Made by a program: the position numbers and the translations under genes. A stretch of DNA of 64,000 bases from Cohaesibacter marisflavi (GTDB lineage: Bacteria > Pseudomonadota > Alphaproteobacteria > Rhizobiales > Cohaesibacteraceae). The stretch lies in assembly GCF_900115225.1 (NCBI RefSeq), contig NZ_FOVR01000002.1, positions 186,001 to 250,000 on the forward strand, given 5' to 3'. Numbering within the stretch: the first letter of the stretch is position 1; each line of letters opens with the position of its first letter. The notes under the pieces were generated by a model, which was not told the DNA's origin, ran no database searches, and was given only the letters and a program-made list of their open reading frames with translations. This document shows, in pieces, positions 1-64,000 of the stretch.

Positions 1-248
1 AGGTCGGTTACGCTGGTGGTATAATCGATGTTGCCGGCTGTGGAGATGTCGTAAGAGGTGAGAGCTTCCACGCCACCTGAATTATAGGAGGTGGTGTTCT
101 GGGTGGTCACAACGGACTTGAATTCGGTTTCGGCCTTCTTGTAGCCGGTCGTGTTCGCATTGATGATATTATCAGATACAGTGCCAAGCTTGCTCGACTG
201 GGAGTTCATGCCTGAAACACTAGAACGCATTACGCCGTAAAGGCCCAT
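1..248 (-). CDS. flgE: Flagellar hook protein FlgE, N-terminal part (cut by window start)
   Basis: This is the first 82 residues of a hook protein; the rest lies beyond the window edge. The start MGLYGVMRSSVSGMNSQ and the following stretch with DNIINANTTGYKKAE are the N-terminal rod/hook domain shared by FlgE, FlgF, FlgG and FlgK, with the NTTGYK motif near residues 33-38. The sequence is closest in style to alphaproteobacterial FlgE (SLYGMMRTGVSGMN type). FlgE polymerises outside the cell into the hook that joins rod to filament. It sits downstream of motB-motC-fliK-transglycosylase, the rhizobial order, but a terminator at 496-529 separates it, so it probably has its own promoter. A second, dissimilar flgE is at 59682-60932. 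Confidence 0.88.
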   Translation of the reverse strand, partial: MGLYGVMRSSVSGMNSQSSKLGTVSDNIINANTTGYKKAETEFKSVVTTQNTTSYNSGGVEALTSYDISTAGNIDYTTSVTD

Positions 249-500
249 GGTGCTCTCCTGTTTAAAGTAACCGCTATCTCGCATCCGGAGCAGTGGCGCA
301 GGTTGCCCTGATAGGGACTATGAGGTTTCTATGCTGAGAGGATAGGGCAGAAGGCTTGCGCGAAACTGGCCTCCAATCTGTTGTAAATATTTGAATTAAT
401 TAAATTTTTATATTCAATCGAAGTGTTTCTGTGCGCTTTGGACAGAATGGGGCAAAACGGGGAGGGGGGCGGCTGAATTTTTGTCCACTCCATATAAAAA
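249..500 (-). promoter_or_regulatory. flgE upstream region
   Basis: About 250 bases lie between the flgE start and the transglycosylase terminator. No ORF here looks coding. The stretch must carry the flgE promoter and leader, because a terminator closes the upstream operon. GATAGGG occurs twice (310-316 and 341-347). I see no convincing sigma-54 or sigma-28 box. The sequence AGGAGAGCACC just before the ATG supplies the ribosome-binding site. Confidence 0.4.
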
Positions 501-529
501 CACCTGCCAATTTGTGAAGTTGGCAGGTG
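496..529 (-). terminator. Rho-independent terminator after the motB-fliK-transglycosylase operon
   Basis: Perfect 10-bp inverted repeat CACCTGCCAA (501-510) and TTGGCAGGTG (520-529) with a 9-nt loop, followed on the minus strand by five T residues (496-500). It lies 44 bases past the stop of the transglycosylase gene. Confidence 0.85.
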
Positions 530-572
530 CAAAAGCTCGAAAAATATGATGGGCGGGAGAGAGTAGGTGGGC

Positions 573-1169
573 CTACCGGTCGCAAAAGGCACGGGATTTA
601 GCCGTCCACTGGCCAAACTTGCTGGCCACAAGATTGCGGATAACAGCACAGACATAGCGCTTTTGAGCGGGATTGTTGTCAGGACCTGCATGATAACGCG
701 CCACTGCCATCGTCCAGCTTCCCTGGCGGGCACGCAACTGCCTTAGAAATTTTGCCGCATAGCGTACATTGGCGTGGGGATCGATCATTTCATCCAGGGA
801 TGCAAACTGGTCAGAATGATAATGGTGATTGATCTGCATGCAACCGATATCGATCAGCTTCTTGCCATTCTTCCTGGCCTCGCGCACAGCGTCGAGCGCG
901 GCGTTTTTGGAAGATGTCATCACCGTCTTTCCCTCGATATTGAGGGCGAAGGGGTGCAGCTTCAGGCCGCGCCCCGTTTCTGTCAGTCCAACCGCATAGA
1001 GAATGCCAAGTGGCACCCCTTCGCTGGCGGCTGCGGCGCGCATTTCCCGCTCGCATACCGCATCAACGGTCGCTGTTTCAGCCCGTGCTGTTGCCGCAAA
1101 AGCAGAGCCGGCCACACTGGCGCTAAAGAGTAAGCCCGCGATAAGGCTGACTTTCGCTTGTCGCTTCAT
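573..1169 (-). CDS. Lytic transglycosylase (SLT domain), flagellar-cluster type
   Basis: A 198-residue secreted protein. The ATG at 1169 (MKRQAKVSLIAG) is chosen because it begins a typical signal peptide ending near AFAATARA and has GGAG upstream; an in-frame start at 1310 would add a peptide out of character. The mature part has the lysozyme-like SLT fold: LTETGRG contains the catalytic Glu, followed by IGCMQINHHYH and later MAVARYHAG. Such enzymes cut peptidoglycan, and in rhizobial flagellar clusters one is found at this position, probably opening the wall for the rod and hook. The start overlaps the end of fliK by 47 bases, implying translational linkage. It is the last gene of the operon. 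Confidence 0.85.
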   Translation of the reverse strand: MKRQAKVSLIAGLLFSASVAGSAFAATARAETATVDAVCEREMRAAAASEGVPLGILYAVGLTETGRGLKLHPFALNIEGKTVMTSSKNAALDAVREARKNGKKLIDIGCMQINHHYHSDQFASLDEMIDPHANVRYAAKFLRQLRARQGSWTMAVARYHAGPDNNPAQKRYVCAVIRNLVASKFGQWTAKSRAFCDR

Positions 1170-2568
1170 GATGCACTCCGTCGGAATTATCATCAAAGGA
1201 CTCCATCGAGAACAGGCCGCCTTCGTCTCTTGCGCCCGATTGCTGTTTTTGCCCGCCTTGATCGCCCGAGCCGTTGTTGGCGCCGGAGGAGCCGGACCGG
1301 TCCTGACCATTCTGCTGGTTCAGACTGTCACTGGAAGAGGGAGGCAGTATCTGTGAAGGGCCCTTTTCATCCATCGCGACAACCGTAATGCGGTCAGCCT
1401 GATAGCCAGCCTTTTGCAGCAATTTATTCAACTCATGCTGGTTGGTCTCAAGCATCTTCGCCGTTTCGGCCTTGGATGCTTCGATGCGCACTTCGATATT
1501 GTTGTCATTCAGGCGCACGGAAAGACGCACCTTGCCCAAATCGGCGGGATGCAGCTGGATATCAAGAACGCGCAATACATCGCCACTGCGATGCAGCTTC
1601 AATCCACTTGAGAATTGCGCATCAAGAGCGCTGTCGGAATTGGCCGAGCCCTGCCCATTGAGGCTGCCGCTCAAGGCGTCGCCAATCTGGCGGAGAACGG
1701 AATTGGCCGTGGTAAGACCCGTCTGAGGCGAAACCACTCCATTCGTCTCCAACATATCCATCGGCGCAAAATGGGTTTCCTGTTTGAGCACACTGAAGCC
1801 GTCGCGCTGGGCCTTCTGGGTAGGCGTCAACATGGCATCCCTGACAATCGGCATGACCGTATCAAAAGCCGATGTCGCGCGGGTATCCAGAGAATAGGCT
1901 TTAAGGTTGGTCGGATCGACCGGGTTTGACTGCGCGCTCTTTGCCAACTGCTCCATAGAGCCAAGGGATACCTTCTCCTGTGTCTGGGAAAGACCTTGGA
2001 AGAGGGTCTTGGCATCTTTTGCAGTGCTGGCCTCGGCTGCTGCCTTGCCTATTTTGCCCATGGAGCCTTCTGCCCCGTTTTGCTGCTTGGCCGCATCGCT
2101 CAGGGCCTGTTCGGCCAACCGGTCTTTGCCGGCCTGCAAAAGCGGATCGGTTCTTGTGCCAGCGAGCGCACCGCTGCCCGTTTTATCGGGTGCTTGTCCA
2201 AAGCCTGCTTGCGCCAACAATTGCTGGATAGATTTGAAATCGGCTTTTTCAGCACTCTGCTCCTTGGAGGCCTCCGCCGCCATTGCCGTGGCGGCCTTTT
2301 TATTGGCATCCGGAGAAACAAGATCAAACAGCTTTTCAAAGGAAGAGGGCCCTGTATCACCATTGGCCTTGTCTGCATGCTTCTTGTGTGATTTGCTTTC
2401 CAGCTCCGCCGCTTCATTGGCGGCCTGTTCGGCTTCGTCTCCATAAGAGGCACTGTTATCATGGGCCTGTCGCTTGTGCTGACTGTCTCCGTGAACAGAG
2501 TGTTTTCCGGAATACAGGGCCTTTGTGTTGACGTTGGCACCAGCGGCGGGAATGGTCTGACTAGGCAT
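1123..2568 (-). CDS. fliK: Flagellar hook-length control protein FliK (MotD of rhizobia)
   Basis: 481 residues. The N-terminal two thirds are low-complexity and rich in Ala, Ser, Gln and Lys, as in FliK molecular rulers. The C-terminal part (about residues 325-400) has the Flg_hook domain: LKLHRSGDVLRVLDIQLHP, then LGKVRLSVRLNDNNIEVRIEA and an ETAKMLETNQHELNKLLQKAGY helix. FliK is exported during hook growth, and its C-terminal domain acts on FlhB to switch export from hook to filament subunits. In rhizobia the gene was first called motD and follows motC, as here (6-base gap). The tail after residue 400 is Gly/Ser/Gln-rich and disordered. The identification rests on the C-terminal domain and the gene order. 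Confidence 0.85.
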   Translation of the reverse strand: MPSQTIPAAGANVNTKALYSGKHSVHGDSQHKRQAHDNSASYGDEAEQAANEAAELESKSHKKHADKANGDTGPSSFEKLFDLVSPDANKKAATAMAAEASKEQSAEKADFKSIQQLLAQAGFGQAPDKTGSGALAGTRTDPLLQAGKDRLAEQALSDAAKQQNGAEGSMGKIGKAAAEASTAKDAKTLFQGLSQTQEKVSLGSMEQLAKSAQSNPVDPTNLKAYSLDTRATSAFDTVMPIVRDAMLTPTQKAQRDGFSVLKQETHFAPMDMLETNGVVSPQTGLTTANSVLRQIGDALSGSLNGQGSANSDSALDAQFSSGLKLHRSGDVLRVLDIQLHPADLGKVRLSVRLNDNNIEVRIEASKAETAKMLETNQHELNKLLQKAGYQADRITVVAMDEKGPSQILPPSSSDSLNQQNGQDRSGSSGANNGSGDQGGQKQQSGARDEGGLFSMESFDDNSDGVHHEATSESQPYRGLTL

Positions 2569-2574
2569 GCTTAT

Positions 2575-4026
2575 TCACCTAAGAGAGGATTGTTTGGAAG
2601 AGGACAGAAAGAGATCAGTCTGACGAATGGCCTGTCTGCCCTCGGTCAAGGTTTCCAACTGCCAGCCCGGTTTACCCTTGTCGCCAGTGAGAGGTCTGAT
2701 GGTGAAGGCCAACGCGGGATCGCGGGTCTCGGGCCAGGCGCGGATATTGTTGATCACCTGCGATATCTTTTCTGCCAGAATCTGGTCCCGGCTGGTGAGG
2801 TTGCTGCGCTGCACCTTCCACAGATGCTGGAGCGACAGCTTGATGCTGTCTGCATCAATCATGGAGCCTGCCAGATAAAGATGGGAGCGTGACTGGTCTT
2901 GAGAACCATCCAGTGTCAGTGGCAGGGCCGCCTTTGCCGCCTGTTGGGCAAGGGGGACATTGCCTGCAATCAGGCTTGAATAGGAGAGCAGTAGATAGAG
3001 GCTACGCCGCGCATCCATGTCAAACTCGGAGATAACCGTGTCGAGTTCAGCAAAATTGCTGCCCTCTTTGCTCTCGCCAAACCGGCGCATGGCAATGGCA
3101 AAGCGACGCCTGAAATCCGAATTATAGATCGAGTTGTTGAACCGCCGCATATATTGCAGGGAATAGGCTTGAAACAGTCTGGTGTCATTCTCTGCTGCCG
3201 CGACTGAAACACCCCGACGCAAGGCAGCCTCCTCCACAAGGGAGCCGGGCAGCAAAAGGCGTGCCTTGTCGATGGCAACCTGAGCGTCCTCAAGATTGTC
3301 GGGTAGAGCGAGAATGGCTTGAACCAGAGCAATCTGCCCCCCCAGTGTTGGCGAAAGAGATAGAGGGTCTATGGTTGAGAAAACACGATAGGCCTCGTTT
3401 TTCCGGCCTTCGATATAGGCCAAGGCCCCCTTCAGAAGAGCCGGGTCAACCGCAGGCGGCGGATCGAGTGACAATAGCCGGTGGCCCACCGCGGGATGAC
3501 CACCCGAGAGCAGATGAATAACGGCTGCGCGCGCATTTTGCTCATTCTGCCAAACCTTGGGAGGCAATTCGAGAAAATGCCGGTTGAGATTGATGATCAG
3601 CTTGCGTTGGGCCTTGAGGGCCTGTGTGGATCCCTTGGCGGTTTGGGCCTGAAGATTCTGAACCACACGAACCTGCAGATAGGGCTGCATGTCATCCACC
3701 GACGCATCGACCGCATGGGGAATTATCGTGCCATTTGCCGACTGACCAGCGGTCGTGGCCGCCTGCTGACCGGAAGATGAGGCAGATCCCGTTTCTGGTG
3801 CGCGTGCGTCGTCGGCTCTGGCTGGCACCATGGAGACCCCTTCGATGACTCGGATCGCTTTGTGCTGATCGGCTGATTTGCCTGTTGTCTGGCCTGCCGT
3901 CTGGTCTGTTGTCTGGGCCATCGCGCCGGACAGGCTTGCGGCAGAGCATAGGCAGGCCAGCAGAGCGGTGGTCATCAGGCGGGTGCGAAGACTGCAGCTG
4001 TGCGCTGATGGAGTTTGCTTGATCAT
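2575..4026 (-). CDS. motC: Chemotaxis/motility protein MotC
   Basis: 483 residues with a signal peptide (hydrophobic LMTTALLACLCSAASLSGAMA, cleavage about residue 37), so periplasmic. The mature protein has a disordered Gln/Thr-rich stretch (about 38-100), then a largely helical region with LNRHFLELPPKVWQNEQNARAA and many Ala/Leu repeats resembling TPR-like packing. In Sinorhizobium MotC binds MotB in the periplasm and is needed for flagellar rotation; it is confined to Alphaproteobacteria. The start overlaps the motB stop in an ATGA arrangement, so the two are translated together. The family call comes from the MotC-like helical body and the motB-motC-fliK order. Confidence 0.85.
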   Translation of the reverse strand: MIKQTPSAHSCSLRTRLMTTALLACLCSAASLSGAMAQTTDQTAGQTTGKSADQHKAIRVIEGVSMVPARADDARAPETGSASSSGQQAATTAGQSANGTIIPHAVDASVDDMQPYLQVRVVQNLQAQTAKGSTQALKAQRKLIINLNRHFLELPPKVWQNEQNARAAVIHLLSGGHPAVGHRLLSLDPPPAVDPALLKGALAYIEGRKNEAYRVFSTIDPLSLSPTLGGQIALVQAILALPDNLEDAQVAIDKARLLLPGSLVEEAALRRGVSVAAAENDTRLFQAYSLQYMRRFNNSIYNSDFRRRFAIAMRRFGESKEGSNFAELDTVISEFDMDARRSLYLLLSYSSLIAGNVPLAQQAAKAALPLTLDGSQDQSRSHLYLAGSMIDADSIKLSLQHLWKVQRSNLTSRDQILAEKISQVINNIRAWPETRDPALAFTIRPLTGDKGKPGWQLETLTEGRQAIRQTDLFLSSSKQSSLR

Positions 4027-5528
4027 TGCGGTGCCTCCTTGCTCGGCTGCACGAGAATTTCAATGCGGCGGTTGTCATCGGCTTCCGGATCATCGGGATG
4101 CTTGAGAGCGCGATCAGCATAACCTTCCACTCGGAGCAGGCGGTTTTCATCCAGCCCGCCACGGATCAACATGAAGCGAGCCATGTGGGCACGGGCTGTC
4201 GAGAGGCGCCAATTGTCCGATTTGCCATTGCGGAATGGACGCGCATCGGTATGGCCCCGAATGATGATGTTGCCCTTGACCTTTTTGAGGCTTTTGGCGA
4301 TGCGTTCGAGCAGCGTAATGGATTGCGCCGTCGGCTCGGAAGACCCGATAGCGAACATGCCATAGTCCGCGCTGTCCGAAACATTGATGAGTATGTCATC
4401 GCCGCTTGTGGTTACGGTGAGTTCATTGCCGATAGTCGGGCGCGGTTCCTCATTGAGAGCGGCATTCAGGATTGTTCTGAATTCATCCACCTGTCGGTCA
4501 AGAGCACTGGTGCCTCTTGATCTGCCCATGGCGTCGTTAACATCCGGGCCAAGGCCGGTTGATTGGTGGGGGCTTGCAGCAGCCTGCTCGGCCTGGGCCT
4601 CCCGCGCATTGCCCTTGCTTTGAGGGGCATTGGCCTGAGCCTCTTTGCCGTCCGGTCCGGCACGCTGTTCTTCCATTGGGCTCTGGGCAGAGCCGACAGA
4701 AGCGGCAGAAGCCATGGCAAAGTCGGTTTGCGAGGAGCCCGCATCTGGATTTCCGGCGTCAGGGGCCGGTTCTCCAGCTGAAAGGCTTTCGCCCTCTGTG
4801 GACCGGGTCGGTGATTGATCGGAGTCCTGCCCTGCTATGGAGAAATTGGAAGAGGTGGCTTCCTCTGTCATATCCATTTCTTCGAGCGAGAGGGGATTGA
4901 GACGCCAGGAAAGAGGGGCAAATGGATCGCGCATGGCTTCGCCGCCGGACCCTTCGATCTGGCTATCATTCTGGGCAAGGCTCTGCGTGGAATCGGTATC
5001 GTCCTGAGACTGGCTTGCCGCGACTTTTCCGTTCATTACGATGCGGTCAAGAACCCCGTAAGGATCTGAAAAGATTTCAGCTTCGGTAAAGGTTGGCAGC
5101 GGTCTGCTATCTTCCTTACCGCGTGAACGGGCCGCGTTCGCCTGTCTACTCTGCCCATCGGCCTCAGCCGGTGCTGCCGACTGGGAGAGCGCCCGCCCGT
5201 CATCTGCGTCGTCCTGCTGGGACGAGGCTTTGGGCGGTGTGGCTTCTGGGCCGACTTTCATATCCTTCGGGTCCGGGTCTTCCAGACCCTTGGGAAAGGA
5301 CGTCATGGCAGAGAGCTTTACGGGGTTGAAATAGCGTGCGATATGCTTCTTGGCTGCATCATCGGTACTGGAAATCAGCCACATGACCATGAAAAAGGCC
5401 ATCATCGCTGTCATGAAGTCGGCGTGGGCGATCTTCCATACGCCGCTATGGGGTTTTTCGATATTGATATCATGGCGGCGGCGAATGATGATCAATTCCT
5501 TGTCGTGTGTCTGTTCCAGATCAGTCAT
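4023..5528 (-). CDS. motB: Flagellar motor stator protein MotB
   Basis: 501 residues. One transmembrane helix near residues 31-53 (IAHADFMTAMMAFFMVMWLI) carries Asp37, the expected proton-binding residue of the stator. After it comes a long acidic linker (about 100-330, rich in Ala, Ser, Gln and Asp), then a C-terminal OmpA-like peptidoglycan-binding domain (about 390-495) with GHTDARPFRNGKSDNWRLS and DNRRIEILV. MotB anchors the MotA4B2 stator to the wall. Enlarged MotB linkers are usual in rhizobia, where MotC docks. Its partner motA is encoded separately at 18251-19159 on the other strand. The start overlaps the upstream fliH-like gene by 8 bases. Confidence 0.93.
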   Translation of the reverse strand: MTDLEQTHDKELIIIRRRHDINIEKPHSGVWKIAHADFMTAMMAFFMVMWLISSTDDAAKKHIARYFNPVKLSAMTSFPKGLEDPDPKDMKVGPEATPPKASSQQDDADDGRALSQSAAPAEADGQSRQANAARSRGKEDSRPLPTFTEAEIFSDPYGVLDRIVMNGKVAASQSQDDTDSTQSLAQNDSQIEGSGGEAMRDPFAPLSWRLNPLSLEEMDMTEEATSSNFSIAGQDSDQSPTRSTEGESLSAGEPAPDAGNPDAGSSQTDFAMASAASVGSAQSPMEEQRAGPDGKEAQANAPQSKGNAREAQAEQAAASPHQSTGLGPDVNDAMGRSRGTSALDRQVDEFRTILNAALNEEPRPTIGNELTVTTSGDDILINVSDSADYGMFAIGSSEPTAQSITLLERIAKSLKKVKGNIIIRGHTDARPFRNGKSDNWRLSTARAHMARFMLIRGGLDENRLLRVEGYADRALKHPDDPEADDNRRIEILVQPSKEAPQ

Positions 5529-6231
5529 CTTGCACCGCCTCTTCCAGTTGGGTCAGATAATCGGAAATACGCGTTTCGAAAACGCAAGAATCCACTTTTA
5601 GGGAAAGCTCGGTGGGTTCGTCCTGCAGATTTTGCGGGGCAACGTCGCCCACAAGCGCCGAGAGCTTTTCGCAATCCACTGCCGAGCTTAGCTGTTCGAG
5701 CAGATTTTCCGGGCCGCGCAAGATAGGGCTGTCTGCAACACAATCATGCAAGGCCTGCTCGGCGACGTCTGAAAAGATCTCGACAATGCGGCGATGTGCC
5801 TGTTCAGCAAGAAAAGGCTGGAGCATTTCGGCCACCTGATCGGCGAGCTCGTTTTTGATCTCCACCATCTGTTCGGCGACATGTCCATGAAGCTGGCGAT
5901 GCAGCTCGGCGGCCAGCACCTGTTTCATGGCGTCGAATTCCTCGCGCAGTTTCAGCCGCTGCAGGGATAACTGCTCCTGCCAGAGGAGCTCTGCGTCCTT
6001 CAATCCATTGGCCCAGGCTTCTGTGCAATCGCTTTGGGTTTCCGCGCACGTTTGCGGCGCCTCGGGTTGTTTTGCAATTGGCAGCAGGAGATCCAGTCCA
6101 CCGAAGACAATCTCGGTTGGCTCTGTTTTACCAAGTGGCTTCACTTCTTTGCCCAGCGGCTTGACTTCGGCAGGCTCCAGCGGCGCGTCCTTGACAGATG
6201 GGATCAGATCTTTGAGAGGGATCGTCATCAA
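5521..6231 (-). CDS. FliH-like flagellar export regulator
   Basis: 236 residues. An N-terminal Pro/Lys-rich segment with a short duplication (KPLGKEVKPLGKTEP) is followed by a long helix-forming, Glu/Gln-rich region (about 75-170: LWQEQLSLQRLKLREEFDAMKQ and following) and a compact C-terminal part ending in ETRISDYLTQLEEAVQDD. This layout (disordered N-terminus, coiled coil, globular end) and the position between fliF and motB fit FliH, which binds and restrains the export ATPase FliI. Sequence identity to classical FliH is not obvious by eye, so the call is inferred. It overlaps fliF by 4 bases and motB by 8, so it is an integral member of the operon. Confidence 0.55.
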   Translation of the reverse strand: MMTIPLKDLIPSVKDAPLEPAEVKPLGKEVKPLGKTEPTEIVFGGLDLLLPIAKQPEAPQTCAETQSDCTEAWANGLKDAELLWQEQLSLQRLKLREEFDAMKQVLAAELHRQLHGHVAEQMVEIKNELADQVAEMLQPFLAEQAHRRIVEIFSDVAEQALHDCVADSPILRGPENLLEQLSSAVDCEKLSALVGDVAPQNLQDEPTELSLKVDSCVFETRISDYLTQLEEAVQDD

Positions 6232-7868
6232 GCCGTCTCCGATTCATAGAACCACTGCTTGAGGATCGCTGCGGACTGCTCTTCATTCATCTCGACCACC
6301 CGTTCCAGCTTACGCACAGGAGAGGCATCCAGCTTCTTGGACAATTCCTCGATCAGGCCAGCATGGGTACTCGGATCGGAGGCCATGTAGCCCAGCTGAT
6401 CATCAAGGCCAACCTCAAGCTCGGATTCTTCGGGTGTGTTGTCATTCGCCACCGGTTTTGGAACCAGCGCACTGATTGCAGGGCGCAGACCGAACCAGAT
6501 CAGCAAGGTGGAAACCACCAGAATGCTTACGGCATTGACCACGTTACCCGACTGCTGCAACAGCACCTGGGTCACGGTCAGCGGCGGCAGTGGTTCAAGC
6601 TCCCCGGTGCCGGCCTGGAAATCGACAACAGCAACCTTGATCTGGTCTCCCCGCGTGGCATTCAGGCCTGCTGCAGAAGAAGCCAACTGGCTGATTTCTT
6701 CGATATGCTTGTTGATGGCATTGTTGATTGTTTCTTCATCTGCGCCATCGCCCAGCGTTTCCAGAAGGTGGGCCCGGTTGACCAGAACGGCGATGGAGAG
6801 ACGCTCCACATCATAGCCCTCGCGGGTCTGCTCGACCTTCTTGGTTGAAATCTCGTAGTTGATCGTTTCCTCGCGGCGTTGATTTTCTTCCACCGACTGT
6901 TCGCTGCCGCTGTTGTCGACCTGTTCATCAGGGAGATTCTGTTCCACCGTGGTCGGTGGCTGAGAGCTGGCATTCTGCGCGCTTTCGCTTGAACGAACGG
7001 TCTGGATACTGCGCTCGATGCGGCTGTCTGGGTCAAAAATCGTCTGCGCTACACGTTCCTTGTCCGTGTTGAGCGTGGCGGCAACGGAAACCTGAAAGTT
7101 GGGAAGGCCAAGATAGGGCGTTAGGGTCTTGCGGATATTTTCCTGAATGCGATCAGAGACGAGCGTTTCAAGCCCGGCCATTTCACCAGCGGAAGAGGCA
7201 TCCTTGCCCTGTCCGGAGGCGAGCAGCTCGCCTGAGGAATCCAACACCGTCACTTCGGCCGGTTTCATGCCCGGAACAGCGGCCGCCACCAGATATCGGA
7301 TGGCCTGGGCTGTCTGGAATTCCCCGGTGCCCGATCCCCGGATGACAACGGAAGCCGAAGGCATCTGGTCCTTCTTGCGGAAGGATCCCTTTTCCGGCAA
7401 CACGATATGCACGCGTGCCGACTGCACATCCTTCATCGACTGGATCGTTCGGCCCAATTCGCCTTCCAGCGCACGAACGCGCGTAATCTCCTGCATGAAA
7501 GACGTAAGGCCCAGCGAACCGAGATTGTCAAAAAGCTCATATCCTGCGCTATCGCCACGGGGCAATCCCCTTTCGGCCAGCAACATGCGGGCGCGCGACG
7601 CTGAGGAATGGTTGACGAGAACCGCCGAACTTTCCGTATTCACATCAAACCGGATACCGGAATCCTGCAAGGCAGACCCGATCCGCGTGATGTCTTCCCG
7701 GTCCAGCCCGGAATAAAGCACGGTCATCTGTGGTTTGGAGAGAAAATACGCCCCACCCCCGACCAACATAAGGGTCATGAGCCCGATAAGGCCAAGAGCC
7801 ATGAGCCTTCTTGGACCGAGCTCTTTGAGATTTGCCAATATTTTTTCGGCTTGTTCACTTCCAGGCAT
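6228..7868 (-). CDS. fliF: Flagellar MS-ring protein FliF
   Basis: 546 residues, the usual family length. Transmembrane helices lie near residues 23-45 (ALGLIGLMTLMLVGGGAYFL) and about 430-455 (VSILVVSTLLIWFGLRPAI). Between them are the YscJ/FliF ring-building motifs: TVLYSGLDREDITRIGSAL, AERGLPRGDSAGYELFD, TRVRALEGELGRTI and ARVHIVLPEKGSF. The C-terminal cytoplasmic tail (ERVVEMNEEQSAAILKQWF) is the FliG-binding segment. FliF forms the inner-membrane ring on which the switch complex and export gate assemble. It is the first gene of the fliF-fliH-motB-motC-fliK-transglycosylase operon. The 190-base gap before it contains the terminator of the preceding flagellin gene and therefore the fliF promoter. 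Confidence 0.95.
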   Translation of the reverse strand: MPGSEQAEKILANLKELGPRRLMALGLIGLMTLMLVGGGAYFLSKPQMTVLYSGLDREDITRIGSALQDSGIRFDVNTESSAVLVNHSSASRARMLLAERGLPRGDSAGYELFDNLGSLGLTSFMQEITRVRALEGELGRTIQSMKDVQSARVHIVLPEKGSFRKKDQMPSASVVIRGSGTGEFQTAQAIRYLVAAAVPGMKPAEVTVLDSSGELLASGQGKDASSAGEMAGLETLVSDRIQENIRKTLTPYLGLPNFQVSVAATLNTDKERVAQTIFDPDSRIERSIQTVRSSESAQNASSQPPTTVEQNLPDEQVDNSGSEQSVEENQRREETINYEISTKKVEQTREGYDVERLSIAVLVNRAHLLETLGDGADEETINNAINKHIEEISQLASSAAGLNATRGDQIKVAVVDFQAGTGELEPLPPLTVTQVLLQQSGNVVNAVSILVVSTLLIWFGLRPAISALVPKPVANDNTPEESELEVGLDDQLGYMASDPSTHAGLIEELSKKLDASPVRKLERVVEMNEEQSAAILKQWFYESETA

Positions 7869-8060
7869 CGAAATTCAACCCTCTTTCAAGCAAAAGGAAA
7901 CGTCTTTTGTGACTATGGGCCGGAAAGCTTGCGTGAAGCCTGTGCGGCGCGTCTGAATTGAAGATAGCCGTCCAAAATTAAAGTCAAAGAGGACAAAGGC
8001 CACAGCCAGAAGAAAGAGAAGAAAGAGAAAGAAGACAGAAATCGGTAAGGCAGAATGAAG

Positions 8061-8090
8061 AAAAGGCGCATCCGGAAGGATGCGCCTTTT
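8061..8090 (-). terminator. Flagellin gene terminator
   Basis: Perfect 13-bp inverted repeat, AAAAGGCGCATCC (8061-8073) and GGATGCGCCTTTT (8078-8090), with a 4-nt loop; on the minus strand the second arm ends in TTTTCTT. It lies 38 bases beyond the flagellin stop codon. Confidence 0.9.
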
Positions 8091-8127
8091 ACAGCTGTCA
8101 AAATCAAGAGCCCACTTATAGAACAGC

Positions 8128-9045
8128 TTACTGGAACAGAGACAGAATGCTCTGAGAACCAGAGTTGGCAATCGAGAGAGCCTGAATGCCGAGCTGCTGC
8201 TGTACCTGAAGAGCTTTCAGGCGTGTGGATTCTTCGTTCATGTCCGCATCTACCAGCTGGCCGATACCACGATCAATTGCGTCAGTCAGAGCAGAGATGA
8301 AGTCATTCTGCAGATCAACGCGGGTTTTGATCGAACCAAGAGTGGTTGCAGCATCAGTGATTTTGCCCATTGCGGTTTCAACGTCGTCGATCAGGGTATC
8401 AAGACCCGTGAGATCGTCATCGGCAACAGCAGAGATGTCGAAGTCAGACAGATCTGCACCACCAACGTTGGTACCCATAGTCAAGGCAGTATCGAAGATA
8501 CCTGCACCACTGCCAGTGGAGTCGAACAGCTGAATGTCGGACAGAGTGACATCAATCGTTTCAATCTGAACGGCACCAGAGCTGTCACGGCTGAAGGAGC
8601 TGACGATGCTTTTGGTAGGTGTGGTACCCGTGTCACTGACGAGCCAGTTTTCGGAGTTGAACACAGCTGAGTTCGCGACGGATTTCAACTGGTTCTGAAG
8701 CTGAGAGATGTCAGACTGGATTTTGGCACGATCAAGACCAGGTTCCTTCGCAGCAACCAGTTTGTTCTTGATCTCTTTCATCACATCAACGGTAGAGTTC
8801 ATGGCCGTATACATGGTGTCGACGGTAGCGGCACCAAGACCGAGCGCATCCTGCACAGCAGAAAGAGCGCCATTATCGGAACGCATGGTTGTTGCGATGG
8901 ACCAGTAGGCAGCGTTGTCTTCTGCTCCGGCAACGCGCATACCAGTGGAAATGCGCTGCTGAGTAGCGTCCAGATTTTTGTTCGTGGCGTTCAGGGTCTG
9001 CAAAGCAGTCATTGCAGAGGTGTTGGTCAGAATACTGTTAGACAT
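8128..9045 (-). CDS. Flagellin of the alphaproteobacterial system (Fla)
   Basis: 305 residues. The start at 9045 (MSNSILTNTSAMTALQTL) matches rhizobial and Caulobacter flagellins; an upstream in-frame start would break the export signal. The N-terminal D0/D1 domain (NLDATQQRISTGMRVAGAEDNAAYWSIA pattern) and the C-terminal domain (ESTRLKALQVQQQLGIQALSIANS, residues 265-300) are well conserved, and the central region is short, as in rhizobia. The protein is exported and polymerises into the filament. The gene is monocistronic, between terminators at 9261-9287 and 8061-8090, with a structured 215-nt upstream region. It differs strongly from the three longer flagellins at 51-56 kb (MPVISTN type). 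Confidence 0.93.
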   Translation of the reverse strand: MSNSILTNTSAMTALQTLNATNKNLDATQQRISTGMRVAGAEDNAAYWSIATTMRSDNGALSAVQDALGLGAATVDTMYTAMNSTVDVMKEIKNKLVAAKEPGLDRAKIQSDISQLQNQLKSVANSAVFNSENWLVSDTGTTPTKSIVSSFSRDSSGAVQIETIDVTLSDIQLFDSTGSGAGIFDTALTMGTNVGGADLSDFDISAVADDDLTGLDTLIDDVETAMGKITDAATTLGSIKTRVDLQNDFISALTDAIDRGIGQLVDADMNEESTRLKALQVQQQLGIQALSIANSGSQSILSLFQ

Positions 9046-9260
9046 GATTATGTCCCTTTCAAAAGTAGAAGATAGAGGGGACATTCCGGGCTTTTATCCG
9101 GGACAACAGGGCGGCCTCATGCCTTTGAGCATTTGCTTTAGGTTATGCTCAACCTGTCGTGCTTCTCACCATAGTGAGCTGACCTTGCCTCAGGCTGACC
9201 AGTCTGTCGAGGCACGACATTTTTTATTCAGCGCTTGCTGGCAGAAGCATGAACAAAAAG
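9046..9260 (-). promoter_or_regulatory. Flagellin upstream/leader region with inverted repeats
   Basis: This stretch holds the flagellin promoter and leader. It contains TTGAGCAT/ATGCTCAA (9125-9132, 9145-9152) and an 8-bp outer repeat TGTCGTGC/GCACGACA (9155-9162, 9212-9219), so it could fold into two hairpins. In Alphaproteobacteria flagellin mRNA is controlled post-transcriptionally by FlbT acting on the 5' leader (established for Caulobacter); whether these hairpins serve that purpose here is inference. Confidence 0.45.
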
Positions 9261-9287
9261 AAAAGCCCCTTCGTTGAAGGGGCTTTT
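9261..9287 (-). terminator. Terminator of the flgF-fliI-flhA-fliR operon
   Basis: Perfect 12-bp inverted repeat, AAAAGCCCCTTC (9261-9272) and GAAGGGGCTTTT (9276-9287), with a 3-nt loop; the minus-strand second arm ends in TTTT. It lies 45 bases past the fliJ-like stop codon and upstream of the flagellin gene. Confidence 0.88.
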
Positions 9288-9331
9288 CAAGGAAAATATG
9301 CAGAGTAGAAAACAATAACAGAGGCTCTTCT

Positions 9332-9730
9332 TCAAGGGTGATCTGCGCGCGGATTGGTAACCATTTCAAGGATTTCCAGGTTATCAGACTTTTCCTGCTC
9401 CTTGCGTTCCTTGTCTTCCACCATGGTTAAAAAGCGTCGCACCGATTCCATGGTCGTGCCATGTTTGCGCAGCTGTTGTTGCAGCACTTCGAGCGCTTGA
9501 TCCAGCTCGGCCCGCTCCTTGGCCACCTTTTTGAGCTGCTTGGCATGGGATGCCATCAGGGCATTGACCAGAATGGGGTCGCCTTCGGCCATCATTTTGA
9601 CCAGGGATGCTTCCTTTTCCCGCAAATGCGTTTTCTGTTGAACGGTCTGCTCAACCGCTCGTTGGGTACTTTGGTGCATTTGTTCCTGGGCGTGGAGAAG
9701 TCTGCGAAGTCGTTCTGTTCTTTTTGACAT
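9332..9730 (-). CDS. FliJ-like coiled-coil flagellar protein
   Basis: 132 residues, highly charged and almost wholly helical. Coiled-coil heptads run through residues 1-50 (RTERLRRLLHAQEQMHQSTQ) and 60-115 (HAKQLKKVAKERAELDQALEVLQQQL). There is no membrane segment or signal peptide. The size, the two-stranded coiled-coil character and the place at the end of the fliI-flhA-fliR operon suggest the FliJ stalk protein of the export ATPase, or a similar small export chaperone. I do not see family-specific residues that prove FliJ. It starts 12 bases after the fliR stop, so it is cotranscribed, and it is followed by a clear terminator. Confidence 0.5.
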   Translation of the reverse strand: MSKRTERLRRLLHAQEQMHQSTQRAVEQTVQQKTHLREKEASLVKMMAEGDPILVNALMASHAKQLKKVAKERAELDQALEVLQQQLRKHGTTMESVRRFLTMVEDKERKEQEKSDNLEILEMVTNPRADHP

Positions 9731-9742
9731 GGTCTCTCTTCT

Positions 9743-10495
9743 TTATCGGCTAAGGGCGAGCGAAAGCGCATCGATAAAAATTCCCACCATTTCGCTGACA
9801 ACAAACATGGTCAGCAGCAGGCCACCCATGAGAATGAATGGCATGGATACGAAATAGACCGGGATCTGCGGTGTAAATTTGTTCAGCAGACCAAGGGAGA
9901 GGTTGGCGAGCACGGCATAAAGCACAAACGGGCTCGAGACGCGCAAAGCCACCAGAAAAGCCTCGGTCAATGTGTCCACAAACTGGATGAGTGAGCCCTG
10001 CACATCAAAGGTCAGTCCCGGAGGAATGACCGAGAAGGAGGACACGAGTCCGGAGATCAGCTGCCAATGCAACCCTGACACAAAGATCATGACGATGGCC
10101 GTCATCGAGATAATATTGACCATCGGGGGCAGGGCATCGTTGGATTCCAGCGGACTACCACCCATGGCGGCAAGGTTCATGAACATGGCTGCATAACTGC
10201 CCATGGTTTCCAGAGCGGTCATGAAAATCCGGCCGATAAAACCGATGGTGATACCGGTCATCAGTTCAGTGGTGATCAGCAGAAACACGCGGTCCAGATT
10301 GGTGTCTGGCAGGCTTTTCATGACAGGGGCGAGCAACAGGGGCGCAAGGCCGATGGAGACGGCGATTGAAATGAACAGTCGCACATTCATGGGAATGCGC
10401 GAGCTGCCAAAGCCGGGCATGACCATCAGGCAACCGCCAATGCGGCACTGGATCAGGAAAACGGCAAGCAATGTTGTGGGTTGTATCCAGGCCAT
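9743..10495 (-). CDS. fliR: Flagellar export gate protein FliR
   Basis: 250 residues with about six hydrophobic helices (for example RLFISIAVSIGLAPLLLAPV and FILMGGLLLTMFVVSEMVGIFI) and the FliR motif FMTALETMGSYAAMFMNLAAMGGSPLESNDALPPM. FliR forms, with FliP and FliQ, the protein-conducting gate inside the MS ring. It follows flhA by 6 bases. In the rhizobial arrangement flhA and fliR are also adjacent. fliP and fliQ are not in this window. The length and topology are normal. Confidence 0.93.
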   Translation of the reverse strand: MAWIQPTTLLAVFLIQCRIGGCLMVMPGFGSSRIPMNVRLFISIAVSIGLAPLLLAPVMKSLPDTNLDRVFLLITTELMTGITIGFIGRIFMTALETMGSYAAMFMNLAAMGGSPLESNDALPPMVNIISMTAIVMIFVSGLHWQLISGLVSSFSVIPPGLTFDVQGSLIQFVDTLTEAFLVALRVSSPFVLYAVLANLSLGLLNKFTPQIPVYFVSMPFILMGGLLLTMFVVSEMVGIFIDALSLALSR

Positions 10496-10501
10496 GGCAG
10501 A

Positions 10502-12595
10502 TCAGGACACGCTTCCGATTGTGATCAGCTCGACGCCGCGGGATACTTCCAGATGCGAGAGCACCGGCAGGGTCGGGAACAGCCGTTCGACGATCATGCG
10601 CACATAGCTGCGGGCTTCAGGCGTGGTCAGCAGGGCATAGCTCTGTTGGTTGGCTGCCTGCTCATGCACGACCTTGGTCAATTGCTGGCCAAACTGTTCA
10701 ACCAGTTGCGGTTCCAGATCGATTTCGATGATATCGCCCTTGGCATCGCGCTTGAGCGCCTCGTGGAAGGCCAGATCCCAGCGGTTGCCCAGCCGGATGA
10801 CACAGAGTTTGCCACCCTTGGCCAGATCGCCACAGATCTGTTGTCCCATGCGCACGCGCACATGTTCGACAACCTCTTCGGAGCGGCGCACATGGGGTGC
10901 GATTTCCGCGATGGCTTCCAGAATGAGATGCAGGTTGCGGATGGAAACCCTCTCGGCCAGCAGCAGTTTGAGCACGGCCTGCAGGCCGGAGAAGCTGATA
11001 TGGGCCGGGCAGATATCGTCGATCAGCTTTTTATATTCCGGATCGAGACGATTGATCAGATGGCGCATATCCTTGTAGGAGAGCAACTGCGGCAGGTTGT
11101 TGCGGATCACTTCGCTCAAGTGCGTCAGAACGATCGTGGTGCTGTCCACCGAGTTGAGACCAATCCGGTCAACCTCGCCCTGATAGGCGCTGGGAACCCA
11201 GATGCCGGGCATGCCGAAGGCTGGTTCGCGGGTCGGTTCGCCGGGCAGGCTCGCGGTCTTGTCCGGACCGGCCAGAACCAATAGCTCGCCCACGCGCAGC
11301 TCATGGCTGGCGATGATCGTGCCGTGAATCTTGATTTCATAGCTTTTGGGTGGCAGTGCTAGGCTGTCCGTCAGATGGATGTCGGGAACGACAAAGCCAT
11401 AATCCTCTGCGAATTTGCGGCGCATCTTGGCCACGCGGTTGGCCAGATCATCGCGAGATGTCAGCATCTGCGCGGTCAGCTGCTTGCCAAGGCAAAGCTC
11501 GATTTCTGCTGTCTTGAGGCTTGGCTTGGCCGACAGGCGATCCTGATCTTCCTTCTTCTTGGTTGCGATCATGGCCCGGCGTGCCTTCTCGGCTTCTTCC
11601 TCAGCCAGACGCTTGGGAATGGAATAGCCGGTGAAGATCATCACACCTGCAAGCGCAGCAAAAGGAAGTACGGGCAGGCCGGGCATGATGGCCAGGATGA
11701 TCATCAGGCTGGCCGCCACAAACAGGGCGCGAGGATATTTGCCAAGCTGCCCCATGACAGCCTTTTCCGCCGAACCGCGCGTGCCGCCCTTGGAGACGAG
11801 CAGACCGGCAGCCAGAGACACGATCAGTGCAGGAATCTGCGAGACGAGCCCGTCACCCACGGACAGTTTTGTAAAGACGTCGGATGCTTCGGCCATCGTC
11901 ATGCCGTGGCGTGTGGCCCCAATGACAATACCGCCGAAAATATTCACGGCCGTAATGATGAGACCGGCAATGGCATCGCCGCGGACGAATTTGGATGCAC
12001 CATCCATGGCGCCGAAAAAGGAGCTTTCCTCTTCCAGCTCACTGCGGCGGGCCTGCGCGGCCTTGTCGTCGATGAGACCGGCATTGAGGTCGGCGTCAAT
12101 GGCCATCTGCTTGCCGGGAATGGCATCAAGCGTAAAGCGGGCGCCAACTTCAGCAATACGGGTCGCGCCTTTGGTGATCACCAGAAAGTTCACAATCACC
12201 AGGATTGTGAAGACGATCAGGCCAATAACGAAATCGCCGCTCATCACAAACTGTGAAAAGCCGTTGATGATATTGCCCGCAGCATCTAGCCCCTTGTGTC
12301 CCTGCGACAGGATCATGCGCGTCGTTGCGATATTGAGCGACAGGCGCAGCATGGTGGCGATCAGCAGAATGGTCGGAAATGAGGAGAATTCCAACGGTTT
12401 CTGAATCCACAGGGCGACCATCAGGATCAGGATGGACAAGGCAATCGACAGGGACAGGCCAATATCGATAAGGATCGGTGGAATGGGCAGAAACAGGATC
12501 GTCAGAATGATAACGATACCGAACGCAAAGCCGACATCCCGACCTTTTTTCTCAGAATTCATTCCAATTGGTGCGACGACTTGGCTGTCGGACAT
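10502..12595 (-). CDS. flhA: Flagellar export apparatus protein FlhA
   Basis: 697 residues, normal for FlhA. The N-terminal half (about 20-320) has eight hydrophobic helices with the family signature [20 protein letters not shown]-like block and [27 protein letters not shown], the conserved FHIPEP loop. The C-terminal half is the cytosolic ring domain that docks chaperone-substrate complexes ([26 protein letters not shown]-type region, [12 protein letters not shown]). FlhA is the central export gate component and couples export to proton flow. It sits between a FliL-like gene (231-base gap) and fliR. Confidence 0.96.
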
Positions 12596-12826
12596 GTCGC
12601 TCTCCGTTGTTCGTTGCGTGCGTTCTAAGATGCATAGGCAAGCTTGCGTCGGGCTTGTTCCCCAGCCTGCTGTGTCTCACCCATTGCGCCAATGCCGCAG
12701 AAAACGGCGCAAAAGCGGGCATGCACTGGCTTGAGAGCCGGCACATGATGTGTGCAGCCGCTGCCAGTGAGCCGTTTATGCGTGAGATGTGTGAGAGAGT
12801 ATGTGTCTGAGCCGGAAGTGCCGGGC

Positions 12827-13291
12827 TCAGCTTTTGTTGATGGAGGAGTCCGGGAAGAAGCTGAACTCCTCGACCAGTATGTCATGCACCAGCTTGGCTT
12901 GCATGCGCTGGTTGACGCTGTCCTTGATATGGGTGGTCAGCTTGTCGATGTCATAGGCCTTGAGGTCGTCAAAATCGATGGATGTGTCATTGAAAATGGT
13001 GCGGAAGGCCTCATCAACAATGAAGGGGTTGGGTGGAATCGCCAGCTCCCTCAGGGTCGTGGAATCGATGGTGTAGACAAATTGCGCCACGATATAGCCC
13101 CGTACCTTGCCATCCGTGATCATGGGCACGCTGATCGCACGCGTTTTTTCAAAATCCATGCCTTCCTGTAGCGGAATGCCGGACAGTTCGGCAAAACTCT
13201 TGTTGTTCATCCAATGGCCGGAAACATAGGCCGACAGGGTGGATACAGCACCGATCCAGATGGCGAGCAGGGCGTAGCGCATTGCTTTCAA
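12827..13291 (-). CDS. FliL-like membrane-anchored flagellar protein (tentative)
   Basis: 154 residues with one N-terminal membrane helix (ALLAIWIGAVSTLSAYVSG) and a periplasmic body. The body contains ISVPMITDGKVRGYIVAQFVYTI, then a long helix and the terminal KLVHDILVEEFSFFP, which resembles the FliL pattern of a beta-strand followed by an amphipathic helix and a closing hydrophobic strand. FliL surrounds the stator and supports torque. Only fold-level similarity is visible to me, so a cluster-specific family of unknown function remains possible. It is transcribed leftward directly after the gene at 13292-13756 (no gap) and precedes flhA. Confidence 0.4.
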   Translation of the reverse strand: MKAMRYALLAIWIGAVSTLSAYVSGHWMNNKSFAELSGIPLQEGMDFEKTRAISVPMITDGKVRGYIVAQFVYTIDSTTLRELAIPPNPFIVDEAFRTIFNDTSIDFDDLKAYDIDKLTTHIKDSVNQRMQAKLVHDILVEEFSFFPDSSINKS

Positions 13292-13756
13292 TCACTCCGT
13301 AGGTTGAGCACCATAGGTGCCATCAGATTCCGCTGCCAACATGGCCTTCGACAGGACTTCGGTGATTTCGCGTACCGCTTCGAGATGCTTCTGCAAAACC
13401 TTCTGGTTTTCGTCCAGCAATTTGCGCAGGACCAGCAACTCGGAGGTGACCGAAGAGGAAAGTGTCTTCACATTCACCATTTCGGTCAGTCGGCTCAATT
13501 CGAGCAAAATGCGTGATTTCTCATCGCTATGCGCCCGCAGATCGACATTTTTCTCTTCGCGTAACGCCTTGGTTTCCCTGGAGACGGCCCGGATGGCGCG
13601 TTGGACGCATTCCAGAATGCGTTCCTCGCTCTCGGACAACGACATCAGTGGAGTTTGGACACCGTCGGTGGCACCCTCGGGAACGACTGCCAGATCAACA
13701 CTCTGACCGGTGTTTTCTTGTATGGATGTTTGCATGTCAGACTCTGTTTCATTCAT
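13292..13756 (-). CDS. Helical flagellar-cluster protein, possible FlgN-type chaperone
   Basis: 154 residues from the ATG at 13756; a TTG at 13774 or a second ATG at 13735 are also possible, and none has a strong ribosome-binding site. The body (about 40-145) is helical and charged: SEERILECVQRAIRAVSRETKALRE, then SSSVTSELLVLRKLLDENQKVLQKHLEAVREI. Its size, its helical hairpin character and its place beside the rod-binding gene resemble FlgN-type export chaperones, but I cannot confirm the family. It could equally be a rhizobial-type cluster protein without a known role. A much clearer flgN lies at 61205-61690 in the second flagellar set. Confidence 0.35.
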   Translation of the reverse strand: MNETESDMQTSIQENTGQSVDLAVVPEGATDGVQTPLMSLSESEERILECVQRAIRAVSRETKALREEKNVDLRAHSDEKSRILLELSRLTEMVNVKTLSSSVTSELLVLRKLLDENQKVLQKHLEAVREITEVLSKAMLAAESDGTYGAQPTE

Positions 13757-13770
13757 GAATAGGGGGAAGA

Positions 13771-14235
13771 TCAAGCTTGCTCTGGCAGATCGAAATAGGA
13801 TGCCAGATCAAGTTTATCGCTTTTGGCCATTTGGTTGCTGACCTGTTCGGACAGCATCGAGCGCCACATGTCGCCAGAAAGGCCTTCGCCATAGATGCCC
13901 TCGGTGTCACGGGGCAACATGGTCTCCAGCATTTCGTGCAGCATCAGCGCCACGAATTTCTCACTGACTGGATCCTTTTCCTTTGCAATGCCCTTGCTAT
14001 AGCGCGAGATGCCTGCATCAGAGAGCACTGCAGGTTTGGCAACGCTCGCATACTGCTTTTCAAAGCTGGCTGGCTCGGTGCCGCTCCCTAGGTCGGGAAC
14101 GGCACCGGTGGCACTGGCCACCTGCATCGCGGAGCGTGAGGCCGAGCCCAGGCGTTGTGCTGCCATCTGTCGCTCGACCGGATCTGCCGCGTTGACGACG
14201 TCCAGCACCAGATCTGAAGGGATTGAAATAGCCAT
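13771..14235 (-). CDS. Rod-binding protein (FlgJ N-terminal domain / CheL-like)
   Basis: 154 residues. The C-terminal half (about 88-150) is the rod-binding domain: EKFVALMLHEMLETMLPRD, then GLSGDMWRSMLSEQVSNQMA, matching the pattern in FlgJ and in the stand-alone alphaproteobacterial CheL. There is no muramidase domain. Such single-domain proteins cap the growing rod, and the wall-cutting activity comes from a separate enzyme, here probably the transglycosylase at 573-1169. It lies 106 bases downstream of fliI in the same direction. Confidence 0.8.
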   Translation of the reverse strand: MAISIPSDLVLDVVNAADPVERQMAAQRLGSASRSAMQVASATGAVPDLGSGTEPASFEKQYASVAKPAVLSDAGISRYSKGIAKEKDPVSEKFVALMLHEMLETMLPRDTEGIYGEGLSGDMWRSMLSEQVSNQMAKSDKLDLASYFDLPEQA

Positions 14236-14341
14236 CGGTTATCCTCGGATCAGTCCTCATTGATTAAAGACAGGGTCAGCCTAGGCCGTCGGGCTTGCTT
14301 GAAGCTTGCCACTCTTTTGCAAGGCACTAGTATCGAATGCC

Positions 14342-15760
14342 CTATCCCTTCTTTTTCTCCTGCGCCATCAGTGCATCGGAAAGCGCGCGGAACGGGTCCG
14401 TGCGTGTATCTCCCAACTCAAAGGGCGTCTGGCAAAGAATGTCATAGATGCGCGGCACCAGCTCCATGGCGTGATCCAGCTCGGGGTCGCTGCCCTTTGT
14501 ATAGCCACCAAGCAGCCGCAGATCCCGGGTTTCTTCATAACGGGCAATCATGCCCTTGAGCTTCATGATCAGCGAGGTTTCGTTGGGGGCCCACGCCTTG
14601 TTGGCCATACGCGAAACCGAGGTCAACAGATTGATCGCCGGATAGCGTCCCTGATCAGCGATGGAGCGATCCAGCACGATATGTCCGTCCAGAATGCCAC
14701 GTATGGAATCAGAGACCGGATCATTGTGATCATCGCCATCGACCAGAACCGCAAATATACCGGTGATCGCGCCGCAGGGTTGATCCTTGTCCTTGGGGGC
14801 AGGGCCGGGGCCAGCGCGTTCCAGCAGGTGGGGCAGATCGGAAAAAACGCTCGGGGCAAAGCCGCGGGCCACCGCAGGCTCCCCTGAGGCCATGGCAACA
14901 TCGCGCGAAGCCAGTGCAAAACGGGTGGCCGAGTCCATGATCATCAGGACCGATTTGCCCTTGTCGCGGAAATATTCAGCCAGTGCCATCGCTGTTTTCG
15001 GAGCCTGACGGCGCATCATGGCGCTTTCATCACCCGTGGCGACCACCACGATGGAATGCTCCAGACTGTCGCCCAGTGTCTCGGAGATGAATTCGCGTAC
15101 TTCGCGTCCGCGTTCCCCGACTAGGGCAACAATCACGATGTCAAATTCCAATGCACGGGCCAGCATGGCCAACAGAGTGGATTTGCCCACGCCAGAGCCT
15201 GCAAAAACGCCGATGCGCTGCCCCACGCACAGAGGCGTAAACAAGTCGATAGCGCGCACGCCGGTGCGGACGGGTTTGCTGATAAGGCCGCGTTCCATGG
15301 CGGAAGGCGGGTCGTTTTCCAGTAGCACGCTTTGCCGACCGGGCGTCAGCATGCCCTTGCCATCAATCGGGCGACCCAGAGCATCGATAACGCGTCCCTT
15401 CCAGCTGTCATCAGGACAGAACTGGATCGGCCCCATGCGATAAACGCGGGTGCCTATGCCGACATCAAGATGACGGCTGAAGGGCTTGGCATAGACCTTG
15501 CCCTGATCGATCCGGATGACCTCGGCGCGCGCTGGCCCGCGCCCAAAAGGGCGCAACACATCCAGTTCGACGCAGTCTCCGATATGGGCATGTTTTTCCA
15601 GCCCACTGATTCCATAATAGCCCGGTGTGATTTGTGTCACTGAGCCGCATATTCTGAGAGTCTGATGCTCTTCCTGCAAGAGCCGGACAACGCCTTGAAG
15701 ACGATCCAGTTTATTGGCCTGGTCTCGGCGCTGAGCGGTTGCTTTTCTTCCTTGCGACAT
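14342..15760 (-). CDS. fliI: Flagellum-specific export ATPase FliI
   Basis: 472 residues from the ATG at 15760; a GTG four codons earlier is possible but its ribosome-binding site is poorly spaced. The Walker A motif GSGVGKST is at residues 188-195, Walker B is in VLMIMDSATRFA, and the conserved AGSGVGKS...GERGREV and PCGAITGIFAVLVDGDDHNDPVSD blocks identify FliI among F-type ATPase relatives. FliI works on the cytoplasmic side, releasing chaperones and loading substrates into the FlhA/FlhB gate. It is preceded by an unknown gene and followed by the rod-binding gene, an order like that of rhizobia where flgF and fliI are neighbours. Confidence 0.95.
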   Translation of the reverse strand: MSQGRKATAQRRDQANKLDRLQGVVRLLQEEHQTLRICGSVTQITPGYYGISGLEKHAHIGDCVELDVLRPFGRGPARAEVIRIDQGKVYAKPFSRHLDVGIGTRVYRMGPIQFCPDDSWKGRVIDALGRPIDGKGMLTPGRQSVLLENDPPSAMERGLISKPVRTGVRAIDLFTPLCVGQRIGVFAGSGVGKSTLLAMLARALEFDIVIVALVGERGREVREFISETLGDSLEHSIVVVATGDESAMMRRQAPKTAMALAEYFRDKGKSVLMIMDSATRFALASRDVAMASGEPAVARGFAPSVFSDLPHLLERAGPGPAPKDKDQPCGAITGIFAVLVDGDDHNDPVSDSIRGILDGHIVLDRSIADQGRYPAINLLTSVSRMANKAWAPNETSLIMKLKGMIARYEETRDLRLLGGYTKGSDPELDHAMELVPRIYDILCQTPFELGDTRTDPFRALSDALMAQEKKKG

Positions 15761-15776
15761 AGTCTTTGACACCTTG

Positions 15777-16403
15777 TCAGTCCTGTTCGGACGTCATCTG
15801 TAGATAACGCGTTTGCATTTGAGCAAGCGTATCCAGGGGTATTTTGTTGGCAGGATGTGCCGCCAGCCCTGTAATCTGGGGCAATATTGTCGGATCTGAT
15901 TGCGCTGCGCTTTCTTCTGTAGCGCTGCTCTGACCCGTTCTTTCGCTGTCTCCGACCAGATCGATCGGTCCTGCGGGATCAACATCCAGATTGGCAAGAT
16001 AGCGGCTAAGATCGAGCGGCCCATCCGTTTGCTGCCCTAGGGTATTCTGCACTGGCACATCCTGCGCAGAGGCAAGCTGTGTCTGCATGTTCGATGCATG
16101 CAATGGCGGTCTGGCAAGCGCATCTGAAAGCTGTGCGTTCGCTTGTCCTGCTTGGGAAGGCGCGCTTTCAAATGACGAAAAGAGCGACGAGATGACCGAG
16201 AAGAAGTCCCCCACGAGAGGAATGGATTCAAGTGAGAAGCCCTCGTGAACCAGCCCTGTAGTCTCGGATTGGCCAACGCCATCAGGGGCCCTCGATGAGG
16301 AAATGGTAAAGACAGCGCTCTGACGTTGAGGCAAAGCCCTGGTTGACAGATCGTTCGGCCTGAGGGCGTCGAGCGCTGCGCTTGATAGATCCTGTGTGGT
16401 CAT
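15777..16403 (-). CDS. Unknown protein between flgF and fliI
   Basis: 208 residues. I recognise no family. It is rich in Ser, Gln, Asp and Pro, with no signal peptide. One hydrophobic stretch, LESIPLVGDFFSVISSLFSSF, near residues 58-78 could be an amphipathic or membrane-touching helix. The C-terminal end (HPANKIPLDTLAQMQTRYLQMTSEQD) looks helical. The start overlaps the flgF stop by 4 bases (ATGA type) and fliI begins 17 bases later, so it belongs to the operon and is very likely translated. The composition is like that of secreted flagellar regulators or rod/hook accessory proteins, but no function can be assigned. Confidence 0.6.
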   Translation of the reverse strand: MTTQDLSSAALDALRPNDLSTRALPQRQSAVFTISSSRAPDGVGQSETTGLVHEGFSLESIPLVGDFFSVISSLFSSFESAPSQAGQANAQLSDALARPPLHASNMQTQLASAQDVPVQNTLGQQTDGPLDLSRYLANLDVDPAGPIDLVGDSERTGQSSATEESAAQSDPTILPQITGLAAHPANKIPLDTLAQMQTRYLQMTSEQD

Positions 16404-17125
16404 GAGGTTTCCCCAAGATCACGCACGGCCTGCCGCTGGGAATCTTCCGCCGTTTCCATTACTTTTTCCGCGCTTTCAAAGGCGCGGCTGATCATGATCA
16501 GTTTCGTCATTTCTGTCATTGGATTGACGTTTGATCCCTCGACATAGCCCTGCATGACCCGTGCCTTGGACGAATCCTGAAGCGGGAAGGCGACACCTTC
16601 AGGCACAACCGCCGAGCCGCCATAGCGTTTGAGCGAATCTTCCTCGTTGATCTCATAGAGGCCGATGCTGTCGATGGTCTGGCCATTCTGGACGATCTCT
16701 CCATCAGCCTGCACCACGATGCGCCCACCCTGCGGATCAATCTGGATGGTTGAGCCACTGGATGAAAGCACAGGCTCTCCATTGACGGTCGTGAGGCGTC
16801 CCGATGAATCCATCTGCAGGCGTCCATCGCGCGTATAGGCCACTTCGGTGCCGCGCTGGAATGAAAACCATGCGTCGCCGTCTATTGCCAGATCAAGAGG
16901 GTTTCCCGTCTGGGAAATGGCCCCCTTGGCGCGCGAAATATGGGTGTTGCCCATGGAAACAAAACTGACCGACTCGCTCCCGGAATTGGCCAGAACCTCG
17001 GAGAAATTGATCGACTCGCCGCGATAGCCCGCCGTGTTGATATTGGCGACATTGCGCGCCACAGATTCCATTCTGTTGCTGAGTGCAATCTGCGAGGAGA
17101 GAGAAACATAGTTGGATGTTGGCAT
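16400..17125 (-). CDS. flgF: Flagellar proximal rod protein FlgF
   Basis: 241 residues, the normal size. The N-terminal rod domain is MPTSNYVSLSSQIALSNRMESVARNVANINTAGYRG, with NINTAGYRGE as the family motif near residues 28-37. The body carries LDLAIDGDAWFSFQRG and YTRDGRLQMDSSGRL, and the C-terminal helix has GYVEGSNVNPMTEMTKLI, the signature of FlgF/FlgG. These features separate it from FlgE, which is larger. It overlaps the DUF1217-type gene by one base and the unknown gene at 15777-16403 by four, so it is tightly coupled on both sides. Confidence 0.92.
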   Translation of the reverse strand: MPTSNYVSLSSQIALSNRMESVARNVANINTAGYRGESINFSEVLANSGSESVSFVSMGNTHISRAKGAISQTGNPLDLAIDGDAWFSFQRGTEVAYTRDGRLQMDSSGRLTTVNGEPVLSSSGSTIQIDPQGGRIVVQADGEIVQNGQTIDSIGLYEINEEDSLKRYGGSAVVPEGVAFPLQDSSKARVMQGYVEGSNVNPMTEMTKLIMISRAFESAEKVMETAEDSQRQAVRDLGETS

Positions 17126-17910
17126 CAGATGCCTCCCAGTTGAAGGCCCTGAAGGGACATTAGAAGATCTTCGTCCATTCCGACGATCGAGTTGCCACTT
17201 GAAATGAGAACATTCGGGGCTGCTGTCGATGTGGTGTCATGGTTCAGATCGTAGAGAATGGAAAAACGCTGCACCAGTTCTTCGACATAGTCGGGATCAG
17301 ACATCTTGTCGATATCGATCCGGTCCGAGATTGTCTCCGAGAGCCAGTCGATATCAGCGCCTGCGGCTTCCTCAGGAATGCCTGCGATTGTGCGCGCGAC
17401 TTCCGCTAGAGCCTTGTCGCCGAGAAACTCCATGGGGGAGGTGATGGTTGCGGCTTTCTTCTGGAAATAGAGAGCCAGCTGAACACCGGTATTTTCCTGC
17501 CCTTCCCGGGTTTCCAGGGTCTGTTCGAGATATTTGTCAACGACCCCTTGCTGTGTCTTTTCAAAGGAGGTTGTCGAATCCCCGTGGCTGGCGAAATTGA
17601 AAACCGTCGCGAATTCCTTGAAACGCTGGTCTGTCAGCTGATTGGCAAAGGACTTGCTGCTGCTGATGCCTTCTTCCAGTACCTTGCGCATGTAGGCCTT
17701 GGCGTAGATCATGTCCTCCAGCCCGAAGGCCTTCATGGCGTAGCTGTAGATTTCGTAATCGCCAAGAAAGTCATCGATGGATTTGATATCGCGGATTTTC
17801 TCAAGATAATTTTCGGTTTCCCGGCTTACCTGTCCATCCTTGCTGAGCGTATCGATGGTCTTCTCGTAATCCCGGTTGAGCATGGATACGCGCATGTAGG
17901 TATCAGTCAT
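17125..17910 (-). CDS. DUF1217-family flagellar-cluster protein
   Basis: 261 residues, first gene of the long leftward operon. The sequence begins MTDTYMRVSMLNRDYEKTIDTLSKDGQVSRETENYL and has a series of short motifs (SIDDFLGDYEIYSYAMKAFGLEDMIYAKAYMRKVLEEG, then FKEFATVFNFASHGDSTTS, then YLEQTLETREGQENTGVQLALYF) that I associate with the DUF1217 family found beside flgF in rhizobial flagellar clusters. No enzymatic motif or membrane segment is visible. The function is unknown. The repeated pattern of a Tyr-rich helix followed by Phe-rich segments suggests a tandem arrangement inside the protein. The ORF is unquestionably coding, given the tight one-base overlap with flgF. Confidence 0.75.
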   Translation of the reverse strand: MTDTYMRVSMLNRDYEKTIDTLSKDGQVSRETENYLEKIRDIKSIDDFLGDYEIYSYAMKAFGLEDMIYAKAYMRKVLEEGISSSKSFANQLTDQRFKEFATVFNFASHGDSTTSFEKTQQGVVDKYLEQTLETREGQENTGVQLALYFQKKAATITSPMEFLGDKALAEVARTIAGIPEEAAGADIDWLSETISDRIDIDKMSDPDYVEELVQRFSILYDLNHDTTSTAAPNVLISSGNSIVGMDEDLLMSLQGLQLGGI

Positions 17911-18250
17911 GGCTATAACTCCGTTTCAGATAAGCCGATCATGATGCTCCCAACTTGCCCCAAGCTGACGTCATCACACTTTTCATCGGCAAACGGATGT
18001 CTGTTTGGTAGCGCATAGCCCGTTTGTCTCTGATGGATACATATAGTGCCTGAGCGGCCAAGAAGAGCTGGTCGGGCATCTATCTTGTGTCAGTCCATGG
18101 GGCTGTTTTTGCGGATAACCGGTTGGAAACAGCGTGAAAAGCGCAGCCAAATCAGCCCGGCAACGCCTTTTCCTTGCGTCAGGTCAGGTTCGCGCAAGAC
18201 AGCAAATCTAGGTTGGTCCCAACGAAAAGTCTAAATCGGGAGAGCCGATC
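17911..18250. promoter_or_regulatory. Divergent promoter region between the DUF1217/flgF and motA operons
   Basis: 340 bases without an ORF of coding character. Both flanking operons start here in opposite directions, so two promoters must lie within it. I see a short palindrome TGACGTCA at 17966-17973 and no clear sigma-54 (GG-N10-GC) or CGCCYG-N16/17-CGTT element. The ribosome-binding site for motA is GGGAG just before 18251. Confidence 0.45.
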
Positions 18251-19159
18251 TTGAGTGTATTTTTAGGATTAGCCATAGCGATGGCATCTTTGCTTGGTGG
18301 CTTCGCCGCAATGGGCGGGCATGTAGCGGTTTTGTTGCAGCCCTGGGAATTTGTAATCGTATTCGGCATTGCGTTCGGAACATTCGTCGTCGCCAACCCG
18401 CTTAAGGTGGTGTTCGATACCGGGCGGGCCATTCTGGAGGCGATAACCAACTCCACGCCGAAGAGGAAGGAATATCTCGATGTTCTGGGTCTTCTTTATA
18501 CGATCATGCGTGAGTTTCGCGCCAAAGGCCGCAACGAGGTTGAACCTCATATCGAAAACCCCGAAGACTCTGTCATTTTCCAGCAATATAAGTCGGTTGC
18601 TAACAACCCGGCACTGCGTGACTTCATTTGCGACTATTTCAGAATTCTGATTGTTTCCAATGCCAGACCTCATGAAATCGAAAGTCTGATGGATGAGGAA
18701 CTGATGACCCGCATGCGCGATCAGATGAAGCCCTATCTTGCGCTTTCGCTGCAGGCCGAGAGCCTTCCTGCCATCGGTATTGTCGCCGCCGTACTTGGTG
18801 TCGTCAAAGCCATGGGGGCCATTGATCAGAGCCCTGCCATTCTGGGCGGACTGATTGGCGCTGCATTGGTGGGCACGTTCGCCGGTATCTTCAGCTCCTA
18901 CGCCATCGTTGGTCCAATGGCCAACAAGGTGAAATCGGTGCGTGAGAAAAAGGGCCGTCTTTATGTGATCGTCAAACAGACCCTTCTGGCCTTCATGAAC
19001 GGAGCAGCCCCCCAGATCGCTCTTGAACATGGCCGCAAGACTATTTCTGAAATCGATCGTCCAAGCATCGATGAAGTGGAAAGCCAGACCATGGTTGGCC
19101 CTGTGGGCGGAGCAGCTGAAGGCACGGTGCACGAGATGCCCCAGAAGGGAGCGGCATAA
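18251..19159 (+). CDS. motA: Flagellar motor stator protein MotA (TTG start)
   Basis: 302 residues. The start is the TTG at 18251: the translated N-terminus SVFLGLAIAMASLLGGFAAMGG lines up with rhizobial MotA, and GGGAG lies at the right distance upstream. Four membrane helices are present, two near the N-terminus and two around residues 175-225 (SLPAIGIVAAVLGVVKAMGA and LIGAALVGTFAGIFSSYAIV). The cytoplasmic loop contains LMRE/IMREFRAKGRNEVEPHIENP, which contacts FliG. MotA with MotB forms the ion channel of the stator. The partner motB is 13 kb away on the other strand, as in rhizobia. The stop is followed 3 bases later by fliM. Confidence 0.94.
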   Translation: MSVFLGLAIAMASLLGGFAAMGGHVAVLLQPWEFVIVFGIAFGTFVVANPLKVVFDTGRAILEAITNSTPKRKEYLDVLGLLYTIMREFRAKGRNEVEPHIENPEDSVIFQQYKSVANNPALRDFICDYFRILIVSNARPHEIESLMDEELMTRMRDQMKPYLALSLQAESLPAIGIVAAVLGVVKAMGAIDQSPAILGGLIGAALVGTFAGIFSSYAIVGPMANKVKSVREKKGRLYVIVKQTLLAFMNGAAPQIALEHGRKTISEIDRPSIDEVESQTMVGPVGGAAEGTVHEMPQKGAA

Positions 19160-19162
19160 TCC

Positions 19163-20092
19163 ATGGCACAGGCACATAACCTCTCACCAATTACAGATCG
19201 ACTGCTGGATGCAGCAGGAAACTCCATTGAACGTCTGCCGATGCTCCCGATCATCTTTGATCGAATGGCCCGGGTATTTGCAGACACAATGCGTCAGCGG
19301 GCGGCGTCTCCGGTTTTTGTCTCCGTGAGCTATATCGGCAATGATCGGATCGGAGATATTCTGGACGAAAATGAGGCCAATGCACTGGCCGCCGTCGTCT
19401 ATACACCGGAATGGGACACTCGCCTGCTGATCGGCTTTGACCGCGATTTCATCTTCTCTATGATGGAAGTTCTGTTCGGAGCTGATGGGACCGAACCCCC
19501 GATTGATGACGAACGCCCCTTCTCGAATATCGAAACCCGGGTGGCGCGCTCTCTGTTCATGGATTCCATCAAGGCGCTTGAAGATGCATTGAAATCGGTC
19601 GCCGACATCACCCTGAAGTTCGAACGTATCGAAACGCGAATGGATTTTGCCGTTATTGGTCGTCGCAACAATTCAGCTGTCGTTGGTCGTCTGCTTCTGC
19701 AGGCCATCGGGCGGGGCGGGGAGATGTTTGTTGTCGTGCCTCATTCCGCACTCACCCCTCTGAGGCAGAATCTGGCTCAGGTCGTCAGTGGCGAGGGCAA
19801 CAATCGCGACAAGGAATGGACACAGCAGTTCCAGGCGGAAATCCAGCGGACCCATGTCGAGCTGAATGCCGTGCTCGAAGAGCAGCAGATGAGCCTCGAC
19901 AAGCTCGCCGATCTCAAGGTTGGCGACATCATCCAGCTTCAGGCAACGCCACGCTCCAAAGTTACATTGCAGAGCAACAACCAGCCACTCTTCACCTGCT
20001 CGATGGGTCAGTCGGATGGATCCTACTGCCTGCAGGTCGAAGATCAGATCCACCAGAAAGAGGACATTCTAGATGATATCTTATCTCGCTGA
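19163..20092 (+). CDS. fliM: Flagellar motor switch protein FliM
   Basis: 309 residues. The central CheC-like domain contains RLLIGFDRDFIFSMMEVLFGADG and FSNIETRVARSLFMDSI; the C-terminal SpoA domain has VELNAVLEEQQMSLDKLADLKVGDIIQL. The N-terminal CheY-binding motif of enteric FliM (LSQ.EIDALL) is not visible; instead the protein begins MAQAHNLSPITDRLLDAAGN, as in rhizobial FliM. FliM sits between FliG and FliN in the C ring and receives the chemotaxis signal. It follows motA by 3 bases and overlaps the next gene by 20 bases. Confidence 0.92.
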   Translation: MAQAHNLSPITDRLLDAAGNSIERLPMLPIIFDRMARVFADTMRQRAASPVFVSVSYIGNDRIGDILDENEANALAAVVYTPEWDTRLLIGFDRDFIFSMMEVLFGADGTEPPIDDERPFSNIETRVARSLFMDSIKALEDALKSVADITLKFERIETRMDFAVIGRRNNSAVVGRLLLQAIGRGGEMFVVVPHSALTPLRQNLAQVVSGEGNNRDKEWTQQFQAEIQRTHVELNAVLEEQQMSLDKLADLKVGDIIQLQATPRSKVTLQSNNQPLFTCSMGQSDGSYCLQVEDQIHQKEDILDDILSR

Positions 20093-20594
20093 CGGCATTT
20101 TGATGATTGCCCTTATCATTACCTCGGTCTGGGTGATGAAAATGAACTCCCGCCTGCAGAAGCTGCGTGACAATCATTATGAGTTTCGCCGCATCATGGA
20201 GCAAACCAATCTGGCTCTGGAAGGGATCGAAGTCTCCATCGACGAGATCAATGTGCGCGGCCAGCAAGTGCTCAATGCGCTGGGTAAACGCATTGATGAA
20301 GCACGAGACATTGTGACCGATATCGACAAGATGACCCGGGAAGTACGTGGCCAACAAAAGGAATTGCGTCTCGAAATGGTCGCCTTCCAGGAGCAGATCG
20401 CCAAGGAATGTACCAAACAGATCGACATTCTCAAAAAGATCAGTGAAGCGGCCAATGAAGCGGCGAAAAGGGAAGAGCAGACCAATCCCCTACTGAATGG
20501 TGGCGACGTGGCAGCCAAGCCCGGACATCCTCCCTTCTACCGCATTGAAGATCAACTGCCCTCGATGCTGCGCAGGGTAAACCTGAAATCATGA
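20073..20594 (+). CDS. Membrane-anchored coiled-coil protein (DUF6468-like)
   Basis: 173 residues. One N-terminal membrane helix (YLADGILMIALIITSVWVM) is followed by an almost unbroken coiled coil (about 25-135: LQKLRDNHYEFRRIMEQTNLALEGIE, then VNALGKRIDEARDIVTDIDKM) and a short Pro-containing tail. A family of this shape (I believe DUF6468) recurs next to fliM in alphaproteobacterial flagellar clusters; its function is not known to me. The ATG lies inside fliM, giving a 20-base overlap, so expression is coupled to fliM. It may be a structural or assembly protein of the switch complex or stator region. Confidence 0.6.
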   Translation: MISYLADGILMIALIITSVWVMKMNSRLQKLRDNHYEFRRIMEQTNLALEGIEVSIDEINVRGQQVLNALGKRIDEARDIVTDIDKMTREVRGQQKELRLEMVAFQEQIAKECTKQIDILKKISEAANEAAKREEQTNPLLNGGDVAAKPGHPPFYRIEDQLPSMLRRVNLKS

Positions 20595-20649
20595 CGCCTC
20601 TTGCAAACGTCAGAAATGAACCATTCGGAAAACGAAGAGGAACAGCCCC

Positions 20650-21081
20650 ATGAATCCTGATGATATTGAGTTCGCAAAAATCGAATTGGATGAACCGGTT
20701 ACCCCACCACAGGCAGCCAAGGAAAAAGAAGAATCTGGCCCAACTCTGGCTGACTTTTCCAAGGTAGCCGAAGGCGAAGCCACCCTTGGCGGTGTGATTG
20801 ATACAGATCGGAACCTGGACAACATCCTGAGCATTCCGGTTGACATTCAGGTGGTGCTGGGGTCGGCCTCGATGTTGGTTTCCAACCTGCTCAAGCTCGG
20901 GCGCGGGGCGGTCATTCCGCTGGACCATCGTGTTGGTGAGCCGGTTGAGGTGGTTGTCAACGGACGGGTTGTTGCCCGCGGTGAAGTGGTCGTGGTTGAA
21001 GACGACAACTCGCGCTTTGGCGTCTCCCTTACGGAAATTGTCGGCTCGGCGAACGTTGCCAAACCAGAGGCCATCAATTAA
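20650..21081 (+). CDS. fliN: Flagellar motor switch protein FliN
   Basis: 143 residues. The C-terminal SpoA domain (about 62-130) has the FliN signature: LDNILSIPVDIQVVLGSASMLVSNLLKLGRGAVIPLDH, then VEVVVNGRVVARGEVVVVED and RFGVSLTEIV. The N-terminal 60 residues are acidic and Pro-containing, probably disordered. FliN forms the base of the C ring and helps dock FliH-FliI. It lies 55 bases after the coiled-coil gene and is followed by a hairpin with a T run (21081-21128), suggesting that part of the transcription stops here. Confidence 0.93.
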   Translation: MNPDDIEFAKIELDEPVTPPQAAKEKEESGPTLADFSKVAEGEATLGGVIDTDRNLDNILSIPVDIQVVLGSASMLVSNLLKLGRGAVIPLDHRVGEPVEVVVNGRVVARGEVVVVEDDNSRFGVSLTEIVGSANVAKPEAIN

Positions 21082-21128
21082 GGCCTCTCTCCTCGCCCTT
21101 GCTGCCGGGGAGAGACCTACGCATTTTT
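21081..21128 (+). terminator. Terminator-like hairpin between fliN and fliG
   Basis: Imperfect 12-bp stem (21081-21092 with 21107-21118; one mismatch and one possible G-U pair), a 14-nt loop, and six T residues at 21123-21128 a few bases after the stem. It begins at the last base of the fliN stop codon. It may end or attenuate the motA-fliN transcript and leave fliG with its own promoter. Confidence 0.4.
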
Positions 21129-21205
21129 TAAAGATGCTGCATTCGGGGCGCTGTTTTGCTCCATGGATTGCACGAGAAGAGTAACAAATTCGATAGAGGT
21201 GTGTC

Positions 21206-22255
21206 ATGGCGGCTGTGCCTGCTGTTTCCAACGAAATTCAACCCCCCGAACCGATGGTTCGCAAATTCAGAGGCGTTGAAAAAGTTGCAGCTTTGATTTT
21301 GGGGATGGGGCAAACCAACGCGGCGCGTGTGCTTTCCCATTTCGATAGCGACGAAATCCGCATGATCACCCGCATTGCGGCCCAGTTGGGCAGCGTGAAT
21401 GCCAGGGAGATGGAAGCCATCATCGAGGAATTCGTGCAGCAATTCGGCGATGGTGCCAGCCTTTATGGCTCTGTCAACGAGGTTCAGAAACTGCTGACGG
21501 GCGTTCTGCCCGAAGATGAAGTCTCTGATATCATCGCCGATGTGGCAGGCTCTTCCAACTGGTCCATCTGGGACAGGATCGCCAATATTTCCGAAACGGC
21601 GATTGCCAACTATATCAAGAAGGAGCACCCCCAGACAGCTGCCTTCATTCTTTCGCGTAGCAAGCCGGCCGCCGCTGCCAAGATCATGAATCAACTGCCG
21701 CCAGAATTGCGCAACCAGTTGATGCGACGGATGTTGACGATCAAGCCCATTGTGCCCGAAGCTGCCAGAGACATCGAGAAAGTGCTGCATGAAGACTTCC
21801 TGCTCAACTTCTCGGGCAACATGCAGGCTGATACCTTCTCGCGCATGGCGGACATTCTCAACAAGATGGAGCGCGACCAGATGGAAGCGGCCCTCAATTC
21901 GCTCGAAGAGCGTCAACCAAAGGCGGCAGAAGCCCTCAAAGGCCTGTTGTTCACTTTCGACGATATCATCAATCTTACGCCGCGTGCCCGTATGGCCATC
22001 TTTGACCAGATCAACACCGAGGCCATTGTCATGGCACTCAAGGGCACGGATCAGGGCCTGCGGCAGTCCATTCTCTCCACGCTGGCAAGCCGGACCCGAC
22101 GCATTATCGAGCACGAGTTGGCCAGTGGTCAGCCTGCTGCCGAACGGGACGTCTTTGCGGCAAGACGAGAAATCACCGACCTGGCGCTTGAAATGGCCGG
22201 ACGGGGAGAAATCGACCTCAACCCGAAACAGGAGGGCGGAGCCTTTCTGCAGTAG
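21206..22255 (+). CDS. fliG: Flagellar motor switch protein FliG
   Basis: 349 residues, typical. The N-terminal domain begins with KVAALILGMGQTNAARVLSHFDSDEI (FliF contact), the middle domain has EHPQTAAFILSRSKPAAAAKIMNQLP with the EHPQT motif, and the C-terminal domain carries the charged torque helix (LLFTFDDIINLTPRARMAIFDQINTEAIVMALKGTD). FliG links the MS ring to MotA. The chain ends DLNPKQEGGAFLQ. It starts 124 bases after fliN, behind a hairpin, and flhB follows after 62 bases. Confidence 0.95.
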   Translation: MAAVPAVSNEIQPPEPMVRKFRGVEKVAALILGMGQTNAARVLSHFDSDEIRMITRIAAQLGSVNAREMEAIIEEFVQQFGDGASLYGSVNEVQKLLTGVLPEDEVSDIIADVAGSSNWSIWDRIANISETAIANYIKKEHPQTAAFILSRSKPAAAAKIMNQLPPELRNQLMRRMLTIKPIVPEAARDIEKVLHEDFLLNFSGNMQADTFSRMADILNKMERDQMEAALNSLEERQPKAAEALKGLLFTFDDIINLTPRARMAIFDQINTEAIVMALKGTDQGLRQSILSTLASRTRRIIEHELASGQPAAERDVFAARREITDLALEMAGRGEIDLNPKQEGGAFLQ

Positions 22256-22317
22256 GTGCTGACAGGTGCCCGGTTAATTCTGGGCTCCGGCAAGCGCGGG
22301 GATAATGTGAGACACCC

Positions 22318-23403
22318 ATGTCAGACGAGAGTAAGGACAGCAAGACAGAAGAGCCGACAGAGAAAAAGATAAGAGACGCGATTGAAAAGGGGAATCTGCC
22401 TCTTTCAAAAGAGGTGAATGCCTTCGCTACCTTTCTCGGAATTCTGCTCATTCTGGCATTTGCACTGGAAACACAAGTCGCATCGCTATCGACAACCATG
22501 TCGCGTATACTTGATGGAACAGGAGAAATTCGTCTTGGAAACGAAGCACAATTTGCTCAGCTGGGTTCGGCTGTCGGAATGGAAGTGGCCAAATTTCTGG
22601 TCGTGCCCATTTCCATCTTGTTCCTTCTCGGGCTTGCTGCAACCTGGTTTCAGCATCCTCCGCAAATGTCGTTTGAGCGATTGCGTCCGGACCTTTCCAA
22701 GTTATCCCCCGGCAAGGGATTTTCGCGCATGTTTGGCGCGCAAGGCTGGGTCGAGTTTCTCAAGGCGCTCGCTAAGCTTACCATGCTTGCCGTCGTACTC
22801 GGCATTCTCATATCAAGTCACAGACAGGTTCTGGTGAATACCATGTTTACAGATCCTACCCTGCTGCCAGAGGAACTCCTCAGTATTACCATCCGACTTG
22901 TCTCGGGTATTTGTGTCGCAACAATTTCGCTGGTTCTGCTCGATGTCCTTTGGGTCAGGGGTAAATGGCGTCGGGATCTGCGCATGAGTCCGAAAGAAGT
23001 GAAAGATGAAATCAAGCAATCCGAAGGCGACCCGATGGTCAAGGGGCGCATGCGCTCGTTGGCCAGAGACCGGGCACGTAACCGTATGATTGCTTCCGTG
23101 CCACAGGCCAATGTTGTCATTGCCAACCCGACGCACTTTTCCGTTGCCTTGCGCTATGAGCATAGCGTAGACAAGGCGCCGGTTGTTGTTGCAAAGGGAC
23201 AGGACCTTATCGCGCTGAAAATCCGTCAAATCGCAGAAGAAAATGACATTCCGGTGATCGAGAATGTGCCCTTGGCGCGGGCATTGTTCGCCGAGAGTGA
23301 AGTCGATTTACCTATACCACCACAGTTTTTCCGAGTAGTTGCAGAAATTCTATACTATGTGTATTCTGCCGATAGCTCGAAATACAAAACAGCTTCGGGC
23401 TAA
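22318..23403 (+). CDS. flhB: Flagellar export switch protein FlhB
   Basis: 361 residues. The beginning SDESKDSKTEEPTEKKIRDAIEKGNLPLSKEV is the standard FlhB N-terminus. Four membrane helices follow up to about residue 215, then the cytoplasmic domain with the autocleavage motif NPTH at residues 270-273 (VIANPTHFSVALRYE). After cleavage FlhB switches specificity from rod/hook to filament substrates under control of FliK. The gene is the last well-known member of the rightward run motA to flhB, and a small unknown gene starts 2 bases after its stop. Confidence 0.95.
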   Translation: MSDESKDSKTEEPTEKKIRDAIEKGNLPLSKEVNAFATFLGILLILAFALETQVASLSTTMSRILDGTGEIRLGNEAQFAQLGSAVGMEVAKFLVVPISILFLLGLAATWFQHPPQMSFERLRPDLSKLSPGKGFSRMFGAQGWVEFLKALAKLTMLAVVLGILISSHRQVLVNTMFTDPTLLPEELLSITIRLVSGICVATISLVLLDVLWVRGKWRRDLRMSPKEVKDEIKQSEGDPMVKGRMRSLARDRARNRMIASVPQANVVIANPTHFSVALRYEHSVDKAPVVVAKGQDLIALKIRQIAEENDIPVIENVPLARALFAESEVDLPIPPQFFRVVAEILYYVYSADSSKYKTASG

Positions 23404-23405
23404 GA

Positions 23406-23903
23406 ATGAACAAAGCTTCCCGGAAATCGACCATGATTAGTCGAAAGCCTCTTGCAACAGTTGATTGCAAAGACGTTTATGAGCATGCCATGCTTTGGGC
23501 GATGAAAGATGTTATCGCCGAGCTTAGACTTGTCGATGCAGCGCATCTGATTTCGTATGTCTTTACGGATTCCCATGCCAATATCAGCGATATTGTGGCA
23601 TCGTCATCGGAATTATTCCTCAAGGCCAATACCCTTTTCTATCGCGGCGAATCCACGGCGCAATTGGACTGGTCCACGCCGCCTACTGTGCGCTTCGAGA
23701 TGGCTTTCAGACATCTTGATCTTGATGCGCGCTTTGCGCTGAATCTGATTGGCGATGTGTCCACTATCGCGATGCAATCTGTCCGCTATGAAGATGGATC
23801 CGACGGCAGCGAGTGCGATATCGAGCGGTTTGTCAATGTGTTGACAGATGCGCATATTCGCCGGCCTTCCAAGGATTGGGCCGACAAAGGCCTGCTCATG
23901 TAG
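23406..23903 (+). CDS. Unknown protein downstream of flhB
   Basis: 165 residues, no family recognised. There is no signal peptide and no membrane helix. The sequence has a helical start (DCKDVYEHAMLWAMKDVIAELRLVDAAHLISYVF) and a patch with ASSSELFLKANTLFYRGESTAQ; the C-terminus IERFVNVLTDAHIRRPSKDW is basic. It starts 2 bases after flhB, so it is cotranscribed with flhB and probably acts in flagellar assembly. Only the context supports this. It is bounded downstream by convergent genes, with a hairpin at 23978-23997. Confidence 0.55.
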   Translation: MNKASRKSTMISRKPLATVDCKDVYEHAMLWAMKDVIAELRLVDAAHLISYVFTDSHANISDIVASSSELFLKANTLFYRGESTAQLDWSTPPTVRFEMAFRHLDLDARFALNLIGDVSTIAMQSVRYEDGSDGSECDIERFVNVLTDAHIRRPSKDWADKGLLM

Positions 23904-23977
23904 GCCCCCGACCGGCGCTCTTCTGTTCTCTGCCTGAAGAGGATGTGACCGTGATGGCCCATGATAAAAGGGCATCA

Positions 23978-23997
23978 GTCGGGGATGGCTCCCCGAC
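23978..23997. terminator. Hairpin between convergent operons
   Basis: Perfect 8-bp inverted repeat GTCGGGGA / TCCCCGAC with a 4-nt loop, located between the flhB-downstream gene (ends 23903) and the Kor operon (ends 24015). It has no T run on either side, so it is a weak terminator or an mRNA 3'-end stabiliser. Confidence 0.45.
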
Positions 23998-24014
23998 CGA
24001 CACGCACATGCTTG

Positions 24015-26249
24015 TTAGAGAAACGGTTTGGCCCGTTCCATCAGATCGTCCAGATCCGGTTCTGCCGGATTGCGCGGCTTGCCCGGGTGGATGATGCTGA
24101 CCTGACAGCCTTCCGCAGCTTCCACCAATTGGCGATAGGTGCCAGCGTCGGGGTCGGCGATGAAGGCCTGCATATTTTCGTTATAGCCAAATAACTGGTC
24201 ATTGATCTGGCGGCACTCGTTGCAGGTTGTGCAGCGGGACGTTTCGATCCATGGCATGTCATCCATCACTTCTGCTGCAACGCTGTCCTCTTCTTCAGAG
24301 GCGGCCTGAGGCTCAGCTGTTGGCTGCGCCGCCTCGGCGACCGGCTGGGCCGGCTCGACAGCAGCGGGGCTTGCTGCGTCACTGGAAAGCTCGGCAAGCA
24401 GGGCCTCCCGTTTGCGTCGTTCCTCGGCCAGTTGGGCCAGCACGTAGGAATTGTTGATGCCAGCCAGTTCCTGCAAACGGTTCCATGCATCCTTGCACCG
24501 ACGGGCTGCGGCAACAATCTTGTCATCAACCACGACACGCATCAGTGCGTCTTGTCGATCCACACCCTGCACATAGGCCCGCTTGATGGCATCGCTGCCC
24601 CCTGATGTTTCGAGCCATTCCTCGAATGGCACCATATCGCCGCTCCAGCTCTTGCGCTCGATCGCTTCGCAGAAACGGTGATAGCGGGTATCAGCCAGAG
24701 CAAAATCCCCGTAGGTGAAGCTCACGACCTCTTCCTTGCGCACCCCTGTCGGGTCTTCATAGCGAAGAGTGTGCTCGGGCCAGTCCTTCTCCATTTGCGG
24801 GTTGGCCGACAGGTCAAACCGGCTGGCCAGATCAGGCCCAGCAGACGGATCGTAGGAGAAATTCGGGAAGAGGCGTGCTTCGGTTGCTGCCGCAGCCAGA
24901 ATATAGGCAGGCACGCCCGGAACAGTTTTCGTGGCGCCCGAATAGATGCTGAACATGGCCGAACCACCATAATGCATGGCACGGACCATAGCATCCTGCA
25001 TACGAGTCATATGAGCGCTGGATCCCTGAACCACGAAGGCATTGTTGATGCCCATGGCCATGGAGGCAAGCCGTGCCGTGCCCGCACCAAAAGAGTTGCG
25101 TGGCGGTTCCGGTGAGGTCGGCCCGAGAATGTCATCCACCTGGATCATCACCTTGATAGGCAAGCCGCAGGCAAGCGCTTCATAGGCGCGGGAAATCTCG
25201 GAGGATTCCGTAACCCCGTCGCGCAAGAAGATCATGGCCGGTGGCAGGAAGGCCATCTGTTCTTCGGTCAGATCGCTTTCATCGAAATTGGCAAAGACCC
25301 CATCATGCAGGTCGGGAACATATTTGTTCTCAACTTCCATTTCGGCAATCGCCAAAGCCTTGGAGAATTCGATGACGCTGGGCAGACGATCCCGATAGGC
25401 ATCCAGCGCTTCGGTGCAGCTCTGGAACACATAGCTGTAGCACACCGCCTTGTCCGGATAGCTATAGGTTGCCCGACCCGGCCCGAAGAAGGCCTGTGTC
25501 TGGAGCACCTGCAACACATGCTTGATACGCGCTACCCTGTCGGCGGGCAGACGGTCTTCAGGGCGCACACGATGCAGGATATTGGACAAAACGCCGAAGT
25601 CGATGGAATTGTCTCCATCCAGCCCCATGGACTTGGACAGAGCTTCAGGGCTATGGGCCTCATCGGACTTGATATGGTCCGACTTCAGGATGTCATTGAG
25701 CCGAAGCACCAGCCGGTCAACCTTGTAGCGGAACTTGCGAGCCCGGGCCAAATGCATGGACTGCCAGACATGGGCCAGAACCTTGCCTGGCGTTGCTTCT
25801 GTGCAGCCGATGACTCGGCCATCAAGAGTGATGGTTTGGCGCGCCCGATCCAGGTTTTGATCAAGCGGGCCAAAGGCCGATTGGCCGCTCTCGGTCACCA
25901 GCTCGGATACGCTGATTCGCCACAACTCGGAGAGCTTTTCTTCCGCGCCCGCAGCCACCTTTTCGCGCATGCGCTGTTCAAGACGCAAAACCTGCTGGCG
26001 CAGCTCCTCTCCGTCCGGTCCTTGTGGGGCCACAAGCCGTAAGGCTTCGTCCACGATGTGGCATAGGGGCATGAGCGGTTTTTCCACCTCTTCCCCTTCT
26101 ATGAGGACAAGAGGATAGTCATAGCGCAAACTGTCGAGCGCATTATAGCGGGCAAAGAGCGCTGGACGGAGAGCCGTCAATGCGGCTTCTTCCATGAAAA
26201 CGTCACTGCCCTGACCCTGAGGGTCCGTTGATATTTGAGCCACCTGCAT
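24015..26249 (-). CDS. PFOR-like protein with degenerate TPP domain fused to a [4Fe-4S] ferredoxin
   Basis: 744 residues, last gene of the Kor operon. Residues about 310-620 align by eye with the TPP domain and C-terminal extension of the long PFOR at 36680-41662. Shared elements include A.AE.EVENKYVP, NF.....T, LP, PIKVM, FVVQ, EARLFPNF, DP.AG.DLASRFD.S.NP...DW and LQELAG. The catalytic elements are lost: GDG of PFOR becomes RDG here (Asp344), the NTGGQ motif is replaced by a Pro-rich stretch, and the YTPC cluster cysteine is gone. The C-terminus is a ferredoxin-like module with Cys673, 676, 679 and 715, like the terminal module of the PFOR. The first 300 residues I do not recognise. It probably serves as an electron-carrying or structural partner of KorAB. 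The start has GGGGAG and lies 6 bases after korB. Confidence 0.7.
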   Translation of the reverse strand: MQVAQISTDPQGQGSDVFMEEAALTALRPALFARYNALDSLRYDYPLVLIEGEEVEKPLMPLCHIVDEALRLVAPQGPDGEELRQQVLRLEQRMREKVAAGAEEKLSELWRISVSELVTESGQSAFGPLDQNLDRARQTITLDGRVIGCTEATPGKVLAHVWQSMHLARARKFRYKVDRLVLRLNDILKSDHIKSDEAHSPEALSKSMGLDGDNSIDFGVLSNILHRVRPEDRLPADRVARIKHVLQVLQTQAFFGPGRATYSYPDKAVCYSYVFQSCTEALDAYRDRLPSVIEFSKALAIAEMEVENKYVPDLHDGVFANFDESDLTEEQMAFLPPAMIFLRDGVTESSEISRAYEALACGLPIKVMIQVDDILGPTSPEPPRNSFGAGTARLASMAMGINNAFVVQGSSAHMTRMQDAMVRAMHYGGSAMFSIYSGATKTVPGVPAYILAAAATEARLFPNFSYDPSAGPDLASRFDLSANPQMEKDWPEHTLRYEDPTGVRKEEVVSFTYGDFALADTRYHRFCEAIERKSWSGDMVPFEEWLETSGGSDAIKRAYVQGVDRQDALMRVVVDDKIVAAARRCKDAWNRLQELAGINNSYVLAQLAEERRKREALLAELSSDAASPAAVEPAQPVAEAAQPTAEPQAASEEEDSVAAEVMDDMPWIETSRCTTCNECRQINDQLFGYNENMQAFIADPDAGTYRQLVEAAEGCQVSIIHPGKPRNPAEPDLDDLMERAKPFL

Positions 26250-26255
26250 AATCGG

Positions 26256-27248
26256 TCACTCCCCGTTTGAGGTCGCTTGCTGGCCTTCGGGCCAGATGCC
26301 GACCTTGTCGAATTCTTCGTTGAGAACAGTTTCCACCAACTGTGGCGTGCTCGGCCGTTTGCCTTTGCGTAATTCGTCATAGCAGGGCACGTGCGGATTG
26401 GAATAAAGCACGCCCACCGGGATCTCCTCATCCAGCATGGCAAGAGCCTGCGCCCGATTGAGGTCAAGCGGATCGTGGGTCTCCTGATTCTTGTAGATGC
26501 GGGAAAGTTCCGGCTTCAGCCTCAGACCATCGGCATGGGTCAACATCCGCACGCGCAGAGGATCCTGAACGGCGGCGTCGAAATGATGGTTCATGAAGTT
26601 CGGGCAGCGCTGCAGGATGCGGATAAAGGAAAAGCCCTTGTGGTGATAAGCTTTGGAGAGCACATCATAGAGCAGTTCGGGTATCCAGTCCGGCACCTGC
26701 GCCACGAAGGACACGTTGGAGATGCCCAGCGTAACACTCAAGGGGTTGAGCGGATTGAGCGTGGCCCCGAACGGGGTGGTGTTGCTCTTCAGGCCCTTGG
26801 GAGATGTCGGCGAGGCCTGCTTCTTGGTCAGGCCATAGACATTGTTGTCATGCAGCAGCATGGTCATGTTCATGTTGTAGCGCACCGCATGGATCCAGTG
26901 CGCCGCCCCGATGGAGCAGCAGTCGCCGTCGCCGGTGGTGACGAAGACGCTGAGATCCGGCCGTCGGATCTTGATACCTTCGGCAATCGGCAAGGCACGT
27001 CCATGAATGCCATGGAAGCCGTAGGCATTCATATAATGCGGCAGGCGAGAGGCGCAGCCGATGCCCGAGACACACACGGTCTTTTCTGGCGGTAGCTGCT
27101 CATCCCGACACAAACGCTGCATGGCGGTGAGAATGGCGTTATCGCCGCAGCCGGTACACCAGCGTGGGGTGATATCGCTTTGATAGTCTGCAATCTGATA
27201 GTCGGTTTGCACCATTTGCATCAGACATTGGCTCATGGAAGCGGTCAT
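26256..27248 (-). CDS. korB: 2-oxoacid:ferredoxin oxidoreductase beta subunit (KorB-like)
   Basis: 330 residues. It has the TPP-binding features of the beta subunit: RWCTGCGDNAIL (residues about 30-41), GIGCASRLPHYM, TTGDGDCCSIG with the GDG magnesium motif, and NVYGLTKKQASPTSP. The subunit binds TPP and one [4Fe-4S] cluster and, with KorA, oxidatively decarboxylates a 2-oxoacid (2-oxoglutarate by nearest family resemblance) to an acyl-CoA with reduction of ferredoxin. The NVYGLTKKQASPTS block is typical of 2-oxoglutarate-type enzymes, but the substrate cannot be proved from sequence. It starts 2 bases beyond the korA stop. Confidence 0.85.
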   Translation of the reverse strand: MTASMSQCLMQMVQTDYQIADYQSDITPRWCTGCGDNAILTAMQRLCRDEQLPPEKTVCVSGIGCASRLPHYMNAYGFHGIHGRALPIAEGIKIRRPDLSVFVTTGDGDCCSIGAAHWIHAVRYNMNMTMLLHDNNVYGLTKKQASPTSPKGLKSNTTPFGATLNPLNPLSVTLGISNVSFVAQVPDWIPELLYDVLSKAYHHKGFSFIRILQRCPNFMNHHFDAAVQDPLRVRMLTHADGLRLKPELSRIYKNQETHDPLDLNRAQALAMLDEEIPVGVLYSNPHVPCYDELRKGKRPSTPQLVETVLNEEFDKVGIWPEGQQATSNGE

Positions 27249-27249
27249 C

Positions 27250-29199
27250 TCATTGCCCTCCCGCCGTTGGCTTTTTGTCGTCGAGCTTGGCCATTGCGGC
27301 CTCTATGATTTCCGCAGGCTTGAGCGGTTGGCCGCGGGCGTTGCCCCAGCAATCCACATCCACCAGCCAGCGCGAGCGCAGAAGCATGGCCAGATGGGAA
27401 TAACGCCGGTTTGACGGATCGATCAGCGGATCACTCTCTGGGTCATTCCAGTTATTCTCGATGGTCATGACCTTGCCGAAACGTTTCATGACAGCGTCGA
27501 TGCCTGCGGCCATCGGCTGGATGAATTTCAGATGCAGCGAGGAGACCTTGTGGCCCTTGGCCCGCATGATCTTCACTGCCTCCTCGATGGCGCCGCGGGT
27601 GCTGCCCCAACCGATGAGCAGCAGATCGCCTTCCTCATCGCCATAGACGGGCGCCAGACGCAAAGTCTTCTGCAAAGCAGCCAGTTTGCGGCTGCGGTTC
27701 AAAAGGCCCTCCTCATTGATCTGAGGGTCATAGGCCACGTGGCTGTCCCGATCATGGGCAAGGCCCGTGAGGCAATGCATGCCGTTTGGCTGGCCGGGAA
27801 TGAAGCGGGTCGCAATGCCTGTGCGTTCGTCCCAGTCATAGGGATGGGCATCTTCCGGCACCGCTGATTGGTTGACCGGAGGGGCCAGCCAGTCGGGGTT
27901 GAATTCGGGCCTGTCAAAGGGCTGCTGTGCCGTTGAGAGAGCCGCGTCCGAGAGGATGACCACGACCATGTTGAAGGTCTCGGCGATCTTGCGTGCGGTT
28001 ATAACCGAATAGAAGCAGTCCTCGATGGAATCCACCGCCATGACCACCTTGGGCGCATCCCCATGGCTGCCGAACATGGCGGACATCATGTCGCCCTGCT
28101 CGACCTTGGTTGGCAGGCCGGTGGAAGGTCCTCCACGCTGAACATCAATGACAACCAGCGGAATTTCGGTCATAACGGCAAGGCCGATGGCTTCCTGCTT
28201 GAGCGAGAGGCCCGGGCCGGAGGTGATGGTCACTGCGCATTTGCCAGCATAGGAAGCCCCGATGGCGAAGGTCGCCGCCGAGATTTCGTCCTCTGCCTGA
28301 TGCACCACGCAGCCGACCTTCTCGAAGATGGTCGAGAGATAGTGCGAAGCCGAGGTGGCTGGCGTGATCGGATACATCGAGCAGACTTCCATGCCCGAGG
28401 CCACAACCCCGAGCGCCAGCGCCGCGTTGCCGTTGGTCACGATTTGTGGCTTCACGACCGGTGCTGCAGGGATCATGTAGCGCACGGAAAGATTCTCCGC
28501 CGCCCAAGCCTGTCCGGCCGCCAATAGTTCGAGGTTGGCATCGACAATCTTCTGGTCCTTTTTGGCAAAGGTCAGCCGCACCTGTGCTTCGGCCAGTGCC
28601 GTATCCAGACTGTAGATCGTGCAGAGAATGCCCAGCACAAACATATTTTTGCCCTTGGTCGGATCGGGCACATATTTTTGACATTCCGTCTGCATCGGAA
28701 TCTCAAACAGCTTGTAGCCCTTTGAGCGCACCTCGGCGGTCACCTTTTCATAATTCTCGGCAACGGCAGGGTCCTTGTCGCATTTCCACATTTCTTCGAT
28801 GAGAATGGTGGCTCCGGGCTTGATCTCGTTGGCGTTCAGGCGGCTTAAAAGCACCTGCTCGTTAAAGGCGATCACGAGATCGGCCTTGTCACCCACATTG
28901 GTGACCTTGTGCGCGGCCATGCGCACTCTGTTGCCGCTGGCGCCCGCGATGGAGCGGTGAGGGGGCTGGATCTCGGCGGGGATGATCTCCACTGTCCAGA
29001 TTCCGTGCCCGGATCGGGCGGCGATCGACGCAAGGGACTGGCCGCATCTTTGCGCGCCTTCCCCTGAGTCACTTACGATTTCAACAATATGTTCCTGAAT
29101 GACTTCGGCAGGTCCACTTGCTGGGGACTTCCTCAATGCAGTCCTTTCCTCGTTGGGAGGAGCATCGTGAGAAGAAGTCTGCATGCCATATTCCGTCAT
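27250..29199 (-). CDS. korA: 2-oxoacid:ferredoxin oxidoreductase gamma-alpha subunit (KorA-like)
   Basis: 649 residues from the ATG at 29199 (MTEYGMQTSS), chosen for GGAG upstream; a longer reading would start inside the preceding gene. The protein is a fusion: a gamma domain at about 55-245 (DSGEGAQRCGQSLASIAARSG, then IEEMWKCDKDP) followed by the alpha domain (GNAALALGVVASGMEVCSMYPITPATSASHYL, EDEISAATFAIGASYAGKCAVTITSGPGLSL). The fused gamma-alpha arrangement is common in bacterial KorA. It pairs with korB next door and is preceded by an NfnB-like flavoprotein 17 bases upstream, which may oxidise the reduced ferredoxin. Confidence 0.87.
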   Translation of the reverse strand: MTEYGMQTSSHDAPPNEERTALRKSPASGPAEVIQEHIVEIVSDSGEGAQRCGQSLASIAARSGHGIWTVEIIPAEIQPPHRSIAGASGNRVRMAAHKVTNVGDKADLVIAFNEQVLLSRLNANEIKPGATILIEEMWKCDKDPAVAENYEKVTAEVRSKGYKLFEIPMQTECQKYVPDPTKGKNMFVLGILCTIYSLDTALAEAQVRLTFAKKDQKIVDANLELLAAGQAWAAENLSVRYMIPAAPVVKPQIVTNGNAALALGVVASGMEVCSMYPITPATSASHYLSTIFEKVGCVVHQAEDEISAATFAIGASYAGKCAVTITSGPGLSLKQEAIGLAVMTEIPLVVIDVQRGGPSTGLPTKVEQGDMMSAMFGSHGDAPKVVMAVDSIEDCFYSVITARKIAETFNMVVVILSDAALSTAQQPFDRPEFNPDWLAPPVNQSAVPEDAHPYDWDERTGIATRFIPGQPNGMHCLTGLAHDRDSHVAYDPQINEEGLLNRSRKLAALQKTLRLAPVYGDEEGDLLLIGWGSTRGAIEEAVKIMRAKGHKVSSLHLKFIQPMAAGIDAVMKRFGKVMTIENNWNDPESDPLIDPSNRRYSHLAMLLRSRWLVDVDCWGNARGQPLKPAEIIEAAMAKLDDKKPTAGGQ

Positions 29200-29216
29200 G
29201 GTTTTGGCTCCGGCAG

Positions 29217-30725
29217 CTAAATTTGTCTTATTCTGGTAAAGCAATGTTCAGCAAGGTCGATGCCGAACAGGCTATTCTCGAAGTCGGATGTCTCCGGCTC
29301 GTAAATGACGTTGGTGTCTCTGAGGCCCAGATAGCGGCGAATGCTGTCAGCCGCCTTGCGCCCTGCGCCCATTGCCTTGATCACGGTCGCCGCTCCGGTG
29401 ACGATGTCTCCCCCGGCATAGACACCGGCAAGAGAGGTTGAAAGATCGTCGTCGGTGTCGATATAGCCCCATTTGTTGAGGCCGATCGATGAGGTCTGAC
29501 CAAGGATCGGGTTGGGCGAGGTGCCGATGGCATAGACCACCGTATCCGCTTCGAAGTCGAATTCGCTGCCTTCAACCGCTACCGGACGCCTGCGCCCGGA
29601 GTTATCGGGTTCACCCAACTCCATCTGCACGCAACGGATGCCGCGCACATTGTTGTTGGCGTCGCCAAGGATCTCGACCGGGTTGGTCAGCCAGTGGAAC
29701 TCGATGCCTTCTTCCTGTGCGTGATGCAGCTCTTCTTTGCGGGCAGGGCACTCGATCTCGCTACGCCGGTAGATGCAATGCACCTGCTCGGCACCAAGCC
29801 GAAGGGAAACACGCATCGCGTCCATGGCCGTATTGCCCGAGCCGATCACGGCCACGCGCTTGCCAAGGCCCAGCGGGGTGTCGAATTTGGGGAAGTCCCC
29901 CGCATGCATCAGATTGCAGCGGGTCAGCAACTCGTTGGCAGAAAGGACACCGTTGAGATTTTCGCCCGGAATATCCATGAAGTGGGGGGTACCGGCACCA
30001 ACGCCGATAAAGACTGCATCATAGCCCATGTCATCGAGCATCTGATCGATGGTGAACAGGCGGCCCACCAGTGTGTTACACTGGATATCGACGCCCAACG
30101 CCTTCAGATTGGCAATCTCGGCGTCCACCACGCTCTTGGGCAGGCGGAATTCAGGGATACCGTAGCGCAAGACGCCACCGGGCACATGAAAGGCCTCATA
30201 AATGGTAACGGCGCATCCGGCCTTGGCCAGATCCGCCGCACAAGCCATTCCGGCTGGTCCAGATCCTACGATGGCAACCCGGAAGCGGTTGGGCTCAATC
30301 TGTGCTGATTTCTGCCACCCCTCCTTGATAGCCATGTCACCTAGGAAGCGTTCAAGCCTGCCGATGGCGACCGGTTCAAGGCCGGTACCTGCGCCCACAG
30401 CGCAAACCCCTTCGCATTGATCCTCCTGTGGGCAAACCCGGCCGCACACGGCGGGAAGCTGGGTCGCATCGGTCATATGCTCATAGGCGCCACGGAAATC
30501 CTTTTCCAGCATCTTGGAAATGAATCCGGGAATGTCGATCTTGACCGGGCATCCTTCGATGCAGGCCGGTTGCGGACACATCAGGCAGCGTTCACATTCC
30601 AGAAGGGCATTTTCAAGATCAAAGCCCAGCGCCACTTCATCAAAGTTTCTGGCGCGGATCTCCGGCTCCTGAACCGGCATGTCTGCCCGTTGTTGCGGAA
30701 TGGATCGAATTGTCTTGCGAGCCAT
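29217..30725 (-). CDS. GltD-like flavoprotein, NfnB/SudA-type subunit
   Basis: 502 residues. The N-terminal iron-sulfur segment has ERCLMCPQPACIEGCPVKIDIPGFI and VCGRVCPQEDQCEGVC (two [4Fe-4S] clusters). Two dinucleotide-binding motifs follow, VAIVGSGPAGMACA (about 149) for FAD and VAVIGSGNTAMDAMR (about 290) for NAD(P)H. This pattern is shared by the small subunit of glutamate synthase, by NfnB of the electron-bifurcating NADH-dependent ferredoxin:NADP oxidoreductase, and by sulfide dehydrogenase SudA. The adjacent FNR-like gene, with no gap between the reading frames, makes an Nfn/Sud complex much more likely than glutamate synthase, since no GltB is present. Linkage to korAB suggests use of reduced ferredoxin. 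Confidence 0.85.
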   Translation of the reverse strand: MARKTIRSIPQQRADMPVQEPEIRARNFDEVALGFDLENALLECERCLMCPQPACIEGCPVKIDIPGFISKMLEKDFRGAYEHMTDATQLPAVCGRVCPQEDQCEGVCAVGAGTGLEPVAIGRLERFLGDMAIKEGWQKSAQIEPNRFRVAIVGSGPAGMACAADLAKAGCAVTIYEAFHVPGGVLRYGIPEFRLPKSVVDAEIANLKALGVDIQCNTLVGRLFTIDQMLDDMGYDAVFIGVGAGTPHFMDIPGENLNGVLSANELLTRCNLMHAGDFPKFDTPLGLGKRVAVIGSGNTAMDAMRVSLRLGAEQVHCIYRRSEIECPARKEELHHAQEEGIEFHWLTNPVEILGDANNNVRGIRCVQMELGEPDNSGRRRPVAVEGSEFDFEADTVVYAIGTSPNPILGQTSSIGLNKWGYIDTDDDLSTSLAGVYAGGDIVTGAATVIKAMGAGRKAADSIRRYLGLRDTNVIYEPETSDFENSLFGIDLAEHCFTRIRQI

Positions 30726-31694
30726 TTACTTGCCTCCCTCAATGGGTGCTGCATCCGGCGCAAGGGCCAGGCGGCGGCAACTATCGGAATAGCGCTTCAT
30801 CGCTGCGGCCTCTTCGGGGCGGTAGCGTTGCAGTCGGGTGAAGAGATCGTCAAAGTCGACCTGATGGCCATCAAAATCGGGCCCGTCCACGCAGGCGAAC
30901 TTGATCGCGTCTCCTACTTTCACGCGGCAGCCACCACACATGCCAGTGCCGTCCACCATGATCGGATTGAGGCTCACCATCGTCTTGATGCCATAGGGGC
31001 GCGTGGTTTCCGTGCAGGCGCGCATCATGACCGGAGGACCAATAGCGACCACTTCGTCGACGTCTGGATTCTCTCTGATTGCCGCCTCGATGCCTTGGGT
31101 CACAAGGCCGTGAATGCCAGCTGAGCCATCGTCCGTGCAGATAATAAAGTCATCACAGATGGCGCGAAACTTCTCTTCCCAAAACATCAGGTTGCTGGAG
31201 CGGAAGCCCAGAACCCCGATCACATGGGCGCCGGCTTCCTTGAAGGCTCGTGCCTGAGGGTAGATGGGCGCGATGCCCAGCCCGCCGCCCACACAAATGA
31301 CCTTTTTGGTTTTCGATGAAATGTCACTGGGAATACCAAGAGGGCCGAGCATGGCGTAGATCTCACGACCGGGTCTGCAGAGCAGCTGCATTTCCCTTGT
31401 GGATTTGCCCACGGCCTGCACGACAAGCGTGATGGTTCCCTTTTCCCTGTCGAAATCGGCAATGGTCAGCGGGATGCGCTCGCCCAGATCATGTAACATC
31501 ACGATGACAAACTGGCCGGGTTTGGCGGCCTTTGCCATGACTGGATGCTCGATTTCGATAAGGAATGTTGACTTTGAAAAATCGGTACGCGTCAGGATTG
31601 GAAAGGATGCCGTGACACCTTTTCCGGATCCGTTCTGTCGGTTTGCGACAGACAAATCCTCCCCGCGACCGCTGGCGACCCCGCGATCGGACAT
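30726..31694 (-). CDS. FNR-like flavoprotein, NfnA/SudB-type subunit
   Basis: 322 residues, first gene of the operon (ribosome-binding site GGGGAGG). After a 25-residue Ser/Gly-rich extension comes the ferredoxin-reductase fold: KPGQFVIVMLHDLGERIPLTIAD (FAD), VICVGGGLGIAPIYPQARAF (NAD-binding) and, near the C-terminus, GTGMCGGCRVKVGDAIKFACVDGPDFDGH with cysteines for a [2Fe-2S] cluster. This is the diagnostic arrangement of NfnA and of the dihydroorotate dehydrogenase electron-transfer subunit family. Together with the GltD-like protein downstream it should form an Nfn-like complex. The upstream region has an FNR-type box and a 17-bp palindrome. Confidence 0.83.
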   Translation of the reverse strand: MSDRGVASGRGEDLSVANRQNGSGKGVTASFPILTRTDFSKSTFLIEIEHPVMAKAAKPGQFVIVMLHDLGERIPLTIADFDREKGTITLVVQAVGKSTREMQLLCRPGREIYAMLGPLGIPSDISSKTKKVICVGGGLGIAPIYPQARAFKEAGAHVIGVLGFRSSNLMFWEEKFRAICDDFIICTDDGSAGIHGLVTQGIEAAIRENPDVDEVVAIGPPVMMRACTETTRPYGIKTMVSLNPIMVDGTGMCGGCRVKVGDAIKFACVDGPDFDGHQVDFDDLFTRLQRYRPEEAAAMKRYSDSCRRLALAPDAAPIEGGK

Positions 31695-31730
31695 GAATTT
31701 CCTCCCCTTGCTGCGGAATTTGCCAACTAG

Positions 31731-31747
31731 ATTGCACAGGGTGCAAT
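31731..31747. promoter_or_regulatory. Palindrome upstream of the Nfn-Kor operon
   Basis: ATTGCAC-AGG-GTGCAAT is a perfect 7-bp inverted repeat with a 3-nt spacer, 37-53 bases upstream of the first start codon. It looks like a repressor operator overlapping or just downstream of the promoter. The core TGCAC/GTGCA resembles NtrC or Lrp-type half-sites, but the binding protein is unknown. Confidence 0.5.
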
Positions 31748-31799
31748 AATCGGAACAAATACAACAGCTTCGACGCTACGCCCATGAAGGGGGGAAACA

Positions 31800-31813
31800 T
31801 TGACACCAATCAA
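31800..31813 (-). promoter_or_regulatory. FNR/FnrL-type site upstream of the Nfn-Kor operon
   Basis: TTGACACCAATCAA fits TTGAY-N4-ATCAA, the consensus of FNR-family oxygen regulators of Alphaproteobacteria. It lies about 105 bases upstream of the first gene of the Nfn-Kor operon. The genes it would control encode oxygen-sensitive iron-sulfur enzymes, which supports the assignment. Confidence 0.55.
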
Positions 31814-31875
31814 AACGGCGGGGATCAGCCTCTGGCTACGACTAAGGTTTTATTGGACTGGTGAAAAGATGACGC

Positions 31876-31910
31876 AAAAAAAAGAAGCGCAGGCCATAAG
31901 CCTACGCTTC
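31876..31910 (-). terminator. Terminator of the Na+-decarboxylase operon
   Basis: An 11-bp stem (31884-31894 with 31900-31910; one G-U pair on the minus strand) with a 5-nt loop is followed on the minus strand by eight T residues (31876-31883). It lies 30 bases beyond the oadB stop. Confidence 0.9.
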
Positions 31911-31939
31911 CTTAATTTTAGATTCAGTTTGACTGAATG

Positions 31940-33091
31940 TCAGAGTGAGAACCAGGCTAGGAAGAAGCCTGCCACCACTGCTGTACCAATCACACCGGCA
32001 ACGTTCGGACCCATGGCATGCATGAGAAGGAAGTTGCTTGGATCTGCTCTCTGACCTTCCACCTGACTAACGCGGGCAGCCATTGGCACGGCCGACACGC
32101 CAGCAGAACCGATCAGAGGGTTGATCTTGTTCTTCGAGAACACGTTCATCAATTTGGCCATCAGGATGCCGCAACCAGTAGCGATACTGAAGGCGACGAT
32201 ACCCAGGGCCAGAATCTTCATGGTGTCGAAGTTCAGGAACCGTTCTGCCGTCATTGTGATGCCGACAGACGTACCCAGGAAGATCGTGATGACGTTGACC
32301 ACCTCGTTCTGAGCAGCCTTGGTGATGCGTTCTGCTTCAAGGCTTTCCCGAAGGAAGTTACCCAGCATCAGCATGCCAATCAGGGCAGCTGCTGCAGGAA
32401 CCAGCAAGATCACAAGGATGGTAACCATGGCAGCAAAGATGAGCTTTTCAAGGCGACCCACTTTACGCAGGGATTTCATCTTGATCTTGCGTTCCGCTTC
32501 AGTTGTAAGCGCACGCATGATCGGAGGCTGAATCAACGGCACAAGCGCCATGTAGCTATAAGCTGCAACTGCGATTGGAGCGAGTAGATCCGGAGCCAAC
32601 TTGCTGGCAAGGAAGATTGAGGTCGGGCCGTCAGCACCACCGATAATACCAATGGCAGCAGCCTCGTGTGACTGGAAGCCAATCAAGGTTGCACCAAGGA
32701 AGGTAGCGAACACACCAAACTGGGCAGCTGCACCGAGGAGCAGCGTACGCGGGTTGGCGATCAACGGACCGAAGTCAGTCAAAGCCCCAACGCCCATGAA
32801 GATGAGCGGTGGGAAGATTTCCAGCTCAACGCCTTTGGAAATGTAGTAGTAGAGACCGCCGGCATGTTCGCCTTGGGGCAAGTTGACCAGACCTTCGGTA
32901 GGAAGGTTAGCCAAGAGAGCACCGAAAGCGATCGGAATCAGCAGAAGCGGTTCAAATTTTTTGTAGATCGCAAGATAGAACAGCAGAGCAATGATCGCCC
33001 ACATGACCATCATTTGCCAGGTCACATCGCCAAAAGCGGTCAAATGCCAAATCTGTTCAAGCTTGGAGGCCTGAGTTGCTGTGCCTTCCAT
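31940..33091 (-). CDS. Na+-pumping decarboxylase beta subunit (OadB/MmdB)
   Basis: 383 residues with about nine membrane helices. It carries the signature of the membrane decarboxylase subunit: [19 protein letters not shown] and [18 protein letters not shown], in which the Asp of GGADGPTSI coordinates Na+, and later [20 protein letters not shown]. The subunit decarboxylates carboxybiotin and exports Na+. It is the last gene of a four-gene operon with the carboxyltransferase, the OadG-like protein and the biotin carrier, and the strong terminator lies just beyond. OadB and MmdB cannot be told apart by sequence; the carboxyltransferase type suggests methylmalonyl-CoA as substrate. Confidence 0.93.
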
Positions 33092-33108
33092 GAGAAGGAT
33101 CTCCCTCC

Positions 33109-33510
33109 TTATGAAAGGGTTACAAGAACTTGACCCTCGGTCACGGTAGCACCGGCTGCCACATTGACCGCGGTAACTGTACCATCAGATGGAGCACTGA
33201 TGTTCGTGTTCATCTTCATGGCTTCAAGGACAAGCAGAGTGTCGCCAGCTGATACTTTCTGACCAACAGAAACGTCTACGCTGATGACAGTCCCGGCAAG
33301 TGGGCTAGGCACTGCGCCATCACCAGCTGGGGCAGCAGGAGCTGCAGCAGGAGCCGGAGCGGCTGGGGCCGGAGCGGCAGGAGCAGGAGCTGCTGCTGGG
33401 GCTGGAGCTGCTGGTTTCGCAGCCGGAGCCGGGGCAGCATTGTCCATATCTTCGTCTTCCACCGTTACATCGTAGGTGATGCCCTGTACGGTGATCCGCA
33501 AGCGTTTCAT
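33109..33510 (-). CDS. Biotin carboxyl carrier protein of the Na+ decarboxylase (MmdC-type)
   Basis: 133 residues. The C-terminal biotinyl domain (about 65-133) contains [18 protein letters not shown], in which the Lys of AMKM is biotinylated. A 45-residue linker of Ala and Pro repeats (about 25-65) joins it to a short beta-rich start ([19 protein letters not shown]); this linker is a long, GC-rich, low-complexity stretch in the DNA (about 33320-33440). The carrier shuttles CO2 between the carboxyltransferase and OadB. Its start overlaps the OadG-like stop by one base. Confidence 0.93.
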
Positions 33511-33920
33511 TACTTTAGTCCTCTCAGAGAATTGGGGGTCTGGCTACTGCCCAAGGGCATCATGGAAGTCCAACCGTTACGGGTGTTATGTCCCGAAAAA
33601 GAGGCAATGCGACCTTCCAGTGGCCATTCGCTTACTTTGTGGGGGGGAGCTGCGACGCGAGTCACCTTGTATCCTGCCCCCATTGTCGCGGCTACGGCTG
33701 CTGCAATGGCAGCCAGATGATGTGGTGGTACGCCAGCCCGGGAGGCTACCGCCGCGCGCGGCGGTACCTTTGGAGCATGGTCCGAACCGCCTGTGCCTGA
33801 GCCGTTCTTTTCCTGGCGGATAAAGAAAGATCCAATAAGTGCACAGGCTGCCCAGAGAATGGCAAGAGCCATCATTACCACGACAAAGCCCGTTAAGATG
33901 ATTTCCAGGTTTTCGAGCAT
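33510..33920 (-). CDS. OadG/MmdD-like small membrane subunit of the Na+ decarboxylase
   Basis: 136 residues from the ATG at 33920 ([12 protein letters not shown]), preceded by AAGGA; a TTG just upstream is less likely. One N-terminal membrane helix ([28 protein letters not shown]) is followed by a basic, Ala/Pro-containing linker and a C-terminal segment with [21 protein letters not shown]. OadG/MmdD-type subunits stabilise the complex, and such a single-helix protein is expected between the carboxyltransferase and biotin carrier genes. The C-terminus is longer than in classical OadG and may contain a second short helix. The call depends on topology and context. Confidence 0.75.
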
Positions 33921-33936
33921 CAAGATAATCCTTTGC

Positions 33937-35490
33937 TCAGAGTGGAATGTTGCCGTGTTTCTTCGGCGGACGGGTTTCCCGTTTGGACATCAGGCCACGA
34001 AGCGAGAGAGCGATTGCACTCTTGGTTTCGCGAGGCTGGATGATGTCATGGATAGCCAGTCTGCCAGCAGACAAGTAAGGCGTAGCAAATTCCTTGCGAT
34101 ATTCATCCGCAAGTTCTTTTGCCTTGGCCGGCTTGTCTTCAGCTTCTTTCAATTCCTTACGATAAAGGATATTGACAGCGCCTTCAGCACCCATCACAGC
34201 AATTTCGGCCGTTGGCCATGCCATAACGCGGTCCGCACCCATATCTTCCGAGCACATTGCCAGATACGCGCCGCCATAGGCTTTACGCATGATGACCGTG
34301 ATCTTCGGAACAGTAGCAGAGGCATATGCGAAGAGCATTTTTGCGCCGTGACGAATAATACCGCGACGTTCTTCAGCGACACCCGGCAGGAAGCCAGGAA
34401 CGTCGACGAGGGTAACGATCGGGATATTGTAAACGTTGCAGAAGCGAACAAAGCGTGCAGCCTTGTCACTGGCATCGATATCCAGCGTGCCCGCTTTAAC
34501 GGTTGGCTGGTTGGAAACGAACCCAACGACCATGCCGCCAATGCGACCGAAGCCGATTACGATGTTGGCTGCAAAATGTTCCATGACTTCAAGGAAATCA
34601 CCGTCATCAGCAAGGCTTTTGATAACCTCACGGCAGTCAAACGGGGTCTTGGAATCAGCTGGAACCAGCTCATCCAATGCCGGGTCATCAACAATTTTCA
34701 GGTCCGGCTCGATATGATGCGGCGGATCCATCATGTTGTTGGATGGCAGGAATGAGAGCAGCTTGTGGACAATCTGCACAGCATGCTGATCATTTTCAGC
34801 AATGAAGTGAATGTTACCGGATACGGAAGCGTGTGCTTGAGCCGACCCGATTTCTTCCATCGTTGTTACCTGACCGGTAACGGCGCGAATAACTTCTGGT
34901 CCACAGATGAACATCTGTGCGTTTTCGCGGGTCATGATAAGGAAGTCAGTCAGGGCAGGGCTGTAGGCTGCACCACCGGCGCAAGGACCTGCAATGACAG
35001 AGATCTGAGGCACAACGCCAGAGAGCTGAACGTTGCGATAGAATACCTGACCATAACCGGAAAGGGCACCAACACCCTCCTGAATACGTGCTCCGCCTGA
35101 ATCGTTGAAGCCAACAACAGGTACGCCTGCTTTCACAGCATGATCGAGGGCTGCACAAATTTTCTTGGCGTGAATTTCACCCAAGGAGCCACCAACCACG
35201 CCGAAATCCTGGGAAAAGGCTGCTACTGGACGACCGTCGACAAAGCCTGTGCCGCAAATAACACCGTCCGTCGGAATGGATTTGTCTGCCATGCCGAAGT
35301 AACGGGTATTGTGCTGCGCATGCAAGCCGAATTCCTGGAACGTACCTTCGGAGAAAAGACCCCCAAGACGTTCACGGGCAGTCATGCGACCTTTGGCATG
35401 TCTGTCTTCAGCTTTCTTTGCGCCGCCACCGTCCAGTGCGATTTTGCGCCGTTTCTCCAACTCATCAGAAAGAGTTTTGGAAATCGCCAT
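33937..35490 (-). CDS. mmdA: Methylmalonyl-CoA decarboxylase carboxyltransferase alpha subunit (MmdA-like)
   Basis: 517 residues, the standard length. It has both halves of the carboxyltransferase fold: GFNDSGGARIQEGVGALSGYG and CAGGAAYSPALTDF (N-terminal CoA pocket), then TLVDVPGFLPGVAEERRGIIRHGAKMLFAYA and KITVIMRKAYGGAYLAMC. The ending RPPKKHGNIPL is characteristic of MmdA and of propionyl-CoA carboxylase beta subunits. Because the biotin carrier, OadG-like and OadB genes follow in one operon and no biotin carboxylase gene is present, it is read as the Na+-pumping decarboxylase, which makes propionyl-CoA from methylmalonyl-CoA, rather than as a carboxylase. It is the first gene of the operon, with a 10-bp inverted repeat upstream. 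Confidence 0.9.
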   Translation of the reverse strand: MAISKTLSDELEKRRKIALDGGGAKKAEDRHAKGRMTARERLGGLFSEGTFQEFGLHAQHNTRYFGMADKSIPTDGVICGTGFVDGRPVAAFSQDFGVVGGSLGEIHAKKICAALDHAVKAGVPVVGFNDSGGARIQEGVGALSGYGQVFYRNVQLSGVVPQISVIAGPCAGGAAYSPALTDFLIMTRENAQMFICGPEVIRAVTGQVTTMEEIGSAQAHASVSGNIHFIAENDQHAVQIVHKLLSFLPSNNMMDPPHHIEPDLKIVDDPALDELVPADSKTPFDCREVIKSLADDGDFLEVMEHFAANIVIGFGRIGGMVVGFVSNQPTVKAGTLDIDASDKAARFVRFCNVYNIPIVTLVDVPGFLPGVAEERRGIIRHGAKMLFAYASATVPKITVIMRKAYGGAYLAMCSEDMGADRVMAWPTAEIAVMGAEGAVNILYRKELKEAEDKPAKAKELADEYRKEFATPYLSAGRLAIHDIIQPRETKSAIALSLRGLMSKRETRPPKKHGNIPL

Positions 35491-35743
35491 TTTATTACCG
35501 CTATGCTAGGCAGCGCCCGGATTGAGCGCTGCGTTAAGGTTGAGGTTGAACGGGTAAAAACCCGCCGGAAATTATGGATCGGACACCCGATGACAAAATC
35601 CTCAATGACGGAAGTATTACTCATTTATTCTAATGAGATAAAGGGTTGGAAGCGGCAAAAGGTTTGGACCAAAGGCTAGTTGATGCCTGAATCGGCGGCT
35701 TACTGGCGAGAATCGCGCATTAGACCAAAGTGGATAGAGGTAG

Positions 35744-35772
35744 TTTGCATAGCGAAAAAAATGCTATGCAAA
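35744..35772. promoter_or_regulatory. Perfect 10-bp inverted repeat upstream of mmdA
   Basis: TTTGCATAGC and GCTATGCAAA, separated by a 9-nt A-rich spacer, 254-282 bases upstream of the mmdA start. The outer TTTGCA/TGCAAA half-sites recall the TTTGCAAA motif bound by short-chain acyl-CoA regulators (PccR type) in Alphaproteobacteria, but the match is only partial. A protein-binding operator is likely. Confidence 0.45.
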
Positions 35773-36400
35773 GTTGTGCGGTCTGTGAATATTAACTGCT
35801 GAGACCATTGTGTTAATCATCTCTGGTTGTAAAGCGCTCCGATTGAGCCAAAAACTGAAGTCTTCCATCTACTTATTCATTATAAATATGGTCGATGGTG
35901 AGGAAAACACCCTTCTGTGTCCTATAGGTGAGTCGGGGTGCCTATCGCTGATAGCATGAGTCTTGCTGCGCATCGCACGCTGTTGCGTTATGGAGCGACG
36001 CTATTTATTTGCTCTCGCTCGGGAAAGATCTTGTGCCGGTTTCCTGCTCTTGCAAGGTCCAATCGCGCGAGGAAGAATGCCGGTACATGAAGGCGCGACT
36101 CTGGGCTGCTTTCACATCCGGATCGGGATGAAGCGGCAGTCGAGAGGGGCTGCGATGCGAATGCAGGCGCGGTAGCGCCTGTTTCGGAGTACCGGTTTCG
36201 TACTTTCGTCTTATTAGCAAATATGTCGAGAAAAAAGCCTCCCCACCTAATCCTAAGGTGTATCCATGCCTCATTGCCTCCTCTGGGTGACTTCGGAAAA
36301 CCACTTTAAAAACAGGTCTCAAGACTGCCTTTTTGAACGGCTCTAACTGCGTCAGAAATTGTATCGTGATGCGGTGGTGCTTCTGGGTCGAGCAGCTGTG

Positions 36401-36414
36401 TTGATGCAAATCAA
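36401..36414 (+). promoter_or_regulatory. FNR/FnrL-type site upstream of nifJ
   Basis: TTGATGCAAATCAA matches the FNR-family consensus TTGAT-N4-ATCAA exactly. It lies about 265 bases upstream of the nifJ start, implying a long leader if it is an activator site at -41.5. Control by oxygen makes sense for PFOR. Confidence 0.65.
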
Positions 36415-36679
36415 CGCCGAAAGCCCTTGGATAGACTAACGATTATAACACTAAAGTATCGGGAGTTATGACCGTATAGTGATGCACTTCCGGGACTTTT
36501 GTGTGGCTCACATGACCATTTTGACCACGCGACTGCTTCTGACAGCTGAAGGTATCTGAGGACCTGGGGTGACCGCCTTTGCCACTGGGCTTTGGTTGCA
36601 GGCAATTCTTTGAGCACTTTATTTCATTTCGACAGGCTGACACTACCAACAACCGGTCTGTTGTAATTGGGTGGAGAAT

Positions 36680-39600
36680 ATGAACGAAAAACTTCCAAAA
36701 ACGCCGGCGTATCCCGGAAATTCAACGGTAATTAACGGTAACGGCGCCGTAGCCCAGGTAATGGGACAGGTGTGCGGTGGAGTCATCGGATATCCGATTA
36801 CGCCTTCTACCGAGATTGCCGAAATCTATGAAGCTTTCAGAGCTGGCGGCGGACTCAATGTCTGGGGTCGTCATCCCTTCTTCTTCGAACCTGAAGGCGA
36901 ACATTCGGCTCAGTCAGGCGCTCTTGGCGCTGCGCTTACGGGCGGACAATATGTGTCCAACGCTTCGTCCTCCCAGGGCGTGCTTTATGGCCTTGAATCG
37001 CATTATGTCACCGTCGGCAAGAAAGTCGGCGGTTTTGTCATGCAAGTTGCGGCTCGCTCCGTTTCCCGCCACTCACTGAACGTGATGGCCGGCCATGACG
37101 ACATCTACGCCTTGTTACCATCCGGTTACACCATCCTGTTTGGGTCCAACCCGCAGGAAGCTGCCGACCTTGCCGCGATCTCCTACAAGGTCAGCGCGAT
37201 GTCGATGATTCCGGTTGCCAACGGCATGGATGGCTTCGTGACATCTCACATGATGAGCGAAGTCATGATGCCGGAAGAAGACCTGCTGCGCGAATTCGTT
37301 GGTGATCCATCCGAGCGTATCATGTGCCCGACCGTCGCACAGGAAATGCTCTATGGTGCCAAAGGGCGCGTCTTCCAGCTCAAACGCTATCTGGGCCGTC
37401 ACAGTTCTGATATGGAACAAGACGCCTACGCCAAGCTCGTTGCCTTCCTTGATGACAATGCTGATGCTGTTGAAGCCGACAATGCGGGCGAGATGGTTGC
37501 CAAAACTCTGGACATGCTGCCGGCAGAGCTGCACAAGCAGTGGAGCCGCCAGTGGACCAATGCCTTCCAGAAAGGCACTCGCCAGCGCGTTCCTGCTCAG
37601 GTTGATATCAACAATCCGGGCCTTACGGGTGGTGTTCAGAACCAGCCGGACTTCCAGGCCGGTGCTGTTGACCATCGCACCCACTTTGTGCGTGACGTTG
37701 CTCGCTTCGTACGCGAAGCCATGGATGAATATTCCGCACTGACCGGTCGCAGCTATGCTCCGGTTAAATGCTTCGAATGCGAAGATGCCGAAACCGTTCT
37801 GGTTGGCCTTGGGTCTGTCACCGACGATGCCGAAGCGGTTGCTGCTTACCTGCGCCGTCAGGGCAAGAAGGTCGGCGTGGTTTCCATCAAGATGCTGCAG
37901 CCATTCCCGGATGCGGAATTCGTGGAAGCCGTCAAAGGCAAAAAAGCAGTCACCATTCTTGAGCGTTCCGACAACACCGCTCTGACTGCCTTCGTCAAGG
38001 AAGCCTTGATGAAAGCCATGGAAAATGGTGCTGGCGAACGCTATCCGGGCGTCCCTGCCCTTAAGGAACTGCCAAAACTGACGACCGCCATCTTCGGCCT
38101 GGGTGCCCATGACCTGCAGCCTCGCCATCTGGTCGCAGCCTATGAAAACATGGACGGTGCTTGCCAGCCATTTGTTTATCTGGGCAGCCAGTTCTTCTCC
38201 AAGGATGCAAGCCCGATCATGAACGAGCTTCAGGCCAAGCTGAAAGACGCTTATCCTGAAACCGAACTGATGGCACTGGAAACCAAGCCGAACCCGAGCC
38301 TCCTGCCAGAAGGTGCCCTGCGCATCCGTTTCCATTCAGTTGGCGGGTACGGCACGATTGCCACCGGCAAGCTGCTCACGGACATTCTGGCCAACGCCCT
38401 GCATCTCTATTCCAAATCCGCACCGAAATACGGTTCGGAAAAATCGGGCGCTCCGACCAACTACTATATCACGCTCTCTCCAGAGCCGGTGCTGATCACC
38501 AACGCCGATCTGGAAGATGTGGAAGTGGTTGTTTCGCCAGACCACAAGGTCTTCGCTCACAGCAATCCGCTGCGTGGCCTTGTTGAAGGCGGCACCTTCA
38601 TTCTGCAGTCCAATCTTTCCGCGCTTGAAGTCTGGAAAGAACTGCCTGCAGCCATGCGCAAGACCATCCGCGACCGGAAGATCAAATTCCTGGTGGTTGA
38701 CGGCTTTGCCATTGCCAAGAAACATGCTCCAGTTGCCGCTCTTCAGACTCGCATGATGGGCATCGCCTTCATCGGCGCCGTCTGTGGCCATGTGGAACGC
38801 GTGACCGAAGGGGCTGATCGTGAAGCTGTGATCGAGAAGATCCGCAGCCAGATCAACTACAAATTCGGCACCAAGGGCGAAGCTGTTGTTGAAGGCAACA
38901 TGGCGGTCATCCGCGATGGCGTCGAGGAAACGGCTGTTGTCGATTATTCGGCTCCTGAATTTGTCGAAGTGGACGCCGCAGGCGACCCGGTTCCTGAATT
39001 CAGCCCGTCCATTTCTTCCAACATGTGCCGTATTGCTTCGGAATCTTCTCCGGAAGGTCTGTTTGATACTGCCTATTATGAAGAAACGGTCGCAGCACCA
39101 TTCCGCGCAGGTGCCATCGGTGAAGCGCCGGTCCTGCCGGGCTCAGGCATGTTCATGCCTGCCGGGTCTGCCGCTGCCAAGGACAAGGGCCTCTTCCGGC
39201 GTGAAGTGCCGGTCTTCGATCCTGAAAAATGTACAGGCTGCCTGGATTGTTCCATGGTCTGCCCGGATGCTGCCATTCCGCCAAGCGTCTTCGATATCGA
39301 CGCTCTGCTGATGGCTGCCGCCAAAGACATCGACATGCCGGAAAAACAGCGCGAAGTCATTCGTGAATATGTCCGCACTGTTGGTGAGACGGTTCGCCGT
39401 AAATATAATGCGCTGGATGACGCTCCGAGCTTTGCCAAACTGGTGGCCGAAGCGGTCAACGAGCTTTATGTTGAAAGCGCTGTCGTCAAGGGCAATCTGG
39501 AACGCATCGTGGAAGCAGTGTCGGTTCTGCCTGTTGCCAAGACCCGTCCATTCTTCGACTCCATGGAAGCCGAACACACCGGTCAGGGTGGTCTGTTTGC

Positions 39601-41662
39601 CGTGGCAGTCGACCCTTGGAAATGCACAGGTTGTCTGGAATGCGTGGACATCTGTGGTCCGGGTGCTCTGGTGGCCGCCGATCAGGACGCTGGCTTGCTG
39701 CATGATCTGCAGTCCAAGTTCAACTTCCTTTCCAAAACACCGAACACGCCAGCCCGCTTTGTTGAACCGGCCTTTGAGGACGACAACGAGATCAAGCGCA
39801 TGATGCTGGATCGCGCCAACTACTATTCCACCACCGGTGGTCACGGTGCTTGTCGCGGCTGTGGCGAGGTTACGGCCATTCGTCAGGTTGTTTCCGCAAC
39901 CCATGCGATCCATGACCGTCGTCAGAAAGCTCATGTGCGTGAGTTGGAAGAACTGGTCAACGGCCTGACCCTTAAGCTTGAAGAAGTCAAAGGCGATAGC
40001 GAACGCGAAGCCCGTATTTCCGGCGCCCTCAAGGTGCTCGAAAAACGCCTCTTCATGCTAGAAGGTGGCCCGACCGGTAATGGTCAGTCTCCGTTGGTTG
40101 TTGCCAACGCGACCGGCTGTAGCTCGGTTTATGCTTCGACCTTCCCGTTCAACCCTTACAATGACCCATGGGTCAACAGCCTGTTCCATGATGGACCGGC
40201 CGTCATCAAGGGTATCTTTGAAGGCACCACTGCCAATGCGGCAGTTGACTTCAAGGCCATGCGTCTTGCTAAACTCGAATTGGCCAATGCCTACGATCCG
40301 GTAACGGATGAAGCATTCTTCAACAATTTCGAATGGCACAATTTCTCCGACGCTGAACGCGACCTGCTGCCAACCTTCATGAACATCTCCGGTGACGGTG
40401 CTGCTTATGATATCGGCTTCGGTGCCCTGTCCCGCTTGCTGGCAAGTAACACGCCGGTCAAGGTGATGGTGCTCAACTCGGGCGTTTACTCCAACACCGG
40501 TGGTCAGGCTTCCACGGCCTCCCTGTCCGGTCAGGACAGTGACTTGGCCCGCTTCGGCAAGGCCAACCCTGGTAAGCTCGAAGACCGCAAGGAACTGGGT
40601 CTGATTGCAAGCTTCCACCCGAATGTTTTCGTGGTGCAGAGTGCAACCTCCTTCCCGGGTCACTTCCTCAAGAATGTGATGGCCTATCTGAAGCATTCCT
40701 CTTCACCAGCACTGCTTGACGTTTACACGCCATGTCAGGGTGAACACGGGATCGCTGATGACGCGGCCAACCGCCGCTCGAAACTGGCTGTTGAAGCCCG
40801 TGTCAGCCCGCTCTTCGTGCATGATCCCAAAGCAGGGAAAACCCTTGCTGAACGGTTCGACATCGAAGGCAACCCGGCAAAGGATCAGGATTGGGCCATG
40901 CAGACCATCTCCTATATGGAAGATGGCCAGCTCAAGTTGATGGATCTGCCACTTACTCCGGCTGACTATGCTTACGATGAAGTCCGCTTCAAGAAGCAGT
41001 TCCGCCCGATCAAGGGTGAAGTGGATGCTGTGCCGCTGCATGAATTCATCGACATGCCAGCTGTAGAGCGTGGCCGCAAGGTTCCATACATCCTCAAGGC
41101 CAATGCCAAACAGGAACTGGTCAAACTGGAAGTTGGTGCCATGATCGTGCATCTGGTTGAAGAACGTCGTCAGAACTGGCGCACACTTCAGCATCTTGCA
41201 GGTCAAACCGCTGCTCAACTCGATGCTGCTCACAGCAAAGAGCTGGCTGCAATGGAAGTCAAATACAAGGAAGCTCTGGAATCCCGTGAGCTTTCCATGG
41301 ACAGCATCGCAGCCGGCATGGCTGAAATGGCTTCCATGTCTGCTTCCCCGGCAGTTCTGGGCCTTGGTGGTTCAGCTTCCGCCGCAGCGGCCAATGGAGC
41401 ATCCGATGCAGCACCTGCTGCAGGAGGAGGAGCCAGCCTGCCGCATATTCATGAAGAGGACGTATCGCTCTGCACCAACTGCAAAGCCTGCTATCAGGAT
41501 GTTCCTGAGCTCTTCGAACTGACCAAGGTTGTCGAGAATGGGTCTGTCATGGAAGTGGCACACACCATCCCCGGTGCTCTGGAACAGGTCGAAGTCACTC
41601 CGGACCTGAAGTCCCGCATCATGAAAGTGGCGGCAAAATGCAACGCGGAGATCGTAAGATGA
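36680..41662 (+). CDS. nifJ: Long pyruvate:ferredoxin oxidoreductase with extra C-terminal ferredoxin module
   Basis: 1660 residues from the ATG at 36680 (ribosome-binding site GGTGGAG; a GTG nine bases earlier is in frame), against about 1170-1200 for standard NifJ. Domain order: alpha domain (YPITPSTEIAE, residues 35-45), domain II (to about 510), gamma domain (GGYGTIATGKLL, about 560), an 8Fe ferredoxin domain (Cys851 in CTGCLDC, Cys982 in CTGCLEC), and the TPP domain (GACRGCGE with Cys1058/1061, GDG at 1238, NTGGQ at 1272, Cys1352 in YTPCQGEHG). An extra 200-residue segment, a Ser/Ala-rich linker and a [4Fe-4S] module with Cys1598, 1601, 1604 and 1654 follow. It converts pyruvate and CoA to acetyl-CoA, CO2 and reduced ferredoxin. 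The Nfn-like fusion overlaps its stop by four bases. An FNR-type box lies upstream. Confidence 0.93.
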   Translation: MNEKLPKTPAYPGNSTVINGNGAVAQVMGQVCGGVIGYPITPSTEIAEIYEAFRAGGGLNVWGRHPFFFEPEGEHSAQSGALGAALTGGQYVSNASSSQGVLYGLESHYVTVGKKVGGFVMQVAARSVSRHSLNVMAGHDDIYALLPSGYTILFGSNPQEAADLAAISYKVSAMSMIPVANGMDGFVTSHMMSEVMMPEEDLLREFVGDPSERIMCPTVAQEMLYGAKGRVFQLKRYLGRHSSDMEQDAYAKLVAFLDDNADAVEADNAGEMVAKTLDMLPAELHKQWSRQWTNAFQKGTRQRVPAQVDINNPGLTGGVQNQPDFQAGAVDHRTHFVRDVARFVREAMDEYSALTGRSYAPVKCFECEDAETVLVGLGSVTDDAEAVAAYLRRQGKKVGVVSIKMLQPFPDAEFVEAVKGKKAVTILERSDNTALTAFVKEALMKAMENGAGERYPGVPALKELPKLTTAIFGLGAHDLQPRHLVAAYENMDGACQPFVYLGSQFFSKDASPIMNELQAKLKDAYPETELMALETKPNPSLLPEGALRIRFHSVGGYGTIATGKLLTDILANALHLYSKSAPKYGSEKSGAPTNYYITLSPEPVLITNADLEDVEVVVSPDHKVFAHSNPLRGLVEGGTFILQSNLSALEVWKELPAAMRKTIRDRKIKFLVVDGFAIAKKHAPVAALQTRMMGIAFIGAVCGHVERVTEGADREAVIEKIRSQINYKFGTKGEAVVEGNMAVIRDGVEETAVVDYSAPEFVEVDAAGDPVPEFSPSISSNMCRIASESSPEGLFDTAYYEETVAAPFRAGAIGEAPVLPGSGMFMPAGSAAAKDKGLFRREVPVFDPEKCTGCLDCSMVCPDAAIPPSVFDIDALLMAAAKDIDMPEKQREVIREYVRTVGETVRRKYNALDDAPSFAKLVAEAVNELYVESAVVKGNLERIVEAVSVLPVAKTRPFFDSMEAEHTGQGGLFAVAVDPWKCTGCLECVDICGPGALVAADQDAGLLHDLQSKFNFLSKTPNTPARFVEPAFEDDNEIKRMMLDRANYYSTTGGHGACRGCGEVTAIRQVVSATHAIHDRRQKAHVRELEELVNGLTLKLEEVKGDSEREARISGALKVLEKRLFMLEGGPTGNGQSPLVVANATGCSSVYASTFPFNPYNDPWVNSLFHDGPAVIKGIFEGTTANAAVDFKAMRLAKLELANAYDPVTDEAFFNNFEWHNFSDAERDLLPTFMNISGDGAAYDIGFGALSRLLASNTPVKVMVLNSGVYSNTGGQASTASLSGQDSDLARFGKANPGKLEDRKELGLIASFHPNVFVVQSATSFPGHFLKNVMAYLKHSSSPALLDVYTPCQGEHGIADDAANRRSKLAVEARVSPLFVHDPKAGKTLAERFDIEGNPAKDQDWAMQTISYMEDGQLKLMDLPLTPADYAYDEVRFKKQFRPIKGEVDAVPLHEFIDMPAVERGRKVPYILKANAKQELVKLEVGAMIVHLVEERRQNWRTLQHLAGQTAAQLDAAHSKELAAMEVKYKEALESRELSMDSIAAGMAEMASMSASPAVLGLGGSASAAAANGASDAAPAAGGGASLPHIHEEDVSLCTNCKACYQDVPELFELTKVVENGSVMEVAHTIPGALEQVEVTPDLKSRIMKVAAKCNAEIVR

Positions 41663-44424
41663 CCGTTGATACTGCAGTAACGCAGGACGCTCTGTTTGAT
41701 CATCAAATGGATGTTCTGAAAAAGCATCTCGCAGCGGACCCCCGGTCCCTGCGGAATGTCTTCATCGCGGACGGAGCCCAGGCCATGGCCTGGGAATTCC
41801 AGAAGGACGAGTTGGGCGAGCCCTTCATCAAGACTCTCTGGGGCCTTCTGCTCAAGAATGATGACATGAGCACCCTGATCCAGCGTTTCATCTGGAGCTT
41901 GCCGCTCCGGTTCAAACGCAAGTTCATCAAGGCGCTTGATGCCTACATGTCCGATCGCTATCCCATGTTCAAGGGCCTTTCCGAAGGCTGGCCTGAAGAC
42001 AGCTACATTCCGCCCTATATCCGCACGCCGGAAGCGCGGTCTGCTGACTTCGAGCTGGTGAACCAGGGCTATCTGGGCTATCAGTCCCTCGGCTATTCCT
42101 TGCGGGAAGTCGAAATGATCGTTTGGCTGGAAGTGCTTCGCGACAAACAGTGCGAAGACAAGCCTTGCGAACTGGGCCAGATCATCCAGCGTACCAAGGA
42201 CGAAGAAGCCACCAAGGTTGGTGGCTGCCCGGTCAAGATCCATATTCCGGAAATGATCGATCTGCTCGCCAAGGGCAAGATTCGTCAGGCGCTGGAATTG
42301 ATCGAAAGCTGCAACCCGCTGCCAAACGTCACTGGCCGCGTCTGTCCGCAGGAGCATCAATGTCAGGGTGTCTGTAAGCATACCAACCGTCCGATCGAGA
42401 TCGGTCAGTTGGAATGGTTCCTGCCCGAGCATGAAAAAGCTGCCAATCCGGATCAGCTCGCGCGCTTCGCTGGCATTGTCAGCCCTTGGCAGAAAGCCGA
42501 AAAGCCACCAATCGCGGTGGTGGGGTCCGGTCCGTCTGGCCTCATCAACGCCTATTTGCTGGCTGTTGAAGGCTTCCCGGTAACAGTCTTTGAAGCATTC
42601 CATGAACTGGGCGGCGTATTGCGCTACGGTATTCCCGAATTCCGTCTGCCAAACTCGCTAATCGATGATGTGGTTGCCAAGATCGACGCTCTGGGCGGTC
42701 GCTTCGTCAAGAACTTCGTGGTCGGCAAGTCCGCAACCCTTGAAGACCTGAAAGCCGCAGGCTTCTGGAAAATCTTCGTCGGGTCCGGTGCTGGCCTGCC
42801 AACCTTCATGAATGTTCCGGGTGAAGAATTGCTCGGCGTCATGTCGGCCAACGAGTTCCTGACCCGCGTCAACCTGATGCGTGGTCGTGATCCGGCTTAT
42901 GAAACGCCGCTTCCGGACGTCAAGGACAAGAATATCCTCGTGATTGGTGGTGGCAACACCGCGATGGACGCAGCCCGCACGGCAAAACGCCTTGGCGGCA
43001 ACGTGACCATCGTTTATCGCCGCACCCAGTCTGAGATGCCTGCCCGTGTTGAAGAACTCGAGCATGCACTCGAAGAGGGCATCGAATTGGCTGAACTGCG
43101 CGGACCGAAAGAGTTCGTTGGCGATCATCACACCCATTTCGTCACCCATGCTGTTGTGGATGTGAACGAGTTGGGTGAACCGGATGCCTCCGGTCGTCGT
43201 CGTCCGCGTCCAACCGGGGAAGTCATCGAAATGCCGGCGGATCTGGTCATCATGGCCCTTGGCAACAAGTCCAACCCGATCATTCCGTCGTCTGAACCCA
43301 AGCTTCAAGTCAGCAAATGGGGCACAATCAATGTTGGCAAAGACAGCCAGCAGACATCGATTGATGACATCTATACCGGTGGTGACGCTGCTCGTGGCGG
43401 GTCCACGGCGATCCTTGCTGCCGGTGATGGTCAGGCTGCTGCCCGTCAGATCCTCGGTGCCATTGATCTGGTGTCTGACGAGATTGCCGACCGGGTCAAG
43501 AGAGCGGACCACTTCACCAGCCTTGGTCTGGCTGAACATACCGTTCTCAAGCACACGGATCTGGCTGCTGGCATTGTCGAGATGACAATCCGCGCACCGG
43601 TGATTGCCCAGTCCGCTCGGGCTGGCCAGTTTGTCCGCGTGTTGGCAACCGATGATGGCGAACTCATTCCGCTGACCCTTGCTGACTGGAACAAGGAAAA
43701 CGGCACCATCGATCTGGTCATTCAGGGCATGGGTACCTCGACCAAGATGATGAACAAGATGAGCGAAGGCGATTTCTTCGCCGGTATCGCAGGCCCGCTT
43801 GGGGAACCAAGCGACGTCAATAAGTTCGATCCGGAAAAAGAAACCGTTGTCTTCACTGCCGGTGGCGTGGGCCTGCCAGCCATCTATCCGATCGCCAAGG
43901 CGCATCTGGAAACCGGCAATCATGTCACTATGATCATCGGCTTCCGTTCAGCAGACCATCTGTTCTGGACGGGCGACGACGAGCGCATGGGGCTGTTGAA
44001 GGCCAAATATGGCGACATGCTTGATGTCATCTATTGTTCCAACGATGGCACCTTCGGCATCAAGGGCTTTGTCACCAATCCGCTTGAAGACATGCTAAAG
44101 GACGACAAGACCTCCAAGGGCCGCAAGATTGCGGAAGTCGTCTCTGTCGGTCCTCCGATGATGATGCGTGCCGTCAGCGATCTGACCAAGCCATATGAAG
44201 TGCCGACTGTTGTCAGCCTCAACTCCATCATGGTGGATGCTACCGGCATGTGCGGCGCCTGCATGGTGCCCGTGCTCAAAGATGGCAAGACAATGCGTCA
44301 GCATGCTTGCATCGACGGGCCGGAATTCGACGCTCACACCGTCGAATGGGACAAGTTCCTGCCACGCTTTGGCCAGTTCAAGGTGCAGGAAGTTCGCAGC
44401 ATGGAAAAACACAAGCTCAACTGA
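41659..44424 (+). CDS. Single-chain Nfn-like flavoprotein (GltD-like domain fused to FNR-like domain)
   Basis: 921 residues. The ATG at 41659 overlaps the PFOR stop (ATGA), with GGAG upstream. Residues 1-150 form an extension I do not recognise. Then comes a GltD/NfnB-type half: GGCPVKIHIPEMI, VCPQEHQCQGVC, FAD motif VVGSGPSGLINA (about 288), NAD(P)H motif VIGGGNTAMDAAR (about 430). The last 280 residues are NfnA-type: GQFVRVLATDDGELIPLTLAD, FTAGGVGLPAIYPIAKAH and ATGMCGACMVPVLKDG for a [2Fe-2S] cluster. The first cluster-binding stretch is unusual (CEDKPC with an insert before GGCPV). It is a fused version of the two separate genes at 29217-31694 and should pass electrons from PFOR-reduced ferredoxin to NAD(P). 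Confidence 0.87.
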   Translation: MTVDTAVTQDALFDHQMDVLKKHLAADPRSLRNVFIADGAQAMAWEFQKDELGEPFIKTLWGLLLKNDDMSTLIQRFIWSLPLRFKRKFIKALDAYMSDRYPMFKGLSEGWPEDSYIPPYIRTPEARSADFELVNQGYLGYQSLGYSLREVEMIVWLEVLRDKQCEDKPCELGQIIQRTKDEEATKVGGCPVKIHIPEMIDLLAKGKIRQALELIESCNPLPNVTGRVCPQEHQCQGVCKHTNRPIEIGQLEWFLPEHEKAANPDQLARFAGIVSPWQKAEKPPIAVVGSGPSGLINAYLLAVEGFPVTVFEAFHELGGVLRYGIPEFRLPNSLIDDVVAKIDALGGRFVKNFVVGKSATLEDLKAAGFWKIFVGSGAGLPTFMNVPGEELLGVMSANEFLTRVNLMRGRDPAYETPLPDVKDKNILVIGGGNTAMDAARTAKRLGGNVTIVYRRTQSEMPARVEELEHALEEGIELAELRGPKEFVGDHHTHFVTHAVVDVNELGEPDASGRRRPRPTGEVIEMPADLVIMALGNKSNPIIPSSEPKLQVSKWGTINVGKDSQQTSIDDIYTGGDAARGGSTAILAAGDGQAAARQILGAIDLVSDEIADRVKRADHFTSLGLAEHTVLKHTDLAAGIVEMTIRAPVIAQSARAGQFVRVLATDDGELIPLTLADWNKENGTIDLVIQGMGTSTKMMNKMSEGDFFAGIAGPLGEPSDVNKFDPEKETVVFTAGGVGLPAIYPIAKAHLETGNHVTMIIGFRSADHLFWTGDDERMGLLKAKYGDMLDVIYCSNDGTFGIKGFVTNPLEDMLKDDKTSKGRKIAEVVSVGPPMMMRAVSDLTKPYEVPTVVSLNSIMVDATGMCGACMVPVLKDGKTMRQHACIDGPEFDAHTVEWDKFLPRFGQFKVQEVRSMEKHKLN

Positions 44425-44457
44425 TATCAATCAGCCCTATGAGCTTTGCATAAAAGA

Positions 44458-44492
44458 GCCCCCGGAAGAATGTCTTCCGGGGGCTTCTTCTT
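44458..44492 (+). terminator. Terminator of the nifJ-nfn operon
   Basis: Perfect 12-bp inverted repeat, GCCCCCGGAAGA (44458-44469) and TCTTCCGGGGGC (44473-44484), with a 3-nt loop, then TTCTTCTTTT. It lies 34 bases after the fusion gene stop. Confidence 0.9.
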
Positions 44493-44604
44493 TTGGGATT
44501 GATGACAAATGGTGCGAATATGTCCCAATAGACAGCTAGCTACAGTCGGTTACACGATATCTGTGGGCAAATATGCGTAGATTTTTCGCATATTCGGTCT
44601 GAAT

Positions 44605-45114
44605 TTAGCGCCCTTGTTGGTTGATTTCCCGCTCGGCGGTTTGAATGATTCGCTTGAGATCATCGGCAAATGCAGTGCATGCCTCTGGGCTCTCAAACCC
44701 GTTCTGCAGCAGCGTCTCAGCGTTGGCGGCAATCTGAGGCATGATCTCGCTTAGCTTTGCACGCCCCTTGTCCGTTAATAGAACCAGCTTTTGTCTGGCA
44801 TCTTTTTGTGAATAACTGCGGGTAATGAAACCTTTTGATTTCAATGACTTGAGAACTTTGGTCAGACCTCCTGAGGAAATCAGGAGAGCGTCATAAAGCT
44901 CGGTCGGTGTCATCGTCGCGCCGGGTTTCTGCGAGCGCAGGGCCGCCAAAGCATCAAATTCCATATAGGTCAGATCATGGAACTTAAGCAGCCGCTTCGT
45001 CGTTTCTTGCAATAGGGATGACAGACGCTGAATGAGAGCTGCACTCTGCATGTAAGGCGTAACTGCCTCCGGCCAGTTCTCGCACACCTGTTTGCTTCGC
45101 TCTTCCACATTCAT
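44605..45114 (-). CDS. MarR-family transcriptional regulator
   Basis: 169 residues. The winged-helix core runs through residues 45-130: LTYMEFDALAALRSQKPGATMTPTELYDALLISSGGLTKVLKSLKSKGFI, then RSYSQKDARQKLVLLTDKG, the MarR wing. Dimerisation helices lie at both ends. MarR proteins repress neighbouring efflux genes until a ligand binds. The gene is divergent from the RND pump at 45230-49615, with a palindrome 14 bases upstream of its own start, so it most likely represses both itself and the pump. No redox cysteine pattern is visible beyond a single Cys near the N-terminus and one near the C-terminus. Confidence 0.9.
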   Translation of the reverse strand: MNVEERSKQVCENWPEAVTPYMQSAALIQRLSSLLQETTKRLLKFHDLTYMEFDALAALRSQKPGATMTPTELYDALLISSGGLTKVLKSLKSKGFITRSYSQKDARQKLVLLTDKGRAKLSEIMPQIAANAETLLQNGFESPEACTAFADDLKRIIQTAEREINQQGR

Positions 45115-45127
45115 GACAGAAACCTTA

Positions 45128-45149
45128 TTTATCTTGCTAGAAAGATAAA
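45128..45149. promoter_or_regulatory. MarR operator between marR and the efflux genes
   Basis: TTTATCTT and AAGATAAA form a perfect 8-bp inverted repeat with a 6-nt spacer (GCTAGA) that is itself nearly symmetrical. It lies 14 bases from the marR start and about 80 bases from the membrane fusion gene. This is the classic place and shape for an autoregulated MarR operator. Confidence 0.7.
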
Positions 45150-45229
45150 ATGCATCGTCAGCCGCGCTTTGGCAATGCTGAAATCTGAAATCAGACGGTC
45201 AGTTGAAAACCAATAAGAGACAAATAATC

Positions 45230-46492
45230 ATGACAGCCTCAGAAACACGCATGCCTTTCAGACCCATGCTTCCACCAACTCTGGCCTTGCTTGTCGGCCT
45301 TCTGGTTCCCTCTCTTGTCTGGGCGCAGCCTGCACCAGGCGCTGCCATGGGCGGGTCGGACCAGGGGCCCTTGCCTGTCGGTGTCATCACGCTAGAACAG
45401 GCTGATGTCCCATACGAGGTGACTCTTCCCGGACGGGCTGTGGCCTATGAGCAGGTTTCCATTCGTCCTCGGGTGAATGGGGTTATCGCCCAAATCGCCT
45501 ATCAACCAGGCCGACCGGTCAAGGTTGGCGACCTGCTGTTTCGTATCGACAATGAGACCTACGAAGCCTCTGTCCAGTCGGCTGAAGCTGAGGTGGCCAG
45601 CGCAAAGGCCTCTCTGGAAGGCGCACAAATCACGCTTGAGCGCTACAAGAAGATTGAAGGCACGGGCATCTCCTCTGCCGATGTGAAGGATGCCGAGGTT
45701 AGTCTGCATCAAGCAGAAGCCTCCGTGAAAACAGCTGAGGCAGCGCTGCGCACTGCCAAACTCAATCTTGAATGGACGGAAATCCGCAGCCCCATTTCGG
45801 GCATTCCCGAAGTTGCAGATGTCTCTGTCGGTTCAATCGTGACGTCCAACCAGACGACTGCCTTGACGACAGTCACGCGCCTCAACCCGATTTATGTTGA
45901 TGTGCAGGAATCGAGTGTACGAATGCTGTCCATTCGCAATCTTGTCGAGAATGGCTTCATCAAGCGCGCCGACAAACTGAGCCTCAAGCTACAGCTGGAA
46001 ACCGGCGAAACGCTGGATGGCGAAGGCACGCTCCGTTCGCCCGGTACATCCGTGTCTACCACGACCGGCACCGTGGCCCTGCGGATGGAGTTCGACAATC
46101 CCAAACGCATGGTCATCCCGGGGCAGTTTCTGCGCGTGGACGCCACTTTGGGCACCTCTGAAGCCATTCTGGTGCCTCAGGGCGCCACCCAGCGCGCCAG
46201 CGATGGCAGCCTGACGGTTTATGTGGCCCGCGAGGGCAAGGTCGCGGTCGCAACACTTGATGAGATCGGCTCCTATCAGAATAACTGGATTGTCACCGGC
46301 GGAGTGGAAACGGGAGACCAGATTATCGTCGACAATATCCGCAACCTTCGCGAAGGCATCGAGATCAAGACCATTCCCGTTGAATATGTCGATGGCGTCA
46401 TCAAGGAAGTGACAGATGGTGATGCGGCCAAGGTGCCCAATAGCAATGCATCAGGCGAGGCCCAGCCTGCCGACGTGGCAGAAAAGGAGTAG
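45230..46492 (+). CDS. RND efflux membrane fusion protein (AcrA/MexA type)
   Basis: 420 residues from the ATG at 45230; a TTG at 45203 would add nine residues. A signal peptide (LALLVGLLVPSLVWAQ) without a lipobox precedes the mature chain. The fusion-protein core has IRPRVNGVIAQIAYQPGRPVKVGDLLFRIDN (lipoyl half), a helical hairpin (ESAEAEVASAKASLEGAQITLERYK region), the second lipoyl half (LEWTEIRSPISGI) and the beta-barrel (GTVALRMEFDNPKRMVIPGQFLRVD). The protein joins the inner-membrane pump to an outer-membrane channel. It is followed by the pump gene 6 bases later; no TolC-type gene is present. Confidence 0.92.
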   Translation: MTASETRMPFRPMLPPTLALLVGLLVPSLVWAQPAPGAAMGGSDQGPLPVGVITLEQADVPYEVTLPGRAVAYEQVSIRPRVNGVIAQIAYQPGRPVKVGDLLFRIDNETYEASVQSAEAEVASAKASLEGAQITLERYKKIEGTGISSADVKDAEVSLHQAEASVKTAEAALRTAKLNLEWTEIRSPISGIPEVADVSVGSIVTSNQTTALTTVTRLNPIYVDVQESSVRMLSIRNLVENGFIKRADKLSLKLQLETGETLDGEGTLRSPGTSVSTTTGTVALRMEFDNPKRMVIPGQFLRVDATLGTSEAILVPQGATQRASDGSLTVYVAREGKVAVATLDEIGSYQNNWIVTGGVETGDQIIVDNIRNLREGIEIKTIPVEYVDGVIKEVTDGDAAKVPNSNASGEAQPADVAEKE

Positions 46493-46498
46493 GCCGAC

Positions 46499-49400
46499 AT
46501 GGGATCTTTCTTTATTGATCGCCCGGTTTTTGCCTGGGTGCTTGCCATTGTCACGATGCTGGCCGGGGCTTGGTCCATCACCAGTCTGCCGGTGGCCCAG
46601 TATCCGGATATTGCACCGACGACCATTCGTGTATCGGCAAGTTACAAGGGCGCTACCGCCGAGGCCGTGGAAAACTCCGTGACCAAGGTCATTGAAGACA
46701 GCCTCACCGATGTGGACGGCGTGCTCTACACCATTTCAAGCTCAAGTGCGGGGCGCGCTTCCCTTGAACTGGTTTTTGATGGTGCTGTTGATCCGGTGAC
46801 GGCGCAGAATGATGTGCAGACCAAGATCGGCCAGATCGAAAGCCAGTTGCCAGATGCCGTTCAGGATGCCGGCATCAATCTCAGGCGGTCCAATGACTCC
46901 ATTCTTTTGGTTGGCGCTCTTGTCTCAACAGACGGGAAACATTCCACCCTTGAGTTGGGCAACCTGCTTGAGGAAGTGGTGGAAGGCCCGATCCAGCGTA
47001 CAGACGGGGTCGGCGGCATCAATTCTTTCGGATCTGGCTATGCCATGCGCATCTGGCTCGATCCGATGTCTCTTAATCGCTATCAGCTGACGCCAAGCGA
47101 TGTGGTCAGTGCCGTTCAGGCTCAAAATACCACTGTTTCCGTCGGTTCTCTAGGCACGCAGCCAACACCGGAAGGACAGCAATTCACCGCAACCCTGACA
47201 GCGCAAAGCCAGCTGACCACCGTCGACCAGTTCAAGCAGATATTGTTGAAAACCAATGACGATGGTGGCTCTGTCTATCTGGGCGATGTGGCAAAGGTGG
47301 AAATCGGACAGGAAGATTACGGCTCCAACTCCATTTTCAAGGGGTTGAATGCTGCCGGGTTCGGCATCAATCTGGCCACGGGCGCCAATGCGGTGGATAC
47401 GTCAGCTGCTGTCCGTGCCACCATGGACAAGCTGAAAGGCTCGCTCCCTGATGGTGTCGAAGTGCGCTATGCCTATGACACGTCACCCTTTGTGGAACTG
47501 TCGATCAGCAAGGTTTATCACACGCTGGGCGAAGCAGTTGTGCTGGTGGTGCTTGTCCTGTTGGTTTTCCTGCAGTCTTTCCGCGCCACTTTTGTTCCAT
47601 TAATCGCAGTGCCGGTCGTGTTGCTTGGAACACTGGCTGTTCTGGCCGCAACGGGCTTCACCATCAATACGCTCACGATGTTTGCTATGGTGCTGGCCAT
47701 CGGCCTGCTGGTGGATGATGCCATTGTGGTTGTCGAAAATGTGGATCGGCTCATGCATGACGAAGATGTCGGACCGCTGGAAGCGACGCGCCGCAGTATG
47801 GGGCAGATCACCAGCGCCCTGATCGGCATCGTGGTGGTGCTCTCGGCGGTGTTTCTGCCCATGGCCTTCTTCGGAGGATCGACCGGCGTGATCTATCGCC
47901 AGTTTTCCGTGACAATGATTGCCGCTATGGTGCTGTCTCTCTTCGTGGCTATCACGCTATCTCCGGCCCTTTGCGCGCGCTTCTTGCGCAAGAAGAAAGC
48001 TGGCAAGGAAATCGCTCCAGCGCGCTGGTTCAACGACGGATTTGATAAGCTGTCCCGCTTATATGGGGCTTCAGTGCGCTTCATTCTGAAGGCGCCCTTC
48101 ACCATGTTGCTTGTCTTGGTGCTGGTAACAGGCGGGGCATGGCTGGTGTATGAGAGAATGAACTCCTCCTTCCTGCCGACGGAAGATCAGGGCATGTTGA
48201 TGAGTCAGAGCAAGCTGCCGGAGGGCTCCACCTACAAGCAGACCAAAGAAGTCGTCTCCAAGGTGGAATCCTACCTGCTTAATGAAGAAGGTGATTCAAT
48301 TGATGCAACCTTCGCAGCCCTTGGCTTCAGTTTCGGTGGGGCTGGTTCCAACCAGGCCATGATGTTCATCAAGCTCAAGGACTTTGATCAGCGCGAGGAC
48401 ACGTCGCTGGATGCGGCTTCTGTTGCCCTGCGTATCAATCAGCATTTTGCGGCCAATCGTCAGGCCGAGATTTTCGTGATGCAGCCTCCCGCCATCATGG
48501 GGCTGGGCAATTCGGGCGGTTTCTCGATGTATCTGGTTGCCCGCAACGGAGGGTCACACGCTGACCTGTCCGATGCCGCTGATCAACTCGTCGCTCTGGC
48601 AAAAGCGGATTCTCGCGTGCAGAATATCCGGTCTTCCGAAAATGAAGACGAGAGTGCCCTGCGGATTCTGATTGATCAGCCCAAGGCCGAGAGCTTCGGA
48701 GTGTCACTGAGCAGCATCAACGCCATGCTGTCGGTGATTTTCTCGGGCACAGATGTCAATGATTTCGATCTCAACGGCAATTTGCGCCCTGTCATTGTTC
48801 AAGGGGCGGCTGAATACCGCATGCAGCCGGAAGATATCGGCAAGTGGTATGTCAGCAACAGCTCAGGAGATATGGTGCCATTCAGTGCTTTCGTTACCAC
48901 CAAATGGGAGCCGGTTGCCCCCAGCCTTGCGCGTTATGATGGATCGTCAGCGATCAAGATCGATGGCTCTGCCGGGCCAAACACCAGTTCCGGTCAGGCT
49001 ATGGAGACAATGGAAGCGCTCGCAGAGCAGCTGCCAACAGGCTATGGCGTGGAATGGACCGGTTTGAGCTATCAGGAACGGCAATCTGGTGAACAAGCGC
49101 CAATGCTCTATGCCCTGTCGTTCCTGATTGTCTTTCTGGCGCTTGCGGCCCTCTATGAGAGCTGGTCAATTCCAATCTCGGTGATGCTTGTCGTTCCCAT
49201 TGGCATTTTTGGTGCCTTGCTGTCCGCATGGCTGTTTGGCCAGTCCAACGATGTCTATTTCAAGGTTGGAATTCTGACCACGATCGGGCTTGCAGCCAGA
49301 AACGCGATTCTGATCGTTGAATTTGCCGAGACGCTGTATAAGCAGGGATATTCTTTGGTGGATGCGGCGGTTGAGGCTTCCTTGCAACGGCTGCGCCCCA

Positions 49401-49615
49401 TCATGATGACGGCGCTGACCTTCATTCTTGGTGTGCTACCGTTGGCTGTGGCCACAGGGGCGGGGGCCAATGCCCAGAATGCGATTGGTATCGGCGTTAT
49501 CGGTGGCATGGTCGCGTCCACCTTTATCGGCGTGCTCATGGTGCCGGTGCTCTATGTCATTGTTCGTCGTCTCTTTGGTGAGAGACACGACGAGGAAACC
49601 ATAACCGAGGCGTAA
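46499..49615 (+). CDS. RND multidrug efflux pump (AcrB/MexB type)
   Basis: 1038 residues, the standard size. It begins GSFFIDRPVFAWVLAIVTMLAGAWSI and has twelve membrane helices in two blocks, each followed by a large periplasmic domain. The helix-4 proton-relay motif is in VLAIGLLVDDAIVVVENVDRL (two adjacent Asp, near residue 405), and the HAE1-type signatures QNTTVSVGSLG and GGFSMYLVARNGG are present. It exports drugs or other hydrophobic compounds using the proton gradient. Substrate range cannot be predicted. The two-gene set with a divergent MarR gene is typical of a ligand-induced efflux system. Confidence 0.95.
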   Translation: MGSFFIDRPVFAWVLAIVTMLAGAWSITSLPVAQYPDIAPTTIRVSASYKGATAEAVENSVTKVIEDSLTDVDGVLYTISSSSAGRASLELVFDGAVDPVTAQNDVQTKIGQIESQLPDAVQDAGINLRRSNDSILLVGALVSTDGKHSTLELGNLLEEVVEGPIQRTDGVGGINSFGSGYAMRIWLDPMSLNRYQLTPSDVVSAVQAQNTTVSVGSLGTQPTPEGQQFTATLTAQSQLTTVDQFKQILLKTNDDGGSVYLGDVAKVEIGQEDYGSNSIFKGLNAAGFGINLATGANAVDTSAAVRATMDKLKGSLPDGVEVRYAYDTSPFVELSISKVYHTLGEAVVLVVLVLLVFLQSFRATFVPLIAVPVVLLGTLAVLAATGFTINTLTMFAMVLAIGLLVDDAIVVVENVDRLMHDEDVGPLEATRRSMGQITSALIGIVVVLSAVFLPMAFFGGSTGVIYRQFSVTMIAAMVLSLFVAITLSPALCARFLRKKKAGKEIAPARWFNDGFDKLSRLYGASVRFILKAPFTMLLVLVLVTGGAWLVYERMNSSFLPTEDQGMLMSQSKLPEGSTYKQTKEVVSKVESYLLNEEGDSIDATFAALGFSFGGAGSNQAMMFIKLKDFDQREDTSLDAASVALRINQHFAANRQAEIFVMQPPAIMGLGNSGGFSMYLVARNGGSHADLSDAADQLVALAKADSRVQNIRSSENEDESALRILIDQPKAESFGVSLSSINAMLSVIFSGTDVNDFDLNGNLRPVIVQGAAEYRMQPEDIGKWYVSNSSGDMVPFSAFVTTKWEPVAPSLARYDGSSAIKIDGSAGPNTSSGQAMETMEALAEQLPTGYGVEWTGLSYQERQSGEQAPMLYALSFLIVFLALAALYESWSIPISVMLVVPIGIFGALLSAWLFGQSNDVYFKVGILTTIGLAARNAILIVEFAETLYKQGYSLVDAAVEASLQRLRPIMMTALTFILGVLPLAVATGAGANAQNAIGIGVIGGMVASTFIGVLMVPVLYVIVRRLFGERHDEETITEA

Positions 49616-49663
49616 AGCCGCGATGGTCTGATTTTGGCGAACCAGGATCTTGAGAAGAAAGTG

Positions 49664-49697
49664 AATTGGCGTGCTGACTTGTGCGCCAATTTTCTTT
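49664..49697 (+). terminator. Terminator of the RND efflux operon
   Basis: Perfect 8-bp repeat AATTGGCG (49664-49671) and CGCCAATT (49684-49691) with a 12-nt loop, then TTCTTTT. It lies 49 bases past the pump stop. Confidence 0.7.
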
Positions 49698-49698
49698 T

Positions 49699-50539
49699 CA
49701 TGCGACAGGCACGAAAATCGCTAAATACCGCCAGCTTAAAAGCACTCGGTTTTCCATCTCAGAGCTCTATTTGACTGAGGGGTGACGTGGAAAGGGAGCG
49801 ATCAAGCCAGATGAATTCACCCGAGGGAATGACGTGAAAATATGATTCGATAGGAGGTTCAATCGACTCATTTCGGTGAGCAGAGCTGGATTTAAACGGC
49901 CCGTTGTCAGTCAAATGAACTGCTTCTGCTGTTTTTTCTGTGCAGAAACAGGGGGCTTTCAGGGGTGGGAAAGATTCTATTTTGTGTAGGTACATATAAA
50001 AATATTTCTACAATTGTCCATCTCTGTCTAAATATAAATTCTCGTAAAAATTGAATGTTTTAACACTTTAGTAATGTATATTAACAAGTTCCTAATCGAA
50101 TTAGGGAGAGGAAGATATTTAGATAATGATCTGGTATATTTAGAACGTAAACATAAAATAGTATTACAACTTTTTCTCAGAAATAGTGATATTTATTGAA
50201 AATCTTGTGTATCAAAAAAAATCTATGTAAAAATCCTATTTGTCGAAACTTATATATCATCAATATGTGTATTGAGTATTTTGAATATGTTTGTATATAA
50301 AAATTCAGAGCAATAATTTTTAAATTATTGCTGAATTAATTTTTTTAATCTATTTAAAAAAAATTTTATAAAGTTAAAATTATTATAATTATGGTAAAAT
50401 ATGCGATATTGTAATTTTATTTCGTGTATATACTGAAGAATAGATATTATCACTTTTTACTAGGCAAAAGATTCCGGGCAAAATGCAGATTTTTCCTAGA
50501 AAAGATCAGAAATAAGCTGAAAAAAAACTTATAGTTACA
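49699..50539. other. AT-rich non-coding region before the second flagellar cluster
   Basis: About 840 bases without a supported gene; from about 49990 to 50520 it is extremely AT-rich, with runs such as AAAAAAAT and TTTTTTAA, in contrast with the GC-rich neighbours. It separates the efflux operon from the ECF sigma gene. Such regions often attract nucleoid or xenogeneic silencers and can mark the edge of transferred DNA. No tRNA, repeat or insertion-sequence end was found. Confidence 0.6.
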
Positions 50540-50565
50540 CGCCTGAAAGAGTTCGGTACAACGTT
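50540..50565 (+). promoter_or_regulatory. Candidate ECF promoter (own promoter of the sigma gene)
   Basis: CGCCTG (50540-50545), 16 bases, CGTT (50562-50565); 62 bases before the sigma gene. The two blocks recur before flagellins 1-3 and flgD. Blocks of this type with 16-17 spacing fit the ECF sigma -35/-10 layout, in which CGTT is a common -10. Its presence here implies autoregulation. Confidence 0.5.
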
Positions 50566-50626
50566 TTATTAGTAGGAAGAAATTTGTGAGGTGACTTCTT
50601 AGCCTGAAACGTTGATGGACTGAACA

Positions 50627-51283
50627 ATGAAGAACGCAACCATGCAATCTGTTTCACAATCGGACATACCTGAAACGGTTACGACAAAGTCGCAACTGCT
50701 GCAGGCGCGTGACCTGGTTGCTCTGAGTGATGACGAATTGCTTGGTTTGATCGCTTTGGGACAGGAAGAAGCCTTTCAGGCGCTCGTTGAACGCCATGTC
50801 GACCGTGGCTATGCGGTTGCCTATCGTATCCTGCAAGATGGCCCCGAGGCCGAAGATGTGCTGCAGGATGCGTTCCTTCAGGTTTGGACCCGTAGGGGTA
50901 ACTGGAAAGCGGGGCGCGCTAAGTTCTCGACCTGGCTTTTCAAGGTCGTGACCAACCGCTGCATTGATCTTCTGCGCAAAAACAGAACGTCCGCCATGGA
51001 CGAATTGCCCGATCTTAAAGATGACAGCTCGAACCAGTCTGCCATTCTTGAGATGCAGGAAGCAATCGATCTGCTTGAAGGGGCTGTTGCTCAGTTGCCG
51101 GATCAGCAACGTATCGCCATCGTCTTCTCCTATAACGAGAGTATGAGCAACAGCGAAATCGCGGAAATTATGGAAACAAGTGTGTCCGCCGTGGAATCTC
51201 TGCTCAAGCGCGGACGTCAAAAACTGCGTCAGATACTCAAGGCACATAGCTCCGATATTCTCTCGCTATTTACGCAACCTTAA
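50627..51283 (+). CDS. ECF-type sigma-70 family factor upstream of the second flagellin set
   Basis: 218 residues. Region 2 spans about residues 50-115 (FQALVERHVDRGYAVAYRILQDGPEAEDVLQDAFLQVW, then FSTWLFKVVTNRCIDLLRKNR). Region 4 spans about 145-205 (LPDQQRIAIVFSYNESMSNSEIAEIMETSVSAVESLLKRGRQKLRQIL). Regions 1 and 3 are absent, as expected for ECF factors; the N-terminal 45 residues are extra. No anti-sigma gene is adjacent. It is transcribed toward the flagellins, and a two-block element shared with the flagellin and flgD promoters lies before its own start, so it is probably the regulator of this cluster. FliA (sigma-28) is not encoded in the window. Confidence 0.9.
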   Translation: MKNATMQSVSQSDIPETVTTKSQLLQARDLVALSDDELLGLIALGQEEAFQALVERHVDRGYAVAYRILQDGPEAEDVLQDAFLQVWTRRGNWKAGRAKFSTWLFKVVTNRCIDLLRKNRTSAMDELPDLKDDSSNQSAILEMQEAIDLLEGAVAQLPDQQRIAIVFSYNESMSNSEIAEIMETSVSAVESLLKRGRQKLRQILKAHSSDILSLFTQP

Positions 51284-51312
51284 GCACCTTTCGCTGCAAT
51301 CTGATTTAATTT

Positions 51313-51339
51313 CGCCCGGTTTGGCTATTGCCTCCCGTT
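51313..51339 (+). promoter_or_regulatory. Candidate ECF promoter of flagellin 1
   Basis: CGCCCG (51313-51318), 17 bases, CGTT (51336-51339); 67 bases before the flagellin start. The extended first block CGCCCGGTTTG is identical to that of flagellin 2. Confidence 0.6.
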
Positions 51340-51406
51340 AGAGACAGTAGGCGCACAGCATTTTCATATGAGCAAGCGCCAACTGCCCGTAACGAGGAGT
51401 TTGAGC

Positions 51407-52621
51407 ATGCCCATAATTTCCACGAATATTGCCGCCAACATTGCTGTGCGATATTTGAACCAGAATTCAACCCGGCTCAGTGACTCCATCTCCAAACTTT
51501 CAAGCGGATCGCGCATCGTCAAAGCCTCTGATGATCCGGCAGGGTTGGCGATAGCGACGGGCATGTCTTCTGATCTTGCCAATTTGGAGCAGGCGTCCGT
51601 GAATGCCTCCAACAGTCTGGCTCTGTTGCAAACGGCAGACGGCGGTGCAGCATCGATATCCGAAATTCTGGAGCGCATGAAAAGCCTTGCATCGCAGGCA
51701 GCTTCCGGAACGGTGACGGACGATGAGCGCAGCAATATTCAAACCGAATTTGCAGCCCTGATGGAAGAGATCGACAGCGTCAGTGCTGGCACCCGCTATA
51801 ATGGCGTCAGCCTGCTGGACGGCTCAAGCAACTATTCCGATGACACCGTGGAGACCGCAGCGGTCTTTCATAGCGGCGTGTCTGCCGGCTATGGTGCTGC
51901 CGCATCTGCAAATGATGCGAGCGCCAGTTTCTCGATCAATGGCACGGTGGTGACGGTGACCAGTCACAGTGATGGAGCCAACACAGAGGCTTTGTCGTCG
52001 CAGGATCTGGCGGATGCGATCAATCACTCTCTGCAAGAACAGGGTGACTATACCGTATCGGCATCAGTGGATGCGAGCGGAGCCCTTATCTTCGCAAGCG
52101 AAGAAACTGGCGCCAACGCAACGCTCGATATTTCGGATGTGACGGGTGACAGCGGGCTGCTTGCATCCATGGGGCTCTCGGAAGGGGACAACGTGAAGGA
52201 GCGGGGCGCATCAATCGAGGCGGTGACCACCGGAGCGAATGTGGTGGTTGGTGTTTCTGGCAACGATACGATCAATCTCTCCATTCAGGCCCTGACGACA
52301 GAAGCACTCGGGCTGTCCGGATTGGATCTGTCTTCCAGAGAAGGTGCTACAAAGGCTTTCTCTTTGCTCGATCTAGCGATTGGGTCTGTTGCTGATGCGC
52401 GCGCCGAGATGGGGGCGACCATGTCCCGCTTTGAATTTCGCTCGCAGCAGATCGACACAAGCCTTGAAAATCTCGAAGCGGCCAAATCCGCGATTATGGA
52501 TGTCGATATCGCCAAGGAAATGGCGAAGATGTCTTCCGAGACCGTGCGTGTAAAAGCGGCAGCCGCCGCTGTGGCGCAAGCCAACAGAGTGCCGCAATAT
52601 CTGCTCAAGCTCCTTCAGTAG
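51407..52621 (+). CDS. Flagellin 1 of the second filament set
   Basis: 404 residues from the ATG at 51407 (ribosome-binding site GAGGAG). The N-terminus is MPIISTNIAANIAVRYLNQNSTRLSDSISKLSSGSRIVKASDDPAG, the usual D0/D1 beginning with the LSSG.RI..A.DD.AG motif. The C-terminus FEFRSQQIDTSLENLEAAKSAIMDVDIAKEMAKMSS, then RVPQYLLKLLQ, closes D1/D0. The middle is a Ser/Asp/Thr-rich exposed domain. This MPxISTN type is unlike the rhizobial flagellin at 8128-9045. It differs from flagellins 2 and 3 throughout, so it may play a minor or different role in the filament. Confidence 0.94.
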   Translation: MPIISTNIAANIAVRYLNQNSTRLSDSISKLSSGSRIVKASDDPAGLAIATGMSSDLANLEQASVNASNSLALLQTADGGAASISEILERMKSLASQAASGTVTDDERSNIQTEFAALMEEIDSVSAGTRYNGVSLLDGSSNYSDDTVETAAVFHSGVSAGYGAAASANDASASFSINGTVVTVTSHSDGANTEALSSQDLADAINHSLQEQGDYTVSASVDASGALIFASEETGANATLDISDVTGDSGLLASMGLSEGDNVKERGASIEAVTTGANVVVGVSGNDTINLSIQALTTEALGLSGLDLSSREGATKAFSLLDLAIGSVADARAEMGATMSRFEFRSQQIDTSLENLEAAKSAIMDVDIAKEMAKMSSETVRVKAAAAAVAQANRVPQYLLKLLQ

Positions 52622-52876
52622 GCCTTTTGCTACCGCAGATATTCTTTTGGTGGATATAGTCGGCTTGTTGCTTTTTGCGAAGCTTCCCGCATTTTATGAA
52701 AATTAATTTACCAAGTAATTTTCCAAATTTAATCTTTCATTAACTATAATAAAACCCGATATTGAGCGAAAAAATGGCTGAAATCAGCTAATTTATGCTT
52801 AAAATCAAAGAGGGGCCGATAAAACCTTATAGTTAACAAAGGTTTAAAGGGTTAAAAAATAAAGTAAAATAAATCT
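52622..52876. other. Flagellin 1-2 spacer, upstream part
   Basis: 255 bases, no gene; with the promoter region it makes a gap of 359 bases between the two flagellins. It is AT-rich from about 52690. No clear terminator follows flagellin 1. GCCGATAA at 52815-52822 is a perfect sigma-28 -10 box, but a matching -35 (TAAA) occurs only 11 bases before it instead of 15. Confidence 0.4.
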
Positions 52877-52903
52877 CGCCCGGTTTGCCAACCCTGACCC
52901 GTT
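52877..52903 (+). promoter_or_regulatory. Candidate ECF promoter of flagellin 2
   Basis: CGCCCG (52877-52882), 17 bases, CGTT (52900-52903); 77 bases before the start codon. Extended block CGCCCGGTTTG and CCCGTT match flagellin 1. Confidence 0.6.
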
Positions 52904-52980
52904 ACAAATACAACGCGTGAAATAACGCACTTAACGGCACTGTAAAGTGGAGCCATTTTTTTCGAGTCAGGATATCTACC

Positions 52981-54198
52981 ATGCCAGTAATCTCTACCAA
53001 CACAGCTGCAAACACTGCAGTGCGTTTTTTGAACAGAAACTCCGATGATCAGTCCAACTCTCTGGCAAAGCTGGCCAGTGGGTCCAACATCAACAAAGCC
53101 TCTGATGATGCTGCCGGTCTGGCTATCGCGACCAAGATTTCGACCGACGTGGCTGCGCTGGAACAGGCTTCCACCAACGCTTCCCACGCTGTTTCGGTTT
53201 TGAACACCGCAGATGGTGGTGCTTCCAACATTGCTGATATCGTCGAGCGAATGAAAACGCTGGCCTCCCAGTCCGCTTCCGGTACGGTAACCGATGTAGA
53301 ACGCGCCTACATTCAGGCTGAATTCTCGCAGCTGCAGGACGAAATCGACGGCATCACCGAATCCACCCGCTACAACGGTCAGGGCCTGTTGGATGGTTCC
53401 AGCGACTTCTCCGTGGATGATACGGAAACGGCAGCTGCTTATGCGAGCACGACGGCTGCTACAGATTATGCTGCAGCTGCGTCTGCGGTCGATGCAACAG
53501 CCACCTTCACCGTCAACAATACGAAAGTCACCATCACAAGCGCTAGTGATGGTACGAACACCACTGCAATGGATACCGACGCTCTCGTTGCTGCTATTAA
53601 CACTGCCTTGGAAGATGGCGGGAACTACACGGTATCTGCTGCAAAGAATGGCGATGGTGAAATCGAGTTCACATCCCTTCAGACCGGTGATAACGCCAAG
53701 GTTAGTATCTCGAACATTTCCTCTACAGGCGACGGTGCCGCTCTGGTGACTGCTATGGGGCTGGTTGCTGGTGATGCATCGGGCACGACGACTGCTGTGG
53801 ACACCACGGGGGCAGAAATCGTTGTCGGATCAACCTCTGCTGACACCATTAATCTTTCAATTGACTCGTTGACGACCGAGGCACTTGGAATTAGTGATCT
53901 GGACGTTTCCACCGGTGAAGGGGCTGCTGAAGCGCTCTCCGTTCTCGATATGGCAATTGACACCATCTCCGATGCCCGCGCCAAGCTTGGTGCAAAAATG
54001 AGCCGGTTCGAGTTCCGCTCTTCCCAGATCGACACCAGCGTTGAAAACCTTGATGCTGCCAAGTCTGCCATCGCCGACGTTGACATCGCCAAGGAACAGG
54101 CCTCCCTGTCTTCCTCCAGCGTGAAGGTTCAGGCTGCTGTTGCAGCCGCTTCTCAAGCCAACGACATGCCGCAGAACCTGCTTAGCTTGATCCAGTAA
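52981..54198 (+). CDS. Flagellin 2 of the second filament set
   Basis: 405 residues. N-terminus MPVISTNTAANTAVRFLNRNSDDQSNSLAKLASGSNINKASDDAAG; C-terminus FEFRSSQIDTSVENLDAAKSAIADVDIAKEQASLSS and DMPQNLLSLIQ. Ends and middle fit D0/D1 and an exposed D2/D3. The central 448 bases (53417-53864) are almost identical to flagellin 3, while the last 330 bases differ at about a quarter of positions, a sign of gene conversion. Ala and Thr dominate the central domain. Probably a major filament protein together with flagellin 3. A strong terminator follows. Confidence 0.95.
   Translation: MPVISTNTAANTAVRFLNRNSDDQSNSLAKLASGSNINKASDDAAGLAIATKISTDVAALEQASTNASHAVSVLNTADGGASNIADIVERMKTLASQSASGTVTDVERAYIQAEFSQLQDEIDGITESTRYNGQGLLDGSSDFSVDDTETAAAYASTTAATDYAAAASAVDATATFTVNNTKVTITSASDGTNTTAMDTDALVAAINTALEDGGNYTVSAAKNGDGEIEFTSLQTGDNAKVSISNISSTGDGAALVTAMGLVAGDASGTTTAVDTTGAEIVVGSTSADTINLSIDSLTTEALGISDLDVSTGEGAAEALSVLDMAIDTISDARAKLGAKMSRFEFRSSQIDTSVENLDAAKSAIADVDIAKEQASLSSSSVKVQAAVAAASQANDMPQNLLSLIQ
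53417..53864 (+). repeat. Near-identical central flagellin segment, copy 1
   Basis: This 448-base stretch matches 55144-55591 with seven differences by eye (about 98% identity), whereas the flanking coding DNA is far less similar, especially downstream. It encodes the surface-exposed domain. Confidence 0.9.
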
Positions 54199-54605
54199 TA
54201 CAAGCTTCATAGATAGCTCGACATCTTAAAGCGGTCGGATGCGTCAAGGGCGCATCCGGCCGCTTTTTATGCAAGAGACAGGTGTTTTTGAAACACTGAT
54301 GGACAGTTCGAAAGGTCTGGATTGCAAGAGGCTCCCCGGGCCTTTCCTTTACAAATGCTTACCGAATTCAGGTGGCTCACTTGTGTTGATTGCGCAGGGC
54401 AGGGAATATTAACTTACTATTAATTATAAAATTTGGTCGTTTGAAGTTTATTTTTTGAAAAGTCACCCAAAAAATCGGAGTTGTTATTAATATTTTTCTT
54501 TGTGAATGCTTGGAAAAGCGTAGATAAAACCTAACAAAGTGAAAATTCTGGATCGAACTCTTTATTCAACGTTAATTTTGAGGCGCATTGGGCAAAAATA
54601 TTTAG
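54199..54605. other. Spacer between flagellins 2 and 3
   Basis: Apart from the terminator at 54231-54268, this stretch has no gene. It is AT-rich from about 54410 to 54580, as are the other spacers in this cluster. With the promoter region it makes a 512-base gap before flagellin 3. Confidence 0.45.
54231..54268 (+). terminator. Terminator of flagellin 2
   Basis: A 13-bp stem (54231-54243 with 54251-54263; one G-U pair) with a 7-nt loop is followed by TTTTT (54264-54268). It lies 33 bases after the stop codon. Confidence 0.93.
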
Positions 54606-54632
54606 CGCCCGATTTGCTCTGCTTGGCCCGTT
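54606..54632 (+). promoter_or_regulatory. Candidate ECF promoter of flagellin 3
   Basis: CGCCCG (54606-54611), 17 bases, CGTT (54629-54632); 78 bases before the start codon. Extended block CGCCCGATTTG and CCCGTT are close to those of flagellins 1 and 2. Confidence 0.6.
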
Positions 54633-54710
54633 GAATAGTCAAGACGCAAGGAAAAGCGTCATCCGCTTAGTAACAGTAGCGCGGCTATCGTTTAGTTCAG
54701 GAGTTCGACT

Positions 54711-55925
54711 ATGCCCGTAATTTCTACCAATACCGCAGCAAACACTGCAGTTCGTTTTTTGAACAGAAACTCAAGTGATCAGACCAACTCGCTTGCCAAA
54801 CTGGCCAGTGGGTCCAACATCAACAAGGCGTCTGATGACGCTGCCGGTCTGGCTATCTCCACTAAAATCGGTACCGACGTTGCCGCGCTGGAACAGGCTT
54901 CCACCAACGCTTCCCATGGTATTTCCGTTTTGCAGACCGCAGACGGTGGCGCATCCAACATTGCTGATATCGTCGAGCGTATGAAAACGCTGGCCTCCCA
55001 GTCTGCTTCCGGTACGGTAACCGATGTAGAACGCGCTTATGTGCAGGCTGAATTCTCGCAGCTGCAGGACGAAATCGACGGCATCACCGAATCCACCCGT
55101 TACAACGGTCAGAGCCTGTTGGATGGCTCTAGTCCATCAAACAATGATACGGAAACGGCAGCTGCTTATGCGAGCACGACGGCTGCTACAGATTATGCTG
55201 CAGCTGCGTCTGCGGTTGATGCAACAGCGACCTTCTCCGTCAACAATACGAAAGTCACCATCACAAGCGCTAGTGATGGTACGAACACCACTGCAATGGA
55301 TACCGACGCTCTCGTTGCTGCTATTAACACTGCGTTGGAAGATGGCGGGAACTACACGGTATCTGCTGCAAAGAATGGCGATGGTGAAATCGAGTTCACA
55401 TCCCTTCAGACCGGTGATAACGCCAAGGTTAGTATCTCGAACATTTCCTCTACAGGCGACGGTGCCGCTCTGGTGACTGCTATGGGGCTGGTTGCTGGTG
55501 ATGCATCGGGCACGACGACTGCAGTGGACACCACGGGGGCAGAAATCGTCGTCGGATCAACCTCTGCTGACACCATCAATCTTTCAATTGATTCTCTCGA
55601 TACTGAATCTTTGGGTATCGCTGATCTCGACGTTTCTACCGAAGAAGGGGCTGCTGAAGCGCTCTCCGTTCTCGATATGGCGATTGACAAGATCTCTGAT
55701 GCGCGTGCTGAAATCGGTGCGACCATGTCTCGGTTCGAGTTCCGCTCTTCCCAGATCGACACCAGCGTTGAAAACCTGGAAGCTGCCAAGTCTGCCATCG
55801 CTGACGTAGACATCGCCAAGGAACAGGCTTCTCTGTCTTCCTCCAGCGTGAAGGTTCAGGCCGCTGTTGCAGCTGCTTCTCAGGCCAACCAGATGCCACA
55901 GAACCTGCTTAGCCTTATTCGGTAA
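54711..55925 (+). CDS. Flagellin 3 of the second filament set
   Basis: 404 residues. N-terminus MPVISTNTAANTAVRFLNRNSSDQTNSLAKLASGSNINKASDDAAG; C-terminus MSRFEFRSSQIDTSVENLEAAKSAIADVDIAKEQ and QMPQNLLSLIR. The central domain is nearly the same as in flagellin 2, but the flanks differ, for example DTESLGIADLDVSTEEGAAEA here. It follows flagellin 2 in the same direction, with its own promoter-like element, and precedes the capping protein fliD by 69 bases. A weak hairpin follows, so read-through into fliD is possible. Confidence 0.95.
   Translation: MPVISTNTAANTAVRFLNRNSSDQTNSLAKLASGSNINKASDDAAGLAISTKIGTDVAALEQASTNASHGISVLQTADGGASNIADIVERMKTLASQSASGTVTDVERAYVQAEFSQLQDEIDGITESTRYNGQSLLDGSSPSNNDTETAAAYASTTAATDYAAAASAVDATATFSVNNTKVTITSASDGTNTTAMDTDALVAAINTALEDGGNYTVSAAKNGDGEIEFTSLQTGDNAKVSISNISSTGDGAALVTAMGLVAGDASGTTTAVDTTGAEIVVGSTSADTINLSIDSLDTESLGIADLDVSTEEGAAEALSVLDMAIDKISDARAEIGATMSRFEFRSSQIDTSVENLEAAKSAIADVDIAKEQASLSSSSVKVQAAVAAASQANQMPQNLLSLIR
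55144..55591 (+). repeat. Near-identical central flagellin segment, copy 2
   Basis: Partner of 53417-53864: seven differences in 448 bases. Similarity falls sharply just after 55591, where the two genes read ctcgatactg versus ttgacgaccg-like sequence. Confidence 0.9.
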
Positions 55926-55941
55926 AATTAATATTCAGGTA

Positions 55942-55971
55942 GGGCCGCCTGATCGGGTGGCCCTGTCCGTA
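55942..55971 (+). promoter_or_regulatory. Hairpin and ECF-like element before fliD
   Basis: GGGCCGCC (55942-55949) pairs with GGTGGCCC (55956-55963; one G-U), a stem of 8 bp without a T run. Overlapping it, CGCCTG (55946-55951), 16 bases, CGTA (55968-55971) differs in one base from the cluster's two-block element. It may be a weak promoter or an attenuating hairpin between flagellin 3 and fliD. Confidence 0.35.
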
Positions 55972-55994
55972 TAACTAATACAGGAGTTTGGCAA

Positions 55995-57752
55995 ATGACG
56001 AGTGTTAGTTCTACCGATACAGGCGCGGCGACGACCACGACAACGAACACTACCACTACGTCTTCATCCAGCTCCAGCTCCGCTCATACTGCCAATGTGT
56101 CGTCCGACTCGGATATCGATTGGGATGCCCTAATCGAGGCGGCAGTGCTGCAAAAGCAGCTCCCAGCGGATCGTATCAGCAATAAAATCACGGAAAATGA
56201 AGCCAAAATTGAATCCTACAACACCATGCAGGACCTGCTTGGTGACATGCTGGATTCTGTCGAGACCATCACAGGCGTCTCTGAATCCCTGACAGAACAG
56301 GATGACATTTTTTCCTCGCGCGAAGCCTATCTGACAGGTATCGGTGGCGCGGATGCTGAAAATTCACTGGTGGTGACCGCTGAGGCGGGTGTCGCCATCC
56401 AGACCTACGAGCTCACCATCGATCAGCTCGCAACCTCCCAGAAAGTGGCCAGCGCTTCGCAGAGCAGCGGTTATGATGAACTCGGGTATACGGGTACGAT
56501 CTCACTCTCCATGGAAGGAGCGGCCATTCCTGTCAATAAAGACGGGGACGAAGATCCGACCTTGCTGCAAGTTGAAGTCGACGACACCATGAGCCTCGTC
56601 GAGATCGCAGATGAGATCAATACCCGAACCGATTATACGGGCGTAACTGCCACGGTGGTCGCCGTCAATGAGAACGACTTTCGTCTCGTGCTGACGGGGG
56701 AGACCGGCACGGATATCGTCATGACCTCGGTTGAGGGGGATGACATCGGCCAGTCGCTCGGGCTGACCGACGGCAGCGGTGCCTATGTTGACGAGTTACA
56801 ATCTTCGCAAATCGCCAAATTTAACGTCGATGGCGTCGAGATCTCCCGAAAAAGTAATACTGTTGATGATGTGATTGATGGCGTCACATTCTCTCTTTAC
56901 CAAACCACCGACGTTGGCGAATCCATCGCGGTCGAGATTGGCCAGTCCCTGTCTTCCATCAAGGATGCCGTGGTTTCGCTGGCCGATAGCTACAATGCCT
57001 ATCGTGAATGGGCCATCACCCAACAGGCGATCGACGCAAGCGGATCCGTCTCCGATGACGCGACCCTGTTTGGCGACAATATGCTGCGCAATATCAACAC
57101 AGAGATCGCGCGCGGTTTGTCTAAGGTGATTGATAGCGAAGGCATGGCGCTGCTCGGGCTTTCCTATGATGAGAATAACTATCTGGAGCTGGATGAAAGC
57201 GAGCTGAACGACGCGCTGTTGAACGACATCGATCAGATCGAGGATGTGCTCAACTTCCAGTATGAAACCAGCAATTCCGATCTGGCCGTTCTGCGGCGTA
57301 ACGCCAACATGCCCTCGGAGCTGACGCTTGACTTTACCGTTGATGAGGAAGGCGCTCTTGTCGGTGTTCTTGCAGACGGAGAGGCGGGGCTGTTCGAGGT
57401 GGATGGCACCCGTATCGTTGGTGTTGAGGGAACGGACTATGAGGGGATCACCTTTGTCTATACAGGCGATGAAAATGCCACGATCTCCTTCAGCACTTCT
57501 GCTGGCATGGCGGAACAGCTTTTCCAGTCACTGAACAAATATACAGATGAGGATGATGGTCTTTTGACTGAGAAGATCGCATCCCTCGAAGAACAAAACG
57601 AAGATTATGAAGCCGAATATGACGACTATATGAGCATCGTTGATGCTTATGAAATGCGTCTGACGGAGCTTTACTCATCTTACCAGGCAGCGATCGAAGA
57701 GGCCCAAAGTTCGCTGGACTATCTGGAAGCCATTCTCAATTCGGGAGACTAA
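55995..57752 (+). CDS. fliD: Filament cap protein FliD
   Basis: 585 residues. A 35-residue Ser/Thr-rich start (VSSTDTGAATTTTTNTTTTS) precedes the D0/D1 region (WDALIEAAVLQKQLPADRISNKITENEAKIESYNTMQDLL), a large central domain with YELTIDQLATSQKVASASQ, and the C-terminal coiled part (NEDYEAEYDDYMSIVDAYEMRLTELYSSYQAAIEEAQSSLDYLEAIL). FliD caps the growing filament and helps flagellin fold. FliD is usually missing from rhizobial flagella, so its presence marks a second type of filament. fliS follows after one base. The ribosome-binding site is CAGGAG. Confidence 0.9.
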   Translation: MTSVSSTDTGAATTTTTNTTTTSSSSSSSAHTANVSSDSDIDWDALIEAAVLQKQLPADRISNKITENEAKIESYNTMQDLLGDMLDSVETITGVSESLTEQDDIFSSREAYLTGIGGADAENSLVVTAEAGVAIQTYELTIDQLATSQKVASASQSSGYDELGYTGTISLSMEGAAIPVNKDGDEDPTLLQVEVDDTMSLVEIADEINTRTDYTGVTATVVAVNENDFRLVLTGETGTDIVMTSVEGDDIGQSLGLTDGSGAYVDELQSSQIAKFNVDGVEISRKSNTVDDVIDGVTFSLYQTTDVGESIAVEIGQSLSSIKDAVVSLADSYNAYREWAITQQAIDASGSVSDDATLFGDNMLRNINTEIARGLSKVIDSEGMALLGLSYDENNYLELDESELNDALLNDIDQIEDVLNFQYETSNSDLAVLRRNANMPSELTLDFTVDEEGALVGVLADGEAGLFEVDGTRIVGVEGTDYEGITFVYTGDENATISFSTSAGMAEQLFQSLNKYTDEDDGLLTEKIASLEEQNEDYEAEYDDYMSIVDAYEMRLTELYSSYQAAIEEAQSSLDYLEAILNSGD

Positions 57753-57753
57753 T

Positions 57754-58206
57754 ATGAATTATGCGCAAAACCGCGCGGTGAACGCCTATAGGACTGCCAA
57801 TACGGCTGTGCCGCCCGTCAAAGCTGTCGCTATGCTGCTCGATGAAGCGCTGAATGCGATCGTGTTGACAGCCTACTATATCAAGCGCAAGGAATTCGAG
57901 AGCGCTTTCGGGCGTGTTGTTCATGCCTCCAAGATTCTGAGTGGACTGCGGCAGAATGTGAATCTGGATGTGGACCCGCAAATGGGTCAGCAGTTCATCG
58001 ACATGTATACCAGCAACATTTTTGCTTTACACAATGCTTATGGACGTGATGACGCGATCCAAAGATATGCTACGCTGGCTAGCGGTATTCTGGAATTCCG
58101 CAATGCATGGGCAGAACTCGCAAGAATGCAGCAACGAAGCATTGACACCGTCATGGGCGGGATTTTAGATCAAAAAGAAGAAGTGGTTGCCGCTGAAGCG
58201 GTATAA
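57754..58206 (+). CDS. fliS: Flagellin export chaperone FliS
   Basis: 150 residues. The FliS fold begins NYAQNRAVNAYRTANTAVPPVKAVAMLLDEALNAIVLTAYYIKRKEFESAFGRVVHASKIL, followed by QFIDMYTSNIFALHNAYGRDDAIQRYATLASGILEFRNAW. FliS binds the flagellin C-terminus in the cytoplasm until export. It lies one base after fliD, the normal pairing. FliS is uncommon in Alphaproteobacteria with the rhizobial flagellum; these flagellins with the ISTN start and the FliD-FliS pair belong together. A 9-bp inverted repeat follows its stop. Confidence 0.87.
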   Translation: MNYAQNRAVNAYRTANTAVPPVKAVAMLLDEALNAIVLTAYYIKRKEFESAFGRVVHASKILSGLRQNVNLDVDPQMGQQFIDMYTSNIFALHNAYGRDDAIQRYATLASGILEFRNAWAELARMQQRSIDTVMGGILDQKEEVVAAEAV

Positions 58207-58231
58207 CGCCTGGACGATCGAGACGACGGCT

Positions 58232-58260
58232 TAATTGTCCAGCCAATGATAGGACAATTA
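58232..58260 (+). promoter_or_regulatory. Inverted repeat covering the ribosome-binding site of the 81-aa gene
   Basis: TAATTGTCC (58232-58240) and GGACAATTA (58252-58260) are perfect 9-bp arms with an 11-nt loop. The second arm contains the presumed Shine-Dalgarno AGGA and ends on the first base of the ATG. In mRNA the stem would hide the start region. The arrangement suggests translational control of the small protein. Confidence 0.6.
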
Positions 58261-58505
58261 TGGCCAAGTCCGAAGGTGATATGACGATTGAGCAGTTCGA
58301 GGAACTGTTGGATCAGCACGGTCCGGATTTGAGAAATTGGCCAGAAGAGCAAGTGGCGCCAGCCCTTGCTCTTTTAAGTATTTCCCAAGATGCACAAGAT
58401 AGCTTGCGACTTGCAGCAAGCATTCCCAAGCTGGCGAAGGCCTCGCCAGCCCCGAAGGCTCCGGCCTCTCTTGTCAATCGCATCATGACGAAAGTCAAAA
58501 AATAA
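58260..58505 (+). CDS. Small acidic protein, possible ECF partner/anti-sigma
   Basis: 81 residues. The motif IEQFEELLDQHGPDLRNWPEEQVAPALALLSISQDAQ followed by an Ala/Pro/Lys-rich tail (KASPAPKAPASLVNRIM) looks like the short proteins (FE.LL...G.D...WP......A.ALL..S..A) that I recall beside ECF sigma genes in Alphaproteobacteria. There is no membrane helix. It is 54 bases from fliS and could be cotranscribed with fliD-fliS. I infer that it regulates the ECF factor at 50627-51283, but family membership is from memory of the pattern only. It could also be a filament-assembly factor. Confidence 0.45.
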   Translation: MAKSEGDMTIEQFEELLDQHGPDLRNWPEEQVAPALALLSISQDAQDSLRLAASIPKLAKASPAPKAPASLVNRIMTKVKK

Positions 58506-58811
58506 CATCATGATGTGCTGCTGCTTTGAAAGCGCGGGCTCCGTCTGAGTATCTGCGCGTGGTGTGGCACCCAATTACAAAAGCTTTTTCGCAAGCAGTA
58601 GCGGTTCTCATATTTAATCATTTGTTTCATCGCGTCCTTTGGATAGGCGAAATCTAGATATACGAGGATTTATTAAAGTAAATATTATTATTATAGGAAT
58701 TTATTACAATTAAATACTTGTAAATTGCGCGTATTTATTTAGGTAGGCAATTAATTCCTAGAGGAAATAAGTATAGGGCAATATTTTCCTAAATAAAAAA
58801 TGAAAAAATAC
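58506..58811. other. AT-rich non-coding stretch before the flgD promoter
   Basis: About 305 bases without a gene; the part from 58600 on is very AT-rich, like the region before the ECF gene. ACATCATGATGT near 58504 is a short palindrome. Nothing else is visible. Confidence 0.45.
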
Positions 58812-58837
58812 CGCCTGATTTAGCTTTTTGTCCCGTT
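58812..58837 (+). promoter_or_regulatory. Candidate ECF promoter of flgD
   Basis: CGCCTG (58812-58817), 16 bases, CGTT (58834-58837). Extended block CGCCTGATTTA and CCCGTT resemble the flagellin promoters. Because the -10-like block ends at 58837, translation of flgD must start downstream of it. Confidence 0.6.
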
Positions 58838-58917
58838 TCAGAAATATGAGGGATGAAGGCATGAGGCGAAATCCGTGTCTTGATCTCGTGTTTTCTCAAA
58901 ACGCGCGAGCTAAAGCC

Positions 58918-59586
58918 ATGACTGTATCTGCACTGGCCTCTTCTACAGCAAGTACGACGACCACTACGACTTCAAGTCAGGGGCTGGGGTTGGATACATC
59001 GCAGTTCTTGCAGCTCATGGTCGAGCAGTTGCAGAACCAGAACCCGACCGATCCCACCGATACGACCGAATTTCTCAACCAGATGGTTCAGCTGTCGACC
59101 TACGATCAGCAAGTCGAGAATGCGAACCGCCTCGAAACAGTCGTCTCATCTCTGGATACAATGATCGCTGCGAATGGCCTCGGCTATATCGGGCAATCTG
59201 TTTCTGTCCTTGGCGATACCACGACGCTTCAGGATGGTTCCGCCCAGTGGAACTACGCGCTCGAAAGCGATGCCACAGATGTCAAAATCGAGATCTTCGA
59301 TGAAGACGGCAATTCGGTCTACACAGCCGATGGTGAGACCGAAGCGGATGGGTCCCATGAATTTAAATGGGATGGCGTGACCGATGAAGGCAAGCAGCTG
59401 GACGATGGCAGCACCTACAGAATTGAGATCACCGCGACCGATCAAGAAGGCAATGACATTGAAACCAGCACCTCGGTAACGGGAAAGGTCACTGGTGTCG
59501 ATGCTTCTTCTGGCCAGACATATCTGACAATGGGCGATGTCTTCTTCACGCTCGACCAAATCATCTCAGTTAGTTCTGATAGTTAA
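58918..59586 (+). CDS. flgD: Flagellar hook-cap protein FlgD (second system)
   Basis: 222 residues from the ATG at 58918 (MTVSALASS). Longer readings from 58828 or 58846 are excluded or unlikely because the candidate promoter ends at 58837; an ATG at 58861 remains possible. The Thr/Ser-rich start is followed by the FlgD signature FLQLMVEQLQNQNPTDPTDTTEFLNQMVQLSTYDQQ (about residues 30-65). The C-terminal Ig-like part contains VKIEIFDEDGNSVYTAD and GTYRIEITATDQEGNDI. FlgD caps the hook during assembly. It heads a hook/filament-junction operon with flgE, flgN, flgK and flgL. Confidence 0.9.
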   Translation: MTVSALASSTASTTTTTTSSQGLGLDTSQFLQLMVEQLQNQNPTDPTDTTEFLNQMVQLSTYDQQVENANRLETVVSSLDTMIAANGLGYIGQSVSVLGDTTTLQDGSAQWNYALESDATDVKIEIFDEDGNSVYTADGETEADGSHEFKWDGVTDEGKQLDDGSTYRIEITATDQEGNDIETSTSVTGKVTGVDASSGQTYLTMGDVFFTLDQIISVSSDS

Positions 59587-59681
59587 TAAATTCAACAGGT
59601 TAGCGCAGCTTCCTGAACAATAAGTCAATCCTGCCACTCAAGCAATAAACATCGAACGTGGCGCATATGTAGGAGAGTAAC

Positions 59682-60932
59682 ATGAGTTTGATGGGTGCAA
59701 CAAACGCCGCGATCACGGGCTTGGCCGCCCAGTCGCAGGCGCTTTCGAATGTTTCAAACAACTTGGCAAACTCGGATACGACCGCATACAAGGCGTCCAA
59801 AACGAGCTTTTCAAGCCTCGTTGCTGGGTCTGGTAACAACAAGAGTGGGGGTGTGCACGCCAGCAACACGACCAATAATACAGCTCAGGGTCTTGTGACC
59901 GACTCGGCCATCTCCACGCATCTTGCCATTCAGGGCAACGGTTACTTCGTGGTCTCCGAGGAGGGGGATACATCCTCTCGCTACTACACCCGTAATGGTG
60001 AATTCGCGGTCGACAATGACGGTTACCTGATGAATGGCGACTACTATCTGCTCGGTTGGGCAACCGATGCGGATGGCAATGTGGCCGGCGGCGCCAGCAG
60101 CGTCAATCTGGACAAGATCGATTTGAGTTCCATCCAGAGTTCGGCTCAGGCAACCTCCGAGGCTTCCATTCAGGCGACGCTGCCCGGGGATGCTGTGCTG
60201 AACTCGACCTTTGAATCCAGCTTCGAGGTCTATGACTCGCTGGGAACGGCAAGCACGATTACCGCAACCTATGAAAAAACGGCTCAAAACACTTGGACGA
60301 TTACCTATTCTGATCCGGTTTCTGCGGACACATCCACGACAACAGGCTCTGTGACCAGCTCGCCAATTACCGTCCAGTTCAATAATGATGGCTCTCTGGC
60401 CAGCGTTTCTGGCACCGACCTCGATATCACCTGGAATACCGGTGCGGCGGCTTCCTCAATCAAGCTTGATTTGGGGACGGTCGGTGGTTCTGACGGCCTG
60501 ACGCAATATTCTTCCAACGATGTCGAGAATGCGGATATCGATGTCAAATCCATCATCGTTGATGGCCGGGCTTACGGCACGGTGGATGATATCGAAATCG
60601 AGACCGACGGGTCTGTGGTGGCTACCTTCTCCAACGGCGAAACGCGCAATATCTACAAGATCCCGGTCGCCACATTCATCAACTCCGATGGACTGACTGA
60701 AGACAGTGATGGCATCTACGCGATTTCAACTTACTCGGGCAACGCGACCCTGCATACAGCAGGCACGGGCTCGGCAGGCAGCCTGAAGAGCAGCTCGCTG
60801 GAATCCAGCACCGTGGACACCAGCACCGAATTTGCCAGCATGTTGTCCGCCCAGCAGGCCTATTCCTCTGCGTCCCAGATCATTTCAACTGCCGGCGACA
60901 TGTTTGACAGTCTCCTGCAAGCCGTGCGGTGA
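59682..60932 (+). CDS. flgE: Flagellar hook protein FlgE (second system)
   Basis: 416 residues, normal for FlgE. N-terminal rod domain MSLMGATNAAITGLAAQSQALSNVSNNLANSDTTAYKASKTSF with the SNNLANSDTTAYK motif; body with AIQGNGYFVVSEEGD and YYTRNGEFAVDNDGYLMNGDYYLLGW; C-terminus LSAQQAYSSASQIISTAGDMFDSLLQAV. It is a different type from the flgE at 1-248, so this organism encodes two hooks. The two genes share the general fold but not the close sequence. It follows flgD after 95 bases with no promoter-like element, probably in the same transcript. Confidence 0.93.
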   Translation: MSLMGATNAAITGLAAQSQALSNVSNNLANSDTTAYKASKTSFSSLVAGSGNNKSGGVHASNTTNNTAQGLVTDSAISTHLAIQGNGYFVVSEEGDTSSRYYTRNGEFAVDNDGYLMNGDYYLLGWATDADGNVAGGASSVNLDKIDLSSIQSSAQATSEASIQATLPGDAVLNSTFESSFEVYDSLGTASTITATYEKTAQNTWTITYSDPVSADTSTTTGSVTSSPITVQFNNDGSLASVSGTDLDITWNTGAAASSIKLDLGTVGGSDGLTQYSSNDVENADIDVKSIIVDGRAYGTVDDIEIETDGSVVATFSNGETRNIYKIPVATFINSDGLTEDSDGIYAISTYSGNATLHTAGTGSAGSLKSSSLESSTVDTSTEFASMLSAQQAYSSASQIISTAGDMFDSLLQAVR

Positions 60933-60937
60933 TTTTC

Positions 60938-61195
60938 ATGTCGGATGATCTGGCCCATTGCAAGGCTGAGCTCAGGCGCCTCAAGGCTGAAATCCGCCGC
61001 TATGAGAGAGAGCCGGACCGTGCGTCCGGCAAACTCCTGCTGTTGGTTGCCCGAAATGCTCTGAAGGACTTGATAAAGCATATGCGGGGCCAGCAGGCGA
61101 ACATCAAGAATAAGCGCTCTCGCTCAACAAAAGCCAACCAGGTGGCAAACGCCTATTCTCAGTTGAACCAGTTTCGAAAAACGAACAAAGGCTAA
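60938..61195 (+). CDS. Small basic coiled-coil protein downstream of flgE
   Basis: 85 residues from the ATG at 60938; the reading frame continues upstream to a GTG that overlaps the flgE stop. Strongly charged with Arg/Lys and Glu: AELRRLKAEIRRYEREPDR, then a Lys-rich end NIKNKRSRSTKANQ. No family recognised. It lies between flgE and flgN in the same direction with gaps of five and nine bases, so it is translated as part of the hook operon. It may be a small chaperone or regulator of flagellar secretion; there is no direct evidence. Confidence 0.5.
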   Translation: MSDDLAHCKAELRRLKAEIRRYEREPDRASGKLLLLVARNALKDLIKHMRGQQANIKNKRSRSTKANQVANAYSQLNQFRKTNKG

Positions 61196-61204
61196 GGGTG
61201 AACC

Positions 61205-61690
61205 ATGCACGACGAACTCAATACCAAGATGGTCCATTCCGAGCGTGATATCGAACGCATCGAAAGCGCCATTGATGAAGCGATCACGGTGGCTGATGAA
61301 CTGATCCGCATTGCCGGAGAAGAAAATCAGCGTCTCGAAAGCGGCCGCCCCACTTCATTGGACGATCTGCTTGTCAGAAAACACAAGCTGGCTGGCGAGT
61401 TTGATGCTTTCTTCAAGCGCTTCAAGGCTGAACGCGAGGTCTTTCTCTATGCCTCGGATGAGAAGTTCAACAGTTTGCAGGATCGTATTCAGATCCTTGC
61501 CCAGTCCTTTATGGAAAATGCCAACCAGTTGAACCGAGCGATGTCGGCCAATGAAAGGCGCATCAGTGCCATCATGCGGGCCATTCGCGACAATCAGGAT
61601 GCTAGCGCCTTGCCATCCTACGGGGCTGCTGGGCAAAGCGCTTCCAGCACGCCACATGCTGCGTCCCTCAAGGGAGGGCGCAAGGTTTGA
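61205..61690 (+). CDS. flgN: Flagellar export chaperone FlgN
   Basis: 161 residues, almost all helical. The pattern IERIESAIDEAITVADELIRIAGEENQRLESGRPTSLDDLLVRKHKLAGEFDAFFKRF fits the FlgN family (first helix, a short loop with L..LL..K..L, second helix), followed by helices to about residue 130 and a disordered tail. FlgN binds FlgK and FlgL before export, and those two genes follow directly. The start is preceded by AAGGGTGA. This position (flgN, flgK, flgL) is the classical one. Confidence 0.75.
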   Translation: MHDELNTKMVHSERDIERIESAIDEAITVADELIRIAGEENQRLESGRPTSLDDLLVRKHKLAGEFDAFFKRFKAEREVFLYASDEKFNSLQDRIQILAQSFMENANQLNRAMSANERRISAIMRAIRDNQDASALPSYGAAGQSASSTPHAASLKGGRKV

Positions 61691-61803
61691 GGATTGCGCC
61701 TCTCTGGCTTCGGTTTCCGATGATGCAAGAGAGGCCTGGACACCAATATGGTTTTTGCGCCTTCCAGCGCAGGAGGAACAAAAGCCAATAGAGGGAATAG
61801 CCA

Positions 61804-63162
61804 ATGACATCGCTGAATGTTGCCCGATATATCGCCTCCAGTTCGCTGGGCGCGACACAGGTTCAGGTATCCGTGACGGCAAACAATATTGCCAACGCAG
61901 ACACCGAAGGCTATACGGTGAAATCTGCTTCAGCCAGTTCTCGCGCCTACGAGGGCGTTGGCGGGGGCGTGTCAGTTGATGGCGTTTCCTCTTCTGTCAG
62001 CAAATATCTCCTGACCGATCTGCTTGAGGCCACCTCGGGAGCGGCTTCGGCCACAAAGACCGCTGAATATCTGAGTGAGCTGCAGTCCTCACTTGGAACG
62101 TTGGAAGATCAAACTGGCGCGGGCACATCGCTTGGCTCGACGATTGCAGATTTCGAAGAAGCCTTGACCCAACTGGCCACAACACCCGAAAGCACGGCGC
62201 TGGCCAATAATGCGGTGACCGCTCTGGAAGACCTCACCAGCCAGATCAGGGATACGGCGTCCGATCTTCAGGGCATGGTGGACAAGGCAGATCAGGAGAT
62301 TGCCGCAAGTGTGGATGATGTCAATGAAGTGCTTGAGACGATCGATGAACTCAATGATTTGATCCGCACTGAAAAGGCAGCAGGCAACAGCACAGCCAAT
62401 CTGGAAGATCAGCTCAACTCGGCCCTGACGGATTTGTCGGGCACGTTGGACATCAAGACCTTTCCATCGGCAGATGGCACCACGAAGGTCTATACCACCA
62501 CCGGACAAATACTCGTAGGGTCGACGGCGCATCTTCTCTCAACCGGCCTCGATGCCGAGGGGCAGACGACGATATCCGTCAATGGATCGGACATAACCAG
62601 CCGTCTTAATGGTGGCAACAGTAAGATTGGTGCCCTGCTGGAACTCAGGGACGAGACCCTGCCGGAGTATCAGGCTGCTCTTGATGAGATGGCGACGACC
62701 ATGATCACGACCCTGAATGGGGTGGCGGGGCTGAGTGGTGATATTCTGACAGGCACCAGCGCCAGCGACATAGCGGTTGAAACCACGGTGAAGGATGATC
62801 CGACCACTCTGTTGGGAACCGGCAACGGCGCCACGACGGCGAACAATCTGCTTGATGCTCTTCAGGGAGATACGAGCTTTTCTGCTGCTGGCAAGCTCTC
62901 TGCGGGAGACCGGACATTCTCCGAATATGCGACGGAAATTCTATCCGCTGCGGTGTCTGATGCCCAGAGCGCCTCTACCTCCCTCAATGCAGCCGAGGCA
63001 GACATGACTGCCGCGACGGATGCAATTTCATCAGCGTATGGCGTGAATGTCGACGAAGAGACGGCGCGCTTGTCAGAGCTTGAGCAGCTTTACTCAATCG
63101 CTTCTACCATTTTGAGTACCTTGCAGGAGATGTTTGATGACCTGCAAGCGGCAGTTTCATAG
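61804..63162 (+). CDS. flgK: Hook-filament junction protein FlgK (HAP1)
   Basis: 452 residues, shorter than the usual 540-550, so the central domain is reduced. N-terminus TSLNVARYIASSSLGATQVQVSVTANNIANADTEGYTVKSA has the NNIANADTEGYT motif. The middle has ADFEEALTQLATTPESTALANNAV and DLQGMVDKADQEIAASVDDVNEVLETIDELN. The C-terminus is DEETARLSELEQLYSIASTILSTLQEMFDDLQAAV. FlgK is the first junction protein between hook and filament. The ribosome-binding site is AGAGGGAA. flgL follows after 8 bases. Confidence 0.92.
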   Translation: MTSLNVARYIASSSLGATQVQVSVTANNIANADTEGYTVKSASASSRAYEGVGGGVSVDGVSSSVSKYLLTDLLEATSGAASATKTAEYLSELQSSLGTLEDQTGAGTSLGSTIADFEEALTQLATTPESTALANNAVTALEDLTSQIRDTASDLQGMVDKADQEIAASVDDVNEVLETIDELNDLIRTEKAAGNSTANLEDQLNSALTDLSGTLDIKTFPSADGTTKVYTTTGQILVGSTAHLLSTGLDAEGQTTISVNGSDITSRLNGGNSKIGALLELRDETLPEYQAALDEMATTMITTLNGVAGLSGDILTGTSASDIAVETTVKDDPTTLLGTGNGATTANNLLDALQGDTSFSAAGKLSAGDRTFSEYATEILSAAVSDAQSASTSLNAAEADMTAATDAISSAYGVNVDEETARLSELEQLYSIASTILSTLQEMFDDLQAAVS

Positions 63163-63170
63163 GTGACGAT

Positions 63171-64000
63171 ATGGCAATGCGCGTAGCTACATTCCAGACA
63201 ACCTCTGCCCTGATGCAAAAGACGATGACCACGCAGGCTAGATTAGCTGAAGTGCAAGCGCAGCAGGCCAATGGTCTGAAAAGCTCGGACTATGGCGGCT
63301 TGGGGTCAAGTGCGGGCAGGGTGGTTGATCTCAGCATTTCCGTCACCCGCGCCGAAGCGAATATTTCTGCGGCAAATACCGTCGTCTCGCGCAATGATAT
63401 GGCCTCGTCGGTTCTTCAGGACATCACGGACATTCTGACCAATGCGCGCAGTGCGGTCTCGGCCACCCGGTCCGATGATGAACTGCAAAGCCTGCAAAAT
63501 AATGCGGCCGAGTATCTCGAAGACCTCAAGACCATGCTCAATACGCAATATCAGGGGCGCTATCTTTTTTCCGGCAGCACCACCGATACTGCGCCCGTCG
63601 ATTTCACCGCCTATGCGGTTGCGGATCTGACGACCGTCAATACGGACTATTACCAGGGTGATGGCTATACCCAGACGATCCGGTTGAACAATGGCCAGCA
63701 GATGGATTACGGCATCACCGCAACTGTGAGCGGCTTTGAAGAGGCCCTGCGGGCGCTTTCCTATGTGGCCGACGGCAACCTGACCGATACCAGTGAGCTG
63801 CAGGATGTGGATGCGCTACTGGTCAGTGCACAGGATAGCGTGATTGCTGCCACTTCCAAGGCCGGGAATACGTCAAGCCGTTTGGGAAGCTACATCGAGA
63901 ATGAAGAGGATTTCATCGCCGAGGCAGAAAATCTGGCTGCCGGAGAGACCTCTATCGATGCTGCCGAGGCCACGGTACTGGCGACGTCATACGAAACCCA
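63171..64000 (+). CDS. flgL: Hook-filament junction protein FlgL (HAP3), cut by window end
   Basis: The first 276 residues are present; the 3' end lies beyond the window. Start MAMRVATFQTTSALMQKTMTTQARLAEVQAQQANGLKSSDYGGLG is typical for FlgL, with the flagellin-like D0/D1 beginning. The segment MLNTQYQGRYLFSGSTTDTAPVDF is the FlgL signature. Later SAQDSVIAATSKAGNTSSRLGSYIENEE matches the C-terminal side. FlgL lies between FlgK and the filament. The ATG at 63171 has AGGTGA upstream; a second ATG two codons on is possible. Confidence 0.9.
   Translation, partial: MAMRVATFQTTSALMQKTMTTQARLAEVQAQQANGLKSSDYGGLGSSAGRVVDLSISVTRAEANISAANTVVSRNDMASSVLQDITDILTNARSAVSATRSDDELQSLQNNAAEYLEDLKTMLNTQYQGRYLFSGSTTDTAPVDFTAYAVADLTTVNTDYYQGDGYTQTIRLNNGQQMDYGITATVSGFEEALRALSYVADGNLTDTSELQDVDALLVSAQDSVIAATSKAGNTSSRLGSYIENEEDFIAEAENLAAGETSIDAAEATVLATSYET

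Follow-up and report, generated by a model that had tools for sequence, protein, structure and literature searches.

The locus described here raises the question of which sigma factor transcribes its flagellar filament and hook genes. In the 64,000-nucleotide stretch of Cohaesibacter marisflavi DNA that was analysed (the window), the gene of an ECF sigma factor leads a cluster in which fliC, fliD, fliS and hook genes lie together (Table 1). Taken as a whole, with its sigma factor, Asf protein and gene cassette, the locus is very probably an RpoE6/Asf6-type flagellar regulon, akin to the flagellar ECF switch of Azospirillum brasilense Sp7 published in December 2025 (PMC12826043).

Table 1. Genes, predicted promoters and other features of the flagellar cluster, in window coordinates.
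Feature	Position	Strand	Basis
Promoter of ECF sigma gene, CGCCTG-N16-CGTT, predicted autoregulatory	50540..50565	+	motif; 12/12 sigma-positive genomes of the genus
ECF sigma factor, 218 aa, RpoE6 clade	50627..51283	+	profile matches, homology, tree
Flagellin 1 promoter (predicted), 17-base spacer	51313..51339	+	motif, conservation
Flagellin 1	51407..52621	+	start picked by homology; longest ORF from 51368; profile query began at the second codon
Flagellin 2 promoter (predicted), 17-base spacer	52877..52903	+	motif, conservation
Flagellin 2	52981..54198	+	ORF, profile search
Flagellin 3 promoter (predicted), 17-base spacer	54606..54632	+	motif, conservation
Flagellin 3	54711..55925	+	ORF, profile search
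Predicted hairpin in the gap from flagellin 3 to fliD, holding the -35-like half of the suggested fliD promoter	55938..55968	+	folding
fliD, filament cap	55995..57752	+	profile search
fliS, flagellin chaperone	57754..58206	+	above Pfam cut-off, under NCBIfam cut-off
asf, 81-aa Asf6-like anti-sigma candidate	58260..58505	+	36% identity to Asf6, E=4e-9; family profile matches RsiW, E=0.0059
flgD (hook operon) promoter (predicted), 16-base spacer	58812..58837	+	motif, conservation
flgD, hook cap	58918..59586	+	start by homology; longest ORF from TTG 58828
flgE, hook	59682..60932	+	41-47% identity to FlgE of clusters L029-L031
88-aa ORF of no assigned function, kept in most clusters of the genus	60929..61195	+	ORF
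flgN-like chaperone	61205..61690	+	PF05130 E=5e-6, below Pfam cut-off
flgK	61804..63162	+	homology
flgL, runs past the window to ~64067	63171..64000	+	homology

All five exact copies of CGCCYG-N16/17-CGTT listed in the earlier note were recovered at their positions. They are the only copies in the window, and every one lies within this cluster; the mean of 100 dinucleotide shuffles was 0.60, and none of the shuffles reached 5. Between the end of each site and the homology-supported start lie 61, 67, 77, 78 and 80 bases. The same exact-motif scan of the window revealed no site for the flagellin at 8128-9084, which belongs to a lateral-type system nearby. A genome scan for concentration at the cluster, as the earlier note had suggested, gave a divided answer: five of the 47 matches in the whole genome (5.34 Mb) fall in a single 8.3-kb stretch (post hoc binomial P of about 1e-8), but the motif is not enriched genome-wide, because a backward control pattern produced 107 matches. 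When the pattern was refined to require TT (CGCCYGNNTT-N12/13-CGTT), four of its five matches in the genome fell in this cluster (control, 3).

Conservation was evaluated in 25 related clusters, after L144 and L038 had been dropped for having no flagellar gene in the stretch examined. With starts picked automatically, some sigma starts wrongly (a site in G415 was missed by this count and seen in another comparison), with expectations taken from mononucleotide shuffling, near-identical congeners each counted singly and frames of the broken G400 genes included, a slightly relaxed motif was present upstream of 43 of 52 flagellin frames (0.9 expected), 22 of 24 flgD genes (0.4 expected) and 16 of 25 sigma genes. 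Upstream counts in the same clusters were at chance level for fliD (1/25, 0.8 expected), fliS (0/26), asf (0/23), flgK (0/28) and flgL (0/24), and flgE gave 2/26. Where the sigma gene leads the cluster, a site was found in 16 of 18 cases (exceptions, G043 and UR115); where it lies 3' of fliS, one of seven had a match, at 15-base spacing.

Within the genus, relaxed letters and a distance of at most 110 bases from the start placed sites before the sigma gene and flgD in 12 of 12 genomes each and before 30 of 36 flagellin frames. In G390 and G400 the sigma and flgD sites persist, but the flagellins carry no motif close to their starts; a match 173 bases upstream of a G400 flagellin is probably due to chance. 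The -10 block is invariant and conservation of the -35 block averages 0.90-1.00, whereas the spacers average 0.57 at the flagellins, 0.67 at flgD and 0.80 at the sigma gene. As the flanks are also conserved at the sigma gene (0.95 upstream) and flgD (0.88 downstream), the contrast between blocks and surroundings is clean for the flagellins only. The same blocks are present in distant genera too. The conserved sites before flgD and the sigma gene, which we take as predicted promoters, are new here.

A one-mismatch copy ending in CGTA precedes fliD, as had been described, and was a suggested fliD promoter. We rejected it as a promoter: it overlaps a hairpin, and the counts upstream of fliD were at chance level, so the copy is not conserved as a promoter. 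With each sequence folded singly, a hairpin was predicted at this position in nine of 12 genomes of the genus, its sequence changed; G390, G400 and G399 fold differently there.

The sigma factor contains regions 2 and 4 of the ECF class (group 4), with PF04542, PF08281 and TIGR02937 all over cut-off, and is 45% identical to RpoE6 of A. brasilense over 177 aa. Flagellar ECFs, including these two, fall on one side of a branch with support 100/99 (24 vs 24 rows) in a tree that leaves out three long-branched rows, the keeping of which needs 2 label changes, not 1; the trees omit L016 (the same locus as L031) and L138, and the label 'not flagellar' was judged from the flanks examined, for some loci about 1.5 kb per side. 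An ECF of G242, outside flagellar clusters, is 52% identical to the window sigma, above the 45% of RpoE6, but the tree puts it outside the flagellar group. Across 20 genomes, the sigma factor, the cassette FliD and the cassette flagellin were jointly present in 12 and jointly absent in 8. FliA belongs to another sigma class than ECF factors and has another promoter; none of the five matches to the FliA_WhiG model in the C. marisflavi genome passed the cut-off of 189.6, the window ECF scoring 29.6 bits.

Experiments on A. brasilense, reported in PMC12826043, have mapped the promoter and demonstrated both its sigma dependence and the sigma/anti-sigma interaction. According to that report, the fliC2 promoter maps to CGCCAG-N16-CGTGAG, expression of RpoE6 in E. 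coli made a fliC2 fusion strongly active, and Asf6 both interacted with and inhibited RpoE6. FlgL, whose gene is not part of the fliC2 transcript, was detected only under RpoE6 overexpression, and RpoE6 influenced non-flagellar proteins as well (PMC12826043). Its authors found no FliA or FlgM homologue in A. brasilense and state that a flagellum-specific sigma factor was not previously known in Alphaproteobacteria. An ECF-driven filament, put forward for our locus as an unusual wiring, is thus preceded by the Azospirillum case (PMC12826043).

The two systems share a related ECF of the same clade within a hook-filament cluster, nearly identical -35 (CGCCAG) and -10 (CGTGAG in A. brasilense) blocks at 16-base spacing, and a small homologous anti-sigma factor in the cluster, here a candidate. 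The A. brasilense locus (L029) holds the mapped fliC2 promoter and, before flgD, the blocks once more; the -10 reads CGTG in Azospirillum clusters carrying their own RpoE6. The form CGCCnG-N16-CGTn occurs before the flagellins here as well, but with a spacing of 17 in this genus. Further differences were found. The present sigma gene stands first in its cluster and has a site of its own, whereas the published account found no promoter 5' of rpoE6 (PMC12826043); asf lies 3' of fliS here but adjoins the sigma gene in A. brasilense; and three flagellins each have a site, with the -10 reading CGTT. The main text of PMC12826043 mentions flgD seven times, never in connection with a promoter.

It appears unlikely that the sigma factor merely modulates a cassette whose transcription comes mostly from sigma-54, CtrA or sigma-70. 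This could be so at the G390 and G400 flagellins, which lack sites near their starts, and it agrees with the reported absence of both flagella kinds in an A. brasilense rpoN mutant and the continued swimming of an in-frame rpoE6 deletion (PMC12826043); however, fliC2 promoter activity was abolished in the polar insertion rpoE6::km (PMC12826043). Each of the other ten genomes examined in the genus, moreover, retains its flagellin sites. Promoters of EcfG, the alphaproteobacterial general stress sigma with a different regulon, are GGAAC-N16/17-CGTT, matching the sites here in -10 and spacing but not in the -35 block, which is CGCCYG. That EcfG reads these sites while the local ECF serves other targets is very improbable: the -10 is CGTG in Azospirillum clusters with their own RpoE6, the cassette genes are gained and lost together with the local sigma gene, and the fliC2 fusion was active in E. 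coli with RpoE6 and dead in rpoE6::km (PMC12826043). Least credible is a functionless leftover of flagellin gene duplication, since, even though flagellins 2 and 3 share 94% identity and duplication could have carried their upstream regions along, the non-flagellin genes sigma and flgD bear the same blocks, the blocks at flagellin sites are kept while spacers vary, and the blocks recur in distant genera.

The 81-aa asf product aligned with Asf6 over 72 aa and gave no Pfam or NCBIfam match. With a family alignment of 19 members, the profile found the anti-sigma factor RsiW as its sole PDB match at E<=1, a weak one. The predicted model was four-helix (mean pLDDT 74.9), and a fold search gave no significant match. 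In three Asf orthologues, a hydrophobic C-terminal segment resembling a membrane anchor was seen by eye.

By analogy, we infer that the proteins of the RpoE6/Asf6-type regulon proposed here act as their A. brasilense relatives do. The ECF sigma would recognise CGCCYG(RWTT)-N16/17-CGTT and transcribe its own gene, each of the three flagellin genes and the hook operon flgD-flgE-orf88-flgN-flgK-flgL, the third flagellin transcript presumably continuing through fliD-fliS-asf. Asf, itself a product of this regulon and putatively a small class-I-like anti-sigma, would restrain the sigma, and the net circuit would combine positive autoregulation with delayed negative feedback. Sequence comparison favours the earlier proposal that the sigma controls its own gene together with the flagellins and the hook operon, as related clusters carry sites at exactly those genes and the sigma is kin to RpoE6. 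A dedicated sigma and anti-sigma over filament genes would resemble enteric FliA/FlgM; unlike there, the ECF site stands before the hook operon too, and such wiring would not easily accommodate a checkpoint on hook completion like that of FlgM. From a single promoter mapped in a single species, the comparison would extend to a regulon logic (sigma, flagellin, hook operon) common to many genera, in Alphaproteobacteria, where the timing of filament genes is poorly known.

FlgK and FliF copies number three and two, respectively, in ten sigma-positive genomes of the genus; eight such genomes outside the genus all have one FliF, and seven of them have two FlgK. New here, this pattern, from counts of FlhA, FliF and FlgK, indicates a cassette for hook and filament that brings neither an MS ring nor an export gate, whose products must therefore assemble on a basal body encoded elsewhere, presumably one shared with another system. 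We suggest tentatively, at somewhat less than even chances, a cassette for exchanging the distal flagellum: once the sigma is switched on, a complete alternative hook, junction, filament and cap would be placed on another system's basal bodies, and the cell would change its propeller and hook with no new motor to build. With these copy numbers, whether a single sigma/anti-sigma pair governs the swapping of hook and filament on a common motor becomes a testable question.

Beyond the cluster, 36 of the 42 simple-pattern matches in the genome sit within reading frames of at least 100 aa. The refined pattern found no regulon there: it had one match outside the cluster in the own genome, and summed counts against the backward control were 66 vs 72 in the 12 sigma-positive genomes of the genus and 7 vs 31 in seven sigma-negative genomes of the family. 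Six simple-pattern matches (raw count) lie outside such frames, and two of these, L152 and L167, stand directly 5' of an ORF.

The cluster is of the RpoE6/Asf6 kind, named after the sigma/anti-sigma pair of Azospirillum brasilense Sp7 (PMC12826043). Both ECF regions, 2 and 4, were found in the sigma protein, whose gene is followed by three flagellin genes, fliD, fliS, an 81-aa ORF (asf), flgD, flgE, an 88-aa ORF, a FlgN-like ORF, flgK and flgL; the ORFs beyond flgL look metabolic by eye. The sigma protein shares 45% identity with RpoE6, and the 81-aa ORF 36% with Asf6. In PMC12826043, 5' RACE assigned to the fliC2 start a -35 CGCCAG and a -10 CGTGAG separated by 16 bases. A fliC2 fusion showed activity in E. 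coli when RpoE6 was supplied but none in rpoE6::km, RpoE6 and Asf6 interacted in a two-hybrid assay, and similar clusters were indicated in Magnetospirillum, Rhodopseudomonas and Bradyrhizobium.

When 48 ECF proteins were placed in a tree from which three long-branched rows were excluded (the tree including them required two label changes), the 24 flagellar-cluster members fell on one side of a branch with support of 100/99. Across a class-wide sample of 385 genomes, 14 besides the C. marisflavi genome matched the sigma factor at E≤1e-40: six matches lie in flagellar clusters, and eight have no flagellar gene in the flanking stretch examined, one of these being 52% identical to the window sigma. 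Identity by itself would not have told the flagellar-cluster ECFs apart. In view of the similar non-flagellar ECFs we hold slightly less firmly, though still with high confidence, that the ECF factor transcribes its own gene, the flagellin genes and the hook operon as an RpoE6/Asf6-type regulon.

Features of the cluster and its surroundings (window positions)
Feature	Position	Strand	Remark
Lateral-type flagellar system	1-24000		
AT-rich region	49620-50500		Extended, ahead of sigma gene; no large ORF by eye
ATAGTTACA	50531-50539		Directly 5' of sigma promoter
Exact motif, sigma gene	start 50540	+	
Sigma gene	50627-51283	+	
Exact motif, flagellin 1	start 51313	+	
Exact motif, flagellin 2	start 52877	+	
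Exact motif, flagellin 3	start 54606	+	
Predicted hairpin	55938-55968		Last flagellin/fliD gap
asf	58260-58505	+	
Exact motif, flgD	start 58812	+	

All five exact copies of CGCCYG-N16/17-CGTT in the window belong to the sigma-flagellin-flgD cluster (shuffle mean, 0.60), so the regulon signature that had been read from the sequence alone is real. Genome-wide, 5 of 47 simple-motif matches are concentrated in one 8.3-kb stretch, but the motif is not globally enriched, since a backward control pattern gave 107 matches. A TT-requiring pattern matched five times, four of them in the cluster, and 36 of the 42 out-of-cluster simple-motif matches lie inside reading frames of ≥100 aa. Two intergenic matches directly 5' of ORFs of 190 and 169 aa (L152 and L167) are possibly additional targets or chance. 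A search of the same genome with the FliA model returned five matches, none above the cut-off.

Conservation was evaluated in 25 clusters (12 from Cohaesibacter, window included, and 13 from elsewhere), with relaxed motif letters, a search range of 200 bases from the start, and mononucleotide shuffles as control. The motif preceded 43/52 flagellin frames (about 0.9 in shuffles), 22/24 flgD genes (about 0.4) and 16/25 sigma genes (about 0.5), exactly the genes that the earlier note had assigned to the regulon. Counts were at or near chance for fliD (1/25), fliS (0/26), asf (0/23), flgE (2/26), flgK (0/28) and flgL (0/24). The one-mismatch CGTA copy 5' of fliD is present in the window; as a promoter it was rejected, because it overlaps a predicted hairpin and the upstream motif is near chance there. 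A hairpin is predicted at the same place, with altered sequence, in 9 of 12 genus genomes; it may adjust how strongly fliD-fliS-asf is expressed compared with flagellin.

The window sigma leads its cluster, whereas the Azospirillum sigma sits after fliS; by position, a sigma-gene site was found in 16/18 leading and 1/7 Azospirillum-like arrangements, and PMC12826043 states that no promoter was found ahead of rpoE6. Azospirillum flgD has the same promoter blocks upstream, which fits with the appearance of FlgL upon RpoE6 overexpression described there. Within 110 bases, the genus clusters have sites at 12/12 sigma genes, 12/12 flgD genes and 30/36 flagellin frames, with spacers of 16 at sigma and flgD and 17 at flagellins. 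The six site-less frames belong to G390 (two) and G400 (four, one gene broken); in these genomes (L140 and L139, respectively) the sigma and flgD sites are retained, and flagellin rewiring is possible. ATAGTTACA is kept in 12/12 genus clusters, also where the spacer differs, and could be an upstream element or a regulator site.

Alignment of 19 Asf proteins revealed invariant F13, D18, G21, W27, P28, A45 and P68. RsiW was the sole PDB match to their profile at E≤1 (0.0059); the structure model has four helices, and a fold search gave no significant match. Compared with the RpoE6/Asf6 arrangement, asf is displaced in the window cluster; its expression would depend on the transcript that carries flagellin 3, fliD and fliS, and it would therefore exert negative feedback. 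A hydrophobic C-terminal segment, seen by eye in the orthologues of G263, G037 and one MAG (L146, L147 and L037), suggests membrane-anchored versions.

Besides the RpoE6 paper, our searches of openly licensed papers listed no report that assigns alphaproteobacterial flagellins to an ECF sigma; the introduction of that paper, however, names the ECF41 sigma RpoE10 as regulator of the lateral flagella in a related Azospirillum. Lateral and subpolar systems are unevenly distributed in Rhizobiales (PMC6406911), and the main text of that study mentions neither fliD nor sigma. To what is known of the RpoE6/Asf6 kind, the analysis adds the clade-wide hook-operon and sigma-gene sites, the displaced anti-sigma and the orphan cassette pattern; it also rejects the fliD site.

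Among 20 genomes (18 from the genus and 2 from the family), sigma, cassette FliD and cassette flagellin were together in 12 and all absent from 8, one of which is only 64% complete. Of the 12 sigma-positive genus genomes, 11 have two FlhA (the second of G400 is incomplete) and G399, with 8% contamination, has three; one was found in six sigma-negative genomes, none in G403, and one each in G415 and G422. FliF is present twice in 11/11 sigma-positive genus genomes examined, once in 6/6 sigma-negative ones and once in 8/8 sigma-positive genomes outside the genus. Long FlgK matches, counted by hand, number three in 10/10 sigma-positive genus genomes examined, one in 6/6 sigma-negative ones and two in 7/8 sigma-positive genomes outside the genus (G415, G422, G040, G051, G263, G037 and G340); G043 has one whole copy plus a fragment where a contig ends. 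In C. marisflavi, relatives of flgD/flgE/flgK/flgL occur at three places: the cassette, the adjoining lateral-type system and contigs 12/15. The module thus supplies an extra hook-filament set and no extra MS ring, from which we infer that it may share a basal body encoded elsewhere. The asf6 deletion of A. brasilense, whose extracts lack the polar flagellin band and are rich in FliC2 according to PMC12826043, fits such sharing. Because the genus cassette coincides with a lateral-type system, either base could be served. The lateral-type system beside the cassette (L033) comes with separate genes for FlhA, FliF, flagellin, hook and junction, and a further flagellar system lies on contigs 12/15.
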